From positions 520,845-584,844 of the forward strand of contig NZ_CP165784.1 of the NCBI RefSeq assembly GCF_000513895.2: a stretch of DNA of 64,000 nucleotides, written 5' to 3'. The translations under genes and the position numbers were made by a program. The stretch comes from Ensifer sp. WSM1721. GTDB taxonomy: Bacteria; Pseudomonadota; Alphaproteobacteria; Rhizobiales; Rhizobiaceae. Under the pieces are notes generated by a model. That model was not told the DNA's origin. It saw only the letters and a program-made list of their open reading frames with translations, and did not search any database. Below, piece after piece: positions 1-64,000 of the stretch (within the stretch, counting starts at the first letter, position 1; each line of letters starts with the position of its first letter).

Positions 1-161
1 GCTTTCCAGTCGAGCTTATTAAATATAACAGCAGGTTTTTCGCTGACGCAAAGCTCACATTGACGTTCTCACGCACATTTCTGTTGCACAATCAAGCATC
101 TATACTGTTATCGACGTCAGCAATTCTCCATCACCACGAGCCAATGTCAACGATTTCGAGG

Positions 162-174
162 TTTCAATTGAAAT
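162..174. promoter_or_regulatory. Consensus vir box (VirG-binding dyad)
   Basis: The sequence TTTCAATTGAAAT fits the vir box consensus TNCAATTGAAAY, and its 12-base core is a perfect palindrome, so it matches in both directions. In Agrobacterium-type plasmids such boxes are bound by phosphorylated VirG about 50 to 70 bases upstream of vir genes. Here it lies 67 bases before a 21-codon reading frame cut off by transposon debris, and 1.2 kb before a VirG-like gene. It may also serve a gene to the left of the window. The match is seen; binding is inferred. Confidence 0.6.
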
Positions 175-240
175 AAACTGAAACGGAATTGTGCGCTGAG
201 GGGAAAAGGCAATCCAAGAGACGCACACTCACCAACGACA

Positions 241-306
241 ATGCTAAAAAGACTCGTGGGCCGGAGATCCCAGGAGGATGCACCGACTTCCCGCAACGTA
301 GCCTAA
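241..306 (+). other. Short reading frame behind the vir box, possible gene remnant
   Basis: A 21-codon frame begins with ATG 67 bases after the vir box and ends where the decayed ISNCY-type transposase remnant starts. It could be the surviving 5' end of a vir-regulated gene, or chance. The peptide is basic and I do not recognise it. Confidence 0.2.
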
Positions 307-722
307 CCGCGCCGGCCTGCCGCGCGTTCGATTGATCGCTTCCCAGGTCTCGGCCCGGTTCCGCTGATCGTTTTGTGCAAGACCGATTTTCTCGGGCTCC
401 AGCCCCATGGCTAACGTGCGGAACGAGGTGGAAACTGCCGGATGTAAGATCGCTCCTGGTAACTCAACTGGCGGGGGCGCAGCGCAGCACTGCCTCAGCC
501 GGTAGGGCTCTCGCAGCCGGTTTGCTTGACCGCGTGCTAGCGCAGGACCCGTGTCACCAGCTCGCGATGCTCGTCCAGCCACTGCGACATCTCCTGCAGT
601 TCACGACTGATCTCGTGTTCGGCGAAAAGATCAAATATGCTGAATTCGACGGTGAGTTCTGGCGCGTTTTCGGCTCCGCCGGTTGCGGAAACCACCGGGC
701 TTTGCTTGCGCCGTATCGACAT
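300..722 (-). pseudogene. Decayed ISNCY-type transposase, N-terminal part
   Basis: On the minus strand the first 61 residues read as a transposase N-terminus, with stretches such as FSIFDLFAEHEISRELQEM, and then hit a stop. The continuation is found in another frame, with recognisable pieces such as SFRT and AETWEAINR. At least one frameshift and several stops separate them, and the catalytic part is missing. The gene is dead. Assignment to the ISNCY group rests on resemblance of these motifs and is moderate. Confidence 0.5.
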
Positions 723-734
723 TAGCCCAATAGT

Positions 735-1174
735 GGCAAAAGTTTGGCGCGGTTAGACAGAGCTAGGCTCCAGATTGCAATTGCATGTATCGGTTGCGAC
801 GATTTGGATGGCGGCGTCTGGTCGGCTTCCTTGGTAATGAAGGCAATGGCGCCGCGTCCGGTCAGATTTTCGTGCAGGGCCATCGGTGTCGTAATCGGCG
901 TCGCCGAAGAAATAGTCGAGCGGCTGGTGCTGGATCAACGGTAAGGCAGCGCGGACATCGCCACGGCGCGATGGCTCTTCGCGGTCGCACTGTCGATCAT
1001 CTCGTCGCCCGGCTTGGCCGCGGCCAGAGCCGAAATTGCTCCGCCAAGGCCGCGTCCGGCCCAGCAGTGAAAGCAATTGTAAATCGCCGTTGGCAGCCGA
1101 CGCGCAACCAGCGGTTCCATTACGGACCATTGCTGATCACTCAGCCAGAATGCGCTTCCCTGCTTCAGCTCCAT
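735..1174 (-). pseudogene. Decayed IS5-family transposase
   Basis: The minus strand starts with a typical IS5 N-terminus (WLSDQQWSVMEPLV), skips the central part by an internal deletion, resumes with LAAAKPGDEMIDSATAKSHRA, and then continues in a different frame with FFGDADYDTD, which resembles the conserved region around the second catalytic aspartate of IS5 transposases. The frame changes and the deletion make it non-functional. It may be a patchwork of more than one IS5 copy. Confidence 0.6.
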
Positions 1175-1398
1175 TCTGAGGCAAGTGAATCACGGAAATG
1201 AACGCTATCAAGATTGAGTTTGGACCCTAGTGGCCTTGGAGAGCTGCGTTCCTGGTTCCAAGCCAGCGCGCCAAGAATAGCCACTATTTTGTCTGCGCTA
1301 TACTGCTATACACCTGATGGTGATTGTCCCATCTGCTGACCGTCCCCATATTGGCTGCCGTGGCCCAGCAAGCCTTTAGCGAGTCAGCAGGTGTGAAT

Positions 1399-2118
1399 AT
1401 GAAAAACATTCTCGTGATCAGTCAGGACGCTTCGCTCAGAGAGCTGCTAGTTGAATTCTTGGCGAAGCACGAGTTTAGGGTCAGAGCCGTCGAAAACAGT
1501 CAGAAGGCCGCCGGCAAAATAGCGTCCAAACCGATTGATGTAGCAATAATCGATTTGAGCGTCGGCCGAGAAGATGGTCTTCGGCTCGTTCGGAATTTCG
1601 GTGCCAAGACAGATCTTCCGATCATCATGATTAGCGGTAACGACCTTGATGAGTCTGACGAGGTGAAGGGACTCGAAACCGGCGTCCGCAACCACATCAC
1701 TAAGCCCTTCCGACTGCCAGAGCTCCTGGCCTGCGTTCGTGCCGCTTCACGCGAGCGGCCAGAGTATGACCGAAACAGGATCTTCCAATTCGATGACTGG
1801 CGAGTGAGCACGAAGCGCCGCCTTTTGTGCCGAGGAGCAGATCGTGAAGTCAAGCTCACTGCGGGCGAGCTCAACCTCCTGATGGCATTTCTCAAAAATC
1901 CGGGCAGGGTCCTTTCGCGCGAGCAGCTTCTGATGGCGACGCGTATGTATAATCAGAATATCTATGATCGTAGCATCGATGTTCAAATCCTGCGTCTTCG
2001 CCGCAAACTGGCACAGGGCACGGATCGGAGCGCGCAGTATATTCGCACCGAGCGAGGCGCGGGCTATGTTTTCGACAGCGACGTAAAGGTTGAAGAGCTG
2101 AGAACGCGTAATCACTGA
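1399..2118 (+). CDS. VirG-like two-component response regulator
   Basis: This 239-residue protein has an OmpR/PhoB-type receiver (about 1-115) followed by a winged-helix DNA-binding domain (about 135-232, with VKLTAGELNLL and RSIDVQILRLRRKL). Close resemblance to Ti-plasmid VirG runs through both domains, for instance DLSVGREDGL around the phospho-acceptor D52, with S79 and K102 also conserved. The acidic pair that normally binds magnesium near the N-terminus is replaced by S8 and Q9, which should weaken or change phosphorylation. The ATG at 1399 follows an AGGTG ribosome site; an in-frame upstream extension looks unrelated. No virA or virB-type gene is in the window, so it is an orphan here. 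It could be an active regulator of the nearby vir box or a diverged, possibly phosphorylation-independent copy. Confidence 0.85.
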   Translation: MKNILVISQDASLRELLVEFLAKHEFRVRAVENSQKAAGKIASKPIDVAIIDLSVGREDGLRLVRNFGAKTDLPIIMISGNDLDESDEVKGLETGVRNHITKPFRLPELLACVRAASRERPEYDRNRIFQFDDWRVSTKRRLLCRGADREVKLTAGELNLLMAFLKNPGRVLSREQLLMATRMYNQNIYDRSIDVQILRLRRKLAQGTDRSAQYIRTERGAGYVFDSDVKVEELRTRNH

Positions 2119-2466
2119 CTGCGCGTTCTCCGTTTGGCTGCAAGAACTTGTTGTGCCCTTTTCACCAACTGTCGTTTTACAGTTGATTTTCAAAGATCCC
2201 CGCGTCGCCGTTCGTCTCACGTGATGCAGGTGACGCTATGCATCTCAGCTCGTGAAACGTCCCGAGCAGCCACTCTTCCAACTCCCTGTGCAAAACATGC
2301 TCCCTACTCCCCCGAGAACTGTCCCCAGCAACTCGAGCCTGCTCGCATTTCTACGATATTTCGCACTCTCTTAAGTTTTGCGATTGCCAGAAAACAATCT
2401 ATAAGGCATAGTTTAGCAACCGGTGAAATTCAGGTTCTGCAAGGCTCCGACGGGGGGACTCGGATC
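2119..2466. other. Intergenic stretch upstream of the CYTH gene
   Basis: No gene is recognised here. The frame of the following gene stays open through most of the region, but the residues it would add do not look like part of a CYTH fold, so the region is taken as leader or promoter. No clear promoter or terminator could be picked out. Confidence 0.4.
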
Positions 2467-3375
2467 ATGCGGCATAAACTGGAAGCGCGCGAATACAAGC
2501 TTCTCCTCAACCCTGAGCGGTTTCTGGAGGCATCTCCCGACACGGTCGCCGATATCTTCTGGAACGAGCATCTGAAGCCGCTCATCCGTGGGCTTGGGTC
2601 GCGAAATGATGATGAACCACGCGACGCAGGCCGGTTCGACAAGCGAAGCGAACGCATCGTCCGCTTTTGGGATACGCCGGACTGCGATCTCACCCGTGCG
2701 GACCTGGCACTTCGAGAGCGCCTGGCGATTGAAGATGAGGCTAGACCCGGCGCGAGGTCGAAAATCACGCTCAAGCTGCGCATGCCGGACTTGTTCGTCG
2801 TCGCGGCCACCGACTTGCCTGGGAACGGCGGAAAATTCCGTACCACATTCGAGGAGGACATAGCTCCCCTCGAGGTCGACGATCCGAAGCCAGGCAATCG
2901 ATCAATTGTTGTGCCGGAGAAACCATCAACCCGCAGCCGTTTCGCCCTTTCCACGACCCAGAAGGTGGAATGGACCCCCTCCTCCCGGACGCTCGCCGGT
3001 CTCGATCAGCTGTTTCCAACGGTTCTCAAGATCGTCGCAAGCACGCGTGCGATACCTGCGACGGAAACGGCATTGATCAGCGGCCCGAGGATTCACGAAC
3101 TCGTCTTCGAGGGCCCGAGCGTCAATCTTGGCGCCGGGATCATCGGAGAGTTTGCATTGACGCTGTGGTACTTCGGCTCGGACCATAAGCCCTCTCCCAT
3201 TGCCGAAATATCCTTCAAATGCGCCACCGCTGACGGAGACATGCCAGGCAAGTCAGCCCAACGAGCATTCGACCTTTTCGTCGCCATGCAAGCGCTCGGT
3301 GCCTGGGTGAATACCGAACACTCCAGCAAGACTTCGCTGGCGCTGCCCAAGGGATGCGGAACGCCGGTGGAATGA
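2467..3375 (+). CDS. CYTH-like (triphosphate tunnel) domain protein
   Basis: The 302-residue product opens with KLEAREYKLLL, resembling the ExExK-type first strand of CYTH/triphosphate-tunnel proteins, followed by RFWDTPDCDLTRADLALRER and ITLKLRMPD, the usual second and third basic/acidic strands. CYTH proteins bind or hydrolyse triphosphates such as inorganic triphosphate, or make cyclic nucleotides. The second half (about 150-302) has weaker tunnel-like strands. The first glutamate pair is only partly kept, so activity is uncertain. The start at 2467 is chosen because the fold begins there. It is the first gene of a same-strand run with EndoU, protease, metallo-hydrolase and patatin genes. 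A nucleotide-sensing or nucleotide-making role for that set is inference. Confidence 0.6.
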   Translation: MRHKLEAREYKLLLNPERFLEASPDTVADIFWNEHLKPLIRGLGSRNDDEPRDAGRFDKRSERIVRFWDTPDCDLTRADLALRERLAIEDEARPGARSKITLKLRMPDLFVVAATDLPGNGGKFRTTFEEDIAPLEVDDPKPGNRSIVVPEKPSTRSRFALSTTQKVEWTPSSRTLAGLDQLFPTVLKIVASTRAIPATETALISGPRIHELVFEGPSVNLGAGIIGEFALTLWYFGSDHKPSPIAEISFKCATADGDMPGKSAQRAFDLFVAMQALGAWVNTEHSSKTSLALPKGCGTPVE

Positions 3376-3392
3376 GCACGGCTTCGTGAACC

Positions 3393-3415
3393 TGCCGTAC
3401 CCGACGGGTACGGCA
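3393..3415 (+). other. Ten-base-pair hairpin between CYTH and EndoU genes
   Basis: TGCCGTACCC and GGGTACGGCA form a perfect stem around a three-base loop, 18 bases after the CYTH stop codon. No run of T follows, so it is not a standard terminator. It may stabilise or process the transcript between the first two genes. Confidence 0.5.
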
Positions 3416-3487
3416 CCTGTCATCAGCTTATGAATACGCGTCGATAGAGTACCCGAAGAGACCTTTTTCTGACGGAGGAGAACGGGC

Positions 3488-4759
3488 ATGGATATCTATC
3501 AGCAGATCTGGGACGCCGACCAAAGCGGCAATGGCGTGAAACCCATTCTGGCCGGGGCTGGTGACGCACCCGAAACGGGTTACGTCCGAGTGGTCAATAC
3601 CGACGGCCCGAGCACCTCCCCTGGTGATCTCAAAATCCTCTCCGAAGTGGAGATACCGGACCACAAGATGAAGACCTATGACCTGGTCCGGTCCCTCTTC
3701 GACAACTACGCGCTCGACGAGCGCAAGGCTGAGGTGGAGACACCGGAAGAGCGTGCCGAGGTGCACGAGCTCCTGGAAGCTATCGTCGATACGGCGCCGA
3801 TGCAGGTCGCGCGCGCCTATCTCTCCGAGGAAACCGGCACGCCCGTCTCGCGGGATCGCTGGTATGCGACGCTGACCGAGCAATGGTTTCGCCGTTTCTC
3901 TCAAAGCGGTGACCGCGACCTTTCCGGCTTCGAGCACGTCTTCGTTGGCGAACAGGAGGGACCGAAGGTTCAGGGCTATCACTTCTGGTACAAGTACCAC
4001 CTCGACGACGGCCTCGCCTCCAAGATCGACCGCAACCGCTTTCCCGGCTTCAAGGACGATCGCATCGTCTATCTACGCGGCGAGTATAAGGATGGTCAGG
4101 AGCACTTCCCGGAATCGGTGACGATCTCCTACCGCTGGGATGCGCCCGACTATGACGCACGCAGGACGCGGCCGCTGACAAAACCGATCGGCGGCTTCTT
4201 CGTCGGCTGCAGCGTCGAAGGTTTGATGGCGATGGGAGCGGTGCGGGCCCATCGCGGTGCCCGCGCGCCGAAGGAAGCGGTGATCAACGGCGCCCGCTAC
4301 GACATGAAGCTCTTCCTCGACCAGAGCCAGCGCTTTGTGCGCACCTTTTACCCGGTCTATCTCGGCCCTGCCGGCGAACGGCCTATAGGTGGGACGACCG
4401 ACGTCACTGGAAGAGAGACACCGCGCGTCGTCAGCGGCGCCGTCAAGATCGTGGCCGCACTGGTCAATCCTCTGGGGCACGACGAAGGCAAGGAAACGGT
4501 TACCCTCGTCAACGCCGGGATAGACGCGGTATCGCTCGACGGCTGGTTCCTCGTCGACAAGATGAGCAATCGCTTTGGCATCAAGGACGTGACGCTGGCA
4601 CCGGGTATGGCGACGACCATCCTGTTGCCGCGCAACTCGGTCCAGCTCTCCAACAAAGGAGGCGAAATCCGGCTCGTCGACCGGGCGGGTTCGACCACCC
4701 ATCTCGTTACCTACAGCAAGGCACAGGCCGATCGGCAGGGTGAGACGATCATATTCTGA
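3488..4759 (+). CDS. EndoU-family endoribonuclease fused to a lamin-tail domain
   Basis: The 423-residue protein has an N-terminal helical region, a central EndoU domain (about 100-315) and a C-terminal beta-rich lamin-tail domain (LTD, about 318-423). EndoU is indicated by GFEHVFVGE and QGYHFWYKYHL, which place the two catalytic histidines at H150 and H165; the lysine is probably in the NGARYDMKLF stretch. EndoU enzymes cut RNA at uridines and occur as toxins in bacteria. The LTD shows the pattern LVNAGIDAVSLDGWFLVDK, then APG and a final sheet. No signal peptide is seen, so it probably acts in the cytoplasm. A strong GGAGGAG precedes the ATG. No immunity protein is evident next to it; the subtilase 64 bases downstream may instead control it. 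Confidence 0.7.
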   Translation: MDIYQQIWDADQSGNGVKPILAGAGDAPETGYVRVVNTDGPSTSPGDLKILSEVEIPDHKMKTYDLVRSLFDNYALDERKAEVETPEERAEVHELLEAIVDTAPMQVARAYLSEETGTPVSRDRWYATLTEQWFRRFSQSGDRDLSGFEHVFVGEQEGPKVQGYHFWYKYHLDDGLASKIDRNRFPGFKDDRIVYLRGEYKDGQEHFPESVTISYRWDAPDYDARRTRPLTKPIGGFFVGCSVEGLMAMGAVRAHRGARAPKEAVINGARYDMKLFLDQSQRFVRTFYPVYLGPAGERPIGGTTDVTGRETPRVVSGAVKIVAALVNPLGHDEGKETVTLVNAGIDAVSLDGWFLVDKMSNRFGIKDVTLAPGMATTILLPRNSVQLSNKGGEIRLVDRAGSTTHLVTYSKAQADRQGETIIF

Positions 4760-4823
4760 GCTGCCGCTGCATTGTCCCGGCAACGGCAGCGTCTGTTGTT
4801 CTCAGATACTCGAGGGGGATGCG

Positions 4824-6926
4824 ATGAGTGACAAGTGGCAGAACGTCGTGCTGCGGAACCAGCACCCGAAGTTGCGAATGTTCGCCAATTGTGACCCGGA
4901 AGTCAGTTCCGCAAAATCTGAGGTACAGCCGGCGCTCCGGGTGGCCAGCAAGGAACTTGCTGCCTCCACCCCGCCCCTCGCAACAGCCATTGCACCCGAC
5001 GCCGCGCCGGTTCGCGGCACTGCCAAGAAGCACGGGGTCGACGTCCAGGCGCAACGGGAGGCCGTCGAAGTAAGCGTTTTCGTCCGGTCAACTGATTCAC
5101 TGCCACCGGTGGCTGGCCAGCAGACTTTGCGTGGCATGGCGACCCGCCGGATGACACTTGATGAAGTGTACAATCTCGCCCGTGAGCCCAGTACGATCTT
5201 TATCGAACCGGCCGATGCTCTCAAGCTGCCGCGTCCGTTCAAGGGCAGCGCCGGCAGCACCGCTCCAGCCCACCGCGTCCCGGGCGTCACCCCTGCCGAA
5301 CTTGGAGACGGCAAGGGCATGCTGATCGGGATCATCGATGTCGAAGGCTTCGACTGGGCCCACCCCGATTTCCTCGTTAATGGAAGGTCGCGCTTTGTCA
5401 GCATCTGGGACCAAGGCGCCAAGGTCGGCCGCAATCGCAAGGGCCTGAAGCGCGGCCGGGTGATTTCCGCCGCGGACATGCAAACCGCACTGAAGGACGC
5501 CACTAAAATCGGCGTCTCGCCGCATGATCTCGAACCGCAATCGCAGATGCTGGTGGGCTCGCACGGTACCCATGTCGCCTCCATCGCCGCGGGCAACAGC
5601 GGTCTCTGCAGCGCGGCCGAAATCGCGGCGGTGCTGATCGCGTTGCCCGAGGACGAGATCGACCGGCGCACTTCGTTCTACGATTGCACCTGCTTGCTCG
5701 ACGCGGTCTATTACCTGCTCGATCTCGCCGGGGAGCGTCCCATCTCGATCAACGTTAGCCTCGGAACGAACGGCCACGCCCACGACGGCTCGAGCATCCT
5801 CGACCGCTGGATCGACGCCTTGCTGGCGGAGCCGGGCCGTTCGATCTGCATTGCGGCCGGCAACGCCGGGCAGGAACGACCCGAGGCCCCGGACGATCTC
5901 GGCTACATGATGGGCCGTATTCATGCGAGCGGCAAAATTGACGCCCAAGGCCTCGACCACATCCTCGAGTGGCAGGTCGTCGGCGACAAGGTGAAGGACG
6001 CATCCGAGAACGAGCTCGAGATCTGGTACGAGCCGCAGGATCGCTTCGCCATCAGCATTCGCCCGCCCGATGGAGACTGGATCGGCCCGGTCCTGCCGGG
6101 TCAGTTCGTCGAGAACCACCAATTGCCGGACCGGACACTGATCAGCATCTACAACGAACTGCATCACCCGACCAACGGCGCCAACTACATCGCCGCCTAC
6201 CTGACGCCGTTCTTCGGTGAGAACCTGATCATCGGCATCCCTGCCGGCGTCTGGCAGGTCCGGCTGCACGGCCTCGTCATCCGCGACGGCACCTTCCACG
6301 CCTGGATCGAGCGCGACGATCCGGCCGATCTGGGCGACGGCAATTACTTCTGGCCCTCATTCTTCACCGAAGCCTCGCACGTCGATACCTCGTCCGTCAG
6401 CGCCCTCGCATGCGGTCAGCGTGTCGTCTCGGTCGCCAATCTCGATGAGATGAAGCGCCGCGCCCACATCACCTCGAGCCAAGGCCCGACCCGAGACGGC
6501 CGACCGAAGCCCGACATCACTGCTCCCGGCACCCGCATCGTTGCTGCCAACGGGTTCGGTGATCCGGACAATCCGTGGATCGAAATGACGGGCACTAGCA
6601 TGGCGAGCCCCTATGTCGCCGGTGTCATCGGATTGATGTTGGCCGAGGAGCCGACGCTCACCGCCGCCCAGATCCTAGGCATAATAAAGGCCACTGCGCA
6701 GCCGCTGCCGGGTGCCACCTATCAATGGGCAAACGATCTGGGATTTGGCGTGATATCTCCAGCGGCCTGCGTCGCCGAAGCCACCCGTGCTCTGACCCGC
6801 AGCGAGTTGAAAAAATCCGCTGCACCAACGGCCGGAACCCCGGTCGTCGCCGCGAGTCCAGCACGCCGCCGTAGCGCTACCCCCAGAGCCATCACAACTC
6901 GACGCCCCCCGAGGACCGCCCCATGA
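4824..6926 (+). CDS. S8 (subtilisin-family) serine protease, cytoplasmic
   Basis: The 700-residue protein contains a complete subtilase triad: aspartate in IGIIDVEGFDWAHPDF (about residue 171), histidine in GSHGTHVASIAAGN (about 247) and serine in MTGTSMASPYVAG (about 591), with the oxyanion asparagine in CIAAGNAG. About 160 residues precede the protease domain and a large insertion (about 380-530) sits inside it. The last 45 residues are a Pro/Arg/Ala-rich tail. No signal peptide is seen, which is unusual for subtilases and suggests an intracellular target. The ATG at 4824 follows GAGGGGG. The stop overlaps the next start (ATGA), so translation is coupled to the metallo-beta-lactamase-fold gene. 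Confidence 0.85.
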   Translation: MSDKWQNVVLRNQHPKLRMFANCDPEVSSAKSEVQPALRVASKELAASTPPLATAIAPDAAPVRGTAKKHGVDVQAQREAVEVSVFVRSTDSLPPVAGQQTLRGMATRRMTLDEVYNLAREPSTIFIEPADALKLPRPFKGSAGSTAPAHRVPGVTPAELGDGKGMLIGIIDVEGFDWAHPDFLVNGRSRFVSIWDQGAKVGRNRKGLKRGRVISAADMQTALKDATKIGVSPHDLEPQSQMLVGSHGTHVASIAAGNSGLCSAAEIAAVLIALPEDEIDRRTSFYDCTCLLDAVYYLLDLAGERPISINVSLGTNGHAHDGSSILDRWIDALLAEPGRSICIAAGNAGQERPEAPDDLGYMMGRIHASGKIDAQGLDHILEWQVVGDKVKDASENELEIWYEPQDRFAISIRPPDGDWIGPVLPGQFVENHQLPDRTLISIYNELHHPTNGANYIAAYLTPFFGENLIIGIPAGVWQVRLHGLVIRDGTFHAWIERDDPADLGDGNYFWPSFFTEASHVDTSSVSALACGQRVVSVANLDEMKRRAHITSSQGPTRDGRPKPDITAPGTRIVAANGFGDPDNPWIEMTGTSMASPYVAGVIGLMLAEEPTLTAAQILGIIKATAQPLPGATYQWANDLGFGVISPAACVAEATRALTRSELKKSAAPTAGTPVVAASPARRRSATPRAITTRRPPRTAP

Positions 6927-8272
6927 AAATTACGCTCTTGCCGTCTGAGAAGGGCGATTGCCTGTTGATTGAAGCCGATGCCGTTAGCATCCTCGCCGAT
7001 GGCGGCATGCCGGGATCCTACGCCTCTGAGGTGCGTGGCTTCCTCGGCAAATGGGCAGAAGACACCGGCAAGGACCTCGACCTCGCCTATGTCTCACATG
7101 TCGACCAGGATCACATCGCCGGCGTGCTGCAATTGCTCGAAGATACGGTGCAGTGGCGCGTCTTCGACCATAAGCACGCCAACGGCCAACCAGCCACCAA
7201 GCCGCCCTTCAAGAGACCCCCCAAGATCAAACGCATCTGGCACAATGCCTTCAAGGCGATGGTCGACGAGTCCGAGGCGATCGGCAGCGTCCTCGCCGCC
7301 CGCGCCAACACGCTCTCCAGTTCTACCAACCCGTCGCTGCTTCGGCTTGCCGATGCGTTCCGAAGCGTCGCCAACTCAATCCCCGAGGCGATCAAGGTAT
7401 CGCGCCGCATCGCCGCCGATCAGTTGCACATCCCGCTTAATGGTGAGTTCGGCAACCTGCTCGCCATGGTCCGCGGCCAGGAGGAAATCAGCCTCAACGC
7501 CGCCAGTTCCCTCGCCGTTCGCGTCATCGGTCCGTCCAAGAAGGACCTCGAAATCCTTCGCAAGTACTGGAAGAATTGGCTGGAGAATTCCAAAAACGCC
7601 GGCAGCGTCGACAAGCTCGAGGCCTGGCTCGAAGACAACGAGGGCCCCATTCCGCCCGGCTTCGGCGTGTCCATCGACGACGAACTTGGCAACCGCAAGA
7701 GTGTCACCGAGCCCAACCTCGCCTCTCTCATGCTCTTGCTCGAGGAACCCAAGCCCGGCGGCAGCGTCGCCCGCGTCGTTTTGACTGGCGACGGTCATGC
7801 CGATGATATCCTTGCCGGCCTCACCCATCATGGTCGGCTCGCCGATGGCGACGGATTGCATGTCGATGTGCTGAAGCTTCAGCACCACGGCTCCGAGCAC
7901 AATCTCGACCGCTCCTTTGCCAAGCGCATCACCGCCGATCACTACCTGATCTGCGCCAATGGCGAGCACGAGAACCCCGACCTGCGCGTCCTCGAAGTGC
8001 TTCTCGATTCGCGCTTGGGGCCTGCCGAGCATCTCTCGCCCAACCCAGGTGCCGCTCAGCCTTTCACCATCTGGTTCAACTGCAGCACCGATTATCTGAA
8101 GAAACAACAGGCTGTCCACATTGCCAAAAAAGGAGCGCCGTCCGACAAGCTAGCCAAGTGCATCGCCCAGTTTACGGCGGTCGAGCAGAAACTCGCCAAG
8201 GCGACGCAGGCGAGTAACGGCCGGCTGAGGGTGAAATACCTGAAAGCCTCGCCGCTCGCGCTCGAGGTTTGA
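6923..8272 (+). CDS. Metallo-beta-lactamase-fold hydrolase
   Basis: The 449-residue protein begins with a short strand pair (MKITLLPSEKGDCLLIE), an aspartate-containing loop (ILADGG) and the metal-binding signature SHVDQDHIAG (H59, D61, D63, H64), all typical of the ComEC-like/MBL branch. Further ligand candidates are LTGDGHADD and LQHHGSEHN near residues 290-325. A central helical insertion (about 90-260) separates the two halves. No signal or membrane segment is seen. Members act on phosphoesters, including nucleic acids and nucleotides, but the substrate here cannot be read from sequence. The gene overlaps the subtilase stop by four bases, which strongly suggests that the two work as a unit. 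Confidence 0.8.
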   Translation: MKITLLPSEKGDCLLIEADAVSILADGGMPGSYASEVRGFLGKWAEDTGKDLDLAYVSHVDQDHIAGVLQLLEDTVQWRVFDHKHANGQPATKPPFKRPPKIKRIWHNAFKAMVDESEAIGSVLAARANTLSSSTNPSLLRLADAFRSVANSIPEAIKVSRRIAADQLHIPLNGEFGNLLAMVRGQEEISLNAASSLAVRVIGPSKKDLEILRKYWKNWLENSKNAGSVDKLEAWLEDNEGPIPPGFGVSIDDELGNRKSVTEPNLASLMLLLEEPKPGGSVARVVLTGDGHADDILAGLTHHGRLADGDGLHVDVLKLQHHGSEHNLDRSFAKRITADHYLICANGEHENPDLRVLEVLLDSRLGPAEHLSPNPGAAQPFTIWFNCSTDYLKKQQAVHIAKKGAPSDKLAKCIAQFTAVEQKLAKATQASNGRLRVKYLKASPLALEV

Positions 8273-8520
8273 ACGGAAAACGCCGATATCAGCCCGCTCA
8301 TAGCGCCGGTGCAGCTACCGCTTGTTTTGCGGTTCCAAGACCATACTCACGGTGCGGGAGAGGAGGAAAACAGCGCGACCCGCTCATTTAGTCTGACGAT
8401 CTGCGTGCCCTCGCCTCTTCTACGGCCAGCCAAGTTCGACTGCCCAGCAAAAGGAAGAACATCAACCTGGTTCACCCCCACGAAGTTATGAAGGCGACTC
8501 TAATGAAAGGATCGGCCGTT

Positions 8521-11184
8521 ATGACGATCAAACGACCGGAAGACGAAGTCCGGCCCCATAGTTTCTCGGAGATTCTGGCACTTGAACACGCCTCCATTCG
8601 TCTGCGTCGCCGTGCTGCAAAAGTTGATGTTCCTGGCGACCGTGAGCCCACTCAAAGCGCCCCCGCCGAAATATTCGGCGTTTCTCTTTCAGGGGGTGGA
8701 ATACGCTCAGCCTCATATTGCCTGGGTGCACTACAGGCGCTTCACGCATGGGGCTTGATCAACCGCATCGACTACCTGTCAACCGTTTCTGGCGGCGGAT
8801 ACGTGGGCACGAGCATGATCGCCGGCATGCATGCGAACCTGGAAGAGAATGGCGAGCCTGGATTCCCATTCGCCCGGCCCTCCAACGAGGGTGTTCGAGA
8901 CAGTGAAGCGGTGAGCCATCTGCGCGACTACAGTCGCTTTCTCGCACCCCGCGGGTTCCTCGACATAATAACCTCCGCAGTGATCATAATGCGTGGCTTG
9001 GTAGTGAACATACTCTTGCTGCTCTCGTTTCTTTTACCTCTTGCAACAATCTTTATTCTGAGCAACCCGACAACGGAGGAACTCAAGCACAGCATATTCC
9101 TGGACGTTGCAAACCTAGCACTTCGCGAGGAGTGGAGAAAAAGTAGTTCTTGGTGGTCGAGCGTTGAACGGGTGATCGATAGCCCTTTTCTCTTCTCAAT
9201 GATTACCGCCATTTGTCTTGGCCTGTGGCTGGTAGGCTGGGCCCTCCGGCGATCATATGTCGAGAGTTTCGGCCGTTCGCATCCGGACGGAAGTGCATCC
9301 CTGGAATACGATGGCTACGGCGCAAGGGTTGGCCGCTGGTTGATCATCGCCCTTGTCTTCGCAGCAGCAATGGAATTGCAACCCATCGTCATAAGAGCCG
9401 TGAAACATCAGTTGGACAGCGACGGTGCAAGCACACAAGGGCTCGCAAGTCTTGCAACAATCGCTGGAGCAATCGTCGGGTTGACTGCAGCGTTCCAGGG
9501 TAAATTGGTCGTTTGGATTCAGCGCGCATTGAGCATCCCCTCCATTGCTGCGCACCTGCGGTCGCTCCTGGCAAAGCTTGTGCTCTACGGCGCGGCAATG
9601 CTGCTGCCACTGACGATATATGGGCTCTTTCTAATGATCGTAATTTGGGGAATCAAAGACGGAGGCGCTTATCCGTACGGTCCTGATTTTCTCCTTGCGA
9701 AAAATTGGACCTTTTCGACGGTGGTTGCTGGGTTCGCTGTTCTTTTCCTTGCCGCCACCCAGATTTTAAGCAGGAGCCTCAAGAGTCGTCCGTGGGAAAC
9801 TCTTACGGCAATTGTGCACGGCCACTTCAACATTTCCATATTGCTGCTGGTCGGCATATGGTTGGTTGCGTTAGTCGTTGCGGCCATCGCGACGAGAAGC
9901 GGATCTGGTAAGAATGTCGGGGACTGGACCGTCCTTTGCAACTATTTGGCATTAAGCTTTGCAGTGGGAGTAGTTGCGACAGCGTTCACCGAGAACGCGA
10001 ACGGGCTGCACAGGCTTTACCGAGACAGGCTCCGCGTCGCTTATCGCCTCGGGGACAAAGAAGGAGGGCCGCTGCCCCTTCACGCTCTTCCAGAAGAGGC
10101 TCCCTACCTCCTCGTCAACGGCACTTTGAACGTCAGATTGCCGAGAAAGGACGAGCCGCTAGCAAGCGGGAAGGCCGGCGCCGCCGTGGCTACGACCGAC
10201 CGCCACCGATTGCCAGATCCAGCGAAGCGCGGACGAAATGCGGAGTTCTTCCTTTTTTCCAAGCATGCCATCGGCAGCGAATCGACGCGCTACGCCGACT
10301 CAAAATGGATTTGGTCAGTAGAGCCTGAACTTGATCTCGCAGCGGCGGCTGCTATTTCAGGCGCCGCGGTGTCATCGAGCATGGGCAGGATCGGAATAGG
10401 ATTATTAGGACCTACTCTGGCGCTGCTAAATCTCCGATTGGGATTTTGGCTTCCAAACCCATCTAGGCCAAAAGCTGAAGACAGACATTGGGAGGATCTT
10501 TTCCGACTGTACCTATTTGCCGAGGCGTTTGGCAGGCTCCGCTCTAACAGCTCACGAGTTTATGTCACTGACGGCGGCCATATCGACAACATCGGCCTCT
10601 ATCAGCTCCTAAAGCGCCGCTGCAAGTTTATAGTCGTCGTGGATGCGGAGGCGGATCCGGGCATGAACTTTAGCGCATTTGCCGATGTGCAACGCTTTGC
10701 GCGTATTGATGATGGGACGCGTATATCGCTTGATTGGCGTCCGGTAAGAGATGCCGCACTTGAGAGATTGGCTGACCGGTCCAAGTCACGTTCTCGTCCT
10801 CTCGAGGGATGCCCGCACTTCGCTATCGGTTGCGTCACCTATGAGAGCGGAGATCACGGTATCCTCCTATATGTAAAGGCCGCCGTCACCGGAAAAGAGC
10901 CGGATTATGTTTTGGACTACGAACGGCGCTATCCGGATTTTCCGCACGAGGCAACAAGCGACCAGTTCTTCTCCGAAGAACAAATGGAAGCCTATAGGGC
11001 ACTCGGCTTCCACTCGGTCAATGAAGTTTTCTCACAAGCACAGACTTGTACCGCCGGCGGCTCCATCGGAAGCGGATCAAGCTCCACGGCGTCGTACGCC
11101 TTGATGGGGCGCGAGCAACTCTTGGTCGAGTTTGCGAGTAAATTGAACGCATTTGACTACTTGGCTGTTACCTCGAGGGGATAA
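8521..11184 (+). CDS. Patatin-like phospholipase with multiple membrane segments
   Basis: This 887-residue protein has a split patatin lipase domain. The N-terminal part carries the glycine-rich oxyanion loop (SLSGGGIRSA) and the nucleophile elbow TVSGGGYVG; the C-terminal part carries the catalytic aspartate motif VTDGGHIDNIGL. Between them lie about eight hydrophobic segments (roughly residues 150-520), so the enzyme is membrane-embedded. Patatins release fatty acids from membrane lipids and are recurrent killing effectors in bacterial conflict systems. The start at 8521 follows AAAGGA; upstream in-frame ATGs at 8488 and 8503 are alternatives. A 248-base gap separates it from the metallo-hydrolase gene, so it may have its own promoter, but strand and position fit the same locus. 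Confidence 0.8.
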   Translation: MTIKRPEDEVRPHSFSEILALEHASIRLRRRAAKVDVPGDREPTQSAPAEIFGVSLSGGGIRSASYCLGALQALHAWGLINRIDYLSTVSGGGYVGTSMIAGMHANLEENGEPGFPFARPSNEGVRDSEAVSHLRDYSRFLAPRGFLDIITSAVIIMRGLVVNILLLLSFLLPLATIFILSNPTTEELKHSIFLDVANLALREEWRKSSSWWSSVERVIDSPFLFSMITAICLGLWLVGWALRRSYVESFGRSHPDGSASLEYDGYGARVGRWLIIALVFAAAMELQPIVIRAVKHQLDSDGASTQGLASLATIAGAIVGLTAAFQGKLVVWIQRALSIPSIAAHLRSLLAKLVLYGAAMLLPLTIYGLFLMIVIWGIKDGGAYPYGPDFLLAKNWTFSTVVAGFAVLFLAATQILSRSLKSRPWETLTAIVHGHFNISILLLVGIWLVALVVAAIATRSGSGKNVGDWTVLCNYLALSFAVGVVATAFTENANGLHRLYRDRLRVAYRLGDKEGGPLPLHALPEEAPYLLVNGTLNVRLPRKDEPLASGKAGAAVATTDRHRLPDPAKRGRNAEFFLFSKHAIGSESTRYADSKWIWSVEPELDLAAAAAISGAAVSSSMGRIGIGLLGPTLALLNLRLGFWLPNPSRPKAEDRHWEDLFRLYLFAEAFGRLRSNSSRVYVTDGGHIDNIGLYQLLKRRCKFIVVVDAEADPGMNFSAFADVQRFARIDDGTRISLDWRPVRDAALERLADRSKSRSRPLEGCPHFAIGCVTYESGDHGILLYVKAAVTGKEPDYVLDYERRYPDFPHEATSDQFFSEEQMEAYRALGFHSVNEVFSQAQTCTAGGSIGSGSSSTASYALMGREQLLVEFASKLNAFDYLAVTSRG

Positions 11185-11258
11185 CTCTTTGGCTGTCAAT
11201 ACTCGAAGGATCTTAAACGGGCGCGCCTGTTTTCAGCGATTGTCGTCTTGCACTTAAT

Positions 11259-11878
11259 CAGGGTCTTCCTCACTTAGTGTGGTTCACTCACCGTTAGACA
11301 TGATGCCGCTATGGGCGGGCATGCAAACGAAAACGAAATGATCGCCCGGCCCAGGGGTCAAGGTTCTGGGTATCGCGCTCGCTGATGATGACAGCTGGGT
11401 TGTTTGCGCTGTCGGACCAGCTTTTGGCGTTTGCCCGGACTGCGGACGGCGTACCCGAAACGGCATGGCTGGTCCAACCGAAGCGTTCAAGATCTGCCGG
11501 TCCAGGGCAAGACCGTGACGGTGAAGCTTCGGTTGAGCCGCTGGCGATGCGCGCATCAGAACTGTCAACGACAAACGTTCACCGACCGACTGCCGACGAT
11601 TGCTGCTCCTTATGCGCGCCGGACAAGGAGGGTCGCCGAGATTGTCGGTCTGCTCGGCCATGGCGCAGGCGGCCGTCCTGGCGAGCGCTTGATGCGACGT
11701 CGGCATGCCTCTCAGTGACGACACGATCCTACGACAGCTGAAGCGGGATGCCGCGCTCGCGCACTGCGACGCCACGATCCGGGTCGTTGGCATAAATGAC
11801 TGGAGCGTGGCGAGTGCCGCGCAATGGCTGGAGCGGCACCCTTCTGTCGAGATCGTGAGCCGATGTCGCTTGGCATTT
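11259..11878 (+). pseudogene. ISL3-family transposase, 5' fragment with left terminal repeat
   Basis: The fragment opens with a terminal repeat (GGGTCTTCCTCACTTAGTGT) like that of the neighbouring opposite copy, followed by frames reading SWVVCAVGPAFGVCPDCGRR, LPVQGKTVTVKLRLSRWRC and RQTFTDRLPTIAAPYARR, the zinc-binding N-terminus of ISL3 transposases. Frameshifts and an internal deletion of about 30 codons follow, and the frame ends where the second ISL3 piece begins. It is non-functional. Confidence 0.7.
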
Positions 11879-11879
11879 A

Positions 11880-13210
11880 ATTAGGATCTTCCTCAATTTG
11901 TGTGGTGAGAATTGTTGAGCGGCAGCATGCGTGCTCTGAGGAGCTCCGGGCCTGCTCTGCCATACATCGCACGTTTGATCGTCTTAGGCGGTTGATCTGG
12001 CCTTCCGCCTGACCGTTGCTCCAGGCCAGTTCGATGGCGTTGCGGACGGCGCCGATGTCGCGGCGCAGGACCCGCGCGAACCGCACAATCGGCGTAAGCC
12101 CGGAGCTGACGGCATCGTCGATCCAAGCGTCTAGCCTGCTCGCTTCACGGCTGCGGAGAATGCCGCGAAATCGTATGGCGCGCATGAGGGTAAACTGATG
12201 TGATCCCTGCTTCAGGGTATCCACCTTCCTCGCCTGATTGATCGTCAGCATGCCTCGCGGCTTCATGCACAGGGCAGCTGCGAGAACTGGCGAGATCACA
12301 TGGCCGGTCTCCGGATCGCGGATCGGCACCGCATCGTGAACTGGTTGAGTGATCTGAGCCGGCGACGCACCGTCCGTGCCCGACCGCTCGGCGCGGCGCC
12401 AGCTTGCGAGAAGCCGCTCGAGATTCGAGAAACTGCCCGTGTAGCCGCGCTGTCTGATATCGTGGAACAGATGTCGTCCGCAGCGATTGCCATCTTCCCA
12501 GCACTCGGCGAGGAACGCCTCGAAATATATGGGTGACGTCGGCTTCAACGCGGCCCTGCGCCGATCGAGTGGTGTCTCGAAAGACAGCCATTTCGCATGC
12601 TGCGCCGGCCGTAGCCCGTGCGACGTGCGATCTCCGAGCAGGACAGACCCTCCTTGTGCAAGGCGTGCACGGTATCGAACGCCATCTGCGTGGCGCACCC
12701 GGCGCCGATGCGTTGCATCAACCTGCGGATCCTCCTGAATCAGGTCGATTTGCGCGCTTCCGGTGTCTCTGCTCCTCGATTGCGACCCGCAGATTCTGCA
12801 TGAGATGGAACCGATCAGCCACCTGACGCGCTTGCGGCGCACCCTCGCGAACAGCTTGCGCGTAAAGCCCACATCGATCTCGGCTGACGATCTCGACAGA
12901 AGGGTGCCGCTCCAGCCATTGCGCCGCACTCGCCACGCTCCGGTCGTCAAGGATGTCGACAACCGAACCGCGCTCCAGGTCGACGATCATCCTCCCGTAG
13001 CGCCACGATCGCCGCCAGCTCCAGTCATCTATGCCAACGACCCGGATCGGGGTCGCGCAGTGCGCAAGCGCGGCATCCCGCTTCAGCTGCCGAAGGATCG
13101 TGTCGTCGCTGACCGGCATACCGAGCCGTCGCATCAGGCGCTCGCCAGGACAGCCGCCTGCGCCATGGCCGAGCAGACCGACTATCTCGGCGACCCGCTA
13201 TCGACGGGAG
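11880..13210 (-). pseudogene. ISL3-family transposase, 5'-truncated copy in opposite orientation
   Basis: The minus strand carries the central and C-terminal parts of an ISL3 transposase: VVGIDDWSWRRSWRYGRMIVD, the acidic core DRCGLYAQAVREGAPQA and VADRFHLMQNL, and near the end RNAIELAWSNGQAEGQINRLR. Its end at 11880 has the terminal repeat GGATCTTCCTCAATTTGTGT. The N-terminal third and the other terminal repeat are missing, and the frame is broken near 12730 and again further on. It faces the fragment at 11259. Confidence 0.75.
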
Positions 13211-13247
13211 GGGCTCTGCGTCTCCCTCTCCGGCCGTGATCGTCCAT

Positions 13248-13937
13248 TCAGAAACGGTAGGTCACGCCTGCACCGATCAACCACGGATCGATTTTTGCCT
13301 TGCCGCTCAGCGGCCCGAGAACGTCATGATCAGCCTTCCAGTCGGTTTCGAGGAAGATTTTCTTCACATCGAAGTTCACGCCCCAATGCTCGTCAACCAT
13401 GTAGTCGAAACCGACCTGCAGCGCGGCGCCCACATGATTGTCCACGTCGAGGTTATGGAAACCGGGCTTTTCGCTCTGGTTGTAGAACAGCGAGTAGTTG
13501 ATGCCCGCGCCGACATAGGGCTTGAAGGCGCCGAAATCGGTGAAATGGTACTGCAGCGTAAGCGTGGGCGGCAGCAGCCATGCCTTCCCGACCGGCACGC
13601 CGACCGCGCCATCTTCCTTGATGTTGGCGTAGGTTGTGCCAAGGACGAGTTCAGCGGCGATGTTGTCGGTGAAGAAGTAGCTGATGTCGAGTCCCGGGAT
13701 CAGCGAGTCCGAATAAGAAAGGTCGGAGCCGGGCACGCCCTTGATTGAACCATTGTCCTCAGTGATGACGCTCAAAGCGCGCGCGCGGATCTGCCAGGGG
13801 CTTAGCCCAGCCGCTACATCCTCTGCGCCCGGAGTAGCAGGCGGTGATGTCGGTTCCGCGGCGGCTGCCCCGAATGCGAAAAAAGCCGCACCCACGCCCG
13901 TGATCCATCTCAGATGCCGTGCGTCATTCATGTTCAT
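13248..13937 (-). CDS. ompW: OmpW-family outer membrane protein
   Basis: The 229-residue product has a signal peptide (ITGVGAAFFAFGAAAAE) and the eight-stranded small-barrel pattern of OmpW: WQIRARALSVI, GLDISYFFTDNIAAELVLG, PPTLTLQYHF, FKPYVGAGINYSLF, ALQVGFDYMVDEHWGVNFDVKK and a terminal aromatic residue (GVTYRF). OmpW forms a narrow hydrophobic channel in the outer membrane. The ATG at 13937 lies six bases after AAGGAG. A perfect FNR/FixK-type box sits 85 bases upstream, so expression is probably tied to low oxygen. The gene is intact although IS remnants flank it on both sides. Confidence 0.9.
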   Translation of the reverse strand: MNMNDARHLRWITGVGAAFFAFGAAAAEPTSPPATPGAEDVAAGLSPWQIRARALSVITEDNGSIKGVPGSDLSYSDSLIPGLDISYFFTDNIAAELVLGTTYANIKEDGAVGVPVGKAWLLPPTLTLQYHFTDFGAFKPYVGAGINYSLFYNQSEKPGFHNLDVDNHVGAALQVGFDYMVDEHWGVNFDVKKIFLETDWKADHDVLGPLSGKAKIDPWLIGAGVTYRF

Positions 13938-14021
13938 TTGACGTCTCCTTGAACCAGCAATAATTGAATCAGCAACAACCGTTGCAATGAAGACCGGTAG
14001 GCTGCGCGTGGCGGCGGCATG

Positions 14022-14035
14022 TTGATCGAGATCAA
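14022..14035 (-). promoter_or_regulatory. FNR/FixK-type box upstream of ompW
   Basis: TTGATCGAGATCAA is a perfect match to the FNR/FixK consensus TTGAT-N4-ATCAA, and also to the rhizobial form TTGAYCNRGATCAA. It lies about 85 bases upstream of the ompW start codon, a usual distance for an activator site. Regulation by an FnrN/FixK-class protein is inferred. Confidence 0.75.
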
Positions 14036-14129
14036 CCGTGGTCAAGAAGAACCGCTTTATCGGGCGGAGGGGGCAATGTGTCGCAGAAAGGCCTTTCGCC
14101 TCGAAGCTACGATTTGGCTACGTTGAAGT

Positions 14130-14896
14130 ACAGATAGTTGGGCGAGCGGCCTCGCTGACCGCTGTTCCCTGCTCCAGAGCCATGTCGGCCGACGCCACAG
14201 GATGCGCCTGCCGGCGTTGCGCCGTCTGCATATGACGGCCCGGTAGTCGCCCAGGAGACCAGTGCCTCGTCCGCCACGCTCAGCCGCATCCTCAAGCGCC
14301 GTGGCCCGAACAGCTTAAACCCTGGCGGTGCGCTGCTACGCACGCCACAGGCCGGGCGAGCTCGTCCATGTCGACACCAGATAGATCGGCAAGGTCAACC
14401 AAACCGGCCACGGCGTCACTGGCGATCGCACCAGAAAGGCAACGGCCGTCGGCATCGGTTGGGAATACGGCATCTGGCCCTCGACGACCACTCACGCCTG
14501 GCCTATTGAGAGATCTTCCCGACGAGACGCGGCGCTCCTGTTGTGGTTTCTCTTCAACACCTTGCGTTTTCTTCAAGGCTCACGGAATCAAGGTCCATCG
14601 CGTCATGACCGACAACGGCACCAGCTGCCGCTCCCATCGCTACCCGAGGCGCCGTGGCTCAGCATCCAGCACATCCTCACTAAGCACTGCACGCCCAAGA
14701 CAATGGCAAGCCCGAGCGCCTCGTCCAGATCGCGCCGTGCGAATGGGCCTATGCCAAATCTTACGAAAACACCGGATCAGAGGGCCCACCTACCGATCCG
14801 GCTCCGCTAGATTGGCGTCGCCCGCATGGCAGCCTAAAATTCAAGCTACCCATCAACCGACTCGGCCTAAACGAGGATAACCTGTTGAGGCTCCAC
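14130..14896 (+). pseudogene. Decayed IS481-family transposase
   Basis: Pieces of an integrase-type transposase are spread over several plus-strand frames: SSATLSRILKRRG, then a broken HVDT region, then FFKAHGIKVHRVMTDNG, then the equivalents of KHIFTK and TPKT, then a C-terminal end reading NRLGLNEDNLLRLH. The order and spacing are those of IS481 transposases, and the DNG piece holds a catalytic aspartate. Multiple frameshifts make it dead. Its right end overlaps the chemotaxis-receptor fragment. Confidence 0.65.
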
Positions 14897-15300
14897 AGCC
14901 AGGCATTTTTTCGAAGCGGTTGCTGCGATCTCCTGTGCAGCAAGAGCGAGGTTACCCTTGATATCAGCCTTGCGCGTCATGAAGCGATTGAGCATCTCGG
15001 CGAGTCTAGAAGACTCTTGCGCAAGTCCCGCCGACGCCGCATTCATCTCCTCGACCATCGCTGCGTTCTGCTGGGTCGCCTGATCCATATGATTGACCGC
15101 GGAATTGACCTCCCCAAGGCCGATGGCCTGCTGCTGAGCGGCTGATGCTATTGCGTCCATGTGCTGGTTGATCGTCTGCACCAAGCCGGCAATCGAATGC
15201 AGCCCTTGGTCGGTATCGCTGACGAGTTTGACGCCTTCGCTTACCGCGACTTCCGAATTGTCGATCAAAGCCTTTATCTCCTTAGGCCGTAAACTCATAA
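14867..15300 (-). pseudogene. 3' fragment of a methyl-accepting chemotaxis protein gene
   Basis: The frame encodes only the end of an MCP signalling domain: KEIKALIDNSEVAVSEGVKLV, NQHMDAIASAAQQQAIGLGE and MDQATQQNAAMVEEMNAAS. Ligand-binding, HAMP and most of the cytoplasmic hairpin are absent. Upstream the frame runs into unrelated sequence near an IS5 fragment; downstream it ends in IS481 sequence. It is a transposon-cut leftover, not a working receptor. Confidence 0.7.
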
Positions 15301-15358
15301 ATACTCTTGGAGTTTTGGGCCCTGCATGATTCAAGGCTTCCGAATAAGGAAGCCTTCG

Positions 15359-15425
15359 ATGACGCGTCGCCGCTACGAACTCACCGACCACGAATGGTCG
15401 ACCATATCACCGCTGTGGCGAAATC
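15359..15425 (+). pseudogene. Tiny IS5-family transposase N-terminal fragment
   Basis: The frame begins MTRRRYELTDHEWSTISPL, the standard N-terminus of one IS5 subgroup, and loses similarity after about 20 residues. It marks another insertion next to the chemotaxis-receptor fragment. Confidence 0.5.
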
Positions 15426-15489
15426 CGCTGGAGCGATCGCGACGGCGGCTGGGAGGTTCTGGTCCCTGCGAACGCCTTCAAAAACGCCA

Positions 15490-15953
15490 ACTCTTCCTTT
15501 TTCGGCTCAAAACCCTTCCGGCTGATTCTGCGGATCTCTTGGACCTGTACAAATACCTCAACGCCTACATCGAGCGGCATCGCGGGGTGCTCCTGGCCGG
15601 GGGCGATGATCCCGGCACTTTTTTCGTGAAGACGGTGAAGGCCAACAGCAGGGACGCCGCCTATACCAAACGACCTTCTACGAGGCCTGGCGCCTGACGA
15701 TCCAACGCTATGGCATCTACAATCCATACACTGGCCGCGGCGCGATCAAGGGGCTGCTGCCGCATGGACCACATAGTGTCCGTGACGTGCTCGCAACGCA
15801 CATCCTTAAACAGACGGGCTCCTACGAGCAGGCGAGCTACGCCATCCAGGACACCCCGAAATGGTCGCCAGCCACTATGGCCGCTTCTTGCCCCAGGACA
15901 AGGCCGCGCTTGCCGCCAAAATCCTGAACCAGGTGTGGGAGGCCGCCGCTTAA
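15490..15953 (+). pseudogene. Tyrosine recombinase (integrase) C-terminal fragment, frameshifted
   Basis: Read across frames, the plus strand contains LDLYKYLNAYIERHRGVLL, then GPHSVRDVL-ATHILKQTG and MVASHYGRFLPQDKAALA before a stop at 15953. The HxxR-type motif and the final tyrosine in HYGRF are those of phage-type integrases. At least two frameshifts and the missing N-terminal half make it inactive. It may be left over from the element that brought the neighbouring island. Confidence 0.55.
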
Positions 15954-16284
15954 CGGTGAGCTCGACGCGAGGGGCGAGGTAAAGACCCCGTCAGTCCACG
16001 GCAATGATATAACGTCGATCCAAGCCGCTAATCTATTGTTTTCACGGTGTCCGGACACACGAAAAGCTTCGGACGCTGACAAAACCAGGATAAAAGCTAA
16101 CCGCTGAATTTGCCGCGGGCGAAACGATAGCCGCAAACCGAGCATTCAAAATGCGGATAAAAATCCGCATAGAATGTTCAACTGCATCCATTTGATTTCT
16201 TTGGAAAATTTCTTCTTCTTCCGTTGCGCTCAAGGTTCCAAAACGGCCGAATCTGATATAAGGGGGATAAAACGAGGACACACA
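15954..16284. other. Intergenic stretch before the broken AlbA_2 gene
   Basis: No gene or RNA is recognised. A run of AT-richer sequence near 16190-16260 could hold the promoter of the following gene. Nothing else is seen. Confidence 0.3.
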
Positions 16285-17430
16285 ATGCCGATCCACGACC
16301 CCTGCGCACTTCTAAACCGACTGTTGGAAGAACCCAACGAAAGCGCATGGTTGGAATTCAAGGTCAACAACAAGGATCCACGTGAGATCGGAGAGTATGT
16401 GTCGGCGCTTGCGAATTCGGCCATGCTTGCCGGAAGAGATCGCGCTTTCCTCGTCTTCGGAGTGGAGGATCGTACAAGGAGGAGGGTTGGCACGGAGCTT
16501 CGTCTGCAGCAACAGAAGCAGGGCAACGAGGATTTCACCAACTGGTTGACCTGAATGATCGAGCCGCGGGTGCTCATTGAGTTCTGGACTTTGTTTGCGA
16601 TGGTTTGGCCTATACCCTCGTCGCGATCGAGCCCTCTTATGAGCGACCTGTAAAATTCGCCGGTACGGAATTTGTCCGCATTGGCGAAAACAAGAAAAAA
16701 CTCGCCGAGTTCCCTGAGCACGAGCGTGCTCTCTGGATAGCAACAGGGCGCCGACGCTTTGAAACCGCAGTCGCGTCATCAAACGTCACTGCGGACGATG
16801 TCTTCTCGGTGCTTGACCCAGCCCCCATCTACGACCTGACGGGTGATCCGAAGCCGAGAAATCCTCAGGAGATCATTCGAAAGATGGTCGATGCTGGCTT
16901 TCTTCTCGACAACCTGGAAGGCCGTTTCGGCATCACCAATCTCGGCGCCATCATGTTGGCGCGTGATGTCACGGTTTTCCCATCCATTGCCGGCAAGACT
17001 GTTCGCATCGTGAAATACGCCGGCCGGGACAAGTCCCGTTCCGACTTCGAGCAGGAGGGCAAGAAGGGGTACGCCGTCGGCTTTACCGGAATGATGCGAT
17101 TTCTGGTGGAGCGGCTGCCGAAAGAAGAGCGATACATCGATGGCGTCCGGCGGATGGTGCCGCATTTCCCGGAAACGGCCGTGCGTGAAGTCATCGCCAA
17201 TGCTCTCATACACCAAGATTTCATGGCGACCGGCGTCGGTCCCGTCGTCGAAATCTATGAGAACCGAATCGAAGTCACCAATCCAGGTAGCTCTCTGATC
17301 AGCACCGACCGCATTCTCGATGAGCGCCGCTCGAGAAACGAGAAGCTTGCTGCGACCATGCGGTCATTCGGCCTTTGCGAGGAGCGCGGCGGTGGACTTG
17401 ACAAAACACTGATCGAAATCGAAGGATTAC
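16285..17430 (+). pseudogene. AlbA_2/Schlafen-like ATP-binding protein gene, broken
   Basis: The first frame reads EPNESAWLEFKVNNKDPREIGEYVSALANSA and RAFLVFGVED, the AlbA_2 (Schlafen-like) domain. A TGA at 16552 and a small frameshift around 16580 interrupt it. A second frame continues with the linker and a C-terminal HATPase-like part (RRMVPHFPETAVREVIANALIHQDF, IEVTNPGS, FGLCEERGGGLDK). The natural C-terminus is lost after about 17430. Such proteins are transcription-regulator-like or RNA-cutting and often sit in defence islands. As written it cannot give a full-length product. A short unrelated frame ending EIEELWTD at 17572 follows. Confidence 0.75.
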
Positions 17431-17542
17431 GGTGCAGCGGTCTTGCGTTGCAACTTTATCTTGAGCGATTACAATTCCTTTATCTCGGCGATTTCAAAAC
17501 TGCCGGTGGAACTTACGCATGCGACCGTGGACCTGCTTGGCA

Positions 17543-18685
17543 ATGAGATCGAAGAGCTTTGGACGGATTAAACTCGCCTGCCTCGCATTCGTAGCGTTGG
17601 GCGCCTGCGTCGGTGCAATCGTCACTTCCTCTCCATCTTACGCTCAGACGATTGCGGGCCATGCGATCGGCGAAGACGCCTCCAAATTGGTGGCTGACCA
17701 GCAAGTTTCTTCATCAAAGCCCACAGCCGAATACACGATCCTTCGACTCCCGAGCCCCAACGGGATCGATGTGACGCTGACCTACCAAAACGGGTCTCGG
17801 AAGATCATCCAAATTGAAGCCACCCGCCGGCCGTCGCAGTCCGGAGCATGGGGGCAGTTTGGAAAATTTGAGTTCGGAAAAACAAGTCTCTCCGAAGTAC
17901 GTTCTCTTTTTGGTAGCAAGGGCTTGCTCTTCACAGGCGTCGCGCCTGCGACCGCTACACCGGATGGCGGCGTGACTATTGTCAGCTCTTACGAGGTTCA
18001 GGGGACTAAAACCATCGCCTCGTTCGTCTCTAAAATATCCTCGGCCTCCCTACGTGAGCTGAAGCAGCGGTTCGGTGAAGATATGTACGCGCACCTCGAC
18101 GACGTCGCGTTGCTGGAATCAACGGTAGTCGCCGACATCGAGTATTTGAAGGGGACACGAGGGAACGAGCTCGTCTACGATGTGGGCTACGCACCCATTA
18201 TGTGGGAGAATGCTATCTCGCCAGTCGGTGAAGTACGGCAAATCTCGGTCGCCCGCATCTCCCCCTCACAGCTTCCGGTGCATCGGATCTATAATGGGCC
18301 GATCAACGCCCCCTATTTCACGGATGCCTCAGCACGGAACTTTCAAACTCGCATCTCGGAAGGCATGGCAGGCGGCCCGACCTTCGCCGGAGAATATGCC
18401 GTGATCCAAGTGGGCTGCGGCACAGGGTGCTCCATCGCCTATGTTGCGAGCGTCAGGACTGGCGAGGTTTCGCGCATTCCGATCGATGAGGCCGCCCAGT
18501 ACCTCGACCTCAAATACCAGATCGACAGTCGGCTGTTGGTCAAGCAATCCGCAAGAGGCGCGGCTTCCAAATGCCACATGCAGTTCTTGACTATGGATGA
18601 GGGTGAATGGATTTCGTTGCTCGAGCACGTCGTAGGACCAACGGAGACGTGCTACAACTCGATCGCCCAGAACCTTCGAAATTGA
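17543..18685 (+). CDS. Exported protein of unknown function, first gene of the HXS operon
   Basis: The 380-residue product has a signal peptide (KLACLAFVALGACVGAIVTSS, cut probably after SYA). The mature part is mixed alpha/beta without a family I can name; a region near residues 255-330 (FAGEYAVIQVGCGTGCSIAYVASVRTGEV) resembles small uncharacterised periplasmic domains with paired cysteines. It ends 18 bases before hxsD, so it is probably transcribed with the HXS genes. It may be a periplasmic partner of the modified HxsA protein, but that is inference from position. Confidence 0.6.
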   Translation: MRSKSFGRIKLACLAFVALGACVGAIVTSSPSYAQTIAGHAIGEDASKLVADQQVSSSKPTAEYTILRLPSPNGIDVTLTYQNGSRKIIQIEATRRPSQSGAWGQFGKFEFGKTSLSEVRSLFGSKGLLFTGVAPATATPDGGVTIVSSYEVQGTKTIASFVSKISSASLRELKQRFGEDMYAHLDDVALLESTVVADIEYLKGTRGNELVYDVGYAPIMWENAISPVGEVRQISVARISPSQLPVHRIYNGPINAPYFTDASARNFQTRISEGMAGGPTFAGEYAVIQVGCGTGCSIAYVASVRTGEVSRIPIDEAAQYLDLKYQIDSRLLVKQSARGAASKCHMQFLTMDEGEWISLLEHVVGPTETCYNSIAQNLRN

Positions 18686-18703
18686 CTGGAAGGCGCGCCA
18701 ATC

Positions 18704-18979
18704 ATGGATCATGCAGACTACGAGAGAACACTGGCCATCGAGCCCGAACTCTGTCCGTGGTTGGCAGACGCAACTGCACGGTTTCGCTATCTCTATCCGG
18801 ACGTTCATCTGACCATAAGCGATCAGTCGGTGACACTGACGACTTCCCGTGACCAAATGTCGATGCTCGTGCAGGACTTCGTGTTTTGTCTTTACCGGCA
18901 GAAGATCTACAGCGAAACGCTGCCGCTTCGGACAATGCTGATCGAAGGGGTGACGGGATTTGCCAGTCGTTCCGCTTAA
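18704..18979 (+). CDS. hxsD: HxsD-like small protein of the His-Xaa-Ser system
   Basis: This 91-residue protein has the size and place of HxsD, the short accessory protein found next to the paired radical SAM genes of the His-Xaa-Ser system. It contains predicted strand-helix segments (TARFRYLYPDVHLTISDQSVTL and a helix with FVFCLYRQKI). Its end overlaps the start of hxsB by 20 bases. Such small proteins may present the substrate peptide to the maturases. The call rests on length, gene order and partial resemblance; no catalytic motif is expected. Confidence 0.7.
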   Translation: MDHADYERTLAIEPELCPWLADATARFRYLYPDVHLTISDQSVTLTTSRDQMSMLVQDFVFCLYRQKIYSETLPLRTMLIEGVTGFASRSA

Positions 18980-20369
18980 ATTCCGGCCGCATCAGGATGG
19001 GCTCCTTCTCTTCGCGGACGACGCCGGTGGATATTTCAAGTCCGACCATGCCTTCTTGCACCGCTATGCGTGCGATCAGTTAACATCCGGCGACCTCGCG
19101 TTCTTGAATGCGAACGGCCACGCCTACAATGTTGTCGGTGATCTCGCCTATTACGGTTTCGAACACCGTTTTGCTGAGCGGCTCTACCTGCCGCGAGAAC
19201 TGGACTATGTCATTCTGGTGCCTACGCTCAGATGCAACTTGGCCTGCGGCTACTGCCAGGTTTCGCGTGTCAACGAAGCTACTCCGGGCTTTGATTGGGA
19301 CGACTCCACAGTAGAAGCGGTTATCGGACTTCTCGGCTCGCTTTCGGCCAGGAAAATCAAGGTCGAGTTCCAGGGAGGCGAGCCTCTCTTGCGCCTCGAT
19401 GTCATCGAAAGGATACGTGATTTCTGCAGGCAACGATTTGATGCCTGCGAGTTCGTAATCTGTACAAATCTACAGGAGGTCAGCGCCCCCGCCTGGGACC
19501 TGCTCGGACGAGACGACGTTTTTGTCAGCACTTCTTTGGACGGCAATCGCATAACGCATCAAAAGCAGCGCACAATGTTGCCGGGCAAGACGGATCAATT
19601 CTTCTCAAATCTTGATTTCGCTGTGAGCCGACTGGGGCCGGAAAAGATCTCCGCCTTGCCAACGATCGATCCGCACAATGCGCCCTCGCCGCAGGAAGTC
19701 ATCAAGACCTTCCTCAGCTATGATATTCGATCCATCTACCTGCGACCCGTGAACTACCAGGGCTTTGCGAGAAAGAAGTTCAACGCACGTGGAAGCGCCG
19801 ACCTCTGGAACAAGTATCATGCCGCTTTCATCGACGCGCTCGTTGAGCACAATTGGTCCTCTGCGGTCCCAATCGAAGAGTACTATTTCGTCCACTGTCT
19901 TCGACGGGTGCTGAGGTCCGGTCACAACGGTCACGTGGATCTCCGCAATCCGAACATTGTCGGGCACGGCTATGTGGTGATCGACTATGACGGCAAAATA
20001 TACCCGACTGATGAAGCGCGTATGGTCACCCGAGTCGGTCAATTCGACCTGTCCATGGGAGACGTCTTCAACGGGATCTCGGCGGACACGATCGATCGCC
20101 TAAACGCTGAAGCGTTCAACAACTTCCATCCGGATTGCGTGCACTGCCCCTACCAAGCCTTTTGCGGGGTTGATCTGGTCGATGACATTTCACGATATGG
20201 GCGGATCGATATGCCGAAACATCTGACTGACTTCTGTCAGCGCCATACGTCGATTTTCGACAGGGTTTTCGCGATGATCTATTCGGATGATCCAAAGGTC
20301 AAAAAGACGTTGGCGCTTTGGGCTGGCACACCTCACTTCGATCCGCGGCTTGCCAAGGTTCATCAATGA
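18960..20369 (+). CDS. hxsB: Radical SAM peptide maturase HxsB
   Basis: The 469-residue protein has a leading domain (about 1-75), the radical SAM iron-sulphur motif CNLACGYC (around residues 92-99), GGEP and downstream SAM-binding strands, and a C-terminal SPASM-like cysteine cluster (CVHCPYQAFCG and a further C). It would use a 4Fe-4S cluster and S-adenosylmethionine to modify the HxsA peptide. Translation seems to start at a TTG 20 bases inside hxsD; the next ATG lies after the conserved N-terminal region. Its stop overlaps hxsC (ATGA). Confidence 0.85.
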   Translation: MPVVPLKFRPHQDGLLLFADDAGGYFKSDHAFLHRYACDQLTSGDLAFLNANGHAYNVVGDLAYYGFEHRFAERLYLPRELDYVILVPTLRCNLACGYCQVSRVNEATPGFDWDDSTVEAVIGLLGSLSARKIKVEFQGGEPLLRLDVIERIRDFCRQRFDACEFVICTNLQEVSAPAWDLLGRDDVFVSTSLDGNRITHQKQRTMLPGKTDQFFSNLDFAVSRLGPEKISALPTIDPHNAPSPQEVIKTFLSYDIRSIYLRPVNYQGFARKKFNARGSADLWNKYHAAFIDALVEHNWSSAVPIEEYYFVHCLRRVLRSGHNGHVDLRNPNIVGHGYVVIDYDGKIYPTDEARMVTRVGQFDLSMGDVFNGISADTIDRLNAEAFNNFHPDCVHCPYQAFCGVDLVDDISRYGRIDMPKHLTDFCQRHTSIFDRVFAMIYSDDPKVKKTLALWAGTPHFDPRLAKVHQ

Positions 20370-21454
20370 TTAGCCTGCGCCTGAAGGTTGACCCCCTACC
20401 GATCGACGAGCCCTTGGTCGTCCGCCTGCAAGGACCGGGGTCACCTGCTCGGTCGGACCATGACGCGGTCCTTGCTGAAGTTGCACCAGATCGTTGCGAG
20501 TACGACCTCAATGGCTTTTCGTTTGGCGTGTATGGGGTTTCCGACGAGGTTATCGACGGCGACGTCTTGATGATGTTGCCAGGCGAGACGACGGCGCATC
20601 GCCTCATTCGCGCCGGTTCCGCGCACAACACGCTTCAGGTCACGGAGCAGTGCGACCAGCTATGTGTGATGTGCTCGCAGCCTCCCAAGAAATATCACAC
20701 CGATCTGTTCGACCAATTCACCCTCGCTGCGACATTGGCTCCGCAGGGAGCAATGATCGGCGTTTCGGGCGGCGAACCCTTGCTTCACAAGGAGCGGCTC
20801 TTTTCCATGCTCGAGGAGGTCAAGGCGCAGCGTCCCGACATCGGATTTCATGTCTTGACCAATGCGCAGCATTTTTCCCGAGCAGACTTAGAGAGACTGC
20901 AGCGGCTAGACCACGAACGCGTGCTCTGGGGCGTTCCGCTTTATTCGGCCACACCTGAAAATCACGACCGGATCGTGGGCAAACCGGGAGCATTCGCTAA
21001 CCTCGAACAGGGATTGTCGATCCTGATGCGCGCCGGGGCTTCCCTCGAACTGCGAACGGTCCTCATGCAACAGAACTGGCAGGATCTTCCGGCTCTGGCA
21101 GACTACGTGTCCACCCGCCTCAGCTTTTTGACGGTCTGGGCCATCATGCAACTGGAGCGGATCGGTTATGCCCGGATGAACTGGAAGGAGACGTTTAGAG
21201 ACACATCGGGCGATTTCGACCAGATTGCTCGCGCGGTAGACATCGCAACGGCACGCGGTCTCAAGGCCTCGCTCTATAATTTTCCCCTGTGTTCGGTACC
21301 GCCTGCTTACCAGGATTTTGCCCCCTCAACGATCTCGGACTGGAAGAGAAAATACCTAGACTTCTGTTTGAATTGTCGCGCCAAGGAAACTTGTGGTGGT
21401 TTTTTTCAATGGTATAGTCATGCAGAGGGGTTTGCATTTCTGGGGCCGTTATGA
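20366..21454 (+). CDS. hxsC: Radical SAM peptide maturase HxsC
   Basis: The 362-residue protein is a second, distinct radical SAM enzyme: an N-terminal domain of about 90 residues, the cluster motif CDQLCVMC, GGEP (SGGEPLLHKERL) and a C-terminal pair of cysteines (CLNCRAKETCGGFF). Pairs of different radical SAM proteins beside an HXS-repeat precursor define the HXS system. It starts inside the hxsB stop and its own stop overlaps hxsA (ATGA), so all are translationally coupled. The chemistry performed is unknown from sequence. Confidence 0.85.
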   Translation: MISLRLKVDPLPIDEPLVVRLQGPGSPARSDHDAVLAEVAPDRCEYDLNGFSFGVYGVSDEVIDGDVLMMLPGETTAHRLIRAGSAHNTLQVTEQCDQLCVMCSQPPKKYHTDLFDQFTLAATLAPQGAMIGVSGGEPLLHKERLFSMLEEVKAQRPDIGFHVLTNAQHFSRADLERLQRLDHERVLWGVPLYSATPENHDRIVGKPGAFANLEQGLSILMRAGASLELRTVLMQQNWQDLPALADYVSTRLSFLTVWAIMQLERIGYARMNWKETFRDTSGDFDQIARAVDIATARGLKASLYNFPLCSVPPAYQDFAPSTISDWKRKYLDFCLNCRAKETCGGFFQWYSHAEGFAFLGPL

Positions 21455-22038
21455 AATCTCGCCTGTTTATGATCCCGTCGCTTCTGGTGGCGGGCTTTTT
21501 GCCATCGAAATCTGATGCGATACCGATTGGCGAGGTTGCTTCCAAGAAAGATCCCGGGACTTCTGTATTGGAGCGCCTCAGGCTGAAGCACATATTCACG
21601 CTCGCCGGGCATCGTTCACATAGCTCCCACCGCTCACACAGCTCCCATTCAAGCCATCGATCAAGCAGTGGCGGTGGCTACACCCACAGACGCAGTGCAC
21701 CGGTCTACTCGCCGCCATCAACGGTCTACACAGCTCCGTCCGGTTCGTTCGCCACCCAACCGACGGTTTCCGCGACCCCTGCATATCCGAGCACGTCCAA
21801 TCCGGCGACAGCCACTCCGCTCAAGACGCTTCCCGGAAATACCGCGAAATTCAAGCGCATCGTAATGCAGGTCCAGACCGCCCTCACCGCCTATGGCTAC
21901 TACGAAGGCTTGATTGATGGGCAAGTCGGGCCGGCTTGCAAGAAAGCGCTCGTCGCGATGCAGACCGACTACAATCTGAAGGTCACCGGAACGATCACAC
22001 CGGATGTGCTCAATACTTTCGGCATCCTCGCAAACTAA
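21451..22038 (+). CDS. hxsA: HxsA, secreted His-Xaa-Ser repeat precursor with peptidoglycan-binding domain
   Basis: The 195-residue protein has a signal peptide ([17 protein letters not shown]), then six consecutive His-Xaa-Ser triplets (residues 54-71, in the order [18 protein letters not shown]), a Ser/Thr/Pro-rich linker (72-125) and a C-terminal peptidoglycan-binding domain ([29 protein letters not shown]). The repeats are the expected substrate of HxsB and HxsC, giving a modified protein held at the cell wall. It is the only obvious peptide substrate in the operon. Function beyond this is unknown. Confidence 0.9.
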
Positions 22039-22075
22039 TCGAACGACCAATTCCAACGATTTGAAAGAACAAACC

Positions 22076-22756
22076 ATGGCCAATCCATTTGAGCAACAAC
22101 CCTTCGAAGGTGCTGAGTTCGTCGATAATCCGGAACCGCGGTGCCCCTGCCTATTGCTCCTCGATGTCTCGGGTTCGATGCGCGGAGAACCCTTGAAGGA
22201 GCTAAATGAAGGGCTCGTTCAATTCAGGGACGAACTCTACGCAGACTCCCTGGCTGCCAAGAGGGTCGAAGTAGGCATTGTAACATTCGGACCAGTTGCG
22301 GTCGCGAACGACTTCGAAGGCATACATCACTGGAACCCGCCTGAGCTCTCGTCGCAAGGCGACACTCCGATGGGACGCGCTATAGAGACCGGACTTGATA
22401 TGCTCCGGCGGAGAAAGGACAGCTACAAACAGAACGGGATCTCTTATTACCGGCCCTGGATCTTCCTCATCACGGACGGCGCGCCAACGGATGCATGGAA
22501 CGGCGCAGCCAATGCGGTGAAAGCGGGTGAAGCCGAGAAGGCGTTTTCATTCTTTGCGGTCGGTGTGCAGGGCGCCAACATGGAGATCCTGTCACAGATT
22601 TCAGTTCGACAGCCGTTGGCGCTGAAGGAGCTGCGCTTTCGTGATCTGTTTTCCTGGCTTTCAAGCTCACTCGGCTCTGTATCCCACTCCAATCCAGGGG
22701 ACGCTGTTCCGCTCGCAAACCCGGCTACTCCGGACGGATGGGCGTCGATTGCATGA
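22076..22756 (+). CDS. vWA-domain protein of a TerY-P-type triad (TerY/YegL-like)
   Basis: The 226-residue protein is almost wholly a von Willebrand A domain. The metal-site residues are present: DVSGSM near residue 29, a threonine in GDTPMG, and [10 protein letters not shown]. This arrangement is typical of TerY/YegL proteins, which work with a PP2C phosphatase and a Ser/Thr kinase in stress or tellurite-type response systems. It starts 37 bases after hxsA and overlaps the next gene by four bases. A short polar tail follows the domain. Confidence 0.85.
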
Positions 22757-23523
22757 CCAGCAGCTGGCGATGGGCATGCGCACGGTCCATTGGCACTTCG
22801 CATGTGAAGACGGATACCCCATGTCAGGATTATGCCGGCGCAAAGCTTTTCATCCGGCCAGAGGGCCCAATTATGACCGCGGTCGTCGCGGACGGGGCAG
22901 GCAGCGCGTCACATGCGGGGGCCGGATCCAAGCTCGTATGTCTTTCGTTTTTTCGGGCATGCCGAGAGTTCCTGATTACGAAGCCTCTCGAAGAATTGGT
23001 CGAAGAACATGTCTGGAGCTGGCTTGATGGGATCCGAGAGGCGTTAAACGCCAAGGCGAACGCCATGGCGCTTCGGCCGCGGGACTTCGCCTCGACAATG
23101 GTAGCGGTAGTCGCAAGCCCGCAAACGTCGATTGTGATCCATATCGGCGACGGCGCCGCAGTCTGGAAGACGGCGGGATCGGACGAATGGGAGGTGCCTT
23201 CCTGGCCATACCATGGTGAGTACGCGTCGACGACAGCATTTGTGACTGACGACCCCCAACCAAACCTCAACTATCTGCGCATTAACGAGGCCATCGACGA
23301 ATTCGCTCTGTTTTCGGACGGCATCGAACGCCTGGTGCTCGAACATGCCACCAGATCGGCGCATGCGCCATTTTTCAATCGGATGCTGGCGCCCCTAAAA
23401 AGTTCACTCCTCGAGGGGCCGGACAGGGTTCTCTCCGCAGCATTGAAACACTATCTGGATAGCCCGAACGTGTGCGAGCGCACCGATGACGACAAATCGC
23501 TTATTCTCGGCGTCAGAACATGA
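22753..23523 (+). CDS. PP2C-type protein phosphatase (YegK-like)
   Basis: The 256-residue protein has PP2C metal-binding motifs: a substrate-recognition start ([16 protein letters not shown]), [28 protein letters not shown] and [10 protein letters not shown], the last two with conserved aspartates. It would remove phosphates placed by the kinase encoded next. The ATG at 22753 overlaps the vWA stop, and its own stop overlaps the kinase start (ATGA). Confidence 0.85.
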
Positions 23524-25436
23524 CCGTCGTCGTCTCGTCCGATGGTCGAAAGTTGACACTGGGCGGCCTCGTCGCGAAGGGTGGAGAGGGAGCTGTCCAC
23601 CACATCGTCGAAGCGCCCGACCTCGTTGCGAAGATTTATCTTCGCGGGAAGGCCGCCGACCGACGAGAAAAGGTCGATGCGATGGTTTCGGCTCGCCTGC
23701 ATATGAGCACGTCTTTCGTCGCGTTTCCGGTCGATACCCTGAAATCCCCACGCGGCGAGTTCCTGGGATTCACGATGAAGAAGGTGAACGGTTTCAAAAG
23801 CGTTCATGATCTTTATGGGCCTGCCAGTCGTAAGACCGAGTTTCCGACGGCCGACGCAAACTTCCTGATCAGAGCCGCCATCAATCTGGCGCGAGCGATC
23901 GCAAGTGTGCACGCGACCGGATGCGTAATCGGTGATATCAACCATTCCGGCGTCCTCGTGTCTGAGAAGGCGTTGGTCACTCTGATCGACAGCGACTCGT
24001 TTCAATTCCGTTCGCAATCAAAGTTCTATCGATGTTTAGTCGGCGTTCCGGAGTATACCCCCCCGGAGCTGCAGGGCGCATCGCTCGACCAAACGGATCG
24101 CATACCTAACCACGATAATTTTGGGTTAGCAGTCCTGCTTTTCCAGTTGTTATTTCTCGGGCGTCACCCCTTCGCAGGGCGCTATCGCGGCAAGGGCGAT
24201 ATGGACATTCGGAAGGCTATTGGGGAAGGCCGCTTTGCCTATAGCGAACGCCGCGCAGAAACAATGATGGAGCCACCGCCCTACGTCCCGGCGCTGTACG
24301 ACTATGGGAAAGAAATGGCCCGCGCTTTCGAAACAGCTTTCCGCTTGCCGACGAAACATACTAATGGCCGACCACTCGCCTCGGAATGGGTGACGCTGCT
24401 AACGTCAGTCGAAGCTAGCCTTAAGGCATGCACCGCCGATCGGGCGCATTCATATGCAGGTAGTCTCTCCACCTGTCCCTGGTGCTCGATTGAACGGTCG
24501 ATGGGGCGATCGTTGTTCGTCGCGCAGTACTCGCCCACTGCCCCGGTCATGGATATCGGCCAACTCCTAACGGCGATCCGCGGCATACCAGCACCCGGGA
24601 AGCCTCCCGAACCAGAGAAAATTGTAGAGCCACTCTTGAGTCTGACGGTTTCCCCAGCGGGTCAGCAAGCTCGATCCGAAAGAACGGTCACCGCTGTCGC
24701 TGGCATCATTGCGATTATTATCGGCTTCTACCTGATGACGTCCATTCAGGGCTTTTGGGGAGCTGCGCTTATGGCCGGCGCTGGCTTCCTGACCCTTCGC
24801 TCTCTCGATTTAACGCGAACATTTGCCGCCGAGCATGCGAACGCCCAATCGGTTTGGGAGTCAGAGCGAAAGGCATGGATCGCTCATGCCGGCCCCGGGA
24901 AGTTCGAGGAAAGAAAAAATCACTATCTCAGCGTAGCAACAGCTCACTCTGAGCTACCGGGGCAGGAGCAAGCAAAACTGAAGGCACTTGAGCAGAAGAA
25001 GCGTCAGCTCCAGATGCAGAAACACATGGAGTCGCACCTAATCGAGCGCACGAAAATTCCTAAGATAGGCGCCGGTCGCAAGGCAACGCTGGCATCCTTC
25101 GGCTTCGAAGATGCCTGGGACGTCATGCAGCGCCCGATCACCAACGTCCCTGGTTTTGGCCCATCGCTCGCAGCCGACGTCATGGGCTGGGCGCGCTCGA
25201 TCGAGAGAAAGTTCGTCTTCAACAATGCCATTCCAACGGACCCGCAGGCGATTCAACAGATTAAGTCCGAAATCGGGAAGAAGCGCGCCGAATTGGAAAG
25301 GGAGCTCCATCGGGCGCCTGATGAGCTGCACCGGTTGGCAGACGATGCACGCTCACTCGTAAAGTCACCCCCTCAAGGCCTAACCGAAGCCTATCGACGG
25401 CTGAAGCAGCTCGAAGTTGATATGGGTACGGTCTGA
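23520..25436 (+). CDS. Membrane Ser/Thr kinase-like protein with helix-hairpin-helix end (YegI-like)
   Basis: The 638-residue protein starts with a kinase domain: glycine loop (KGGEGAVH, about 20-27), lysine in VAKIY (K38), catalytic loop IGDINHSGVLV (about 137-147) and metal loop LIDSDSF in place of DFG. The Asn expected five residues after the catalytic Asp is a glycine here. A four-cysteine-like CPWC element follows near 319. Two membrane segments (about 381-420), a coiled coil and a helix-hairpin-helix region (ITNVPGFGPSLAADVMGW) complete it. This is the architecture of YegI, the third member of the vWA-PP2C-kinase triad. It overlaps the phosphatase gene by four bases. Confidence 0.8.
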   Translation: MTVVVSSDGRKLTLGGLVAKGGEGAVHHIVEAPDLVAKIYLRGKAADRREKVDAMVSARLHMSTSFVAFPVDTLKSPRGEFLGFTMKKVNGFKSVHDLYGPASRKTEFPTADANFLIRAAINLARAIASVHATGCVIGDINHSGVLVSEKALVTLIDSDSFQFRSQSKFYRCLVGVPEYTPPELQGASLDQTDRIPNHDNFGLAVLLFQLLFLGRHPFAGRYRGKGDMDIRKAIGEGRFAYSERRAETMMEPPPYVPALYDYGKEMARAFETAFRLPTKHTNGRPLASEWVTLLTSVEASLKACTADRAHSYAGSLSTCPWCSIERSMGRSLFVAQYSPTAPVMDIGQLLTAIRGIPAPGKPPEPEKIVEPLLSLTVSPAGQQARSERTVTAVAGIIAIIIGFYLMTSIQGFWGAALMAGAGFLTLRSLDLTRTFAAEHANAQSVWESERKAWIAHAGPGKFEERKNHYLSVATAHSELPGQEQAKLKALEQKKRQLQMQKHMESHLIERTKIPKIGAGRKATLASFGFEDAWDVMQRPITNVPGFGPSLAADVMGWARSIERKFVFNNAIPTDPQAIQQIKSEIGKKRAELERELHRAPDELHRLADDARSLVKSPPQGLTEAYRRLKQLEVDMGTV

Positions 25437-25439
25437 TCG

Positions 25440-26102
25440 ATGGCAGCGACCTATCGAAATTTCTGGATCATTGTGGGGATGACCGTCTCGGCAACGGCGC
25501 TCGCACATTTGTCGGCAAAACCCAAACGCACTGTTTCATCGACCATAGAAGTCAGCCGCCGTGAACCAGCCCGATCGTTGAGTGCAACAACAAATCAAAC
25601 GCCGATTGTATCTGAAGCGCCAGAGCCAAATTCCGGCGGTATTGAAACAACAAATCAAGCCCTTTCCACTGAGCCCTCAGCCGAGCGGCAATTCAAAAAT
25701 ATAGACGCAGAGTTTAAGGCCTCATTCGACGCTGCTGCTCAGATGGCACTCGCTATACCTTCAGCTTCGGCGACTGATCAAGCCGAGCAACCCCTTTCAG
25801 ACGTTCCTCTGCCATCGTTGCAAACCCGGGAGATACAAGCAGAACCAAAGCTTTTCGATTTCGGGGAAGAAACATCGCCGAACAACAATCCCACTCCGAC
25901 GGGCCTTGGTACAGGCGTCACGACTACGAACCTGAACCTCCGCGAAGGCCCAGCCGCAAACTACCTTCTAATCGACGTCCTGGCGACCGGCATCACACTC
26001 GTCATTCTCGAACAGGAAAATGGTTGGTTTCACGTGCGCGATGCTTCTGGCAGGCAGGGTTGGGTCAACGGAACCTACGTCTCGCGCACAGTGCAGCAAT
26101 AA
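25440..26102 (+). CDS. Exported or membrane-anchored SH3b-domain protein
   Basis: The 220-residue protein has one N-terminal hydrophobic segment (FWIIVGMTVSATALAHL), a long Ser/Thr/Glu-rich linker (20-155) and a C-terminal bacterial SH3 domain (TTNLNLREGPAANYLLIDVL, ENGWFHVRDASGRQGWVNG). SH3b domains bind cell-wall peptides. It begins three bases after the kinase stop and is the last gene of the operon. With HxsA it gives the operon two proteins aimed at the cell wall. Confidence 0.75.
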   Translation: MAATYRNFWIIVGMTVSATALAHLSAKPKRTVSSTIEVSRREPARSLSATTNQTPIVSEAPEPNSGGIETTNQALSTEPSAERQFKNIDAEFKASFDAAAQMALAIPSASATDQAEQPLSDVPLPSLQTREIQAEPKLFDFGEETSPNNNPTPTGLGTGVTTTNLNLREGPAANYLLIDVLATGITLVILEQENGWFHVRDASGRQGWVNGTYVSRTVQQ

Positions 26103-26134
26103 CCCTCTGTGAAGCTCGAAGGTTTGCGCTGGCT

Positions 26135-26604
26135 TTAGTCGCACCATGGCCGGGGCGTGGCCGGGCAACTGGTATCGCCGCAAACAAACGGGACCGCCAA
26201 GCCTTCGGAGACTAAGATGTCTCCGACATCACCACCATCGACCTTGAGCGATCCACACCGCCGGCCGTGGTTGCATCTGTCCGTACCTTCCGTTCCAGGT
26301 TTGCAGGAGAGGCAACCCTTGTCACTGTCGGCTTTCCAGACGCGACGAGCTGCCTCAGGCGTTCGCTTGCCCGGGTGCCAAGTGCCGCCTCGCGCGAACA
26401 TTGGGGCCCAAACTTTTCCGGCGTATTGAAACCGACAAGTCGAATGCGCGTACCATCACTCATGCGAATGGTATCGCCGTCGGTGACTGTGAAAGACTGA
26501 GTGGCGAAACTGTCCGGCGGAGCCGCGGGCTGAAAGGCGTCGAAACGCGGTCGCCACTCCGTGAGCGTCTGTCCGCCGAAAACCACGATCATCATCAGCA
26601 ACAA
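26135..26604 (-). pseudogene. Thermonuclease-like (SNase) gene, frameshifted
   Basis: The minus strand starts with a membrane or signal segment (MLLMMIVVFGG) and an SNase domain: VTDGDTIRMSDGTRIRLVGFNTPE, then CSREAALGTRASERL. After about 110 residues the frame is lost near 26270-26290, and the missing end (GGDVGDILVSEGLAVPF and CPATPRPWC) continues in another frame to 26135. One or two small indels account for it. Unless ribosomes shift frame, the product lacks the end of its fold. Confidence 0.7.
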
Positions 26605-26993
26605 CGCCGAAAATTTGATTTCGTTATAGGTCCACCTCGACTGCGCGTCCTACGACAATTGGGTGGCCGATAGCTGTGAGATCCTCGGTTGGCAGCCATC
26701 GGATTGATGAAGGAGAGATCAGCTTCGCCAGGTAGCTTTGTCAGCCCTCGCAGGGTCGTCATCTGCTTTTCACTTAGTCGCGTACGGGTCCCGTAGCGCT
26801 CAATCCTCTGACGCATATCCATGAGAAACTGGCGCTGCCATCCGGTCAGTCGTCCTCGCCGCAGGACGTCGTCAATTCGGCTGCGATAGTACGTAACTTC
26901 AATTTCACTCAGCAAAGTTGCCCCCCCACACACGCACCGCTTTTTTGCCGAGCGACGGCGCCATTCGATGGCCCAAAGATATTTATGCACCAA
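26595..26993 (-). CDS. Small hypothetical protein upstream of the SNase gene
   Basis: This frame of up to 132 codons overlaps the SNase start by ten bases. Its middle (LSEIEVTYYRSRIDDVLRR, WQRQFLMDMRQRIERYGT) is helical and charged, like small accessory proteins found on rhizobial replicons, whereas the two ends look less protein-like. The true start may be an internal codon near the LSEIEV stretch. I do not recognise a family. Confidence 0.4.
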   Translation of the reverse strand: MVHKYLWAIEWRRRSAKKRCVCGGATLLSEIEVTYYRSRIDDVLRRGRLTGWQRQFLMDMRQRIERYGTRTRLSEKQMTTLRGLTKLPGEADLSFINPMAANRGSHSYRPPNCRRTRSRGGPITKSNFRRCC

Positions 26994-27085
26994 TCTATCA
27001 ACGCCATTAGATTCTAAAACTTCTAATTTAGTATCGACTAGATTTCTACGTCGTGTATAAGTTGCATGGCAATGGAGAGGCCATC

Positions 27086-27220
27086 ATGAAGTTGATAAAG
27101 CATGCTGCAGCGGTGTTCATTCTTTTGAGCAGTGCAACCTACGTCTTCGCTCATAGTGGGGGAACTGACGAAAACGGTTGCCACACCAATCACAAGACGG
27201 GAAGCTATCACTGTCATTGA
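27086..27220 (+). CDS. Small secreted YHCH-motif protein
   Basis: A 44-residue protein with a signal peptide (LIKHAAAVFILLSSATYVFA) and a mature part of about 22 residues carrying HSGGTDENGCH and ending TGSYHCH. This Cys/His-rich ending is shared by many tiny exported proteins and domains and could bind a metal. A GGAGAGG-type ribosome site precedes the ATG, and a strong terminator follows seven bases after the stop, so it is a complete single-gene unit. Confidence 0.75.
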   Translation: MKLIKHAAAVFILLSSATYVFAHSGGTDENGCHTNHKTGSYHCH

Positions 27221-27226
27221 CAACCA

Positions 27227-27260
27227 ACCGAGGCCCCGCTTGCGGGGCCTCGGTGTTTTA
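27227..27260 (+). terminator. Rho-independent terminator after the YHCH gene
   Basis: ACCGAGGCCCCGC pairs with GCGGGGCCTCGGT to form a 13-base-pair stem, followed by GTTTTA. It begins seven bases after the stop codon of the small secreted protein. Confidence 0.85.
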
Positions 27261-27274
27261 AACGGGAGCAGCAT

Positions 27275-27605
27275 TGTGCTCAGCAGACTGTCTCCTGCAA
27301 TGATCTTGCCGATTTGCCTTTTAGGCGGATGCGCCGACCCTCCGCCCGGCGAGCTCTTCAATGCGGAAAAGGTGGCGTTCGAAAATCGGCTGAGAGGAAG
27401 AGTGCCGCGTTCGCGCCCACGGACACGAGCCCTGCTCAAGCCCGAGCAACGACGGAGACTACATCGCGACGCCGATCACCCCTTTCGGCGGAACCCAAAG
27501 GTCGACGTCATCACCATCGGGCCTATAGCCCATGTAACCACGGCATGGTTTACGGAGCCGATGGTCGTGCTGCATGTTCGGCGCTGTAGCGAGCTTGTGT
27601 TCTAA
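27275..27605 (+). pseudogene. Possible small lipoprotein gene, frame uncertain
   Basis: From a GTG or the ATG at 27300 the frame reads MILPICLLGGCADPPPGE, a likely lipoprotein signal with the lipobox LGGC. After about 30 residues the composition becomes arginine-rich and frame-shifted, while another frame ends in HHHRAYSPCNHGMVYGADGR, which looks more natural. This suggests a small exported protein damaged by a frameshift. Confidence is low. Confidence 0.3.
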
Positions 27606-27856
27606 TTCGCGCCGAACGAAGCCAGCGATTGCATGATACCGAAAGCTCTTGAAAGGAGCTGCCCCCTCGGGCCTCTGATTGTAAAACGCTTTCCCAACCG
27701 GATGGACCAGGGCTTCTCCGCAACCCGCCTCAACACGCCGTCACAGCTCGCGTGCTAATAACGAGCCGATCGCTTTTGTAAATCATTTAACCATTGGAGG
27801 TCAGGTAATCATAACGAAGCAGCAGTAAGCATCGGTCAACAATCGGGGATTGATCG

Positions 27857-28393
27857 ATGAGCAGACTTAACAGATTGGAAAAGGCGCAGAAAGCTCTCCT
27901 GGAGGCGCAGTTGCGGCAACTAACGGTACCGTTCTGGCGCCAGGGCACAGAGTTGCTTAAGATCGGCGGCGCGATCGCCGCGCTGCTCATTGTTGTGGTA
28001 ACAGGCTATTTCCAGATTTCCAGTGCAATCTTGACCAGTGAGCGTGATAGACTGCAGATTCAGGTGAATGCGATGAGGGATCGACTCTCCTATATGACGA
28101 CTTATGTCGCCGATCTGCGGAGAATCCCAGAGAGCTTCTCGAGGGAAATCGGAACAGTCAAAGCGACGAAGAAGTGGTCCGCACAAAAGCGGTCCGACGC
28201 TTACGTCCTTCTCGCCGCATTCGATGCGGGCTGTCATAGGTTTGACAGTGCCAAAGCAAATCTCCGTGCAGCAGAAAGCCTTTCGAACAACCCGCTCGAA
28301 CTGGAGCGGTATTTTCAGGCAGTCGTAGATCTGCAGTCACAGTCCGACCAAGCAGGCATCGACCTTCGGCGAATGGAAGCATGCGCCGAATAG
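27857..28393 (+). CDS. Single-pass membrane protein of unknown function
   Basis: The 178-residue protein has a short cytoplasmic start, one clear membrane segment (GGAIAALLIVVVTGYFQI, about 35-55), a coiled-coil stretch (SERDRLQIQVNAMRDRLSYM) and a helical end that could be a TPR-like hairpin (AYVLLAAFDAGCHRFDSAKANLRAAESL). No enzyme motif is seen. It stands alone between the small secreted protein and the nuclease gene. Confidence 0.55.
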   Translation: MSRLNRLEKAQKALLEAQLRQLTVPFWRQGTELLKIGGAIAALLIVVVTGYFQISSAILTSERDRLQIQVNAMRDRLSYMTTYVADLRRIPESFSREIGTVKATKKWSAQKRSDAYVLLAAFDAGCHRFDSAKANLRAAESLSNNPLELERYFQAVVDLQSQSDQAGIDLRRMEACAE

Positions 28394-28677
28394 CGGTAAG
28401 CCAAAGGCGGAAATCAGCGACTTCACGGTCTGGCTGAAAGATACTCAGGTGCCCCTATATACCTGGATGCGCAAACCCCCTTGGGCGATCGATCGGCGCT
28501 GTGCTGCTCGGACCGTCTTGATGGGTTTCTCGTCAACTCCGCCACCTTCTTTCGCCTTGAACGGAATCGAACCGCGGACCTGCGCGTCATGCGGGCATAT
28601 CATTAAGAGGATGGATGACTGGGCGGCGTTTGTGATCGGTAGAGCTTTTTCGGTCCCGGCCTGCTAAAGAATCACTT

Positions 28678-29979
28678 ATGACCACGCTCATTCCTTCATC
28701 TGACGGTTATGCCTCTCTGCTCGCCGAGCTTAAGGAGAGGATCCGAACAGCTCGCCTGAAGGCGGCCGTTGCTGTTAACCGAGAACTCATCGTGCTCTAC
28801 TGGAGCATCGGCCGCGATATCTTGGCACGCCAGATCGCCGAAGGGTGGGGCGCCCGCGTCATCGATCGGCTCGCCAGGGACCTCCGGCGCGATTTTCCAG
28901 AAATGAAGGGGCTTTCGCCGCGAAACCTCAAATATATGCGCGCGTTTGCGGAGGCATTCCCCGAGGAGGGAATCGTGCAACAACTTGTTGCACAATTGCC
29001 CTGGGGCCATAACGTCAAACTCATCGAGGCACTGAAGGGCCCTGAAGAGCGGCTCTGGTATGCCCGCCAGGCCGTAGAACATGGATGGAGCCGCAGCGTT
29101 CTCGTTCATCAGATCGAAAGCGGCCTGTACCAGCGACAGGGGAAGGCACTCACCAATTTCGCGCGGACACTGCCTGCACCGCAATCCGATCTGGCGCAAG
29201 AATTGATCAAAGATCCCTACAGCTTCGATTTTCTTGCCCTCGGCCCGGCGATGTCCGAGCGCGAACTCGAGCAAGGGCTGCTCGAGCACCTACGCTCTTT
29301 GATCCTCGAGCTCGGTAAAGGCTTCGCATTCGTCGGCAGCCAGCATCATCTCGAGGTTGGGGGGCAGGACTATTATCTGGATCTACTGTTCTATCATTTG
29401 CGGCTGCGCTGCTTCGTGGTCGTCGAGCTCAAGATCGAGGAATTCAAGCCGGAGTTCGCCGGCAAGATGAACTTCTATCTTTCCGCTGTCGATGACCAAC
29501 TTCGACACGAGATGGACGCTCCGAGCATCGGCATTATTCTGTGCAAAGGCAAGAATGAGGTGATTGTCGAATACGCTCTCCGAGATTCAACAAAGCCGAT
29601 GGGCGTTGCGGAATATAGGCTCTCTGCAGCCCTCCCCGAACCATTGCAGACAGAGCTGCCCACCGAGGCGGAATTTGCACGCGAGTTCCCATTGATGTCG
29701 CTCGTGAAGCTGCGCATAGAGGTTGAGCGTGAAATCCGCTTGCTGATGGCCGACCAGGCCGAGGGGGAGATACCGGCGGCTCTTGGGACTTTGCTGACAG
29801 AGCTCCAGCGACTCGGGCTAACGCCCCAAACAGTCGAGCGGTTCCGAAATGCCCTTCACGCGATGAACCGCGCAGCTCACGGAATGGACGTGGCGACCGC
29901 GGAAGCATCTGAGGCGACCGAAATTGCTGCCGCCTTCCTTGCTGAGCTTCGAGCCGTCCGCAACAGCCGATCCTCGTGA
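28678..29979 (+). CDS. DUF1016/YhcG-family PD-(D/E)XK nuclease with C-terminal extension
   Basis: The 433-residue protein has the DUF1016 N-terminal helical domain (LYWSIGRDILARQ, LSPRNLKYMRAFAEAFP, QLPWGHNVKLIE) and the C-terminal nuclease core with a catalytic run DYYLDLLFYH and VVVELK (about residues 222-250). YhcG proteins average about 340-375 residues; this one carries roughly 75 additional helical residues at its end (GTLLTELQRLGLTPQTVERFRNALHAMNRA onward) that I do not recognise. The family is common in defence islands and beside restriction systems, and fits this neighbourhood of conflict genes. Confidence 0.85.
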   Translation: MTTLIPSSDGYASLLAELKERIRTARLKAAVAVNRELIVLYWSIGRDILARQIAEGWGARVIDRLARDLRRDFPEMKGLSPRNLKYMRAFAEAFPEEGIVQQLVAQLPWGHNVKLIEALKGPEERLWYARQAVEHGWSRSVLVHQIESGLYQRQGKALTNFARTLPAPQSDLAQELIKDPYSFDFLALGPAMSERELEQGLLEHLRSLILELGKGFAFVGSQHHLEVGGQDYYLDLLFYHLRLRCFVVVELKIEEFKPEFAGKMNFYLSAVDDQLRHEMDAPSIGIILCKGKNEVIVEYALRDSTKPMGVAEYRLSAALPEPLQTELPTEAEFAREFPLMSLVKLRIEVEREIRLLMADQAEGEIPAALGTLLTELQRLGLTPQTVERFRNALHAMNRAAHGMDVATAEASEATEIAAAFLAELRAVRNSRSS

Positions 29980-30349
29980 TCAGCAACACCCGGCGCCATT
30001 TCTCCGCCACACATTCAGTTGGGTCCGCGCCCAAGACGTCTCCGTCATGAACTCCCTCCCACGGCAACGGGCGAATGTTCCAGGGGATACATTATGCGAT
30101 CTTCTGTAACGGGCGTTGCGTCAATCCCTTGTGCGCTTAATCCCTCGCCGAGTGCTTGCTTCTGTCCGCAGTCGGGTCGGAGGGGGAGGTTTGCCAAGAT
30201 GCTGGAAACCTGCCAATTTGAGTCACTGTAGCATCTGCGCAAAAGCGTTTAAAACGTCAGCCTCGGAGCATGCGGCAGCATGAGAGACCCAAATGCCAGG
30301 AGTCGCTTGCTGAGTCGCCACGAAAAATCCGACAGCAAAGCGAGACAGG
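29980..30349. other. Intergenic stretch between convergent genes
   Basis: No gene is recognised between the DUF1016 stop and the stop of the last gene of the minus-strand cluster. Short frames here lack family resemblance and ribosome sites. No convincing terminator was found. Confidence 0.3.
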
Positions 30350-31045
30350 TTATGAGCGGTCAATGACCCGAAGGCTCTGAACTTCGCGCAAGCTGTTGCG
30401 AAGTGCATCCATCCACTGCTCGTCGACGCTAGAGGAGAGCACGACGCTTGCGTTCCTCTGGAAGGAAATCAATCCCCTTGCCGAGCGAAACCTTAGTTGC
30501 ACCTTTTCGAGCGAGTATTCTGCTGGAGAAACGAATTTGATCGCCGCATCGGCGATGTCGCCACTTCCCTTGACTAGCACCTGACCGACAGCACTCTCAC
30601 CTATAGCTACTGATCCAATTTGCACCCGTTCGATCGCTCCGTAGACTCCCACGATTTCTCTAAACCGGGTTGCCCATGCCAAAGGGTCTATGGATGATTG
30701 CTCGATCGCAAATCGGTGGTTCAATGCTTCCAGCAGCCGACTAACGAGCTTTGAGCCAGTTCGCCCAGGGTCTCGCAACTCAAGGCTAGATGTCTCCGGG
30801 CTGATACGAAAATGCGTCCGGAGATATTCGACGATCTCGTACTTTTCCTCATGGCCAAATGGGTCGATCGTCTCGTGCGTTGTCTGCACCCGCTGTATAA
30901 GGCATGCTTCAAGGAAATTGGGTCGCAACTGTTCCACAACAAAACCGTCTGGGGAACCGTCTTTGTAAGGCATGTTCTTGAGGTGGCCCGCAATAGCGCT
31001 CGCCTCGAGTTCCGTCTGCAAGCCGTACCAACGAACGCGCATCAC
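30350..31045 (-). CDS. Third gene of an unrecognised three-gene cluster
   Basis: This 231-residue soluble protein begins MRVRWYGLQTELEASAIAGHL and has mixed alpha/beta composition with several strand-like segments (SSLELRDPGR, VQLRFRSARGLISFQR). No catalytic motif or known fold is apparent. Its start overlaps the stop of the previous gene by four bases, so it is part of a coupled operon with the two genes upstream. Its function probably depends on them. Confidence 0.65.
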   Translation of the reverse strand: MMRVRWYGLQTELEASAIAGHLKNMPYKDGSPDGFVVEQLRPNFLEACLIQRVQTTHETIDPFGHEEKYEIVEYLRTHFRISPETSSLELRDPGRTGSKLVSRLLEALNHRFAIEQSSIDPLAWATRFREIVGVYGAIERVQIGSVAIGESAVGQVLVKGSGDIADAAIKFVSPAEYSLEKVQLRFRSARGLISFQRNASVVLSSSVDEQWMDALRNSLREVQSLRVIDRS

Positions 31046-32160
31046 TTTCCGCCCTTAGCTATCGGCCGGCCTCTTCGAATCTCAGCCAGAACCGTTCGAG
31101 AGGTCCGTTCAAGAAGAGAAAATAGCACTTTTCGAACCCCGTCATCCGGGAGCTTGAAGTTGTGGGGGTATGTGCCGGTGCGCTCAGACCGGCGAGAGTG
31201 TCTGGCTCGATACTGAAACCCCGTTCCTTCCTGAGCATTTTCGAATGATGCCTCGAACTCGACTCTATCGAAGGGGTGAGCCGTCTGGGTAGCTTCCCAC
31301 TTTATGGACGTTATGAAAAAGCCGTCCTCTTCCATCTGTTTGTACTGTTTCGACACCAGCAGGTCATTGCCGCTCAGCGCTACGTTTTTCACTAGATTGA
31401 TCATCGCACTTTTTGCGACTTCTTGCTCCGCGGTCTCCCCATCTTCATCAGCGTCGAGATCATCGATCTCTGTGGATGCGGCCGAGACCTTGAGCTTGGT
31501 CACGGTATCCAACCGAAAGCCAGTCATTTTAGTGACGAGATTGACGAAAAACCGCGTTCGGCTCTCTGGTGAAAGATCTTCCACGGTGATGCGCTCTTGT
31601 GGGACCGCACTTTTCTTCTTACTTTCCAACTTCTCGATAAGAATATCTACGAGCTCTCGCCCCTTGTCGTTGGCGGGAAAACGGATCACGACGCCGTCGT
31701 CTTCGATTCTGAAATCTAAGCTTGCGACCTTGTCCTGCCGCTGCGCCAACGTGGTGCGGGAAAGATCGAACTCGCTGTACCCCACGGTCGCGATTACCGC
31801 TTCGGACGTTTTGTGTGGGACCGCAACCTTGTCGTTCTTTCCATCTGTATTCGCATATTCTTGTATGACATCTTTGATCTCCGAGACGTCCAGCTTCATT
31901 TTGACGGTCAACGAACTCGTTCGTTCGCCTCGCGTGCCCGGTTCGGCGTCTTTGACCAAATCGATGACATCCTGCAGATCGTGGATAGTCATCGAAATGT
32001 AGTCCGCCAAATCCCCACGGTTGGTCGCAGACCCGAAGAAGACACCACGTTCTCGGGTAAGCCGATGGAGAACGCCATCGGTTATCCTCTGCTTTGCAGA
32101 GAACATAAGATCGTAAAGCTCCTTGTCGGTCGCGAACAAACGTGGATGCTTATCCCGCAT
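31042..32160 (-). CDS. Second gene of an unrecognised three-gene cluster
   Basis: The 372-residue protein starts MRDKHPRLFATDKELYDLMFSA, has an acidic middle with DDLDADEDGETAEQE and a predicted alpha/beta fold, but no motif I can tie to a family. It looks soluble. Its start overlaps the end of the nuclease-like gene by 11 bases. It may be a sensor or adaptor for the first gene; that is only a guess from gene order. Confidence 0.65.
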   Translation of the reverse strand: MRDKHPRLFATDKELYDLMFSAKQRITDGVLHRLTRERGVFFGSATNRGDLADYISMTIHDLQDVIDLVKDAEPGTRGERTSSLTVKMKLDVSEIKDVIQEYANTDGKNDKVAVPHKTSEAVIATVGYSEFDLSRTTLAQRQDKVASLDFRIEDDGVVIRFPANDKGRELVDILIEKLESKKKSAVPQERITVEDLSPESRTRFFVNLVTKMTGFRLDTVTKLKVSAASTEIDDLDADEDGETAEQEVAKSAMINLVKNVALSGNDLLVSKQYKQMEEDGFFITSIKWEATQTAHPFDRVEFEASFENAQEGTGFQYRARHSRRSERTGTYPHNFKLPDDGVRKVLFSLLERTSRTVLAEIRRGRPIAKGGK

Positions 32161-33148
32161 AGCTCATCCCCATTTCCGTAGTTGAATAGGACGCCAATAT
32201 CTCCGGCACGTGCGAAATCTTGATCTTCGACAGACGTTTCGCGAAATCGGTGTCCTGATTTTCGCCGGGTATGGAAGACACATATTCCTGGATTGCCTTT
32301 TGGAGATTAGCCGAGGCGTCATTGTCGTCGGGTTGCACCTTGATATCAAACCGCGTCTTACTCACGATTAGCTCGTGTCGCCGCAAATAGTCGATGAGAT
32401 ACATCAATCCTTCTACGGTCGTCTTACGACGATGGAAGATGACAAACCCTTGGCGCGCATCTTCGTCGTCGAAATGTTCCAAGATTATCCACGGAGACTT
32501 CAACATCTCCATGGTTGCGGCCCGAGCACGCTCGCTTCGCACGACAGTATTTCTAACTAGCTGCGGATAATAGAACGCGCAACGTTCCCTCGGAGGAAGG
32601 CGCTTGGCTTCGTCTTCGTCGCCCCTCATTTGTTGCAGCTCGCGCGCAACACGTTGAAGCCAGTTAATTTCTTCCGGTCCAAGGACGTAAAGACGCGACT
32701 TTCGGGGAAGCTTGATGTCCTCAGGCCGGATATCAGAAATTAATGTATCAAACGACTTGTGGAATTCCTTGTCATGATTGTAGACGAACAGCAGCCCGGA
32801 AATATCAAACGCGGACGACGCATGTGTGTAGCGTTTTTGCCAAACCTCACTTGCCTCTGCGCATGAGACCTGATTCGCAAGACTGAGAATGGCCTCCTTG
32901 ACCGCAGGGCGCTTGATGCTGTCCTTGCTGTAACTTTTCAAATCGCACTGAATGTATCGTCGAACCGTGGAGTACGGTTCATCATAATAGAAGACGACGT
33001 CCGTAGGATGACTCTTGGTGTTGTGAGACTCCTGCTGCTCGCATGGCCAATTCTCGTTCATCGGACCGGTCTTCTGCCATAAAAATTCGGCGAACACCTT
33101 ATTGGAAAGGTCTTCTGCCATTTGTGCTCGATTGATAGTTTCTGCCAT
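32150..33148 (-). CDS. Putative PD-(D/E)XK nuclease-like protein, first gene of an unrecognised three-gene cluster
   Basis: The 332-residue protein has an N-terminal segment with glutamates (MAEDLSNKVFAEFLW), an aspartate in TDVVFYY (D50) and, 17 residues on, YIQCDLKSY (Q67, D69, K71) followed by a helix. That spacing, acid, strand, then (D/E)-x-K, is the pattern of the restriction-endonuclease-like fold. The rest (100-332) is helical and not recognised. It is the promoter-proximal gene of a three-gene coupled operon. A nuclease in a defence setting is the best reading, but the fold call is a motif inference. Confidence 0.5.
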   Translation of the reverse strand: MAETINRAQMAEDLSNKVFAEFLWQKTGPMNENWPCEQQESHNTKSHPTDVVFYYDEPYSTVRRYIQCDLKSYSKDSIKRPAVKEAILSLANQVSCAEASEVWQKRYTHASSAFDISGLLFVYNHDKEFHKSFDTLISDIRPEDIKLPRKSRLYVLGPEEINWLQRVARELQQMRGDEDEAKRLPPRERCAFYYPQLVRNTVVRSERARAATMEMLKSPWIILEHFDDEDARQGFVIFHRRKTTVEGLMYLIDYLRRHELIVSKTRFDIKVQPDDNDASANLQKAIQEYVSSIPGENQDTDFAKRLSKIKISHVPEILASYSTTEMGMSYAG

Positions 33149-33677
33149 TCACGAGACCCCGATCCGATTCGCAGGTCGAAACTAACACTATAAATGATAT
33201 GGATTGCAGGATACTTCGCATGTAGTCCACAAGTTGATGAACCAAACGATTTTTCAAGTCTCGTGATGAGGTCGAACTCCGATATCGACGCACCTCAGGC
33301 ACAAGCGTTTCTCGTCGCGGGCGGAAGCTTATTTTTGATTTTAACGCACAGAATCACGAGGCACCCGCCTCTCTGTGGTCCCACCTTCGTCGTCCAAGAT
33401 CGCTGAGTTCAACGCGGCCGTGGCAGCAATTGAGACATCAAGGCGCAAGATTTTCCTGATTGCTGCCCGGACATGTTCCGGCATGGAGGCTCCAACGAAG
33501 TCCCAATGACGTAACAGCATCTGGATTGACCAGAGCATTTCGTCTGCTTTGGCTGATCCAGACCTTGGCGCCGAGGTCTTAGCCGGCGGGCATATCGCCC
33601 GTGATGCCGCGAAATCCACTCGACAATGCAACCGGCGCGAATATTGTCCGAGCGGGACATCACATCGGGGACGATTC
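33149..33677. other. Divergent intergenic region
   Basis: This region separates two operons read in opposite directions and should hold both promoters. A minus-strand frame at about 33400-33560 (DEMLWSIQMLLRHWDFVGAS and on) has protein-like composition and may be a small gene remnant, but it has no recognisable family or ribosome site. AT-rich sequence lies at 33160-33250. Confidence 0.3.
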
Positions 33678-34769
33678 GTGAAAATTGATTTTGTAAGGAT
33701 CGTCGCATGGCTGGCGGTGAGCGCTGGTTGCTATGCGGGCATGACGTACATCGGTTGGCCATATCTCTTTTATGCCAGCTTACCGGCCTACGAATTAGCG
33801 TTGAGCATCCTCATCTTCGCAGTCACGGTCGCGTTCTGGATTGGTCCGGCGATGAACGACATCATAGAACCCAAGGATGGGGACTCTCGGCGTACCCTTA
33901 CCGTGCTCGCTTATGTCGTCCTGTTGGCAATGGGCTTCGTGTTCTTTTACGCGGTTACACGAGATTGGGACAAGCAGCACCTAGGCACCCTAGGCGACTT
34001 CCTGGGCGGAACACTTAATCCATTCCTGACCTTCCTGACGGTCATTGGTCTTATCGTGACCATTGTGTTCCAACAGCGCGAAATCCACGGCGCAAAGGAA
34101 CAGGCGCTCAAGCTGGAGAAGCTACAAAAAGAGGACCGTATCCGCGCTGGAAAGCAGCAGTTCGAGGCAACCTTCTTCCAGATGCTGAATTACCACAACT
34201 CAATCGTGAACTCGATTGACGTGTGGAGGGGGCAGACCAAAGACACACTTCGAGGCCGCGAGTGTTTCAAGTTTTACTTTGATGTGATGCAAGCCGAGTA
34301 TACGAGAGTTGAGATGATAGAAGAGCGTCAGCGCGCTCTTCATGCTTACGATTGCAGAGTCTGGGGCACCTTCCAGAAGGATTTAGCCCATTATTACCGA
34401 TTCCTCTACAATCTCGTGCGGTTCGTGAACCAGAACAGAGTGGTCTCCACGACCAAGTACATCCGCATCATGCGGGCGCAGCTCTCCGATTACGAGATGT
34501 CCATGCTGTTCTATAACGGCCTGACCGCTGACGGCGCCCGCTTCAAGGAGTATATCGAATTCTTCACGCTGTTCGACAACCTGCCGGACAACGCGCTGCT
34601 CAACGTCTCGCATCGGGATTTCTATCAGGAGAGCGCCTTTGACGAGGCTGCGCCAAAGCAGCCTCTTTCGTTCCAAGACGTTGACCCGGATGAGGCGGCG
34701 GAAATCGCAGCAGGCGTCGCTGATGAACCCGAAGAAATCACGTGGGCGTCCCGCCGGATCCGAAATTAA
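33678..34769 (+). CDS. putAbiC-type putative phage abortive-infection membrane protein
   Basis: The 363-residue protein starts at a GTG with GGGGACG upstream. It has about four membrane segments in its first 150 residues (VAWLAVSAGCYAGM, LSILIFAVTVAFWI, LAYVVLLAMGFVFF, FLTVIGLIVTIVF), then the conserved soluble part of putAbiC proteins: QQFEATFFQMLNYHNSIVNS, GRECFKFYF, HYYRFLYNLVRFV and YIRIMRAQLSDYEM-LFYNGL. These proteins are named for a link to phage exclusion; their action is not established. A small gene overlaps its end. Confidence 0.8.
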   Translation: MKIDFVRIVAWLAVSAGCYAGMTYIGWPYLFYASLPAYELALSILIFAVTVAFWIGPAMNDIIEPKDGDSRRTLTVLAYVVLLAMGFVFFYAVTRDWDKQHLGTLGDFLGGTLNPFLTFLTVIGLIVTIVFQQREIHGAKEQALKLEKLQKEDRIRAGKQQFEATFFQMLNYHNSIVNSIDVWRGQTKDTLRGRECFKFYFDVMQAEYTRVEMIEERQRALHAYDCRVWGTFQKDLAHYYRFLYNLVRFVNQNRVVSTTKYIRIMRAQLSDYEMSMLFYNGLTADGARFKEYIEFFTLFDNLPDNALLNVSHRDFYQESAFDEAAPKQPLSFQDVDPDEAAEIAAGVADEPEEITWASRRIRN

Positions 34770-34923
34770 CGACGACCGCTTTTTGAATGAAATTTCTGAT
34801 CTTCTGTACCGCAACCCGGCGATGAAACCTACTTCCGCCATGCGCCGAGTAATAAGCGCCAACCAGGGCTTGTGGGTTGCGTCGTCAGAGGCCGCGATGC
34901 TGCGACGCTTACAGGAAAAGTAG
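34723..34923 (+). CDS. Small basic protein overlapping the putAbiC gene
   Basis: A 66-residue basic protein (starting MNPKKSRGRPAGSEINDDRF) begins 47 bases before the end of the putAbiC gene, in another frame. The GRPAGS stretch resembles an AT-hook-like element and the rest is helical (LYRNPAMKPTSAMRRVI), so a small DNA-binding or antitoxin-like partner is possible. It is too short to place in a family. Confidence 0.5.
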   Translation: MNPKKSRGRPAGSEINDDRFLNEISDLLYRNPAMKPTSAMRRVISANQGLWVASSEAAMLRRLQEK

Positions 34924-34942
34924 AAGCTTCGAAAAAGCTGCT

Positions 34943-35152
34943 CTAGAACTCGGGGCTCAACAGCGAATGGAGACACGGCGGCCCGCGGGATCCAGCAGGG
35001 CGTAGGACACCGCAAAACGGGTATCCACGGGATTTTTCTGCAATAAACCAGGTACTGCAGGAACCGTCACCGACGGCGATTCCGGCTCGCTTCAGTGCAT
35101 CAACAGGCAGTTTGCCGAGAACCAGCGGTTTCAGCTTATCTGTTTTCGCCAT
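34943..35152 (-). CDS. Small hypothetical protein or fragment
   Basis: A 69-codon minus-strand frame begins MAKTDKLKPLVLGKLPVDAL and has plausible composition for about 50 residues (RAGIAVGDGSCSTWFIAEKSRG) before turning Pro/Gly/Arg-rich. It may be a truncated gene. No family is recognised. Confidence 0.25.
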   Translation of the reverse strand: MAKTDKLKPLVLGKLPVDALKRAGIAVGDGSCSTWFIAEKSRGYPFCGVLRPAGSRGPPCLHSLLSPEF

Positions 35153-35367
35153 TTCAGATTGCCCCAGTATCGTAGCCTTGCAGAGGAGCGTAGCGACAAG
35201 CGGTGAGCACGCCCTGCGCTCTGTCGCTATCCAGGCTTCCACGCTTGAGTACTCACGATCTGCTCACATGCTCGAAAAACAGACGTGGCTGGAGAGCACT
35301 CGGACGTATATTGATCCAGGACAACTAACTGCTACTCTGGCGCACTGGCAACAATCAAGGACTGATT

Positions 35368-35679
35368 ATGTCGAGCGAAATAATGACCAGAGATGAGACG
35401 ATCGCCTTCATCTACGACTTGGTATCGGCTACATTTGGCGGCAGCAAATTGCCGTTCCGAGAAGAACTGGCCAGCAAGAAATACATAGAGCCAGAGTACC
35501 TGGAAGATGCTCTGGACAAGGTGACTAGGCTCATAGCCGCAAAGCTCGAGCTTGTGCCCGAAAAGGTATCCGAAGACTTCGAGACTCAAGAGGTTGTTAG
35601 ACAACAGACCGACAAGATGGTTGCGGACATGGTGCTTCAAGTTCGCAACTCTCTCGACGCATTAACCCGTCGAGCGTAG
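35368..35679 (+). CDS. Small acidic hypothetical protein
   Basis: This 103-residue protein (MSSEIMTRDETIAFIYDLVS onward) is helical, acidic and soluble, with natural composition to the stop codon. The second ATG at residue 6 is an alternative start. No domain is recognised. It stands alone between small fragments and a broken AlbA_2 gene. Confidence 0.5.
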   Translation: MSSEIMTRDETIAFIYDLVSATFGGSKLPFREELASKKYIEPEYLEDALDKVTRLIAAKLELVPEKVSEDFETQEVVRQQTDKMVADMVLQVRNSLDALTRRA

Positions 35680-35983
35680 GTCGCGACAGCATGCTCGCCC
35701 AGACAGCCACGACCCTCACATCTACGAAATTCATATCGAAGAGCAGATACCGACGCGGCCGATGGTCGGATCGCGCGAGATCTCTATGATCATCTTATAT
35801 GGCAAAAGGTCGATGAAGACTTTGCAAGGGCCGCCAGTCGTGGATCGCATGGGTGGTCACGCGAGAGGTTCAATGCGAATTGATTTTCACCGCGAAGACC
35901 GGGCGCCCTCGACCTCGTTAGCACGCTTTCAGTTTCCTGCAGAAAAGTGTTAGAGGCGAAGAAGCTGAAACCGGAGCTAAGAC

Positions 35984-36942
35984 GTGGATACTCAGACAAT
36001 TCTAGAGGGGGGTGAGGCCCTTCTGGAGCAAATGATCTTCGACCAGGTCCAGGAATCGCTGACGCTGGATTTCAAACGCGGATCGATGTTCAAGAGGGGC
36101 CCTGCTCGATGGCCCCAACAGGATGACGCTCGGGGCCGCGCTCTCGGCATTCGCCAATGCTGTCGGGGGAGTTCTCGTCATAGGTGTCGATGCCAGAAAA
36201 TCAAAAGAAGGGATCGACTGCGCTGGGGAGCTGATGCCCGTTGAGGACCTCGGCAAAGCCCTGACTACCCTGACCCAAGCCGTGGGAGATCTGCTGCAGT
36301 CGCGTCACGGTGGCATCCGGGTCTACAGCATTCCTTCGGTCAAGCGCCTTGGCTGCGGATATCTATTGGTGGATGTGCCTGCATCCAACCAGAGGCCGCA
36401 CAGATCACAGGCCGACGCCAAATATTACAAACGCGCTGGCGCATCAAACTTCGTGATGGAGCATTACGAGGTGGTCGACGCTATCCGCAGTTCTGCCGCG
36501 CCAAATCTGGTACTCGAGTACGAGCTCACCAAGGGCATTAGCCGACCCCATGAGAGGCACTTTGAAGCCAGACTGAGGCTTGCCCTGACTAATGTGGGCC
36601 GAGCGACCGCCCGCCACGTATCGCTTCAGATTACAGGTGTCGGTCCATATGACGTCGGTTGGCAGGGTCTGGGGGAAAACGTGATTGTGAATCAGTACAA
36701 TTATACCAGAACGATCTCTCACCTCCCCGAATTTGGTAATTCACCCGGGCGAAACGCGTTACGTCTGCAGCCTGACGCTGGATGTCATCGTTAGTGCGAG
36801 CGCAGGGACAAGCATTGGTGGCGTGTTGGATCAGCAATCGCCGTTGCAGATTGTCTACCGGAGCAATGCCGAGCATTTCGGGAGCGAGACGGCGGTACTT
36901 GAGGTCGGCTTACACGAAATCTACTCCGCCGCAGCATGCTAG
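35984..36942 (+). pseudogene. Second AlbA_2-type gene, twice frameshifted
   Basis: The first frame gives MIFDQVQESLTLDFKRGSMF, the start of an AlbA_2 domain. It breaks near 36105; the next frame carries GAALSAFANAVGGVLVIGVD, the DVPASNQRPHRSQADAKYYKR region and a C-terminal beta-rich part. A second break near 36730 moves the end (LDVIVSASAGTSI and on) to another frame, finishing at 36942. Two lesions in a single reading unit indicate a pseudogene. It is the second dead AlbA_2-type gene in this window and differs in sequence from the one at 16.3 kb. Confidence 0.7.
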
Positions 36943-37003
36943 GGGTCGGTTCCGGCTCGGGGCGAAATGACACCCGAAGCCTTTTATCATCGCGCGGGAA
37001 ATT

Positions 37004-37294
37004 TCATGGCATCAAACCAGGGAGATATCGATCCACGATAATGCCTGTCAGCTGTTCGCCTCGCGACGTGAGCAGGTCTAGGTCTTTCTCCGAGATCGGT
37101 GCAAAGTCGGTTGGATAGTCCTTCACCGCATCGCGCGGTACCAGATCCGGTGGCGACCACGGCAGCTTATCATCTTGCTGGCCTAAGTAGACCATGCCGA
37201 AGCCATCCAACTCGCCCGTTTCCACGTACTTGTGGAGCCGGGAATACATCGCGTCCTGCGCCTTTCGGTATACTGCTTCGAAGGATCTCTTCAC
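37004..37294 (-). CDS. Hypothetical protein, possibly truncated
   Basis: A 96-residue minus-strand frame (MKRSFEAVYRKAQDAMYSRL onward, with GFGMVYLGQQDDKLPWSPPDLVP) has natural composition and ends at a stop at 37004. Nothing in it is recognised. The region upstream turns into resolvase debris on the other strand, so the start may be missing. Confidence 0.4.
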   Translation of the reverse strand: MKRSFEAVYRKAQDAMYSRLHKYVETGELDGFGMVYLGQQDDKLPWSPPDLVPRDAVKDYPTDFAPISEKDLDLLTSRGEQLTGIIVDRYLPGLMP

Positions 37295-37341
37295 TCGGCC
37301 AATCCACCAGAAAGGGGTATCCAGTCCTTCGAACTGCCCCG

Positions 37342-37661
37342 GTCGTCGTCCGGCTTGACCGCCTGGCGCGCTCGGTCACCCATCTTCTCGAGGTGGTCGA
37401 GCAGCTCGCCGACAAGGGGCGCATTTTCGCTCCCTGCGGGACCCCATCGACACTTCGACACCGCAGGGGATGTTTTCACTCCAGGTGCTCGGTGCTGCTG
37501 CTCAGCTCGAACGCGCTCTGATCTCCGAGCGTACGAAAGCCGGCATCAAGGCAGCGAAGACGAAAGGGGAAGCTGCCTGGAAACCCGGCCGTCCGGGAAC
37601 GCCGGCCGGACGCCCTGGCGAGAATGACAGCCGCCCCGAAGGCGGCTTACGGACAAAATAG
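37342..37661 (+). pseudogene. Serine recombinase (resolvase/invertase) fragment, frameshifted
   Basis: One frame reads VVVRLDRLARSVTHLLEVVEQL, the conserved catalytic-domain core of Pin/Hin-type resolvases; after a frameshift another reads FSLQVLGAAAQLERALISER and TKAGIKAAKTKG, the following long helix. The N-terminal serine and the DNA-binding end are missing. It is debris from a transposon or integron-like element. Confidence 0.7.
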
Positions 37662-38122
37662 GCGACGGGTTCCGCCGCGACTTCACCCGCATGCTCGGCG
37701 AAGCGGCCGGCAAGGCAGTACGTCTTCAACTGCGCGGCAAAGCCAAGCCGGGTCCGCGGTGGTTTCGTTACGATCAGCGCCAGTTCGTCAAAGTTCAGGC
37801 TCCACCACCCGTTTCACGCCACGCTCCCACACTCGGCCTTCGTGCCGGCATTTTTGCGTGCGGGCGTATTCCGTTCAACTCACGAGCAAGCATATTCCGT
37901 ATTTGTTCTTTCCGTTGGCCGTTTTCACAGCGACGTACGCACCGGCCAATTAAAAGCGACAGTGGGCAAGTGGCACGACGTTGACCCAGACTTACGAGCC
38001 GATCCTCAACGCGTATATTCTCCGTATCGTGCATCAATCAGGCGTCATCACATCGCGCGAGTATGATGTAGTGATATTCGATTACGATGACCTTCGCGTT
38101 GTGCCCGTCTCAGGCAAGGGAG
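37662..38122. other. Region without a supported gene
   Basis: A plus-strand frame (DFTRMLGEAAGKAVRLQLRGK and on, 37675-37800) continues from the resolvase debris and may be a remnant. Several short frames overlap here, none with a recognisable family or ribosome site. No RNA gene is evident. Confidence 0.3.
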
Positions 38123-38620
38123 TCAGACGGGCGAATCGGGTGAGCCGTTGTGGAGCCGCGTCGGTACACCGTCGTGCTCATTTGACCCGCGGTTTTCGCT
38201 CAGGTCGCGACTAGGCGTCGCGGCCGCGAGTGCAAGATCAAGATGCCTTGTGCGGCGGTCCAGCGCGTCAAGAAAGTCATCGACCCTTGTACGGAGGTCA
38301 CGGATGTCCTTCTTCATCTCCAGCCGTATACGTTCGTCTCTCCGCCGCCGGAAGCCGTTGATCGCCACGAGAGTTGCCATCCCGAAAAGAAGCAGGACGA
38401 AAACGGACTCCCCCTGGCCTGCCGCGAACAAGGCCAGCAGACCGAGGACGAATGCCTCTCCCAAGCTGGTAGCGCTACCTGAATACAGAGCGATCAGCGA
38501 CGGCACGGCAATCATCACCGCAAGCAGGAACGAACTGTAAGGTTCCGCGTACGCGACCAGCAGGCCTGCCCACTCTGTCGCTGCTGTGAAATCTATCTTC
38601 GACATTTCCACGGTGGCCAT
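38123..38620 (-). CDS. Small membrane protein of unknown function
   Basis: The 165-residue protein has about three hydrophobic segments (FLLAVMIAVPSLIALY, AFVLGLLALFAAG, VFVLLLFGMATLVAI), then a basic stretch and a coiled coil (MKKDIRDLRTRVDDFLDALDRR). The ATG at 38620 (MATVEMSKIDF) is preferred to an upstream start. No family is recognised. Confidence 0.45.
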   Translation of the reverse strand: MATVEMSKIDFTAATEWAGLLVAYAEPYSSFLLAVMIAVPSLIALYSGSATSLGEAFVLGLLALFAAGQGESVFVLLLFGMATLVAINGFRRRRDERIRLEMKKDIRDLRTRVDDFLDALDRRTRHLDLALAAATPSRDLSENRGSNEHDGVPTRLHNGSPDSPV

Positions 38621-38972
38621 CGTTTGTCCTGCTGCACCCCTACCGACCAGCACTCCGCCTACAGCCGAAAAAATGGCGGCGAACTAAGCTGTCTCGATGA
38701 TACCGTAGGCTGTTGTTCTTTCCAGCGTGCAAACGACGAATAGATGATTATTCCGTACTACATCCTAATTGGTACTGACAAGACAAATGCCGAACTGCTT
38801 CGCTATAAATAGCAAACGTCTCTGCTGTGTAAACGACAGCTCTACAAAAGTGAATACTGATACGTTCCAGAAGGTGATCTAAACAATTCTTCTGCGCTGT
38901 CGTAAAATTGTCTCGTCAATGCAGTGTTGCGCCAAAGCGCGGCGGCCCAGGTGAGTGACATGCGGAGCGTCG
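38621..38972. other. AT-rich intergenic region before the truncated regulator
   Basis: No gene is recognised. The stretch 38690-38890 is clearly richer in A and T than its surroundings and probably contains the promoter of the following regulator gene. Confidence 0.4.
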
Positions 38973-39665
38973 ATGCAAAAGCCAGATGAACTTGCCCGGC
39001 AATCGGTCATCCTGCTCATGGACGACCTGCGCCTCCGTCGCGCCGCGGTCGAATCCTTGCTGACGCCTTGGGCCGAGGGCTTCGGCGCCAGCATCGAACT
39101 GGGGCAGATGTCCAGCTTCGAGGGCGCGGCGGAACCGCTCCGCAACCGGGCCATGATCCTGATGAACATCGGCAACGTATCGATCTTCCGCGCGGGGCTA
39201 GATGTCTCGCTCCGGCAATTTGTCGACCGAGCTGCGGGAGTCCCGGTCGTTGTCATGTCCGATTGCGACGATCCCGGGGAGATGGCCCGAGCGTTCGAGG
39301 CCGGAGTGAGAGGCTTCGTGCCGACCAGCATCGCTCCGGAACTCGCTCTGAAGGCGCTTACCTTCATTCTGAACGGCGGACACTTCTTTCCGCCGTCTGT
39401 GCTGCAACCGACGTCGCGACGCGCTCGGCTCACCCTTTCGGCGCATAGCTCGGATTTTCCTAACAAGCCAAGCAGAGGCTCCACTATGCCATCAGAGTCG
39501 AACTGCGCGTCACGCCTGCAGGCAGCTCTCATCCGCCCCCTGCGGGTGCTTGCACGTTCCACGGGTCAAGATCGCGCCAGACGGCCGGCACGGCTGCCTG
39601 GCCAGCGATCTCAGCTTTCCCGAAAGCCTCTGCGAAAGGCCGCCCGGAAAGGTTCGATCATGTAG
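38973..39665 (+). CDS. LuxR-type regulator lacking its DNA-binding domain
   Basis: The first 145 or so residues (MQKPDELARQSVILLMDDLRLRRAA to LALKALTFILNGGHFFPPSVL) match the receiver-like domain of the regulator at 49445-50281, including RRA, ALTFIL-GG and a shared spacing. The later part is Ser/Arg-rich and shows no helix-turn-helix; the frame runs 55 bases into the 3' end of the HlyD gene on the other strand. The usual phosphorylation aspartate is not evident. The gene may be a decayed copy or a dominant-negative partner of the intact regulator. Confidence 0.6.
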   Translation: MQKPDELARQSVILLMDDLRLRRAAVESLLTPWAEGFGASIELGQMSSFEGAAEPLRNRAMILMNIGNVSIFRAGLDVSLRQFVDRAAGVPVVVMSDCDDPGEMARAFEAGVRGFVPTSIAPELALKALTFILNGGHFFPPSVLQPTSRRARLTLSAHSSDFPNKPSRGSTMPSESNCASRLQAALIRPLRVLARSTGQDRARRPARLPGQRSQLSRKPLRKAARKGSIM

Positions 39666-41041
39666 TCGAAGGCGGTTTGCTCGGCCGTCACGATCAAGAC
39701 CTCCGCAGGCATTCCCGGAACGAGGACTATGCCCTTGTCGAGCGCGGCAAGCTCTTCGCGCGGCACCTCGACGCGTGCGAGATAGTAGGCCTGGCCTGTC
39801 GCCTCGTCGACGATGCGATCGGCAGAGAGGCTTCGGACCACGCCTTGCACACGCGGCAGGCCCCTGCTTGAAAACGCGGTGAGGTGAACAGTCGCGGTCT
39901 GCCCCACTGTCACGACATCGATATCGCCAGGAACTATCCGCGCGTCGATGAGCAGCCGCTCCTCGGTCGGCACGATCTCGAGGACCGGTTCGCCTGGGAG
40001 GATAACGCCGCCGACCGACTTGAAACGCAGGTTCACGACCTTGCCGCTGACCGGAGCGGTCACGGTCGTTCGATCCAGGATGTCCTGGCTTGCATTGAGG
40101 CGTTCGGACACGCTGGCCATCTCGGCGCGGACTCTTTCGAGTTCCGTCGACGTCTCCTCCGACCGCGTGGCGCGGAGCGAGATGCGTTGGGTCGCGATCT
40201 CGCCGATCTTCTGCCTGATCTCGGCGATCGAGCCGAGATACTTGCCGCGCTCGCCCTGGAGGGCGGCTTGGAAGCGCTGAAGCGTCAGTATTTCTGGCTC
40301 TCTGACAAGAGCCTTGCGGAGCAGCTTCCCCTTCCCCGCCAGCTCCTTCGCGATAAGTTCGATCTGTCGGTCGGCGCTTTCCACTTGTGCCTTCAGAGCG
40401 CTGATCTGCTCCCTGAACTGGTTCTCCCGGTCGTCGAGAACCTGCAGCTGGGCCGAGAATGACGCACGGCGCATTTCGAAGATCGAGATCTGCCCCTGAA
40501 CGACCTCGCGCAGCCCAGGATCGTCCTCGGCCACCATTTCGTTCGGGAAATGGACCGCATCATTGCCTGCCTGTTCCGCAAGCAAACGCAGCCGCGTTGC
40601 CACAAGCGTTCTCGACTGCTCCAGAAGCAGTTCGTTCGCCGCGGCTGCCTGAGTGCTTTGAAGGACGACGATCGGGTCGCCGGCCCGCACTAAATCCCCG
40701 TCCCGGACTTTCAGCGCCTGGATAATGCCGCCTTCCAGGTGCTGTACAGTCCTCCGGCTTCCGTCCGGGCTGATGATGCCGGGAGCTATCGCTCCGGCCG
40801 CGATTGGGGCAAACAGCGACCACGCAAGGCCGCCGACGACGAATATGACGATCACGGCAAAACCAAGCCGGACCGGAACCTTGACCACCTCGCGCACCGT
40901 GAGGGGTTCCGGCAGAGCCTCTTGGCGTGCCATCCTGTTCCCCGGAAGCGCAACTACATTCGACTTGCTGTTTGCCACGGGATTGCCTTTCCATTCGAGG
41001 ATTTGAGTGTTCAACGTATCCTTGCCGTCCGTACGGCTCAT
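39611..41041 (-). CDS. HlyD-family membrane fusion protein of a type I secretion system
   Basis: The 476-residue protein has a short cytoplasmic start, one membrane segment (about 58-80), a biotinyl-lipoyl-like barrel (VQHLEGGIIQALKVRDGDLVRAGD), a long coiled-coil hairpin (about 150-320) and the closing barrel strands (TVTAPVSGKVVNLRF) with a C-terminal beta domain. This is the adaptor that links the inner-membrane ABC exporter to an outer-membrane TolC-type channel. Its ATG overlaps the ABC gene stop. No TolC homologue is in the window, so a chromosomal one must be used. Confidence 0.9.
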   Translation of the reverse strand: MSRTDGKDTLNTQILEWKGNPVANSKSNVVALPGNRMARQEALPEPLTVREVVKVPVRLGFAVIVIFVVGGLAWSLFAPIAAGAIAPGIISPDGSRRTVQHLEGGIIQALKVRDGDLVRAGDPIVVLQSTQAAAANELLLEQSRTLVATRLRLLAEQAGNDAVHFPNEMVAEDDPGLREVVQGQISIFEMRRASFSAQLQVLDDRENQFREQISALKAQVESADRQIELIAKELAGKGKLLRKALVREPEILTLQRFQAALQGERGKYLGSIAEIRQKIGEIATQRISLRATRSEETSTELERVRAEMASVSERLNASQDILDRTTVTAPVSGKVVNLRFKSVGGVILPGEPVLEIVPTEERLLIDARIVPGDIDVVTVGQTATVHLTAFSSRGLPRVQGVVRSLSADRIVDEATGQAYYLARVEVPREELAALDKGIVLVPGMPAEVLIVTAEQTAFDYMIEPFRAAFRRGFRES

Positions 41042-42825
41042 TCGCCGATCATTTCGGTGACGCGCGGCATGCGCGGCGGAGCCGCGGCGGCATTGCGCAG
41101 CTGAGGCTCCTGGCGCTTTGACTCGCCGCCCGCCAGCCGGAGCTTACCGAGGACATCCTCGCGCGCGCCGAAGAGTTCGACGCGCCCGTCACGGAGGAAC
41201 AGGATCTTGTCCGCCTGGGCCAGGGTCGACGGGCGGTGGCCGACGATCATGAGGGCGGCGCCGCGCTCCTTCAGCGCCCGCACCGCAGCGGCGAGCGCTG
41301 TCTCGCCGGACTGGTCAAGGTTCGCGTTAGGTTCGTCCAGGATGATGATCTTCGGATTCCCGAACACGGCGCGCGCGAGGCCGATGCGCTGCCGCTGGCC
41401 CCCTGACAGCCGTGCGCCTGCATCGCCGATCGGCGTCTCGTAGCCTTGCGGAAGACGCTGGATCATCTCGTGGGCGTGCGCCAGCATCGCTGCCTGAACG
41501 ACGTCGTCGTCGTCCGCCATGGCCATGCGTGAGATGTTGTCGCGGATGGAGCCGGAAAACAGCTCCACGTCCTGCGGCAGGTAGCCGACATAGCGGCCCA
41601 GCTGTTCCGGGTCCCAGTGGTGAAGTTCGGAGCCGTCGAGCCTGATTTCTCCTCCCGATGGCGCGGCGATCCCGCCGATCAGTCGGCACAGCGTGCTCTT
41701 GCCGCTCGCCGATGGTCCGATCACCGCCAAGGCCTCGCCGGGCGTCAGATGAAAACTGACATTGTCTATCACGTGCGCCTTCGTCCCCGGCGCGGAGTAG
41801 GAGACGTGCTTGAGGGAGATGTGTCCGTAGGGCTCGGGCAGGCGTGTCCGCTGGGCTTCGGCGGGGATGCTCTGCAGCCGCAACCTCAGGCGATCATAGG
41901 CGATCCGCGTCGCCAAGAAGTTCCGCCAGCTTCCCATCGCCACCTCGATCGGAGCGAGCGCCCGGCCAAGAAGGATCGAAGACGCGATCATGGCGCCGCC
42001 ACTCACTTCGCCCTTTAGCACCAGATAGGCCCCAAGCCCGAGCGTGGCCGACTGTACGAAGAAGCGTAGGAACTTGGTGATCCCGAGTATCGCGGCGCCG
42101 CGTTCCGCCGAGGAAAGGGTTGCACTGAGCGAGGAATCGTTGCTCGCCCGCCAGCGTTCGAGCAGTCCGGGTAGCATTCCCATCGCGCGCACCACTTCGG
42201 CGTTGCGGATCGTTGACTCCGCCTGCTGGAACGCCGCGATCTGCTTGGTGCTGGCGGTCTGGGACGCGCTCCGGGTCGTCAGTTCGTTGAGAAGGGTGAG
42301 CAGCGCCAGAAGCAGTGCCGCGCCGACCGCAAGGGTTCCGAGCGCCGGATGGAGCAGCCAAATCAGGGCGAGGAAGACGGGCGTCCACGGCGCGTCGAAA
42401 AGCGCGGCCAGTCCTTGCGAGGACAGGAACGACTGCACCTGGGCGAGATCGCGCAGAGGCTGCGCGCCAGCATTGTCGCCGACTAGCCGGGCACGCACGC
42501 CACCCGAGATCAGTACTGGCCCCAGCCTGTCGTTCAGCCAGCACCCCATCCTGACCATCACCGAGCTGCGCAGGCTGTCGAGTACTCCGAGCACGAGCAG
42601 GGCGCTCCCGGCGAGAACCGTCAGCATGACGAGCGTCTCTACCCGGCCGGACACGAGAACGCGGTCGTAGACCTGCAGCATGTAAAGCGGCGACGTCAGC
42701 ATCAGCAGGTTGATGGCGAAGCTGAATATCGCCAGTACCAGGAGAGACGAGCGAATTTGCCCTGTCGCGTAATCCAAGTCCGTCTTGCTGCGCCGACGCT
42801 TGTCGGCCGATGCTTTTGCAGCCAT
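41038..42825 (-). CDS. Type I secretion ABC exporter (PrtD-like permease-ATPase)
   Basis: The 595-residue protein joins a six-helix membrane domain (about 25-320, starting SSLLVLAIFSFAINLLMLTSPLYML) to an ATPase domain with Walker A GPSASGKST, signature LSGGQRQRIG, Walker B IIILDEPNANLD and the H-loop HRPS. The N-terminal features fit the PrtD/PrsD branch that exports RTX proteins without an N-terminal peptidase domain. It follows the RTX gene by 26 bases and overlaps the adaptor gene, which makes the large RTX protein its likely cargo. Confidence 0.9.
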   Translation of the reverse strand: MAAKASADKRRRSKTDLDYATGQIRSSLLVLAIFSFAINLLMLTSPLYMLQVYDRVLVSGRVETLVMLTVLAGSALLVLGVLDSLRSSVMVRMGCWLNDRLGPVLISGGVRARLVGDNAGAQPLRDLAQVQSFLSSQGLAALFDAPWTPVFLALIWLLHPALGTLAVGAALLLALLTLLNELTTRSASQTASTKQIAAFQQAESTIRNAEVVRAMGMLPGLLERWRASNDSSLSATLSSAERGAAILGITKFLRFFVQSATLGLGAYLVLKGEVSGGAMIASSILLGRALAPIEVAMGSWRNFLATRIAYDRLRLRLQSIPAEAQRTRLPEPYGHISLKHVSYSAPGTKAHVIDNVSFHLTPGEALAVIGPSASGKSTLCRLIGGIAAPSGGEIRLDGSELHHWDPEQLGRYVGYLPQDVELFSGSIRDNISRMAMADDDDVVQAAMLAHAHEMIQRLPQGYETPIGDAGARLSGGQRQRIGLARAVFGNPKIIILDEPNANLDQSGETALAAAVRALKERGAALMIVGHRPSTLAQADKILFLRDGRVELFGAREDVLGKLRLAGGESKRQEPQLRNAAAAPPRMPRVTEMIGE

Positions 42826-42851
42826 TCCCCAGCCCCCTTGTTGGTTCGGTC

Positions 42852-45800
42852 TCAGGCGATCAGAGCCGGATCGATGAACAGGTCGTTCGCAATGAGCGTA
42901 TTGAGCGCCGCGCCCGCCTGGGCCTGGCTAACCGAGCTTTGGGCGCCCAATGCGACGTATGTCTGGTGGGTGCTACCGGTAAACCGGCCGACCCATGTTG
43001 CCACGCCGCCGATGCTAATCGCGGTGAGCGCAATGCCGCCTGTTGCGTTGAGACTGTTCAGGAAGAGGTCTTCGCCAGACTGATAGTCAGCAATCACATT
43101 GCCCGTGCCGCCGAGAATCCGGAACGTATCCTGACCGGCCACGCCGCCATCGGCGATTCCATCGCCGAACAAGGTCTTGGCGCCGGTTCCCGTTGCCGAG
43201 AGAATGTCGGCGCCACTGCCACCCCGCATCTGGTCATTGCCGGAACCGCTGACCAGCTTGTTGCCCGCAGTGCTTCCGAACAATTGATCGCTGAAATTCG
43301 ACCCCATGACGTTTTCCATCTGCAGGAGCAAATCTCCATCGGCCTCGGCGCCCTGGCTGAGACTGCCGGACGTGCCGCTGAAGAGGCGTGCGAGCACCGC
43401 GCCCGTGGAGGCGGAATAGTCGATCGTGTCGATGCCTGCTCCGCCGATAATGAATTCTGCGATCCCGCCCGCGAATGAGCCGCCTGCGCCGCTCCGGAAG
43501 GTGTCGTTTCCGCCGCCGCCATCGAGGCGGTTTACGCTGGCATTGCCGACCAGAAGGTCGTCGAAATTGGAGCCGAAGAGATTCTCGATCGTGCTGAGTT
43601 GGTCGCCCTGCGCATCGCCGCCGACGCCGAGCGCGGCGCCCGTATTGTCGAGGACGATTGTGACGCCAGCGCCGGAGGTCTGATAGAAAGCGGTGTCGGC
43701 GCCGTCTCCGCCGATCAGCACGTCCGCGCCGGCCCCGCCTGCAAGCAGATCGTTGCCGCCGCCGCCTTCCAGCCGATTGGTTCCAGAGGCGCCGAAGAGC
43801 TGGTCCCCGAACGCGGAGCCGACGATGTTTTCCATCGTGACGAGAACGTCGCCATCGGCTTCCCCGCCTGTGGAAAGAGATCCGCTTGTCAGGCTGTCCG
43901 AAAGCCTGGCGATCACGGCCGCGGCCGAGGCCGAATAGTCCATGGTATCGATGCCTTCGCCGCCGATCACGAGTTCGGTCGCGGGTATCGGAGAGGAAGA
44001 GCCGCCAGCGCCGCTGCGAAAATAATCGTTTCCTGCCCGCCCATCGAGGCGGTTGAGTCCGGAATTGCCTATCAGGACATCGTCGCCGTCCGAGCCGATC
44101 AGATTCTCGATCGAGGTCAGCATATCCCCTTCAGCGTCACCGCCGAGGCCGAGCGCAGCGCCTGTGTCGTCCAGCGTTACGGAAACGCCAGCAGCGGAGG
44201 ATGAATATTCGGCGGTGTCTGTCCCGAGACCGCCATTGATGATATCCGCGCCACCGCCGCCCATGAAGGTGTCGTTGAGTTCGCCGCCGTTCAGCGTGTC
44301 GATGAAGGCCGAGCCGATGATCCGCTCAATGAGCTGAAGCGTATCCCCCTCGGCATCGCCACCGGTTCCGGTTCCGAGTGCCAAAGGATCAAGCACGGTC
44401 GTGTTCAGGTCGATGGTGACGCCGGCGGCTGATGTCGAGTAGTCGGACGTGTCGAATCCACTCTGGCCGATGACCTGGTCGGCTCCGGCGCCGCCGGTGA
44501 AGGTGTTATTGTTGCTGTCGCCGACCAGAATGTCGTTTTGGCTGGAGGCGATGATGTTCTCGATGTTCACCAGGACGTCGCCGGCGGCCGCGCCGCTGAC
44601 TGCGCCAGTTCCCAGATTGATGCCGACGGCGCCGCCGGTGGCATAGCTCACGGTGTCGTTTCCTGCGCCGCCATCCATCTGGTCGGGCTCAGCGCCTGCT
44701 ACCAGCATGTCGTCGCCATCACCGCCATTCAGAATGTCGCCGCCGTTAAGGGGATCGCCGTCGCCACCGCCGCCGTTAAGGATATCGTCGCCAGCGCCGC
44801 CGTTCAGGATGTCGTCGCCAGCGCCCGCCAGGAGCTCGTCCTTGCCGTCGCCGCCTTCAAGAATGTCATTGCCGATCGAGGCGTGGAGAAAATCATCGCC
44901 AGCGCCGCCGCGCAGGATGTCATCGCCAAGGCTCGCGATGAGGTCGTCGTTGCCCTCGCCGCCGTCGAGAATGTCGTCGCCGTCGCTGGCGTTGAGTAAA
45001 TCGTCGCCATGACCGCCATGCAGAACGTCGTTGCCGAACCCACCATTGAGAGTGTCGGCGCCGCCGCCGCCGTAGAGGCGGTCGTCGCCGAAGCCGCCGT
45101 CGAGGAAATCGTTGGCTCCGGCCTGATCCTCATCCACGCCGTCCGGTACGCCGTCCATGTTCTCGTCGTCCGGCACGCCGTCCATGTTGACGTCGACCAT
45201 GCCGTCGCCGATCAGGAGATCGTTGCCGTCCATGCCGCGCAGGATATCCTCTCCGGCGTTTCCGACGAGCTGGTTGTCGATCCCGTTTCCGCTGAGCAGG
45301 TCGTCTCCGGCTGAACCGGTCAGGTTCTCAATGCTGCTCAGCGTGTCGCCGGCGGCGTCGCCTCCCGAACCGCGCGAGGTTCGGCTGGGGTTGGACGGAA
45401 GCGAGACGGTGACTGCCAGGGCGGAGGTGGAATAGTCAGCGGTGTCGATACCCGCCCCGCCGTTGAGTATGTCCGCGCCCGCTCCACCGCGCAGGATATC
45501 GTTGCCCGCATTGCCGTTCAGCGTGTCGCTGCCCGCGCCGCCGTCGAGAAAATCATCGGTACCGGCCGCGTTCAGCTTATCGTTGCCTGCGCCGCCGTCG
45601 AGATAGTCATTGCCCGTGCTCGAGGCTGCCACGGTGATGTCGTCGTTGCCGTCGAGGCCCTCTATCCGGAAGCTGCCATTGGCCGCATGGGTGTAGTTGT
45701 TGCCGTTGTTGTTTAGCTGAACGAGCGTATAGGCCGGCGACGAAAGCAGTGCCGACATCGTGGCAAGGCTCGTAAATGAGTTCGGCGCCACCGGGCCGTT

Positions 45801-45887
45801 ATTGCTGGACGGCGCATTGACCGACGGCGATGCGCTATTGGGGGACGATACGGTCGACGACCGACGGAAATTCGAAATCCGAGCCAC
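42852..45887 (-). CDS. Large RTX calcium-binding protein, type I secretion cargo
   Basis: The 1011-residue protein contains many glycine/aspartate nonapeptide repeats (GGAGNDxLxGGxGxD type) in several blocks, each preceded by a related segment with DTADYSTSA or similar and SIENLIGS. Between repeat blocks near residue 255 lies a short run, DVNMDGVPD and NMDGVPDG, that resembles EF-hand-like type 3 repeats. No N-terminal signal peptide is seen, as expected for type I secretion; the signal should be in the last 60 residues. The GTG at 45887 follows AAGGAGGGC; the upstream in-frame extension is not needed. It is transcribed with the exporter and adaptor. Whether it is an adhesin, matrix protein or enzyme is not visible. 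Confidence 0.9.
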   Translation of the reverse strand: MARISNFRRSSTVSSPNSASPSVNAPSSNNGPVAPNSFTSLATMSALLSSPAYTLVQLNNNGNNYTHAANGSFRIEGLDGNDDITVAASSTGNDYLDGGAGNDKLNAAGTDDFLDGGAGSDTLNGNAGNDILRGGAGADILNGGAGIDTADYSTSALAVTVSLPSNPSRTSRGSGGDAAGDTLSSIENLTGSAGDDLLSGNGIDNQLVGNAGEDILRGMDGNDLLIGDGMVDVNMDGVPDDENMDGVPDGVDEDQAGANDFLDGGFGDDRLYGGGGADTLNGGFGNDVLHGGHGDDLLNASDGDDILDGGEGNDDLIASLGDDILRGGAGDDFLHASIGNDILEGGDGKDELLAGAGDDILNGGAGDDILNGGGGDGDPLNGGDILNGGDGDDMLVAGAEPDQMDGGAGNDTVSYATGGAVGINLGTGAVSGAAAGDVLVNIENIIASSQNDILVGDSNNNTFTGGAGADQVIGQSGFDTSDYSTSAAGVTIDLNTTVLDPLALGTGTGGDAEGDTLQLIERIIGSAFIDTLNGGELNDTFMGGGGADIINGGLGTDTAEYSSSAAGVSVTLDDTGAALGLGGDAEGDMLTSIENLIGSDGDDVLIGNSGLNRLDGRAGNDYFRSGAGGSSSPIPATELVIGGEGIDTMDYSASAAAVIARLSDSLTSGSLSTGGEADGDVLVTMENIVGSAFGDQLFGASGTNRLEGGGGNDLLAGGAGADVLIGGDGADTAFYQTSGAGVTIVLDNTGAALGVGGDAQGDQLSTIENLFGSNFDDLLVGNASVNRLDGGGGNDTFRSGAGGSFAGGIAEFIIGGAGIDTIDYSASTGAVLARLFSGTSGSLSQGAEADGDLLLQMENVMGSNFSDQLFGSTAGNKLVSGSGNDQMRGGSGADILSATGTGAKTLFGDGIADGGVAGQDTFRILGGTGNVIADYQSGEDLFLNSLNATGGIALTAISIGGVATWVGRFTGSTHQTYVALGAQSSVSQAQAGAALNTLIANDLFIDPALIA

Positions 45888-46034
45888 TTTGCCCTCCTTT
45901 ATGCCGACGTCTCTGCGGCGTGCTTCTCGAAGTATGCTAGGGCCCATTTGCCCGAACTGACACAACGCGTTGGTGGACTCTCCTTCGGGCGTACACCCTT
46001 GGTCGGTGGCTGCTCCGCAGCCGCCCCCGCACGC

Positions 46035-46067
46035 AAAAAAGGGACCCTGACAAAAGCAGGGTCCCTT
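46035..46067 (-). terminator. Rho-independent terminator downstream of the acidic protein gene
   Basis: Read on the minus strand, AAGGGACCCTG and CAGGGTCCCTT form an 11-base-pair stem with a seven-base loop, followed by a run of T. It should separate the small acidic gene from the RTX operon. Confidence 0.85.
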
Positions 46068-46126
46068 GCGCTCCGGAGAGTTGGGTATAGCCGTTTCCCG
46101 GAGCGACTTTAGAAGTTTGGCTTCGC

Positions 46127-46405
46127 TTAAGCGACCGCGGCGTGGCCCACAGCGGTGATCGACGACAGCTCGTCTTCGATCACGAGGACAACCAGGTCCA
46201 GCTCGGCGGAGGTATCGTGGCCGATCGCCTCAACATCGATCGCATAGGTCGCTTCGTTGCCGTCGATGTTGACGTCGACCCAGTAGTCGACATTGATATC
46301 AACGTCTTTGTAGTAGTCGATGTCGACGTCGGCTTCGAAATCGAACTCCACTTCGACTTCGATGTCCTTGTCGAATTCGAATTCATTGGGATCGCAGTAG
46401 CTCAT
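46127..46405 (-). CDS. Very acidic small protein, probable secretion cargo
   Basis: The 92-residue protein is dominated by Asp, Glu, Val and Ile in alternating order (KDIEVEVEFDFEADVDIDYY), with no signal peptide or cysteine pair beyond one near the start. Its last 45 residues (DVNIDGNEATYAIDVEAIGH, then IEDELSSITAV) match the end of the next upstream protein and a segment of the third, suggesting a shared module. High acidity, calcium-like Asp runs and a C-terminal end rich in Ala/Val fit a type I export substrate. GGAGAG precedes the ATG. Confidence 0.6.
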   Translation of the reverse strand: MSYCDPNEFEFDKDIEVEVEFDFEADVDIDYYKDVDINVDYWVDVNIDGNEATYAIDVEAIGHDTSAELDLVVLVIEDELSSITAVGHAAVA

Positions 46406-46688
46406 AGTCTCTCTCCTTTAACGTGATCGGGTCAGGCTTCTGCTCTGACCAAGGGAAGCTTAAGTCTGGCGCTAAGCGAGAGCAAAGAGGCACTCGACGT
46501 ACAAGACTAAGGGAGTATGCGAATGCTCGTTGTAATGCTATAGAGGATTTCTTGCCTTTATCTGGTGCATTGCTATAGCAAAACCCGTAACGGCCAGCGT
46601 CTGAGCAATGAAGAACATAGTTATACTTTAGGCATGCGCCATCGAACTCGCTCGCGCGATTTATCCAACCATTCACCGATGAAGGGTT

Positions 46689-47423
46689 TTATCCGATGGC
46701 GACGACGACCACCGCTGTTGCCGTAGAAATCTGATCCTCGACAACGAACGCATCGGCGGACACGTCAGCCAGCGTGTCCGGGCCGATCGCATATGCCTCG
46801 ATGTCGAATGCAGCGAGGTTTCCGTCGATATCGACGTCGTAACCGAAACCCCCGTCGAAGTCTGGTTCGCCACAGCCGCATTCGGGCGTGAGGTAAGGCG
46901 GCTCCTGCTGGGGAAGCTGCGTTTCGGGAACGTAATCCGGAACCGCTTCCTCGGAGCCGGCACCGCCGTCCGCTGAAAACTGCAGCGCATAAACGGTCGC
47001 CGAGACCTCCGACACGGTCGTCGACCCTGTTTCGTCCTGGACCGTATAGGTGGTCGACTGACTACTGCCAAAGTAGAGGTCGGCTCCGCCATAAACCTCG
47101 ATCAGCGCAGTTGTGACCGCGTAAGCATCGCCGTCGGGCGACTCCGCGACCGCGATTGCCTCTACGGAGGCCGAGGCGGAATCAACATATGGGCCGTCGG
47201 AAACGGTCGCGGTCACCTCGAGCTGGGCCAGGGTATCGGTCCCCAAGGCTGTGGCGTCGGTCTGAACTCCCAAGCCGAACCCTGTGTCGTCGGCGTCTGA
47301 CAAGACCCCGACGAACACCGTGGTCTCGGAGGCATATGAGGTTTCGGAATAGGTTTCGTCGCCAGCATCGCCGGTCGAGGTCGAAACGCTGGTGCCTACG
47401 GTCGATGTACGGGTCACGGACAT
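46689..47423 (-). CDS. Thr/Ser/Asp-rich protein with the shared module, probable secretion cargo
   Basis: The 244-residue protein starts MSVTRTSTVGTSVSTSTGDAG, has no signal peptide, and is rich in Thr, Ser, Ala, Val and Asp. Two related segments, DATALGTDTLAQLEV near residue 58 and the end (DVDIDGNLAAFDIEAYAIGP, VEDQISTATAV), share the pattern of the small acidic protein and the third protein. A Cys-Gly-Cys site (PECGCGEPD) lies before the last module. The GGAGGTGAC-ATG start is strong. It is likely exported by the neighbouring type I system. Confidence 0.6.
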   Translation of the reverse strand: MSVTRTSTVGTSVSTSTGDAGDETYSETSYASETTVFVGVLSDADDTGFGLGVQTDATALGTDTLAQLEVTATVSDGPYVDSASASVEAIAVAESPDGDAYAVTTALIEVYGGADLYFGSSQSTTYTVQDETGSTTVSEVSATVYALQFSADGGAGSEEAVPDYVPETQLPQQEPPYLTPECGCGEPDFDGGFGYDVDIDGNLAAFDIEAYAIGPDTLADVSADAFVVEDQISTATAVVVVAIG

Positions 47424-47642
47424 GTCACCTCCACTATCTCGTCCAAATCGTCAAGGCACCATACACCTGACGTTCGTCGGTATCAGACGTTCAAATGATG
47501 GATCCGTCCAATGGTCCTGAAAGGGCCTAAGGCTCGGAAGCGCTATAGATCTTTTGTGGGAGCCTCAGGCGAAAGTAGCACCGTCTCTGGAGCGGCAGCG
47601 AGGCCGCTTCGCTCGGGCGTACGCAATCCGCCGTGCGGGCCG

Positions 47643-49154
47643 TTAACCGAGCAAGGACAAAAGGTCGCCGAGTTGCAGGAGCAGTTGAGCCTCCTGCACG
47701 TCCTGACGGTCGTCGGCATCAAGGGAGACCGCTCTGAGCAGCGCTTCCGCCTGGGCGTCGCTGAAGATTCCCCTGCGCGGCATGCCACCATAATCTGGGT
47801 TGAGTGCGAAGAACTCGTCCAGCGTCAGCTCGGAGCGGCGGTCAAAAACATCGAAGCTTATCACCAGGTCATCCGAATCGCGGGACGAACACTGCATCGT
47901 GAACGCGCCTCGCCCGAGCGCGGCGAGCTCGTCCAGATCGGAAATGGCCAGGCGGTCGCCCTGTCCTATGGAGAAGTCCTGGATCACGTCGCGCTCGAAC
48001 CCGGCGCCGAGAAGGAACAGATCGCTGCCGCTTCCGCCGCTGTAGACGTCGCTGTCGTCGTCGCGCTGAGCGCCAAGCCGGAAGATGTCGTCGCCAGCCC
48101 CGCCATCCAGGCAGTCGCGGCCTTCGCCGCCGCACAGGATGTCGTTCCCGCCTCCACCGTTCACCGTATCGCCGTCGTCGCCCCCAAGGAGAAGGTCGTC
48201 TCCGCCGCCGCCGGAAACCGTGTCGTCGCCCTCGCCGCCGAAGATCCAGTCCGCGCCCTCTTCGCCATGCAGTCGGTCCGTGCCATCTTCACCAAGAACG
48301 GTGTCGTTTCCCGCCCCTCCATGAACCGTGTCGCGGCCCCGGCCTCCGAGGATCCAGTCATCCCCGGCACCTGCCAGAACATTGTCGTTACCGGCTCCTG
48401 CGAAGACAAGCGTGTCGCCAGGCCCGGTGCTGATCCCGTCCGGCCGCGACGAGCCGACGATCTCCGTGTAGGCCACTTCGCCGCTTACGGCTGCGGTCGC
48501 GGAGACCGTGACAGTGGACAGCGCGTCCTCTACCGCCACCGCGTCGGCCTGCACGTCCACGAAACTGTTCTCGCCTGCCGCGGCGGCATCGACGTTGAAG
48601 AACGCCGTATTTCCTTGCAACGCCCCAATGTTCGCGCCGTCCAAAACGTGGGATTCAGCCGTTTCGACCTGTACCCGGTGACCGAGATCGAACTTCAAGT
48701 CGAGGGCCACGAAGCTCAGGTTCGTCGTTTCACCCAATTCATCGGAACCGCTGCCGCTTCCTACGCCTGCCGCCGATTTCGTGGACACGATAGACAGATC
48801 GGCGCCCGCTATTGCCACGCCTGCATACGCCGTTGCGAAGGCGGAGTTGCCGCGTGCCGCTGCAGTGAAGCTGGCGCTGCCGATCGCGAATGTGGCGAGT
48901 CCTCGGTCCACCAGCTGGAGGCTGACATTGGCACTGGCCGTCGAGTCCGCCCCGAATGCGTCGGCGCCGCCGACGACGGTCACAGCAAGCGCGCTTTCGG
49001 CCGTCACCGCCTTTGTGACAACCGGCGGACCTTCCCGCTGGCTGCATGCGCCAAAGGGTTCGTTCCAATACGTAGGGAGGCTGCAGAAGTCGTACGGAGT
49101 AAAGTGATGGAAGAGTGACGACCAGATGCCGCCTCCGAACGTGTACGCTCTCAT
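47643..49154 (-). CDS. RTX protein with the shared module in its N-terminal half
   Basis: The 503-residue protein has an N-terminal region (1-230) of Ala/Val/Thr-rich repeats including GNTAFFNVDAAAAGENSF and VEDALSTVTV, the module seen in the two smaller proteins. The second half (about 240-420) is a run of RTX nonapeptides (GAGNDNVLAGAGDDWILGG and on) followed by a C-terminal domain (RDVIQDFSIGQGDRLAISDL), a usual ending of RTX exports. The ATG at 49154 is preferred because GGGGGT lies just before it. It is read toward the type I genes and probably uses the same exporter. Confidence 0.8.
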   Translation of the reverse strand: MRAYTFGGGIWSSLFHHFTPYDFCSLPTYWNEPFGACSQREGPPVVTKAVTAESALAVTVVGGADAFGADSTASANVSLQLVDRGLATFAIGSASFTAAARGNSAFATAYAGVAIAGADLSIVSTKSAAGVGSGSGSDELGETTNLSFVALDLKFDLGHRVQVETAESHVLDGANIGALQGNTAFFNVDAAAAGENSFVDVQADAVAVEDALSTVTVSATAAVSGEVAYTEIVGSSRPDGISTGPGDTLVFAGAGNDNVLAGAGDDWILGGRGRDTVHGGAGNDTVLGEDGTDRLHGEEGADWIFGGEGDDTVSGGGGDDLLLGGDDGDTVNGGGGNDILCGGEGRDCLDGGAGDDIFRLGAQRDDDSDVYSGGSGSDLFLLGAGFERDVIQDFSIGQGDRLAISDLDELAALGRGAFTMQCSSRDSDDLVISFDVFDRRSELTLDEFFALNPDYGGMPRRGIFSDAQAEALLRAVSLDADDRQDVQEAQLLLQLGDLLSLLG

Positions 49155-49444
49155 GTTTGCATACCCCCATAAATCGTCTCCAAGGTAGTACACGGGGGGC
49201 GGGAAGACATCGGTTCAATCAGCCATCATCCCGAGTGAGAGCACACCATCGGAAGCATGATCGCTCAAATCGCAGTGAGTAAGCTTTTTGGAGTAGAGCG
49301 CAAGAGCACAGACATCGACAAACGGACAGCTACTGCATAATTCCTTAAATCATATTCGATCTAAGGACAAATTATGCAGCAATTCAAAGGCTACAGCGCC
49401 GCGCCTGATACGACGCGCGGCGCTGTAGTACACCTCGGCTGCGG
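49155..49444. other. Intergenic region with a perfect 14-base-pair hairpin
   Basis: CTACAGCGCCGCGC (49391-49404) pairs exactly with GCGCGGCGCTGTAG (49415-49428) around a ten-base loop, 17 bases after the stop of the LuxR gene. It has no clear T-run in either direction, but is placed like a terminator for that gene. Promoter sequence for the RTX protein gene should also lie in this interval. Confidence 0.6.
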
Positions 49445-50281
49445 TTACGACGGCTTGGCTTCCGGCGGCACGCTGGTTGTCGGCCGGGCTCCGCCTGCAC
49501 TCGTGCTTCTACCAGCTTGTTCGATCGCGATGCCTCCGCGCGCAAGCAGGGCCGGAGCAACGGCGTTGGACGCGCCGTTTTGGACGGGCGCGGTGCCGGG
49601 CCCCTTGTCCAGGACCGCCGCGCCGAACAGTGCCGCCTGTGTCCTGTTTGAAGCGCCGAGTTTTCGCATTATCTGCCGGACATGCACCTTGACCGTCGAT
49701 TCCTCCATCTCCAGGTCACGCGCTATATGCTTGTTCGACCTGCCTTGCCGTAGTCGCTCGAGCACCTCGTTCTGACGTCGCGTCAGTCCCTCATTTTCAT
49801 TCTTATGATCGTGTGCCTGGCTCTTCACAGAGCGCGCAGTCGATGCGTATTGGTGGAGGAGGGCCTCGCGGGGAAAGAACGTTCCACCCCCAAGGATGAA
49901 AGTCAGTGCCTGGCGCGCGATCCCAGGCTCCATGCTCGTGGAGAGGAAGCCCTGTTCGCCAATCTGGGCGGCCACAATCGCCTCCTCGGCTTCCATTCTG
50001 TCGGAAATAATGGCGCGCGGCGCGTTCGGAAACAATTCGCGCGCGCTCTTCGCCCAGTTCTGCAGAACTCCCTCGCGAAGGGACGATCCTCCTATGCTCA
50101 ATATGACAAATCGCACTACCTCTCCCAACTGGCTGTGCGCCGGCATCTCGTCGGGGGAGATTCCAACGGCTTCGAGACCGATCGCTCGGGCCCACTCGTC
50201 AACCAGTGATGTTATTCCCGCCCGACGTAGCTCCAACACGTCGACAACGAGAACAATTCCTCCTTCTGACTTCTTGAACAT
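49445..50281 (-). CDS. LuxR-family transcriptional regulator
   Basis: The 278-residue protein has a receiver-like N-terminal domain (IVLVVDVLELRRAGITSLVD to ALTFILGGGTFFP) without a clear phosphorylation aspartate, and a LuxR helix-turn-helix (LTRRQNEVLERLRQGRSNKHI, ESTVKVHVRQIMRKLGASNRTQA, about residues 155-215). The last 60 residues are Ala/Pro-rich and probably flexible. The ATG at 50281 follows GGGGGT. It faces the secreted-protein genes and is the likely regulator of that cassette; the copy at 38973 lacks this DNA-binding half. Confidence 0.85.
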   Translation of the reverse strand: MFKKSEGGIVLVVDVLELRRAGITSLVDEWARAIGLEAVGISPDEMPAHSQLGEVVRFVILSIGGSSLREGVLQNWAKSARELFPNAPRAIISDRMEAEEAIVAAQIGEQGFLSTSMEPGIARQALTFILGGGTFFPREALLHQYASTARSVKSQAHDHKNENEGLTRRQNEVLERLRQGRSNKHIARDLEMEESTVKVHVRQIMRKLGASNRTQAALFGAAVLDKGPGTAPVQNGASNAVAPALLARGGIAIEQAGRSTSAGGARPTTSVPPEAKPS

Positions 50282-50941
50282 TTGTACCCCCATTTACATG
50301 GCGTAATGTACCCAGCAGAACCGCTGAGCTAGTCAGTGTCTGTCCTTAAAAGGCCATAAATTTTCTATAGCTACTCAGTCTCGATTATCAAATCAGCTAT
50401 CAATTGTGTATGTCGTTTGTTTATCAATGTATATCAAAAAATCAAACGTCTATTATGTATTACACCTTTTCATTGAAATGAGATTTGCGTACAACAAATA
50501 TTCTACACAAGTTTCACAAAAGAACTTTTTTCTACCAAAAGGATGGATTGCACTGTAAGGCTGCTGACTGATCGCGCGGTATACCGCCGTGAAAGCAGTG
50601 GTCCCCTGCCATTCTGGCAACATGCCAGAAAAGAAGTCGGTATCTAGCACAGGTTGCGATAGAGAACAACTTCAATTAAGAAAATCCTTATAGAGAAAGA
50701 AATGATCCGGTCTTATGCCCGAGGGGATTTTTCGCGATATAGTTTTGGCCGATGGAATCCCGCCGATCGTGTCGAGAAACGTCATTTTCCCTTGCGTCAG
50801 TCCAAATGATTGCCACTTTTGCCGTGGACTCTTTGGCGGTAGCTTCCTGTTTTAGAACCTCCGCATAAGAGTTTCGTGACAGTCTTGTATCTGCCCACCC
50901 CGGTTTCTTAAGGATTGGAAAGGCTCGAAACATGCGGCTAA
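50282..50941. other. AT-rich intergenic region
   Basis: The stretch 50300-50560 is far richer in A and T than the rest of the window and probably holds the LuxR gene promoter. A minus-strand frame at 50688-50933 (MFRAFPILKKPGWADTRLS onward) is open for 81 codons but matches nothing I know. No RNA gene is apparent. Confidence 0.35.
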
Positions 50942-51049
50942 TTAGCCGGCGGTCTCAAGAAATCGATTGACGAAGTCGGCGCAGGCGTTCCAGTCAGTGA
51001 ACTCGTGATCGCGCTCGGGGCTCGCGGTGCCGCCGCGCTTCATGACAAT

Positions 51050-51546
51050 GAAGTTGACGACCGGCACCTTTGTCGCCGACCAGCGCAATGTCGGGCCGTC
51101 GGCGGCACGGGAACGGGGAAGAGCCATCTGGCCGTCGCGATTGCCGTGCACTGATCCGCAACGGTGGGCGCTTCTTCAACGTCATCGCTCTGGTCAATCG
51201 GTTGGAGACGGAAACGCACAGTGGCAAGCAAGGGCAGACGGCCGACGATCCCAACCGTCTCGACTTCATCATCCTCGACAACTCGGCTATCTGCCATTTG
51301 CCCAGGCAGGCGGCCAACTCCTGTTCCATCTGATCAGAGGCTCTACGAGCGCACCTCGGTCATCGTCACCACGAACCTGGCCTTTGAGTATGGCCGACAG
51401 TGTTCGGCGATGCCAAGATGACGACCGCGCTCCTCGACCGGCTCACCCATCATTGCGAGATTGTCGAAACCGGAAACGAATCCTGGCGCTTCAAGAACCG
51501 CTCGCAAGGCTCACATGAGGATTTCTGCGTTAAGACCGGTCACTGA
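51050..51546 (+). pseudogene. IstB-like ATPase (IS21 family) fragment, frameshifted
   Basis: Frames read across the region show SHLAVAIAVHCIRNGGRFFN with the preceding Walker-like GTGTGK, RLDFIILDN-S, and near the end [31 protein letters not shown], the typical C-terminus of IstB transposition helpers. Several frameshifts interrupt it and the N-terminus is missing. It is a remnant of an IS21-type element. Confidence 0.7.
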
Positions 51547-51565
51547 TGCATAACGGTTCCTGTGG

Positions 51566-51930
51566 ATGTTTGTCCCGGATCCATGGTCTGAGCCAGATTG
51601 CATGACGCGGCGCGCTTCCGTCGCCGGTTCAAAACTCACATACGGTCCAAATCTCAGACGGCTTTGCCTGATGCTGCACGCGCAAGGACAGGCGACCATG
51701 GAGCGGCTGACGATGTTGCTGAACGATGTCCGCCTCAGCGTCTCCAAGCGGCAGGTCGTTCGGCTTGTGACCAAGGGGCTGGACGGATTTGATGCAGAGG
51801 ACGCGGCGGAGTTGAATGCCGGACTGGTCTCGGCGATACGGCGCCCGCCATCAAGGACGCACAAACGCTTCAGCCGGGTGAGAACTGGTCGCGCCGCGCC
51901 AGTTACCTCCAGGACAACTGATCTTTGGGT
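51566..51930 (+). pseudogene. IS66-type transposase fragment
   Basis: The frame contains YGPNLRRLCLMLHAQGQATMERL and LLNDVRLSVSKRQVVRLVTKGL, resembling a conserved stretch of IS66-related transposases upstream of the catalytic domain, and then ends without the catalytic part. It overlaps the RES toxin stop on the other strand by a few bases. Confidence 0.55.
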
Positions 51931-52421
51931 AGCCGGCCGCTAGGGTCGTTCACGATTACGCGATGCGGGAGGTCCGGTCCCCACTTCCACAGGACAAGGT
52001 TTCGATCATCCTCCTCAGCGCCCGGCGCAAAGCTCGGCACCAGAATGCCGACGGTGCCACGCGAGCTCAGCCGATCATAAATTGCCCAGGAAGCGGGCCG
52101 CCTCCCTTCCGCAAGGGCTGTGGCCCAGCTGCAGGCCATCTCCTCCATCGAGACGAAAAATGCACTCCTCCCCTCCGACGTGGTCAGGTCGGCCACATCC
52201 TCGCAATCGATATCGTACGAGCAGAGCACGCAGGGATCGATGCGATGCGCAAAGCCCTGATTGGCTTCCTTAACCGCCGTCATGATGCTGAGGGCGAGGT
52301 AGAGCGCCGGCACACCTTTCGGATTGAAGCGTGCGCCCCTGATGGCGGCGCCATCCCCCGAGGTCGGTTTGAATGCCCAGCGTGGATCATGTGCTCGGTA
52401 GCAGGTCTCAACGAACCTCAA
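51903..52421 (-). CDS. RES-domain toxin
   Basis: The 172-residue protein carries the RES domain: an arginine in CYRAHDPRWAF, GARFNPKGVPALYLA, then a tyrosine/serine-rich core and a C-terminal end (LVLWKWG, RVIVNDPSGRLPK). RES toxins of Xre-RES pairs consume NAD+ and stop growth. The start appears to be a TTG that overlaps the antitoxin stop (TTGA), with a G-rich ribosome site in the antitoxin end; a longer upstream start in that frame is unlikely. It is transcribed after the antitoxin. Confidence 0.8.
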   Translation of the reverse strand: MRFVETCYRAHDPRWAFKPTSGDGAAIRGARFNPKGVPALYLALSIMTAVKEANQGFAHRIDPCVLCSYDIDCEDVADLTTSEGRSAFFVSMEEMACSWATALAEGRRPASWAIYDRLSSRGTVGILVPSFAPGAEEDDRNLVLWKWGPDLPHRVIVNDPSGRLPKDQLSWR

Positions 52422-52807
52422 GCAAAGCCCCCAAGGGCCATATGATCGAGGTAATCTCGGACAGCTGCCGCCTTGCCGTCCTTCACCAGCGACTCCGCCG
52501 TGCGGCCGCCAAAAGCCGGGAGTGGCTGGGCGCGATACCACGCCATGGCCTGCTCCTTGCCCCCGGCCCAATCGGTGACCCGGCTGATGATTTCAAGCAT
52601 TTCGCGAAGACGGTTCTGCGTCCTTGTTCCGCGGCTGCGCTCCAGGCGGTAAAGCGTTTCGCGGGCGAGACCGGCCGTTTCGGCCAGCTGCGTTTTCGAC
52701 ATGCCGAAGCCGTCTGCGACCTGCTGAACAGCAATCTTTCCGCCCTTGTCCATGTAGGACAAGATCAGCGGTCCGCCATCTTTGTGGATCTTTTGAGCCT
52801 GAACCAT
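52418..52807 (-). CDS. Xre/DUF2384-type antitoxin of the RES toxin
   Basis: The protein of about 129 residues has a helix-turn-helix (MSKTQLAETAGLARETLYRL) and a C-terminal Xre/MbcA/ParS toxin-binding domain with the GGRTAESLVKDGKAAAVRDYL signature. This pairing defines Xre-RES modules, in which the antitoxin binds both the toxin and its own promoter. The ATG at 52807 is preferred; one at 52843 would add 12 residues. Confidence 0.85.
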   Translation of the reverse strand: MVQAQKIHKDGGPLILSYMDKGGKIAVQQVADGFGMSKTQLAETAGLARETLYRLERSRGTRTQNRLREMLEIISRVTDWAGGKEQAMAWYRAQPLPAFGGRTAESLVKDGKAAAVRDYLDHMALGGFA

Positions 52808-53409
52808 CTTTCTGCCATATCCATAAACACATTTATTGTACAAAATATATGGCGAAGCTGCGACCTCCGCAAGCCTCAGCCATTCGATTACTTTCCTGGA
52901 AACTCGCGATAAAACGGTCGAATGAGTTCAGGTCATAGCGGTGGGCCATTGGCCCTGGCCAGGCGCTCCGCCGCGCGATTTTTCGATCTCGAGGTCCACC
53001 TGAAACGAGGGGCGCCACCCGATCCCTTCAAGCCGGCCGATTTCGCGGCATTTCCGCCACAGAAGCCCGCTGGCGCGATTTCGTGAGCGCTTGCGCGCCC
53101 CTGGGTCATCTGCACTGCCATTTCGAGTCTGGTGGGCCTCTATTCACATCATAAAAATGCGCTTGCAAAGGTTCGTTTATCCATATCTTCTGCATTTGGA
53201 AAACGCCCACTCCCTTGCCTGAAAGATGTTCCAATGGGGGCTAAGGACTCGCGTCACGATCGATGACTATCTCGAAATGAAGTATTTGTGTATGGGCGTG
53301 CTTTGAAATTTTCGCGGGTTTTGCAGCATGAAAGTTAGTAAAACGCTTGCTGCACACATAATGTCGCAGCCGTCGGGGTGGCCACGGCGGCGGCCGGTCG
53401 CGCTATGCC
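52808..53409. other. Intergenic region between the toxin-antitoxin pair and trbI
   Basis: In related plasmids traR or traM can lie after trbI; no such gene is recognised here. A plus-strand frame at about 52930-53085 (ARRSAARFFDLEVHLKRGAP onward) is protein-like and may be the end of a lost gene. AT-rich sequence near 53130-53340 could hold a promoter for the antitoxin. Confidence 0.4.
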
Positions 53410-54711
53410 CTAGTTGCGGTAAAAGCCCGGGAAAATGATGTCCTGATCGACCAGGACATTGAACTTGTAGCCCGGCCTGATCTCCAGCGTCGGCTGGACA
53501 TTGAGATTGCGACTGATCGTCTGCTCGGCGACCCGACCGAAGCTTTCCGCGAAATTCCGCCTCGCCGCATCCGACGCCGTCTCCTGCGTCGCCAGGGTCG
53601 AGCTGTCGGGCATCGACGCATCGATCCCGGTTCCGATCAGCGCGATGAGTACTGCGGAGCCGAAGGTTCTGAGATAATGGTTGTTCACCCTGTCGTGGAA
53701 ACCGCCATAGCCCTCAGCATCCGTGCCGGCCATGCCGCTGATCTGTAGCGTAGAACCGTTCGGAAAAATGAGGTCCGTCCAGACGACGAGAACGCGACTT
53801 TGGCCGAACGACACCTTGCTGTCGTAACGCCCGAACAGTTTCGCGCCTTGCGGGATGAGCAACCGATGGCCGGTGGCGCTGTCATAGACGTTTTGGCTGA
53901 CCTGGGCCGTGATGCGGCCCGGCAGACCGCTGTTGATGCCAGTGATCAGCGTTGCCGGAATGACGGAGCCCCGCTTTAGTCCGTAGTCCGAAAACTGCGG
54001 GACGACACGATTGGGCAGATAGCCGAGTTTCTTAATGTCGGCATTGAAGAAGTCCTCCTTGGATCTTTGCCCGTTCTGATCCGCCTCCTGTCCGGGAAGG
54101 CCATTCCTCAGCGCTGCAGCATAGAGATCCGACGCCGATGTCTGTGCATCTGGCGTTTTGGCTGTGACCGTCTTTGCGTCCGTCACCTCAGCCTTTGCCT
54201 CAAGCTTGTTGCGATCGATCACCAGCGGCGCATCGAGCGCTGCAGCATTGGCCTGCAGCCGCGCCATGCGCTGCCGGTAGCGCTCGCGCAGATATTGCTC
54301 ATCCTGTTCCCGCTGCAGCCGTGCCCGCCATTCGTCATCGGAAGCCACGCCCCTCTTCTGCGTCTGATCCTGCACCTTTTCGGGGTGATCCCCGAAGGGT
54401 TTTGCGTCGTCCTCTTTCGTCTCGACGGGTGTCGGCTGAAAGGTCTGCGATTTCTCCGGCTCGCCAATGATGCCGTCGGTGACGCCCTGCTTGAGCTGGT
54501 CGGCATAGGTCGATGCCGGATTGCCGGTGGTCTGGTTCAGGCCGGCCTCCTTTCCGAAGAACAGACCACGGCTGGTCAGTCCGAAGAAGATGACGGCCAG
54601 GAACACGATCACGAATACGATCGCCACGATGATGGGAAGGCGATTGACGCGCTGCATCTGCGTCGCCCGGCTGCCGTTGGCGGATCCGCCCAATTGAAGC
54701 GATTGCGTCAT
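53410..54711 (-). CDS. trbI: Conjugal transfer protein TrbI (VirB10-like)
   Basis: The 433-residue protein has one membrane segment (IIVAIVFVIVFLAVIFFGL, about 27-47), a Pro/Gln/Glu-rich periplasmic linker (60-200) and the VirB10-type C-terminal domain (PPQ-like KRGSVIPATLITGINSGLPG, PQGAKLFGRYDSKVSFGQSR, GMAGTDAEGYGGFHDRVNNHY). It spans the envelope and joins inner- and outer-membrane parts of the mating channel. It is the last gene of the trb operon and starts ten bases after trbH. Confidence 0.95.
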   Translation of the reverse strand: MTQSLQLGGSANGSRATQMQRVNRLPIIVAIVFVIVFLAVIFFGLTSRGLFFGKEAGLNQTTGNPASTYADQLKQGVTDGIIGEPEKSQTFQPTPVETKEDDAKPFGDHPEKVQDQTQKRGVASDDEWRARLQREQDEQYLRERYRQRMARLQANAAALDAPLVIDRNKLEAKAEVTDAKTVTAKTPDAQTSASDLYAAALRNGLPGQEADQNGQRSKEDFFNADIKKLGYLPNRVVPQFSDYGLKRGSVIPATLITGINSGLPGRITAQVSQNVYDSATGHRLLIPQGAKLFGRYDSKVSFGQSRVLVVWTDLIFPNGSTLQISGMAGTDAEGYGGFHDRVNNHYLRTFGSAVLIALIGTGIDASMPDSSTLATQETASDAARRNFAESFGRVAEQTISRNLNVQPTLEIRPGYKFNVLVDQDIIFPGFYRN

Positions 54712-54721
54712 GGCGTGTCCC

Positions 54722-55171
54722 TCACCCTTTCCGCATCACGGAGAGCGGGCTTGCCGGCGTCGCTCCGGTGGCCGTCACAACATAGGCCCGGCCGATTTCG
54801 ACCGTGGAGGTGGAGAGACGGGCGAGAACCTGGTTCTCATAGGGCTGCAGCACATAGGAGATCGGAACAAGGTTCGACTTGTCGTCGGTCTTTTGGTCGG
54901 TCACGATGGAATAGCCCCACCCCTTGAGAGCCGCCTCCAGCGCCTGGCCGAACGGGGAGGCGTCCTGTTTCAGCACCACGGTCGCGGTGCCCGGACCGAT
55001 CTGTTCGGCAAGCCGGCTGACCATGTCGCCAGCGATGGCGCTCGCCGCTGGCCCGGACACGTCCAGAGGCGCGTCGCTGGCGACTAGGCCAACGGCACTG
55101 GTGGACTGGCAGCCGGCAGCTGCCACTGTGAGGCTGGCGGCGATGATCGCCCGAAGCAGGAAGATCCGCAT
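54722..55171 (-). CDS. trbH: Conjugal transfer lipoprotein TrbH
   Basis: The 149-residue protein has a lipoprotein signal with the cysteine in AAAGCQS, and a mature part with [12 protein letters not shown] and [15 protein letters not shown], matching TrbH of Ti-type trb operons. It would be fixed to the outer membrane in the transfer apparatus. Its ATG shares a base with the trbG stop; a GTG one codon upstream is an alternative start. Confidence 0.9.
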
Positions 55172-56016
55172 CACCGCTCTCCCCGCCTGATGGTGATCTT
55201 CTGCTGTTTCCAGCCGACGCCTGAGACAAGCACGGCGCGGTCGATATTATAGTCGACGACCATCATCCCGCTGTTCATGCGGTAGTTGACGATGCGGTTT
55301 TCGCCGCCGGAGATCACGAAGAGCACCGGCGCGTCCTGGCCGGCCAGCGAGCGGGGAAACTGGATATAGGTCTTGGCGCCATCGCTATAGACCCGCGTTG
55401 GCCGCCAGCTGGCACTCCCCGAAACTGAATAGCCGAAGTTCAGCTTTTCGGCCGGTACATTGGCGCCGGGGATCGTGCTCATTTCAAGTCGTGCGTTGAT
55501 GTCCTTGAGCCTGTTCGATACATCTTCCGGATATTCGAAACCGACCCGCGCCATGTATTGCGCGACGTTCGATTTGAGCTGGATATGGTAAGTGCGCCGC
55601 GAAGTCGTCACGACCATAGACGTCACCAGGCCCGGCTCCGACGGCTTGACGATCAGGTGGATCGCCTGGCCGCCGACCGCACCGGACGTTGCCGGCTCCA
55701 CCTTCCAGCGCACCGTATCGCCGACGAGCACGTCGCGGACCACTTCGCCGGCTTGAAGCTCGATATCGCAGACCTGCAGCGGCGAGCAGACGACGGAGGG
55801 CTGGACCTCCCCGAACAGGAAGATCACCTTGCCGTCGGCGCCCCTGGTCACAAGTCCCCGCCCTGCCCGCCATTGGTTCGAAATCGCCGCACCCTTCGTC
55901 TCGTTCGCGCTCATCGACTGCGCGACGGCGAGGTGCGGCAGGACGGATAGTGCCAGGGCGGCCGACAGCATCATGCTGTGGTGCGCCGCATTGGTAATCG
56001 CATTCATGAGTGCCAT
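55171..56016 (-). CDS. trbG: Conjugal transfer protein TrbG (VirB9-like)
   Basis: The 281-residue protein has a signal peptide ([19 protein letters not shown]) and the VirB9/CagX pattern: a first beta domain with [16 protein letters not shown], a cysteine pair, and a second beta domain with [32 protein letters not shown]. It forms part of the outer-membrane core complex with TrbH and TrbI. The ATG at 56016 is used; 56007 is a possible alternative. It overlaps the trbF stop region closely. Confidence 0.9.
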
Positions 56017-56021
56017 GCCTT

Positions 56022-56684
56022 TCAAAGCTGCGCGGTCCAGTCGAAATCACGCAGGTAGAGACCAAGAGGATTGAGACGAATGACGCTTTCGTCCTGCGGC
56101 GGGTTAAGCGTGACGGTGGCAATGCCGCGGAACCGTCTAAGGCCCGTCTCCTTGCCTTTCCGGTCGCGCTCATATTCGGTCCAGTCGATCTGGTAGGACT
56201 GGTTCGACAGCGCCACGATATTGTTCACCTCGATGGCGACCGTAGCGGTCTTTGCCTTCTCGAACGGCGAATTTCCGCGGAACCAGCTGTTGACCTTTTC
56301 GGTCGCCGGATCGGAGGTTCTGAGCAGTGCATAGGTGCGGTCTATATATTGCTTCTGGACCACTGCGTCCGGCGTGACCGAGCGGAAGTTCGAGATGAAG
56401 CTGCCGAGCGTGGCGCGCACCACCCGTGGATCAGCATATTCTATCTGCTGCGGGAAGCCGGCATTGACCGCCGCCCCGAGCGTGTCGACCTCGACGATAT
56501 AGGGGACCAGCTTCACTTGCGTGCTCTGGTAAAGCGCATAGGAGAAGCCGATGACGGCCATCACCATGCCGGACATGCCGACCACGCGCCAGGCGCGGGC
56601 CGCCTGGACATAGGAGCCGTAGCGCTCGGTCCATTCCTGGCGCGCAGCAAGATAGGGATTGTCGGGCGGCGTGGATCCGGCCAT
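56022..56684 (-). CDS. trbF: Conjugal transfer protein TrbF (VirB8-like)
   Basis: The 220-residue protein has a cytoplasmic start with [21 protein letters not shown], one membrane segment ([19 protein letters not shown]) and a periplasmic VirB8-type domain ([47 protein letters not shown]). It nucleates assembly of the type IV secretion channel. Fourteen bases separate it from trbL. Confidence 0.95.
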
Positions 56685-56698
56685 GGGTCATCAACCTT

Positions 56699-57886
56699 CT
56701 ATTTGTTCTCGTCGATGGGGGGTGGAGGCGTGGTGCGGCCGGAATGCCGTTTCTGATCGAGCTTGGCGTTGGCGAGCCCGAGGAGGGAACCGGCATAGGC
56801 GCCGGGTGAGGCGATGGCCTTTTCCTTTGCCGCCGAACCCGCCGCGTGCGCAGCGCCCCCGATCCCGGACGCTATGCCGCGCAGTGCGGCTCCCGCGAAT
56901 GATGACCCGGCTGCTCGCGCCGAACTTGCCGCCTGGGCGCCTCGCGTCGCCGCGGCAGCACCAAGGAATGCGCCGCCGGCGGCAAAGCTCGCGGCCTGGC
57001 CGCCATGCCGGATTGTCTCCATCCCGCCCGAGACCGATGCGCCGTGCACGACACCCTGCAGGATCGGCGGCACATACATGGCGATGACGAAGACCACGAC
57101 CGAAATACCGGCGATCGCAAGCGTCGTGATGAACTGTTCGGATGTCGCCGTCGGGGCCTCTGCGAGACCCAGCAGGACATCGGAGCCGATCTTGGCAATC
57201 ATCACCAGCGCCATCAGCTTCATGCCGACCGAAAAGGCATAGACCAGGTATTTGACCGCAAAATCCTTGGTGTAGGACGAGCCCCCAAGCCCGAGCATGA
57301 TCATGCCGGCAAGCAGCCCCACATACATTTCCACCATGATGGCGACGAAGATGGCCGCGACCAGGCTGAACGATATCACCACCACGACCATGGCGAAGAC
57401 GGCGGCGATCGCCAGCGCATTGTCCTCGAAGAGGCCGAACTTGGCCTGTTCGGACATTTTCGCGGCAACACGAATGCCAGCGTCGAAGATATTGGCGGGC
57501 GAGGCGGAGCCGCCACCGGCGCCGATCTGGTAGAGGCTGTCGACCACCGCCCTGGCGACCGTCGGTCCCTGATCAAGAATGAACGCAAACAGGCCGATGA
57601 ACAGGATCCGCCGCACCAGTTCGGCAAACCAGCTGTCGAGCGAGACGGCGTTGACCGCGAGCCACACGGCGGCGATACCGACCTCGATGCTGGCAAGAAT
57701 CCAGAACAGCGAGCGCGCCGCGTTCATCACGGTCGTCTCCCACCCCTTGGCGGCGCTGGCAACCTGGCTTTCAAGGGTTGTCAGCACGGAGCCTTGCTGC
57801 GCGAGCGCCGGAGCACTCGCGAGCAGCACCATGGCCACCGCGATGAAGACGAGTTCCAGTCTGCGTGAAGGCCGCACGATCACCAT
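56699..57886 (-). CDS. trbL: Conjugal transfer membrane protein TrbL (VirB6-like)
   Basis: The 395-residue protein has a signal-like start, six or so membrane segments (for instance FWILASIEVGIAAVWLAV, AIAAVFAMVVVVISFSLVAAIF, LAIAGISVVVFVIAMYVPPI) and an Ala/Gly-rich tail with many small residues (about 310-380). VirB6-like proteins form the inner-membrane part of the channel. It overlaps the trbK stop. Confidence 0.95.
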   Translation of the reverse strand: MVIVRPSRRLELVFIAVAMVLLASAPALAQQGSVLTTLESQVASAAKGWETTVMNAARSLFWILASIEVGIAAVWLAVNAVSLDSWFAELVRRILFIGLFAFILDQGPTVARAVVDSLYQIGAGGGSASPANIFDAGIRVAAKMSEQAKFGLFEDNALAIAAVFAMVVVVISFSLVAAIFVAIMVEMYVGLLAGMIMLGLGGSSYTKDFAVKYLVYAFSVGMKLMALVMIAKIGSDVLLGLAEAPTATSEQFITTLAIAGISVVVFVIAMYVPPILQGVVHGASVSGGMETIRHGGQAASFAAGGAFLGAAAATRGAQAASSARAAGSSFAGAALRGIASGIGGAAHAAGSAAKEKAIASPGAYAGSLLGLANAKLDQKRHSGRTTPPPPIDENK

Positions 57887-58107
57887 CTTGGCTTCATCAC
57901 CTCTCCGCCGCGAATATCCCGCTCCGGATCGCCGCTGAAGAACTTTTGCCGATGCTCCCGGCGCTCTTCGGCGAATGTGAGTTGCACGATGGACGCGCTC
58001 CCTCCTGACTTGCCCAGCGCGCGGGGCTGTACGACAAGCCAGACGGCGCCGGCGCCGAGGGCGACGATCCCTGCCAATGCAAGGGCGATGATCAGACGCG
58101 GGCTCAC
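57880..58107 (-). CDS. trbK: TrbK, small entry-exclusion-type protein
   Basis: The 75-residue protein begins at a GTG that overlaps the trbJ stop, with one membrane or signal segment (LIIALALAGIVALGAGAVW) and a short hydrophilic part. TrbK of this operon type acts in entry exclusion or stability of the pair. Its last 13 residues (DIRGGEVMKPRW and the codons before) nearly repeat the end of TrbJ, which is odd and suggests a local duplication. Confidence 0.85.
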   Translation of the reverse strand: MSPRLIIALALAGIVALGAGAVWLVVQPRALGKSGGSASIVQLTFAEERREHRQKFFSGDPERDIRGGEVMKPRW

Positions 58108-58913
58108 CAGCGCGGCTCCATCACCTGGCCGCCGCGAATATCGTGCTGAGGCGCGCTGAAGAACTGTTCGCGCCGGGCCTGCGCGAGGTCCTTTCGCGCC
58201 TGCTCCGACTGGTACCAGGTGCCCATCATGGTCATCTGCTGCGAGACAAGCCCGCGCAGCTTTTGCATCTGCGCGACCTGCTGGGCGGCGATCTCGTGTC
58301 CGACCTGCAACGCCTTCATTTGGCCGTCGGCGGTTTCCGACATCGAGCGGATCGAGTTCATCGTCGCCTCCTCGCTGGAAAACTGCTCGGCGGTCAGGTT
58401 CGCAGCCTTCAGTGTGACGGCGATCGTGTCGCGGTTGGTGTCTGACCAGATCTGGTAGGAGCTCGAAAACGTCGCATTGTCGGGCAGCGTCGTCCTGAGA
58501 TCGGCGAAGCTTTGAAAGCGCTGCTTGAGCACATCGTCGATATTGCCCATCGAAAACGCCACGCCCTGCCCGTGCGAGACGATGTTCTGCAGGTGCATCA
58601 GATCGCTCTCGACCTGACCCCAGACATGATCGGGCAGCTGGGCGGTATTCTGCAGCATGTTCTGGTAGATGTTCAGCTGGTTCTGGATCTGCTCGGCTAA
58701 CTGGGTGATCTGGGTGATCTGGTTGTTGACCTGCTCGGCCGACTTGCCGACGAGCGAGATGAGCTCGGCATTGTTGGCGAGCTGGGTCCATTCGGTCGCC
58801 TGTCCCGTGACACCCCCGGCCAATGCCGGAATGGGCTGGCTGACCACCAGGATGGCAGCCGCGAGCGCGAGTGCATGTGCGGCACTATTTGACCCGAAAA
58901 AGCGTTTCGGCAT
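58104..58913 (-). CDS. trbJ: Conjugal transfer protein TrbJ (VirB5-like)
   Basis: The 269-residue protein has a signal peptide (HALALAAAILVVSQPIPALAGG), then long helices (NAELISLVGKSAEQVNNQI, QTQLAEQIQNQLNIYQNML) as in VirB5/TrbJ minor pilus proteins. Its ATG at 58913 overlaps the end of trbE. The last residues, DIRGGQVMEPRW, are shared with TrbK. Confidence 0.9.
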   Translation of the reverse strand: MPKRFFGSNSAAHALALAAAILVVSQPIPALAGGVTGQATEWTQLANNAELISLVGKSAEQVNNQITQITQLAEQIQNQLNIYQNMLQNTAQLPDHVWGQVESDLMHLQNIVSHGQGVAFSMGNIDDVLKQRFQSFADLRTTLPDNATFSSSYQIWSDTNRDTIAVTLKAANLTAEQFSSEEATMNSIRSMSETADGQMKALQVGHEIAAQQVAQMQKLRGLVSQQMTMMGTWYQSEQARKDLAQARREQFFSAPQHDIRGGQVMEPRW

Positions 58914-61347
58914 GATCGATTCCTCTTTGCTGGAGCCAATGGAGGGGCCACTCGGCCCCGTGTTCGGAGTGAAGCGACCGGATGCGCTTGAGGTCTTCTT
59001 TTCCGGCGGCGCCCACGAACGAGAGCGCGACAGGACCGAGCGCCATATCGAAGAGCCTACGGCCCTCGGGGGACGCGACGTAATATTCGCGCTTGGGCAG
59101 CGCGGTTGCGACGATCTCGATCTGGCGGGAATTAAAGCCGATGCGTTCGTAGAATTCCCGCGTGCCGGGCTCGCGCGCCGCGCCGTTGGGCAGGCAGATC
59201 CTCGTCGGGCAAGACTCCTTGAGCACGTCGATAATGCCCGATCGCTCCGCATCTGAGATCGATTGCGTCGCGAGCACCACCGCGCAATTGGCCTTGCGCA
59301 GCACCTTCAGCCATTCGCGAATCTTGTCGCGGAAGACGGGATGGCCGAGCATCAGCCAGGCTTCGTCGAGAATGATCAGGCTGGGTGCGCCGGTCAGCCG
59401 CTTTTCGATGCGGCGGAAAAGGTAGGTGAGAACCGGCACGAGATTGCGCTCGCCCATGTTCATCAATTCCTCGATCTCGAAGCACTGGAAGCTGCCAAGC
59501 GAAAGCCCGTCTTCCTCGGCGTCGAGCAACTGGCCCATGGGTCCATCCACGGTATAATGGTGAAGCGCGTCCTTGATCTCGCGCATCTGCACGCCCGAAA
59601 CAAAATCCGAAAGTGAACGGCCGCGCGACTGCGCCATCAGCCCGACCTGTCGCGCGATGGCGTTGCGATAGTCCGGCGTAATCGTGACAGCCTGCAGCGA
59701 CACGAGCGTCTCGATCCACTCCGAGGCCCAGGCGCGATCGCCGTCGCTCGAAAGCTCTGTGAGCGGGCAGAAGGCAAGCGGCCTCCCCTCCCCTCCTCCG
59801 GAGGCATCGCCACCGAGCTCGTAATGGTCGCCGCCGAGGCCGAGCGTCAGCGGCAGCATCGAGCGGCCCTTGTCGAAGGCGAAGACCTGCGCGCCTGCAT
59901 AACGTCGGAACTGTGCCGCGATCAGCGCCAGCAGCGTCGACTTGCCCGACCCGGTCGGCCCGAAGATCAGTGTGTGGCCGACGTCGTCGACATGCAGATT
60001 GAGCCGGAACGGCGTCGATCCGCTTGCGACCTGCACGAGCGGCGGAGAGCCCGGAGGGTAGAACGGGCAAGGCGCGACCGGGCTTCCGGACCATACCGAA
60101 TTGAGCGGCACGAGATCGGCGAGGTTGCGCGTATTGATCAGCGGCTCACGGATATTGGCGTAAGTGACGCCGGGCAGGCTGCCGAGAAAGGCGTCGGTGG
60201 CATTGAGCGTCTCGATTCTTGCGCCGAACCCCTCCGCCTGGATCAGCCGGCGGATCGCCTCGCAACTCTCCTGCAGGCGTGTCTGGTCCTCATCAAAGAG
60301 GGCGATGACCGGAGTATAGTAGCCGTAGCTGAGGAGCTCGGATGAGGCTTCCGCGATCGCGTCCTCGGTCTCGGCCACCATCATCATGGCGTCCTGGTCG
60401 ACCGAATGGCTCTGCGTCTGGAACAGCTGGTCGAAGAAGGGCCGCACCTTCTGCTGCCATTTCTTGCGTGTGCGCTCGAGTTTGGCGCGCGCCTCCTCGG
60501 CATCGAGGAAGACGAAGCGCGACGACCAGCGGTAGGTGAGCGGCATCAGGTCAAGCGCGTTCAGGATGCCCGGCCAGCTTTCCGCCGGCAGGCCGTCGAT
60601 CGCGACGACGCCGAGATAGCGGTTCTCGACCATGGGCGTCAGTCCATGCTGAAGCTCGGCGGTTACCAGCCAGTCGAGATACATCGGAATGTCCGGCAGC
60701 CGCACCGGATGGTTTTCCCCGGTGATGCAGAAGCGGATGAACTGGAAGAGCTCGTCGTAGCGTGCAAGGCGATAACCGCCGCGCTCCCCGACCTCCCGCG
60801 TCATCATCCGCCGGATCGAAACGACATTCATGAGATATTGCTCGACCTCGCGGATCGAGGCCAGAAAGGCCTCGATCGCTTTGTCGGCATAGGTCGCAGA
60901 TCGGCTTGCCGCGTCCGAATAGACATAGCGCGTCAATCCGGATCGCCTTGGCTCTGGCGGCCGCCAGGTCAGGATCAACGCGTGCCGGCTTTCAAAATGG
61001 CCCTTCTCCCTTTGAAAGTGCGTACGCCGCTCGGCGTCGATCGCCCGTGTGACGGGGTCGGGAAAATGGCAATCAGCTTCATCAGGATAGACTTCGGTCG
61101 GAACTCGCACGGCCTCGACCTGGATCATCCAGCCGGAACCGAGCCGCGACAGGATCGCGTTGATCTGCCGAGACACCTCGTTGCGCTCGGCATCCGTCGA
61201 GCTATCGCTGTCGGGGCCGGCAAAATACCAGCCGGCCATGAGCGAACCGTCTTTCAGAAGGATTACGCCATTCGCGACAAGCCCCGCATAGGGAACAAGA
61301 TCGGAAAAGGACGGGCCGGCGTGCCGGAAGCGTTTGAGTGCGACCAT
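58885..61347 (-). CDS. trbE: Conjugal transfer ATPase TrbE (VirB4-like)
   Basis: The 820-residue protein is a VirB4-type ATPase: a long N-terminal domain (to about 430), Walker A GPTGSGKSTLL and Walker B LIILDEAWLM, with ATQSISDAERSGI in between as expected. It energises pilus assembly and substrate transfer. The start at 61347 is chosen for the family start MVALKRFRH; an upstream frame extension is not similar. The stop overlaps trbJ. Confidence 0.95.
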   Translation of the reverse strand: MVALKRFRHAGPSFSDLVPYAGLVANGVILLKDGSLMAGWYFAGPDSDSSTDAERNEVSRQINAILSRLGSGWMIQVEAVRVPTEVYPDEADCHFPDPVTRAIDAERRTHFQREKGHFESRHALILTWRPPEPRRSGLTRYVYSDAASRSATYADKAIEAFLASIREVEQYLMNVVSIRRMMTREVGERGGYRLARYDELFQFIRFCITGENHPVRLPDIPMYLDWLVTAELQHGLTPMVENRYLGVVAIDGLPAESWPGILNALDLMPLTYRWSSRFVFLDAEEARAKLERTRKKWQQKVRPFFDQLFQTQSHSVDQDAMMMVAETEDAIAEASSELLSYGYYTPVIALFDEDQTRLQESCEAIRRLIQAEGFGARIETLNATDAFLGSLPGVTYANIREPLINTRNLADLVPLNSVWSGSPVAPCPFYPPGSPPLVQVASGSTPFRLNLHVDDVGHTLIFGPTGSGKSTLLALIAAQFRRYAGAQVFAFDKGRSMLPLTLGLGGDHYELGGDASGGGEGRPLAFCPLTELSSDGDRAWASEWIETLVSLQAVTITPDYRNAIARQVGLMAQSRGRSLSDFVSGVQMREIKDALHHYTVDGPMGQLLDAEEDGLSLGSFQCFEIEELMNMGERNLVPVLTYLFRRIEKRLTGAPSLIILDEAWLMLGHPVFRDKIREWLKVLRKANCAVVLATQSISDAERSGIIDVLKESCPTRICLPNGAAREPGTREFYERIGFNSRQIEIVATALPKREYYVASPEGRRLFDMALGPVALSFVGAAGKEDLKRIRSLHSEHGAEWPLHWLQQRGIDHAETLFRVK

Positions 61348-61357
61348 CTCAAGGACC

Positions 61358-61657
61358 TCAGTACCGCCGCCAGGGCGTCGATGTCGGCCGATAGCTGGCG
61401 CGGTAGGACACATGCCGGAGATAGGCCCGCCGCATCAGCGGGTCGGCTTTCGCCATCATTCGAAGTGCGGCAAGCGCGACCAGCCAGACTGCGAGGCCGA
61501 ATAGCGCCGCATACCAGGTCAGCACGACGAAGATCAGGATGACCGAGGCAAGACCGGTCAGGAGAACCAGCTCGCGATCGGCGCCCATCAAAAGGTTCGG
61601 CCGTGACAGCGCCCGGTGAATGCGTGGACGGAAAAGCGTGGAGGCCGCCTCAGACAT
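61358..61657 (-). CDS. trbD: Conjugal transfer protein TrbD (VirB3-like)
   Basis: The 99-residue protein starts [20 protein letters not shown], has two membrane segments ([17 protein letters not shown] and [14 protein letters not shown]) and a short basic tail, matching VirB3/TrbD. It partners TrbE at the inner membrane. Its ATG overlaps the trbC end by a few bases. Confidence 0.95.
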
Positions 61658-62042
61658 GGCTCCCCTCCCCCTCCGTGCGAACGGATAGGCTGGCGGCTTT
61701 GTGTCCGGCGCGCGCGTCGACCGCTGCGATCGAAGCACCGGTCGCGCCGAACAGTGCGACGATCTGGGTGGCGCCAAGCAGCACCCCGCCGACCAGGGCG
61801 ATATAGCAAAGCCGCCGCGCGAAATCATTGAGCTCGCCGCCGAAGATCAGCATGCCGCCGGCGATCGCCACGGCTGCAATTGCGATGAAGCCGGCGACAG
61901 GGCCGGTGATCGACTGCTGGATCTGCTGGAGCGGAGACTCCCAGGGCAGTCCGCCACCGGAGGAAGCCAAAGCCGGCTCCAGCGCGAGGCAAACGGAAGC
62001 CAGCGCGACGCTGGCCAGGATAAGGGGTCTTTTAGGCGACAT
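61650..62042 (-). CDS. trbC: Conjugal transfer pilin TrbC (VirB2-like)
   Basis: The 130-residue precursor has a long signal ([23 protein letters not shown]) and two hydrophobic helices ([39 protein letters not shown]) with a short loop, typical of TrbC/VirB2 pilins that are cut and made circular. It overlaps both neighbours. Confidence 0.95.
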
Positions 62043-63003
62043 GGCTGTCCTCCTCGATCTGTGCGTAATGTTCGGTCCGGTAGTGGGCGTTGCCAAAACC
62101 CTCGACATGGATGACCTCGCGGACCCGCCGCCCTCGCCCCGTCCGCTCGATCGAGACGATGAGATCGACTGCCTCGCCGATTACTTCCTGCATCGGCTGC
62201 TGGCTGGCCTCTGCGGTCAGTTGCTCAAGCCGGCGCAGGGCCGAGAGCGCCGTATTGGAATGAACGGTCGTGACGCCGCCGGGATGGCCGGTATTCCAGG
62301 CCTTCAGGAGCGTGAGCGCTGCGCCGTCCCGCACCTCGCCGACGATGATCCGGTCGGGCCTCAGCCGCATCGTGCTTTTGAGGAGCCGGGCCATGTCGAC
62401 CGTGTCGCTGGTGTGCAGCAACACGGCATTTTCCGCAGCGCACTGGATTTCGGCGGTGTCCTCCAGGATGACCATCCGATCGTCGGGTGCGTCCGCTACG
62501 ATCTCGGCGATGACAGCATTGGCAAGTGTCGTCTTGCCCGATCCCGTTCCGCCGGAAATCACGATATTCGAGCGAGACGCGATCGCGTTGCGCAGCACCG
62601 ACGCCTGCGCTTCGGTCATTACCTTCGACCGCACATATTCGTCCAATGGAATGAGCCGTGACGCGCGCCGACGGATCGTGAAGGCCGGGCCGGCAACGAC
62701 CGGAGGCAGCAAACCCTCGAAGCGGTGCCCGCCGATTGGCAGTTCGCCGGAAATGATCGGCCGTTCGTCGTGAGCCTCGGATTGCAGCGCGTGAGCGACG
62801 CTGCCGATTACGACCTCCGCTGCAGCCGCGCTCATCGCGCCGGCAGCAGCGACACCGTGGCCCAGCCGCTCGATGAAGAGCCTGCCATCCGGATTGAGCA
62901 TGATCTCGACGACCGTGGCATCGTCAAGAGCGACGCAGAGCCGGTCGCCGAGCGCGTCCTGGAGTTTGCGAACGAGACGGGAATGCGAGTGCAGGTGGGT
63001 CAT
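62032..63003 (-). CDS. trbB: Conjugal transfer ATPase TrbB (VirB11-like)
   Basis: The 323-residue protein is a VirB11-type ring ATPase with an N-terminal sensing part, Walker [11 protein letters not shown], an acidic Asp box ([13 protein letters not shown]), Walker B-like [13 protein letters not shown] and the His box GGVTTVHSN. It drives pilus and channel assembly from the cytoplasm. Its start overlaps the traI stop (ATGA). Confidence 0.95.
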
Positions 63004-63635
63004 GCCGCAGTCCTCGACCCGCGGCCACTCCCGACGATCATCGGCTTGTATTCTGCCGGGCGGACACGATCGAAGCTGGCATTGTCGACTGGCAGGCTTC
63101 CGGCGACAGCGATCGTGTTGCCGACCGGGACCGGGTCACCGAGACGGCGCATCGGCCACCCGGCCCGATTGAGGATGCGTTCGAAACGCAGGTCAGTCGC
63201 CGTGACGATCTCGTTATAACCGTTCGCCATCGACCACTCGATAATGCCGGCGAACATCGTCAGCGTCGCCAGATGCAACTGGCCCCCTCCCCTGCCCGCT
63301 TCGAGATTGGTGTCGACGCAGAAGCGTGAACTCTCGATCATGCCCGAATGGGCCTCTAGCCGCCCCGCTCGCAACAACTGGGGAAAGGTGTCCTGAAGCA
63401 TGGTCGGTCCGCCTGCGGGAAGAAGGCGGGCACAGCCGGCGACCCGGTCGGTGGCGTCGACCGCCAGGATGTAGGTTAGCGCGAGCGTGTCGTACTCGTC
63501 GCGTTCCCCGTCGGCCGCGATCTCCACGTCCCAGCCCAGGCGCGATCCAAAGACCAGAGCACGAAGGCGATGCATCTGCGTCAGCAGGCCGCTCTCGGGC
63601 TCATATAGGTCTGGCGAAACGACCACGATGCGCAT
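63000..63635 (-). CDS. traI: Acyl-homoserine-lactone synthase TraI
   Basis: The 211-residue protein has LuxI-family landmarks: RLRALVF near residues 23-29, GWDVEIAADGERDEYDT with the two acidic sites, GCARLLP and MIESSRFCVD. It makes the acyl-homoserine-lactone signal that, through TraR, turns on conjugation. It begins at the ATG at 63635 after GGAGTGG and is the first gene of the trb operon. A tra box stands 61 bases upstream. Confidence 0.95.
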   Translation of the reverse strand: MRIVVVSPDLYEPESGLLTQMHRLRALVFGSRLGWDVEIAADGERDEYDTLALTYILAVDATDRVAGCARLLPAGGPTMLQDTFPQLLRAGRLEAHSGMIESSRFCVDTNLEAGRGGGQLHLATLTMFAGIIEWSMANGYNEIVTATDLRFERILNRAGWPMRRLGDPVPVGNTIAVAGSLPVDNASFDRVRPAEYKPMIVGSGRGSRTAA

Positions 63636-63695
63636 GATCCACTCCGTAATGAATTGAATTGCGCATACAGAAATCACCGCGACTCGTTTGTGGCT

Positions 63696-63713
63696 ACGTG
63701 CAGAATTGCACCT
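63696..63713 (-). promoter_or_regulatory. tra box (TraR-binding site) before traI
   Basis: ACGTGCAGAATTGCACCT is an inverted repeat close to the 18-base tra box consensus ACGTGCAGATCTGCACGT. It lies about 61 bases upstream of the traI start, which fits activation by TraR bound to its lactone. In repABC plasmids such sites can also act on the replication genes to the right. Confidence 0.8.
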
Positions 63714-64000
63714 CGATGATTCTGCCGAATCGCGTTTTAGTCCGTGGAAATGATGAACGAACGTGTGGATGAGGTATGCGGATCTGCATTTCCGGCTCGA
63801 CATCGCCGGCTTCGAAGATCGAGCTAACTTACGGAAGCATATGGAGGAATCCGCGTTCGCAACAAATTCGCGGCGCTTTTGTTAACTTCTCGTTAACCAA
63901 AAAGCTCTTGCTCGCCGACAAGAATCCGCGCCTATTGCCGGTGGCGGAACTTTACCGGTTTCGCGAAAATTACCGCCACTGACAAGAAATGGGTTTTGAG
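63714..64000. other. Right-edge intergenic region with two dyads
   Basis: No gene is supported here. Two dyads stand out: GTTAAC-TTCTC-GTTAAC at 63881-63897, and an imperfect 39-base dyad at 63941-63979 with outer arms GTGGCGG and CCGCCAC. In repABC plasmids the repA promoter and its operator lie in this position, divergent from traI. These dyads are candidates for RepA control sites; the repA start itself would be to the right of the window. Confidence 0.45.

Follow-up and report, generated by a model that had tools for sequence, protein, structure and literature searches.

The genes described here raise the question of whether a His-Xaa-Ser (HXS) system and a vWA-PP2C-kinase triad, which share one gene row in a 64,000-nucleotide stretch of Ensifer DNA (the window), act together or simply lie side by side. 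To our knowledge, neither a product nor a role has been assigned to HXS systems. The system, HxsABCD, was reportedly described by Haft and Basu in 2011. That paper is cited in PMC9062424. No literature linking HXS with a vWA-PP2C-kinase triad was found among the matches listed from open-licence PMC papers.

Open reading frame analysis of the window placed a putative hxsD, hxsB, hxsC and hxsA in a row, followed after a 37-nt spacer by genes for vWA, PP2C, kinase and SH3b proteins, with joints of 3 or 4 nt within the cassette (Table 1). This layout, including its overlapping joints, had been proposed in the original prediction, and both the reading frames and the NCBIfam and Pfam matches agree with it. 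When the joints were compared across 10 loci (some start codons were picked by hand, and L129, with a broken triad, was left out), the hxsA-vWA spacer was 20-51 nt, the vWA/PP2C joint -4 or -1, the PP2C/kinase joint -4 and the kinase/SH3b joint -4 to +9; the recurrence of these joints in 10 loci indicates that the layout is not due to chance. Within positions 17300-26400 a single promoter-like site was detected on the + strand, ending at 17475, although support for it as a promoter is weak because three such sites were found in total against 4.3 expected by chance.

Table 1. Features of the HXS-cassette gene row, in window coordinates.
Feature	Position	Strand	Remarks
Protein of unknown function	17543..18685	+	380 aa, hydrophobic N-terminus 9-27; precedes hxs in the HXS clade of the window
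hxsD-like small protein	18704..18979	+	91 aa; position-based
hxsB, radical SAM/SPASM maturase	18960..20369	+	TIGR03978; 20-nt overlap with hxsD-like gene
hxsC, second radical SAM maturase	20366..21454	+	TIGR03977; 4-nt overlap with hxsB
hxsA, predicted substrate	21451..22038	+	TIGR03979, PF01471; 4-nt overlap with hxsC
vWA protein (YegL/TerY-like)	22076..22756	+	PF00092; 37 nt after hxsA
PP2C phosphatase (YegK/PphC-like)	22753..23523	+	PF13672; 4-nt overlap with vWA
YegI-like Ser/Thr kinase	23520..25436	+	Catalytic residues, AF2 model; 4-nt overlap with PP2C
C-terminal kinase half, residues 344-636	24549..25427	+	Occurs alone in two hxs lineages without the rest of the triad
SH3b protein	25440..26102	+	PF08239 (SH3_3); 3-nt gap after kinase

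Three of the four hxs assignments were borne out by curated NCBIfam models, while the fourth, hxsD, stands by position. HxsB scored 397.6 bits against TIGR03978 (cut-off 370) and HxsC 319.4 bits against TIGR03977 (cut-off 267.9), each with a CxxxCxxC motif, at 92 and 96, respectively; HxsA scored 179.1 bits against TIGR03979 (cut-off 121.65). HxsA has a signal-like N-terminus, six His-Xaa-Ser steps at residues 54-71, a Pro-rich linker and a PG_binding_1 domain (PF01471, 47.7 bits, Pfam) at residues 138-188. Its N-terminus was not flagged as a membrane segment by the hydropathy scan, so that we infer its export. The hxsD-like protein matched no NCBIfam model and showed weak C-terminal similarity to two annotated HxsD proteins (hhalign probability 42), and its label therefore rests on position; homologs were found at the matching position in 51 of 83 dereplicated HXS loci. 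The 380-aa protein ahead of hxs is likely secreted; it matched no Pfam or NCBIfam family above cut-off. It has 24 homologs and was recorded immediately 5' of hxs in 14/83 dereplicated loci, a count that excludes the weak matches in L056 and L086. A structure-based reading of this protein was discarded, since its AF2 model was too weak (pLDDT 65.5) and the fold matches were unusable. Compared with the HXS system defined by TIGR03977-TIGR03979, the window row shares the hxsB-hxsC-hxsA order, the HxS repeats and the PG_binding_1 domain, but differs in its NCBIfam-unrecognised HxsD-like protein, the four-gene kinase cassette and the clade-specific preceding protein.

The triad genes are conserved, with omega values between the window and L021 of 0.04 (vWA), 0.10 (PP2C) and 0.07 (kinase), against 0.25 for SH3b; these Nei-Gojobori estimates are rough, because dS exceeds 1 in distant pairs. 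The vWA protein matched PF00092 above the Pfam cut-off (E 7.5e-9) and its MIDAS residues are intact (DxSxS, T97 and D134, invariant across 10 rows). The phosphatase matched PF13672 (PP2C_2) in Pfam with 148.3 bits, with D47, D133, D189 and D246 invariant across the same number of rows. For the kinase the Pfam Pkinase match was below the cut-off (E 3e-6, 27.2 bits against 31.7), and the residues K38, D139, N141 and D157, together with C304, H310, C319 and C322, were invariant across 59 rows. Its architecture comprises a kinase domain (~1-300), the C/H/C/C cluster (304-322), a predicted membrane hairpin, a helical stalk and a helix-hairpin-helix (~518-563). The AF2 model (pLDDT 89) has two predicted membrane helices, 379-408 and 411-428, whereas the hydropathy scan flagged one segment, 391-409. 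PknB (5u94) was the best PDB fold match of the kinase domain, with many further kinases scoring nearly as high. PknB-type PASTA receptor kinases read the wall through a periplasmic domain, an idea taken over in the model proposed below. The window kinase differs from them in that its candidate wall domain is encoded by a separate gene, its predicted cytoplasmic parts flank the membrane hairpin and a vWA and a PP2C gene stand in the row; no PASTA repeats were detected in it by the Pfam scan.

The triad had been called TerY-P-type, and its composition fits that name: a vWA protein with a MIDAS, a PP2C with its metal residues and a Ser/Thr kinase are encoded side by side, as in TerY-P (TerY vWA, PP2C and STK). 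The label is a loose one, however, since the nearest known triad is E. coli YegL-PphC(YegK)-YegI, a relative of TerY-P. In the E. coli triad beside mdtAB, which from gene order we take to be yegL, yegK and yegI, vWA and PP2C genes accompany a kinase that aligns with the window kinase and its relatives over its full length (positions 4-636 of the profile), with 38% identity to the window kinase over residues 4-326. The window kinase also has the membrane segment (predicted) and helix-hairpin-helix expected of a YegI-type kinase; an SH3b partner and hxs were not found in the 15 kb examined at the E. coli locus. According to PMC13232886, YegI is membrane-bound and autophosphorylating, PphC dephosphorylates it, and no condition is known to promote expression of the triad. 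The window kinase has intact catalytic residues, and it may likewise autophosphorylate and be reversed by its PP2C. PMC11090510 describes TerY-P as a partner of CoCoNuTs and its kinases as ending in a zinc ribbon or OB-fold, whereas in the window kinase the C/H/C/C cluster is followed by the predicted membrane helices and the helix-hairpin-helix.

The SH3b protein carries a C-terminal PF08239 domain (44.1 bits, Pfam) behind a hydrophobic N-terminal segment and a Ser/Pro-rich linker. Among the rows of its HxsB/C clade with the downstream region available, 13 of 14 have the SH3b protein (DUF4236-type loci were kept out of these claims). The hydropathy scan did not call its N-terminal segment a membrane span, and the positive residues downstream of it are a poor fit to a C-outside topology. 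Some kinase relatives have a peptidoglycan-binding domain fused behind the C-terminal half: among 120 listed kinase homologs, 28 are longer than 700 aa, and PF01471 was identified in 19 (two checked individually). A relative of one fused kinase, P0215, is located in a vWA-PP2C-kinase triad. The search with P0215 itself crossed the kinase stop into SH3b, over a stretch consisting of the hydrophobic segment and linker. SH3b as a recently split, sequence-homologous tail of such kinases was rejected, as a profile of its N-terminus showed no sequence similarity to any tail of the 28 long kinases (best score 2.9 bits, below the best shuffled control); the SH3b gene continues the kinase reading frame in only 5/10 loci, which gives no sign of a recent split. 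A split receptor is thus meant here as an analogy of layout.

As a general association, the link between hxs and the triad did not hold. In a draw of 398 Pseudomonadota genomes, HxsB was found in 15 and the kinase in seven; two genomes had both (G000 and G443), and the one adjacent pair was that of the window's genome. In a Rhizobiaceae draw, HxsB was present in 9/297 genomes and a whole or partial kinase in six; the three genomes with both had them within 5 kb (3/3), and the other three kinase genomes (G016, G020 and G238) had no HxsB at E 1e-10. The kinase or a kinase part was found in 13/83 dereplicated HXS loci, indicating that most HXS systems can do without the triad. Plasmids are a common location of HXS systems: a tblastn search of 72,556 plasmid records matched at least 80% of HxsB on 387 and any part of it on 439. 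Plasmid-borne triads are often found on their own, and proximity to hxs followed kinase identity (counts from 60 listed rows of 74 records), since full-length kinases of 53% identity or higher were near hxs (within ~7 kb) in 14/14 cases, and those at 31-39% in 0/9 inspected.

The original prediction had named rare adjacency in other genomes as a ground for refutation, and the broad draw agrees with that ground. Within one kinase clade, however, the adjacency was repeated. In a 35-row kinase tree a single clade (100/99) contained seven of the eight hxs-linked kinases, the eighth being from Cupriavidus; the HXS-cassette join belongs to this one clade in Hyphomicrobiales, which also includes kinases from two genomes without HxsB (G020 and G962). 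Three arrangements were observed: the cassette downstream of hxs on the same strand; a convergent vWA-PP2C-kinase-SH3b cassette beside hxs in the R. tropici group; and, in G690, an upstream same-strand row vWA-PP2C-kinase-lipoprotein-like-hxsDBCA, with an HxsB above cut-off. As the link survives these changes of arrangement, it is plausible that signalling by the triad reports on the HXS protein; control of maturation, the other option in the original prediction, is at this stage a hypothesis.

Two hxs lineages (L012 and L045) lack the vWA, PP2C and kinase domain and have the C-terminal kinase half with SH3b. The 293-aa reading frame of L012 aligns to kinase residues 344-636 and that of L045 to 334-636; the two halves share 36% identity and lie on separate tree branches. 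Their omega values (0.11 and 0.23) indicate that the C-terminal half and SH3b are under purifying selection in two lineages without the catalytic parts. Besides L045, half-only forms made up 26 of the 60 listed plasmid rows, mostly near-identical pAt plasmids, and all of them (26/26) had hxsB within 3 kb. The gene content and the tree are observed, and from them we infer loss rather than gain of the phosphorylation parts; because the tree program marked the long branch of L045 as unsure, the two losses may have been one loss followed by transfer.

We give about even chances to the reading that the 380-aa protein, hxsDBCA, vWA, PP2C, kinase and SH3b form one functional unit, with a split membrane receptor kinase sensing the cell wall or wall-bound HxsA. 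By family membership, the two maturases HxsB and HxsC, together with the HxsD-like protein, would act in the cytoplasm on the His-Xaa-Ser stretch of HxsA, and the modified HxsA would be exported and held in place by its peptidoglycan-binding domain. The YegI-like kinase would be anchored by its two predicted membrane helices, with the kinase domain and the helix-hairpin-helix stalk in the cytoplasm. SH3b may add a third membrane segment and a periplasmic wall-facing domain, a partnership suggested by the kinase family members in which a peptidoglycan-binding domain is fused at this position. The kinase would be counteracted by PP2C, and the vWA protein may gate or scaffold the kinase/PP2C pair through its metal site, both judged from their families. 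The C-terminal kinase half and SH3b would be the part tied to hxs, and phosphorylation an optional layer, probably lost twice on the tree. More tentatively, the whole may possibly serve a new form of cell-wall surveillance, comprising a radical-SAM-modified wall probe, a split YegI-type kinase (kinase/HhH plus SH3b), a PP2C reset, a vWA gate and a cytoplasmic report. If the surveillance reading is true, it would provide the first function for HXS and the first ligand class for the orphan YegLKI triad. The clade that ties HXS to the triad, with natural variants showing which parts are retained together, offers a small, tractable unit in the laboratory symbiont S. meliloti, in strains with the row on a plasmid; with the row occurring in nodule bacteria and some relatives, the purpose of the wall protein becomes testable alongside the question of the triad's signal.

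The main rival, which we consider somewhat unlikely, is hitchhiking: a mobile TerY-P-like anti-phage module would have inserted after hxsA on some rhizobial plasmid and spread with it, sharing a transcript but no joint function. TerY-P gives phage resistance elsewhere (PMC7699616 and PMC10889362), and the majority of HXS loci lack the triad. Defence genes are also nearby, with a PDC-S02 nuclease 2.6 kb and a 3HP-type Hp1-Hp2-Hp3 set 4.3 kb past the row end; by annotation, the M. ciceri HXS adjoins CBASS-like genes and that of R. rhizogenes an ATP-dependent endonuclease and a UvrD helicase, and AbiEii genes lie beside standalone triads in three loci. The weight of these neighbours depends on how often plasmid loci in general have defence genes nearby. 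No PADLOC model named for TerY-P matched any triad protein, in a library that may hold none. Hitchhiking is further opposed by the recurrence of the hxs link in three arrangements inside one kinase clade, by the short hxsA-vWA spacer retained across wide divergence, and by the non-catalytic kinase half and SH3b, which stay next to hxs in rows that lack the catalytic parts.

The same plasmid and defence-gene context, together with the patchy spread of HxsB among Rhizobiaceae genomes and plasmid records, would also suit an anti-phage or anti-competitor role of HXS and the triad themselves, in which the modified wall protein alters or senses the envelope under attack and the kinase triggers a response. 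We regard this as improbable, since most HXS loci examined have no triad and others have different accessories, with a TIGR03982-type protein and a MauG-like di-haem protein in 13/83 HXS loci (one member of each tested). A third reading, in which SH3b and the C-terminal kinase half would serve as a scaffold for HxsA assembly or export and the phospho-switch would act on something else in the same envelope complex, agrees with their presence without the catalytic parts and with two further hxs lineages that have SH3b even without the half (L025 and L027), but most HXS loci examined have neither, making this reading very improbable.

Cupriavidus P-10, considered as a further case of the same unit, was set aside: HxsA was not found at the locus, the triad begins ~1.8 kb after hxsC, separated from it by a gene whose product has a CoiA N-terminal domain, and the Cupriavidus kinase clusters with that of E. 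coli.

The window (G000:C3:520845-584844, in a genome of 6.33 Mb on 4 contigs) holds a row in the order up380 (a 380-aa protein with a hydrophobic N-terminus), hxsD-like, hxsB, hxsC, hxsA, vWA, PP2C, YegI-like kinase and SH3b, with Sinorhizobium/Ensifer as its nearest named relatives. The original prediction of hxsDBCA, the vWA-PP2C-kinase triad and SH3b in a single row held, within nine co-directional genes. HxsB, HxsC and HxsA all passed the curated NCBIfam cut-offs; the hxsD-like protein found no match in the NCBIfam scan and showed a weak likeness to two annotated HxsD. The catalytic or metal residues of kinase, PP2C and vWA were all intact by sequence comparison.

Coordinates of the row, of features near it and of related features in compared HXS loci
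Feature	Position	Strand	Remark
Nine-gene row	window 17543-26102	all one strand	ORF calls
Hairpin then T-run	window 21469-21510		start of hxsA, inside its signal region
130-aa ORF	window 26212-26604	minus	annotated 270-aa thermonuclease gene there in the close relative L021
YhcG/DUF1016 PDDEXK nuclease	window 28678-29976	plus	PADLOC PDC-S02 match, E 3e-156
Hp1, Hp2, Hp3 matches	window 30353-33148	minus	PADLOC, E 1.6e-43, 4.2e-31, 2e-9; 4.3 kb past SH3b gene
RTX-repeat protein, adjoining ABC exporter gene	window 41041-45965	minus	14 calcium-binding stretches
Kinase-half ORF, L012 (A. tumefaciens pAt)	matches kinase residues 344-636 (C-terminal half)		between hxsA and SH3b
Kinase-half ORF, L045 (Rhizobium sp.)	matches kinase residues 334-636 (C-terminal half)		between hxsA and SH3b
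HXS, then patatin-like, DncV-like nucleotidyltransferase and ThiF genes, Mesorhizobium ciceri	L015 12572-16425		CBASS-like by annotation

A hairpin like that at the start of hxsA folded in 9/9 triad loci and 2/5 other loci tested; because the peptide at this site is also conserved and terminator-like sites in the region were no more frequent than chance, an attenuator is only a guess. The 130-aa ORF, which had no match in a Pfam scan, may be a remnant of the thermonuclease gene, and the RTX-repeat protein and ABC exporter look like a type I secretion pair.

Six of the 10 matching plasmid records carry the row mostly or fully complete, with 89-100% of its length aligned at 77-88% DNA identity. 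Across 10 loci, with start codons partly chosen by us and a broken locus (L129) omitted, the hxsA-vWA spacer measured 20-51 nt and the inner joints were 4- or 1-nt overlaps. For a wider comparison, the best 80 of 377 HxsB-encoding stretches from a scan of genome contigs were joined with 19 other HxsB loci (plasmids, genomes), giving 99 loci and, after dereplication at 97% HxsB identity, 83, in which all counts are minima, as some loci end early. The kinase or a part of it lay within 10 kb in 13 of the 83 (8 intact same-strand, 1 convergent, 2 with the C-terminal half only, 1 broken and 1 from Cupriavidus), and up380 stood directly 5' of hxs in 14. An SH3b single-linkage cluster spanned 19 loci but mixed in a second protein kind: the member in L014 is a DUF4236 protein, its SH3 match below threshold, and those of L040, L042, L043, L044 and L082 are probably of the same kind; with these set aside, 13 loci carry the window-type SH3b.

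In the Rhizobiaceae draw, HxsB was found in 9/297 genomes and the kinase in 6/297. Both occurred together in three (G000, the window's own; G175; and G229, with the C-terminal kinase half only), at most 5 kb apart every time. With the window's genome excluded, the chance of at least two joint genomes among 296 is P = 0.006, before an extra factor of about 0.003-0.004 for proximity within 10 kb. As a general rule the adjacency failed: the Pseudomonadota draw (HxsB in 15/398 genomes, kinase in 7/398) had the halves adjacent only in the window's genome, the one other genome with both (G443) carrying them on different contigs. The join is rare outside Rhizobiaceae. All 14 kinase neighbourhoods of the Hyphomicrobiales draw (14/352 genomes) were examined, some with short flanks and two (G020, G550) at contig ends, and hxs adjoined the kinase in two, the window and G690. 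The latter is a further arrangement on a single strand, in which the triad (vWA, PP2C, kinase) comes first, then a gene for a 262-aa lipoprotein-like product, then hxsD-like, hxsB, hxsC and hxsA; 3' of these is an 861-aa protein that is trypsin-like and bears a peptidoglycan-binding domain. The G690 kinase has almost the same sequence as the homolog P0173 (source name Oharaeibacter diazotrophicus). In the R. tropici group, the vWA-PP2C-kinase-SH3b cassette faces hxsDBCA.

One clade of the 35-row kinase tree (100/99, 15 rows) has 7 of the tree's 8 hxs-linked kinases, together with rows of uncharacterised gene context and the kinases of G020 and G962, two genomes where HxsB, sought at E 1e-10, was not found; the Cupriavidus kinase groups with that of E. 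coli (100/99). Among the plasmid matches listed (60 rows of 74 records), 14/14 full-length kinases at least 53% identical to the window's sit about 7 kb or less from hxs. None of nine inspected plasmid kinases of 31-39% identity was near hxs in flanks of up to 9 kb; the Cupriavidus P-10 kinase (32% identity) does have hxs nearby. Every same-strand downstream triad in the HxsB/HxsC tree of 34 rows falls within one clade of 15 rows (99/98).

Natural variants indicate which part stays with hxs. L012 and L045 are without vWA, PP2C and the kinase domain; they lie on separate branches (L045 on a long one, marked unsure), and their kinase halves are 36% identical. SH3b alone, with no kinase part, is kept in L025 and L027, L129 has a broken PP2C and a kinase truncated near an IS66 element, and L026 ends too early to score for the triad. 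The triad-less variants are read as losses because relatives elsewhere are full-length. Omega was 0.11 between the halves of L012 and L150 (dS 2.7) and 0.23 between those of L150 and L151 (dS 0.24), ratios that show purifying selection on the C-terminal halves. It is therefore the membrane/helix-hairpin-helix half and SH3b that remain with hxs, not the enzyme.

An AF2 model of the kinase (pLDDT 89) predicts a kinase domain, a C/H/C/C cluster, a long helical stalk, a helix-hairpin-helix (named from source annotations) and two membrane-length helices (379-408 and 411-428). The top PDB match in Foldseek was PknB (5u94, E 1.3e-7), with many other kinases close behind. Among 120 kinase homologs listed, 28 exceeded 700 aa, and 19 had PF01471 (precomputed Pfam); in a hydropathy scan, 6/7 long members showed an extra hydrophobic segment after the stalk and then a Pro/Ser-rich linker. 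L159, a relative of the fused kinase P0215, lies in a vWA-PP2C-kinase triad with hxs not nearby. Standalone relatives (L161, L162, L163, L165, L179, L123, L124) end in a topoisomerase-type C4 zinc-finger-like part, not a wall-binding tail, a label taken from plasmid annotation, with similar ends in further sequences. The kinase family so swaps its C-terminal address and, by analogy, the next gene in the hxs clade, SH3b, has the layout of the fused kinases' wall-binding tail; a sequence homology test between the two was negative, and the same hydropathy scan picked out neither the N-terminus of SH3b nor that of HxsA.

Our preferred reading, at even odds, is that the cassette encodes a split receptor kinase linked to the predicted wall-bound HXS protein. 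A report on E. coli describes YegI as membrane-bound and autophosphorylating, with PphC undoing the phosphorylation (PMC13232886), which supports the enzymology, not the hxs-triad link. The strongest rival, a TerY-P-like defence module riding along with hxs, draws on the PDC-S02 and 3HP-type genes downstream of the row, where Hp1-Hp2-Hp3 form a candidate anti-phage system of the latter type by sequence, and on other HXS loci adjoining defence-like genes, an uncontrolled co-location; the retained non-catalytic kinase half speaks against pure hitchhiking. The available portions of the literature on His-Xaa-Ser/Hxs names (including PMC9062424, PMC8446631 and PMC6537148) mention no triad, and those on TerY/TerY-P in antiviral and radical SAM contexts (including PMC11291487 and PMC4978471) gave no link to HXS.

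Other accessory genes were observed in the 83 HXS loci. A TIGR03982-type protein and a MauG-like di-haem protein (one member each tested) are an alternative pair after hxsA in 13 (L020, L047, L050, L052, L058, L059, L061, L065, L077, L083, L084, L087, L100). A 386-aa family, of which one scanned member had no Pfam or NCBIfam match, lies 3' of hxsA in eight (L013, L014, L040, L042, L043, L044, L075, L082) and by eye looks secreted and protease-like. Klebsiella accounted for 318/439 plasmid records with an HxsB match, and on one such plasmid (L017) hxsDBCA adjoins a klebsidin lasso-peptide set.
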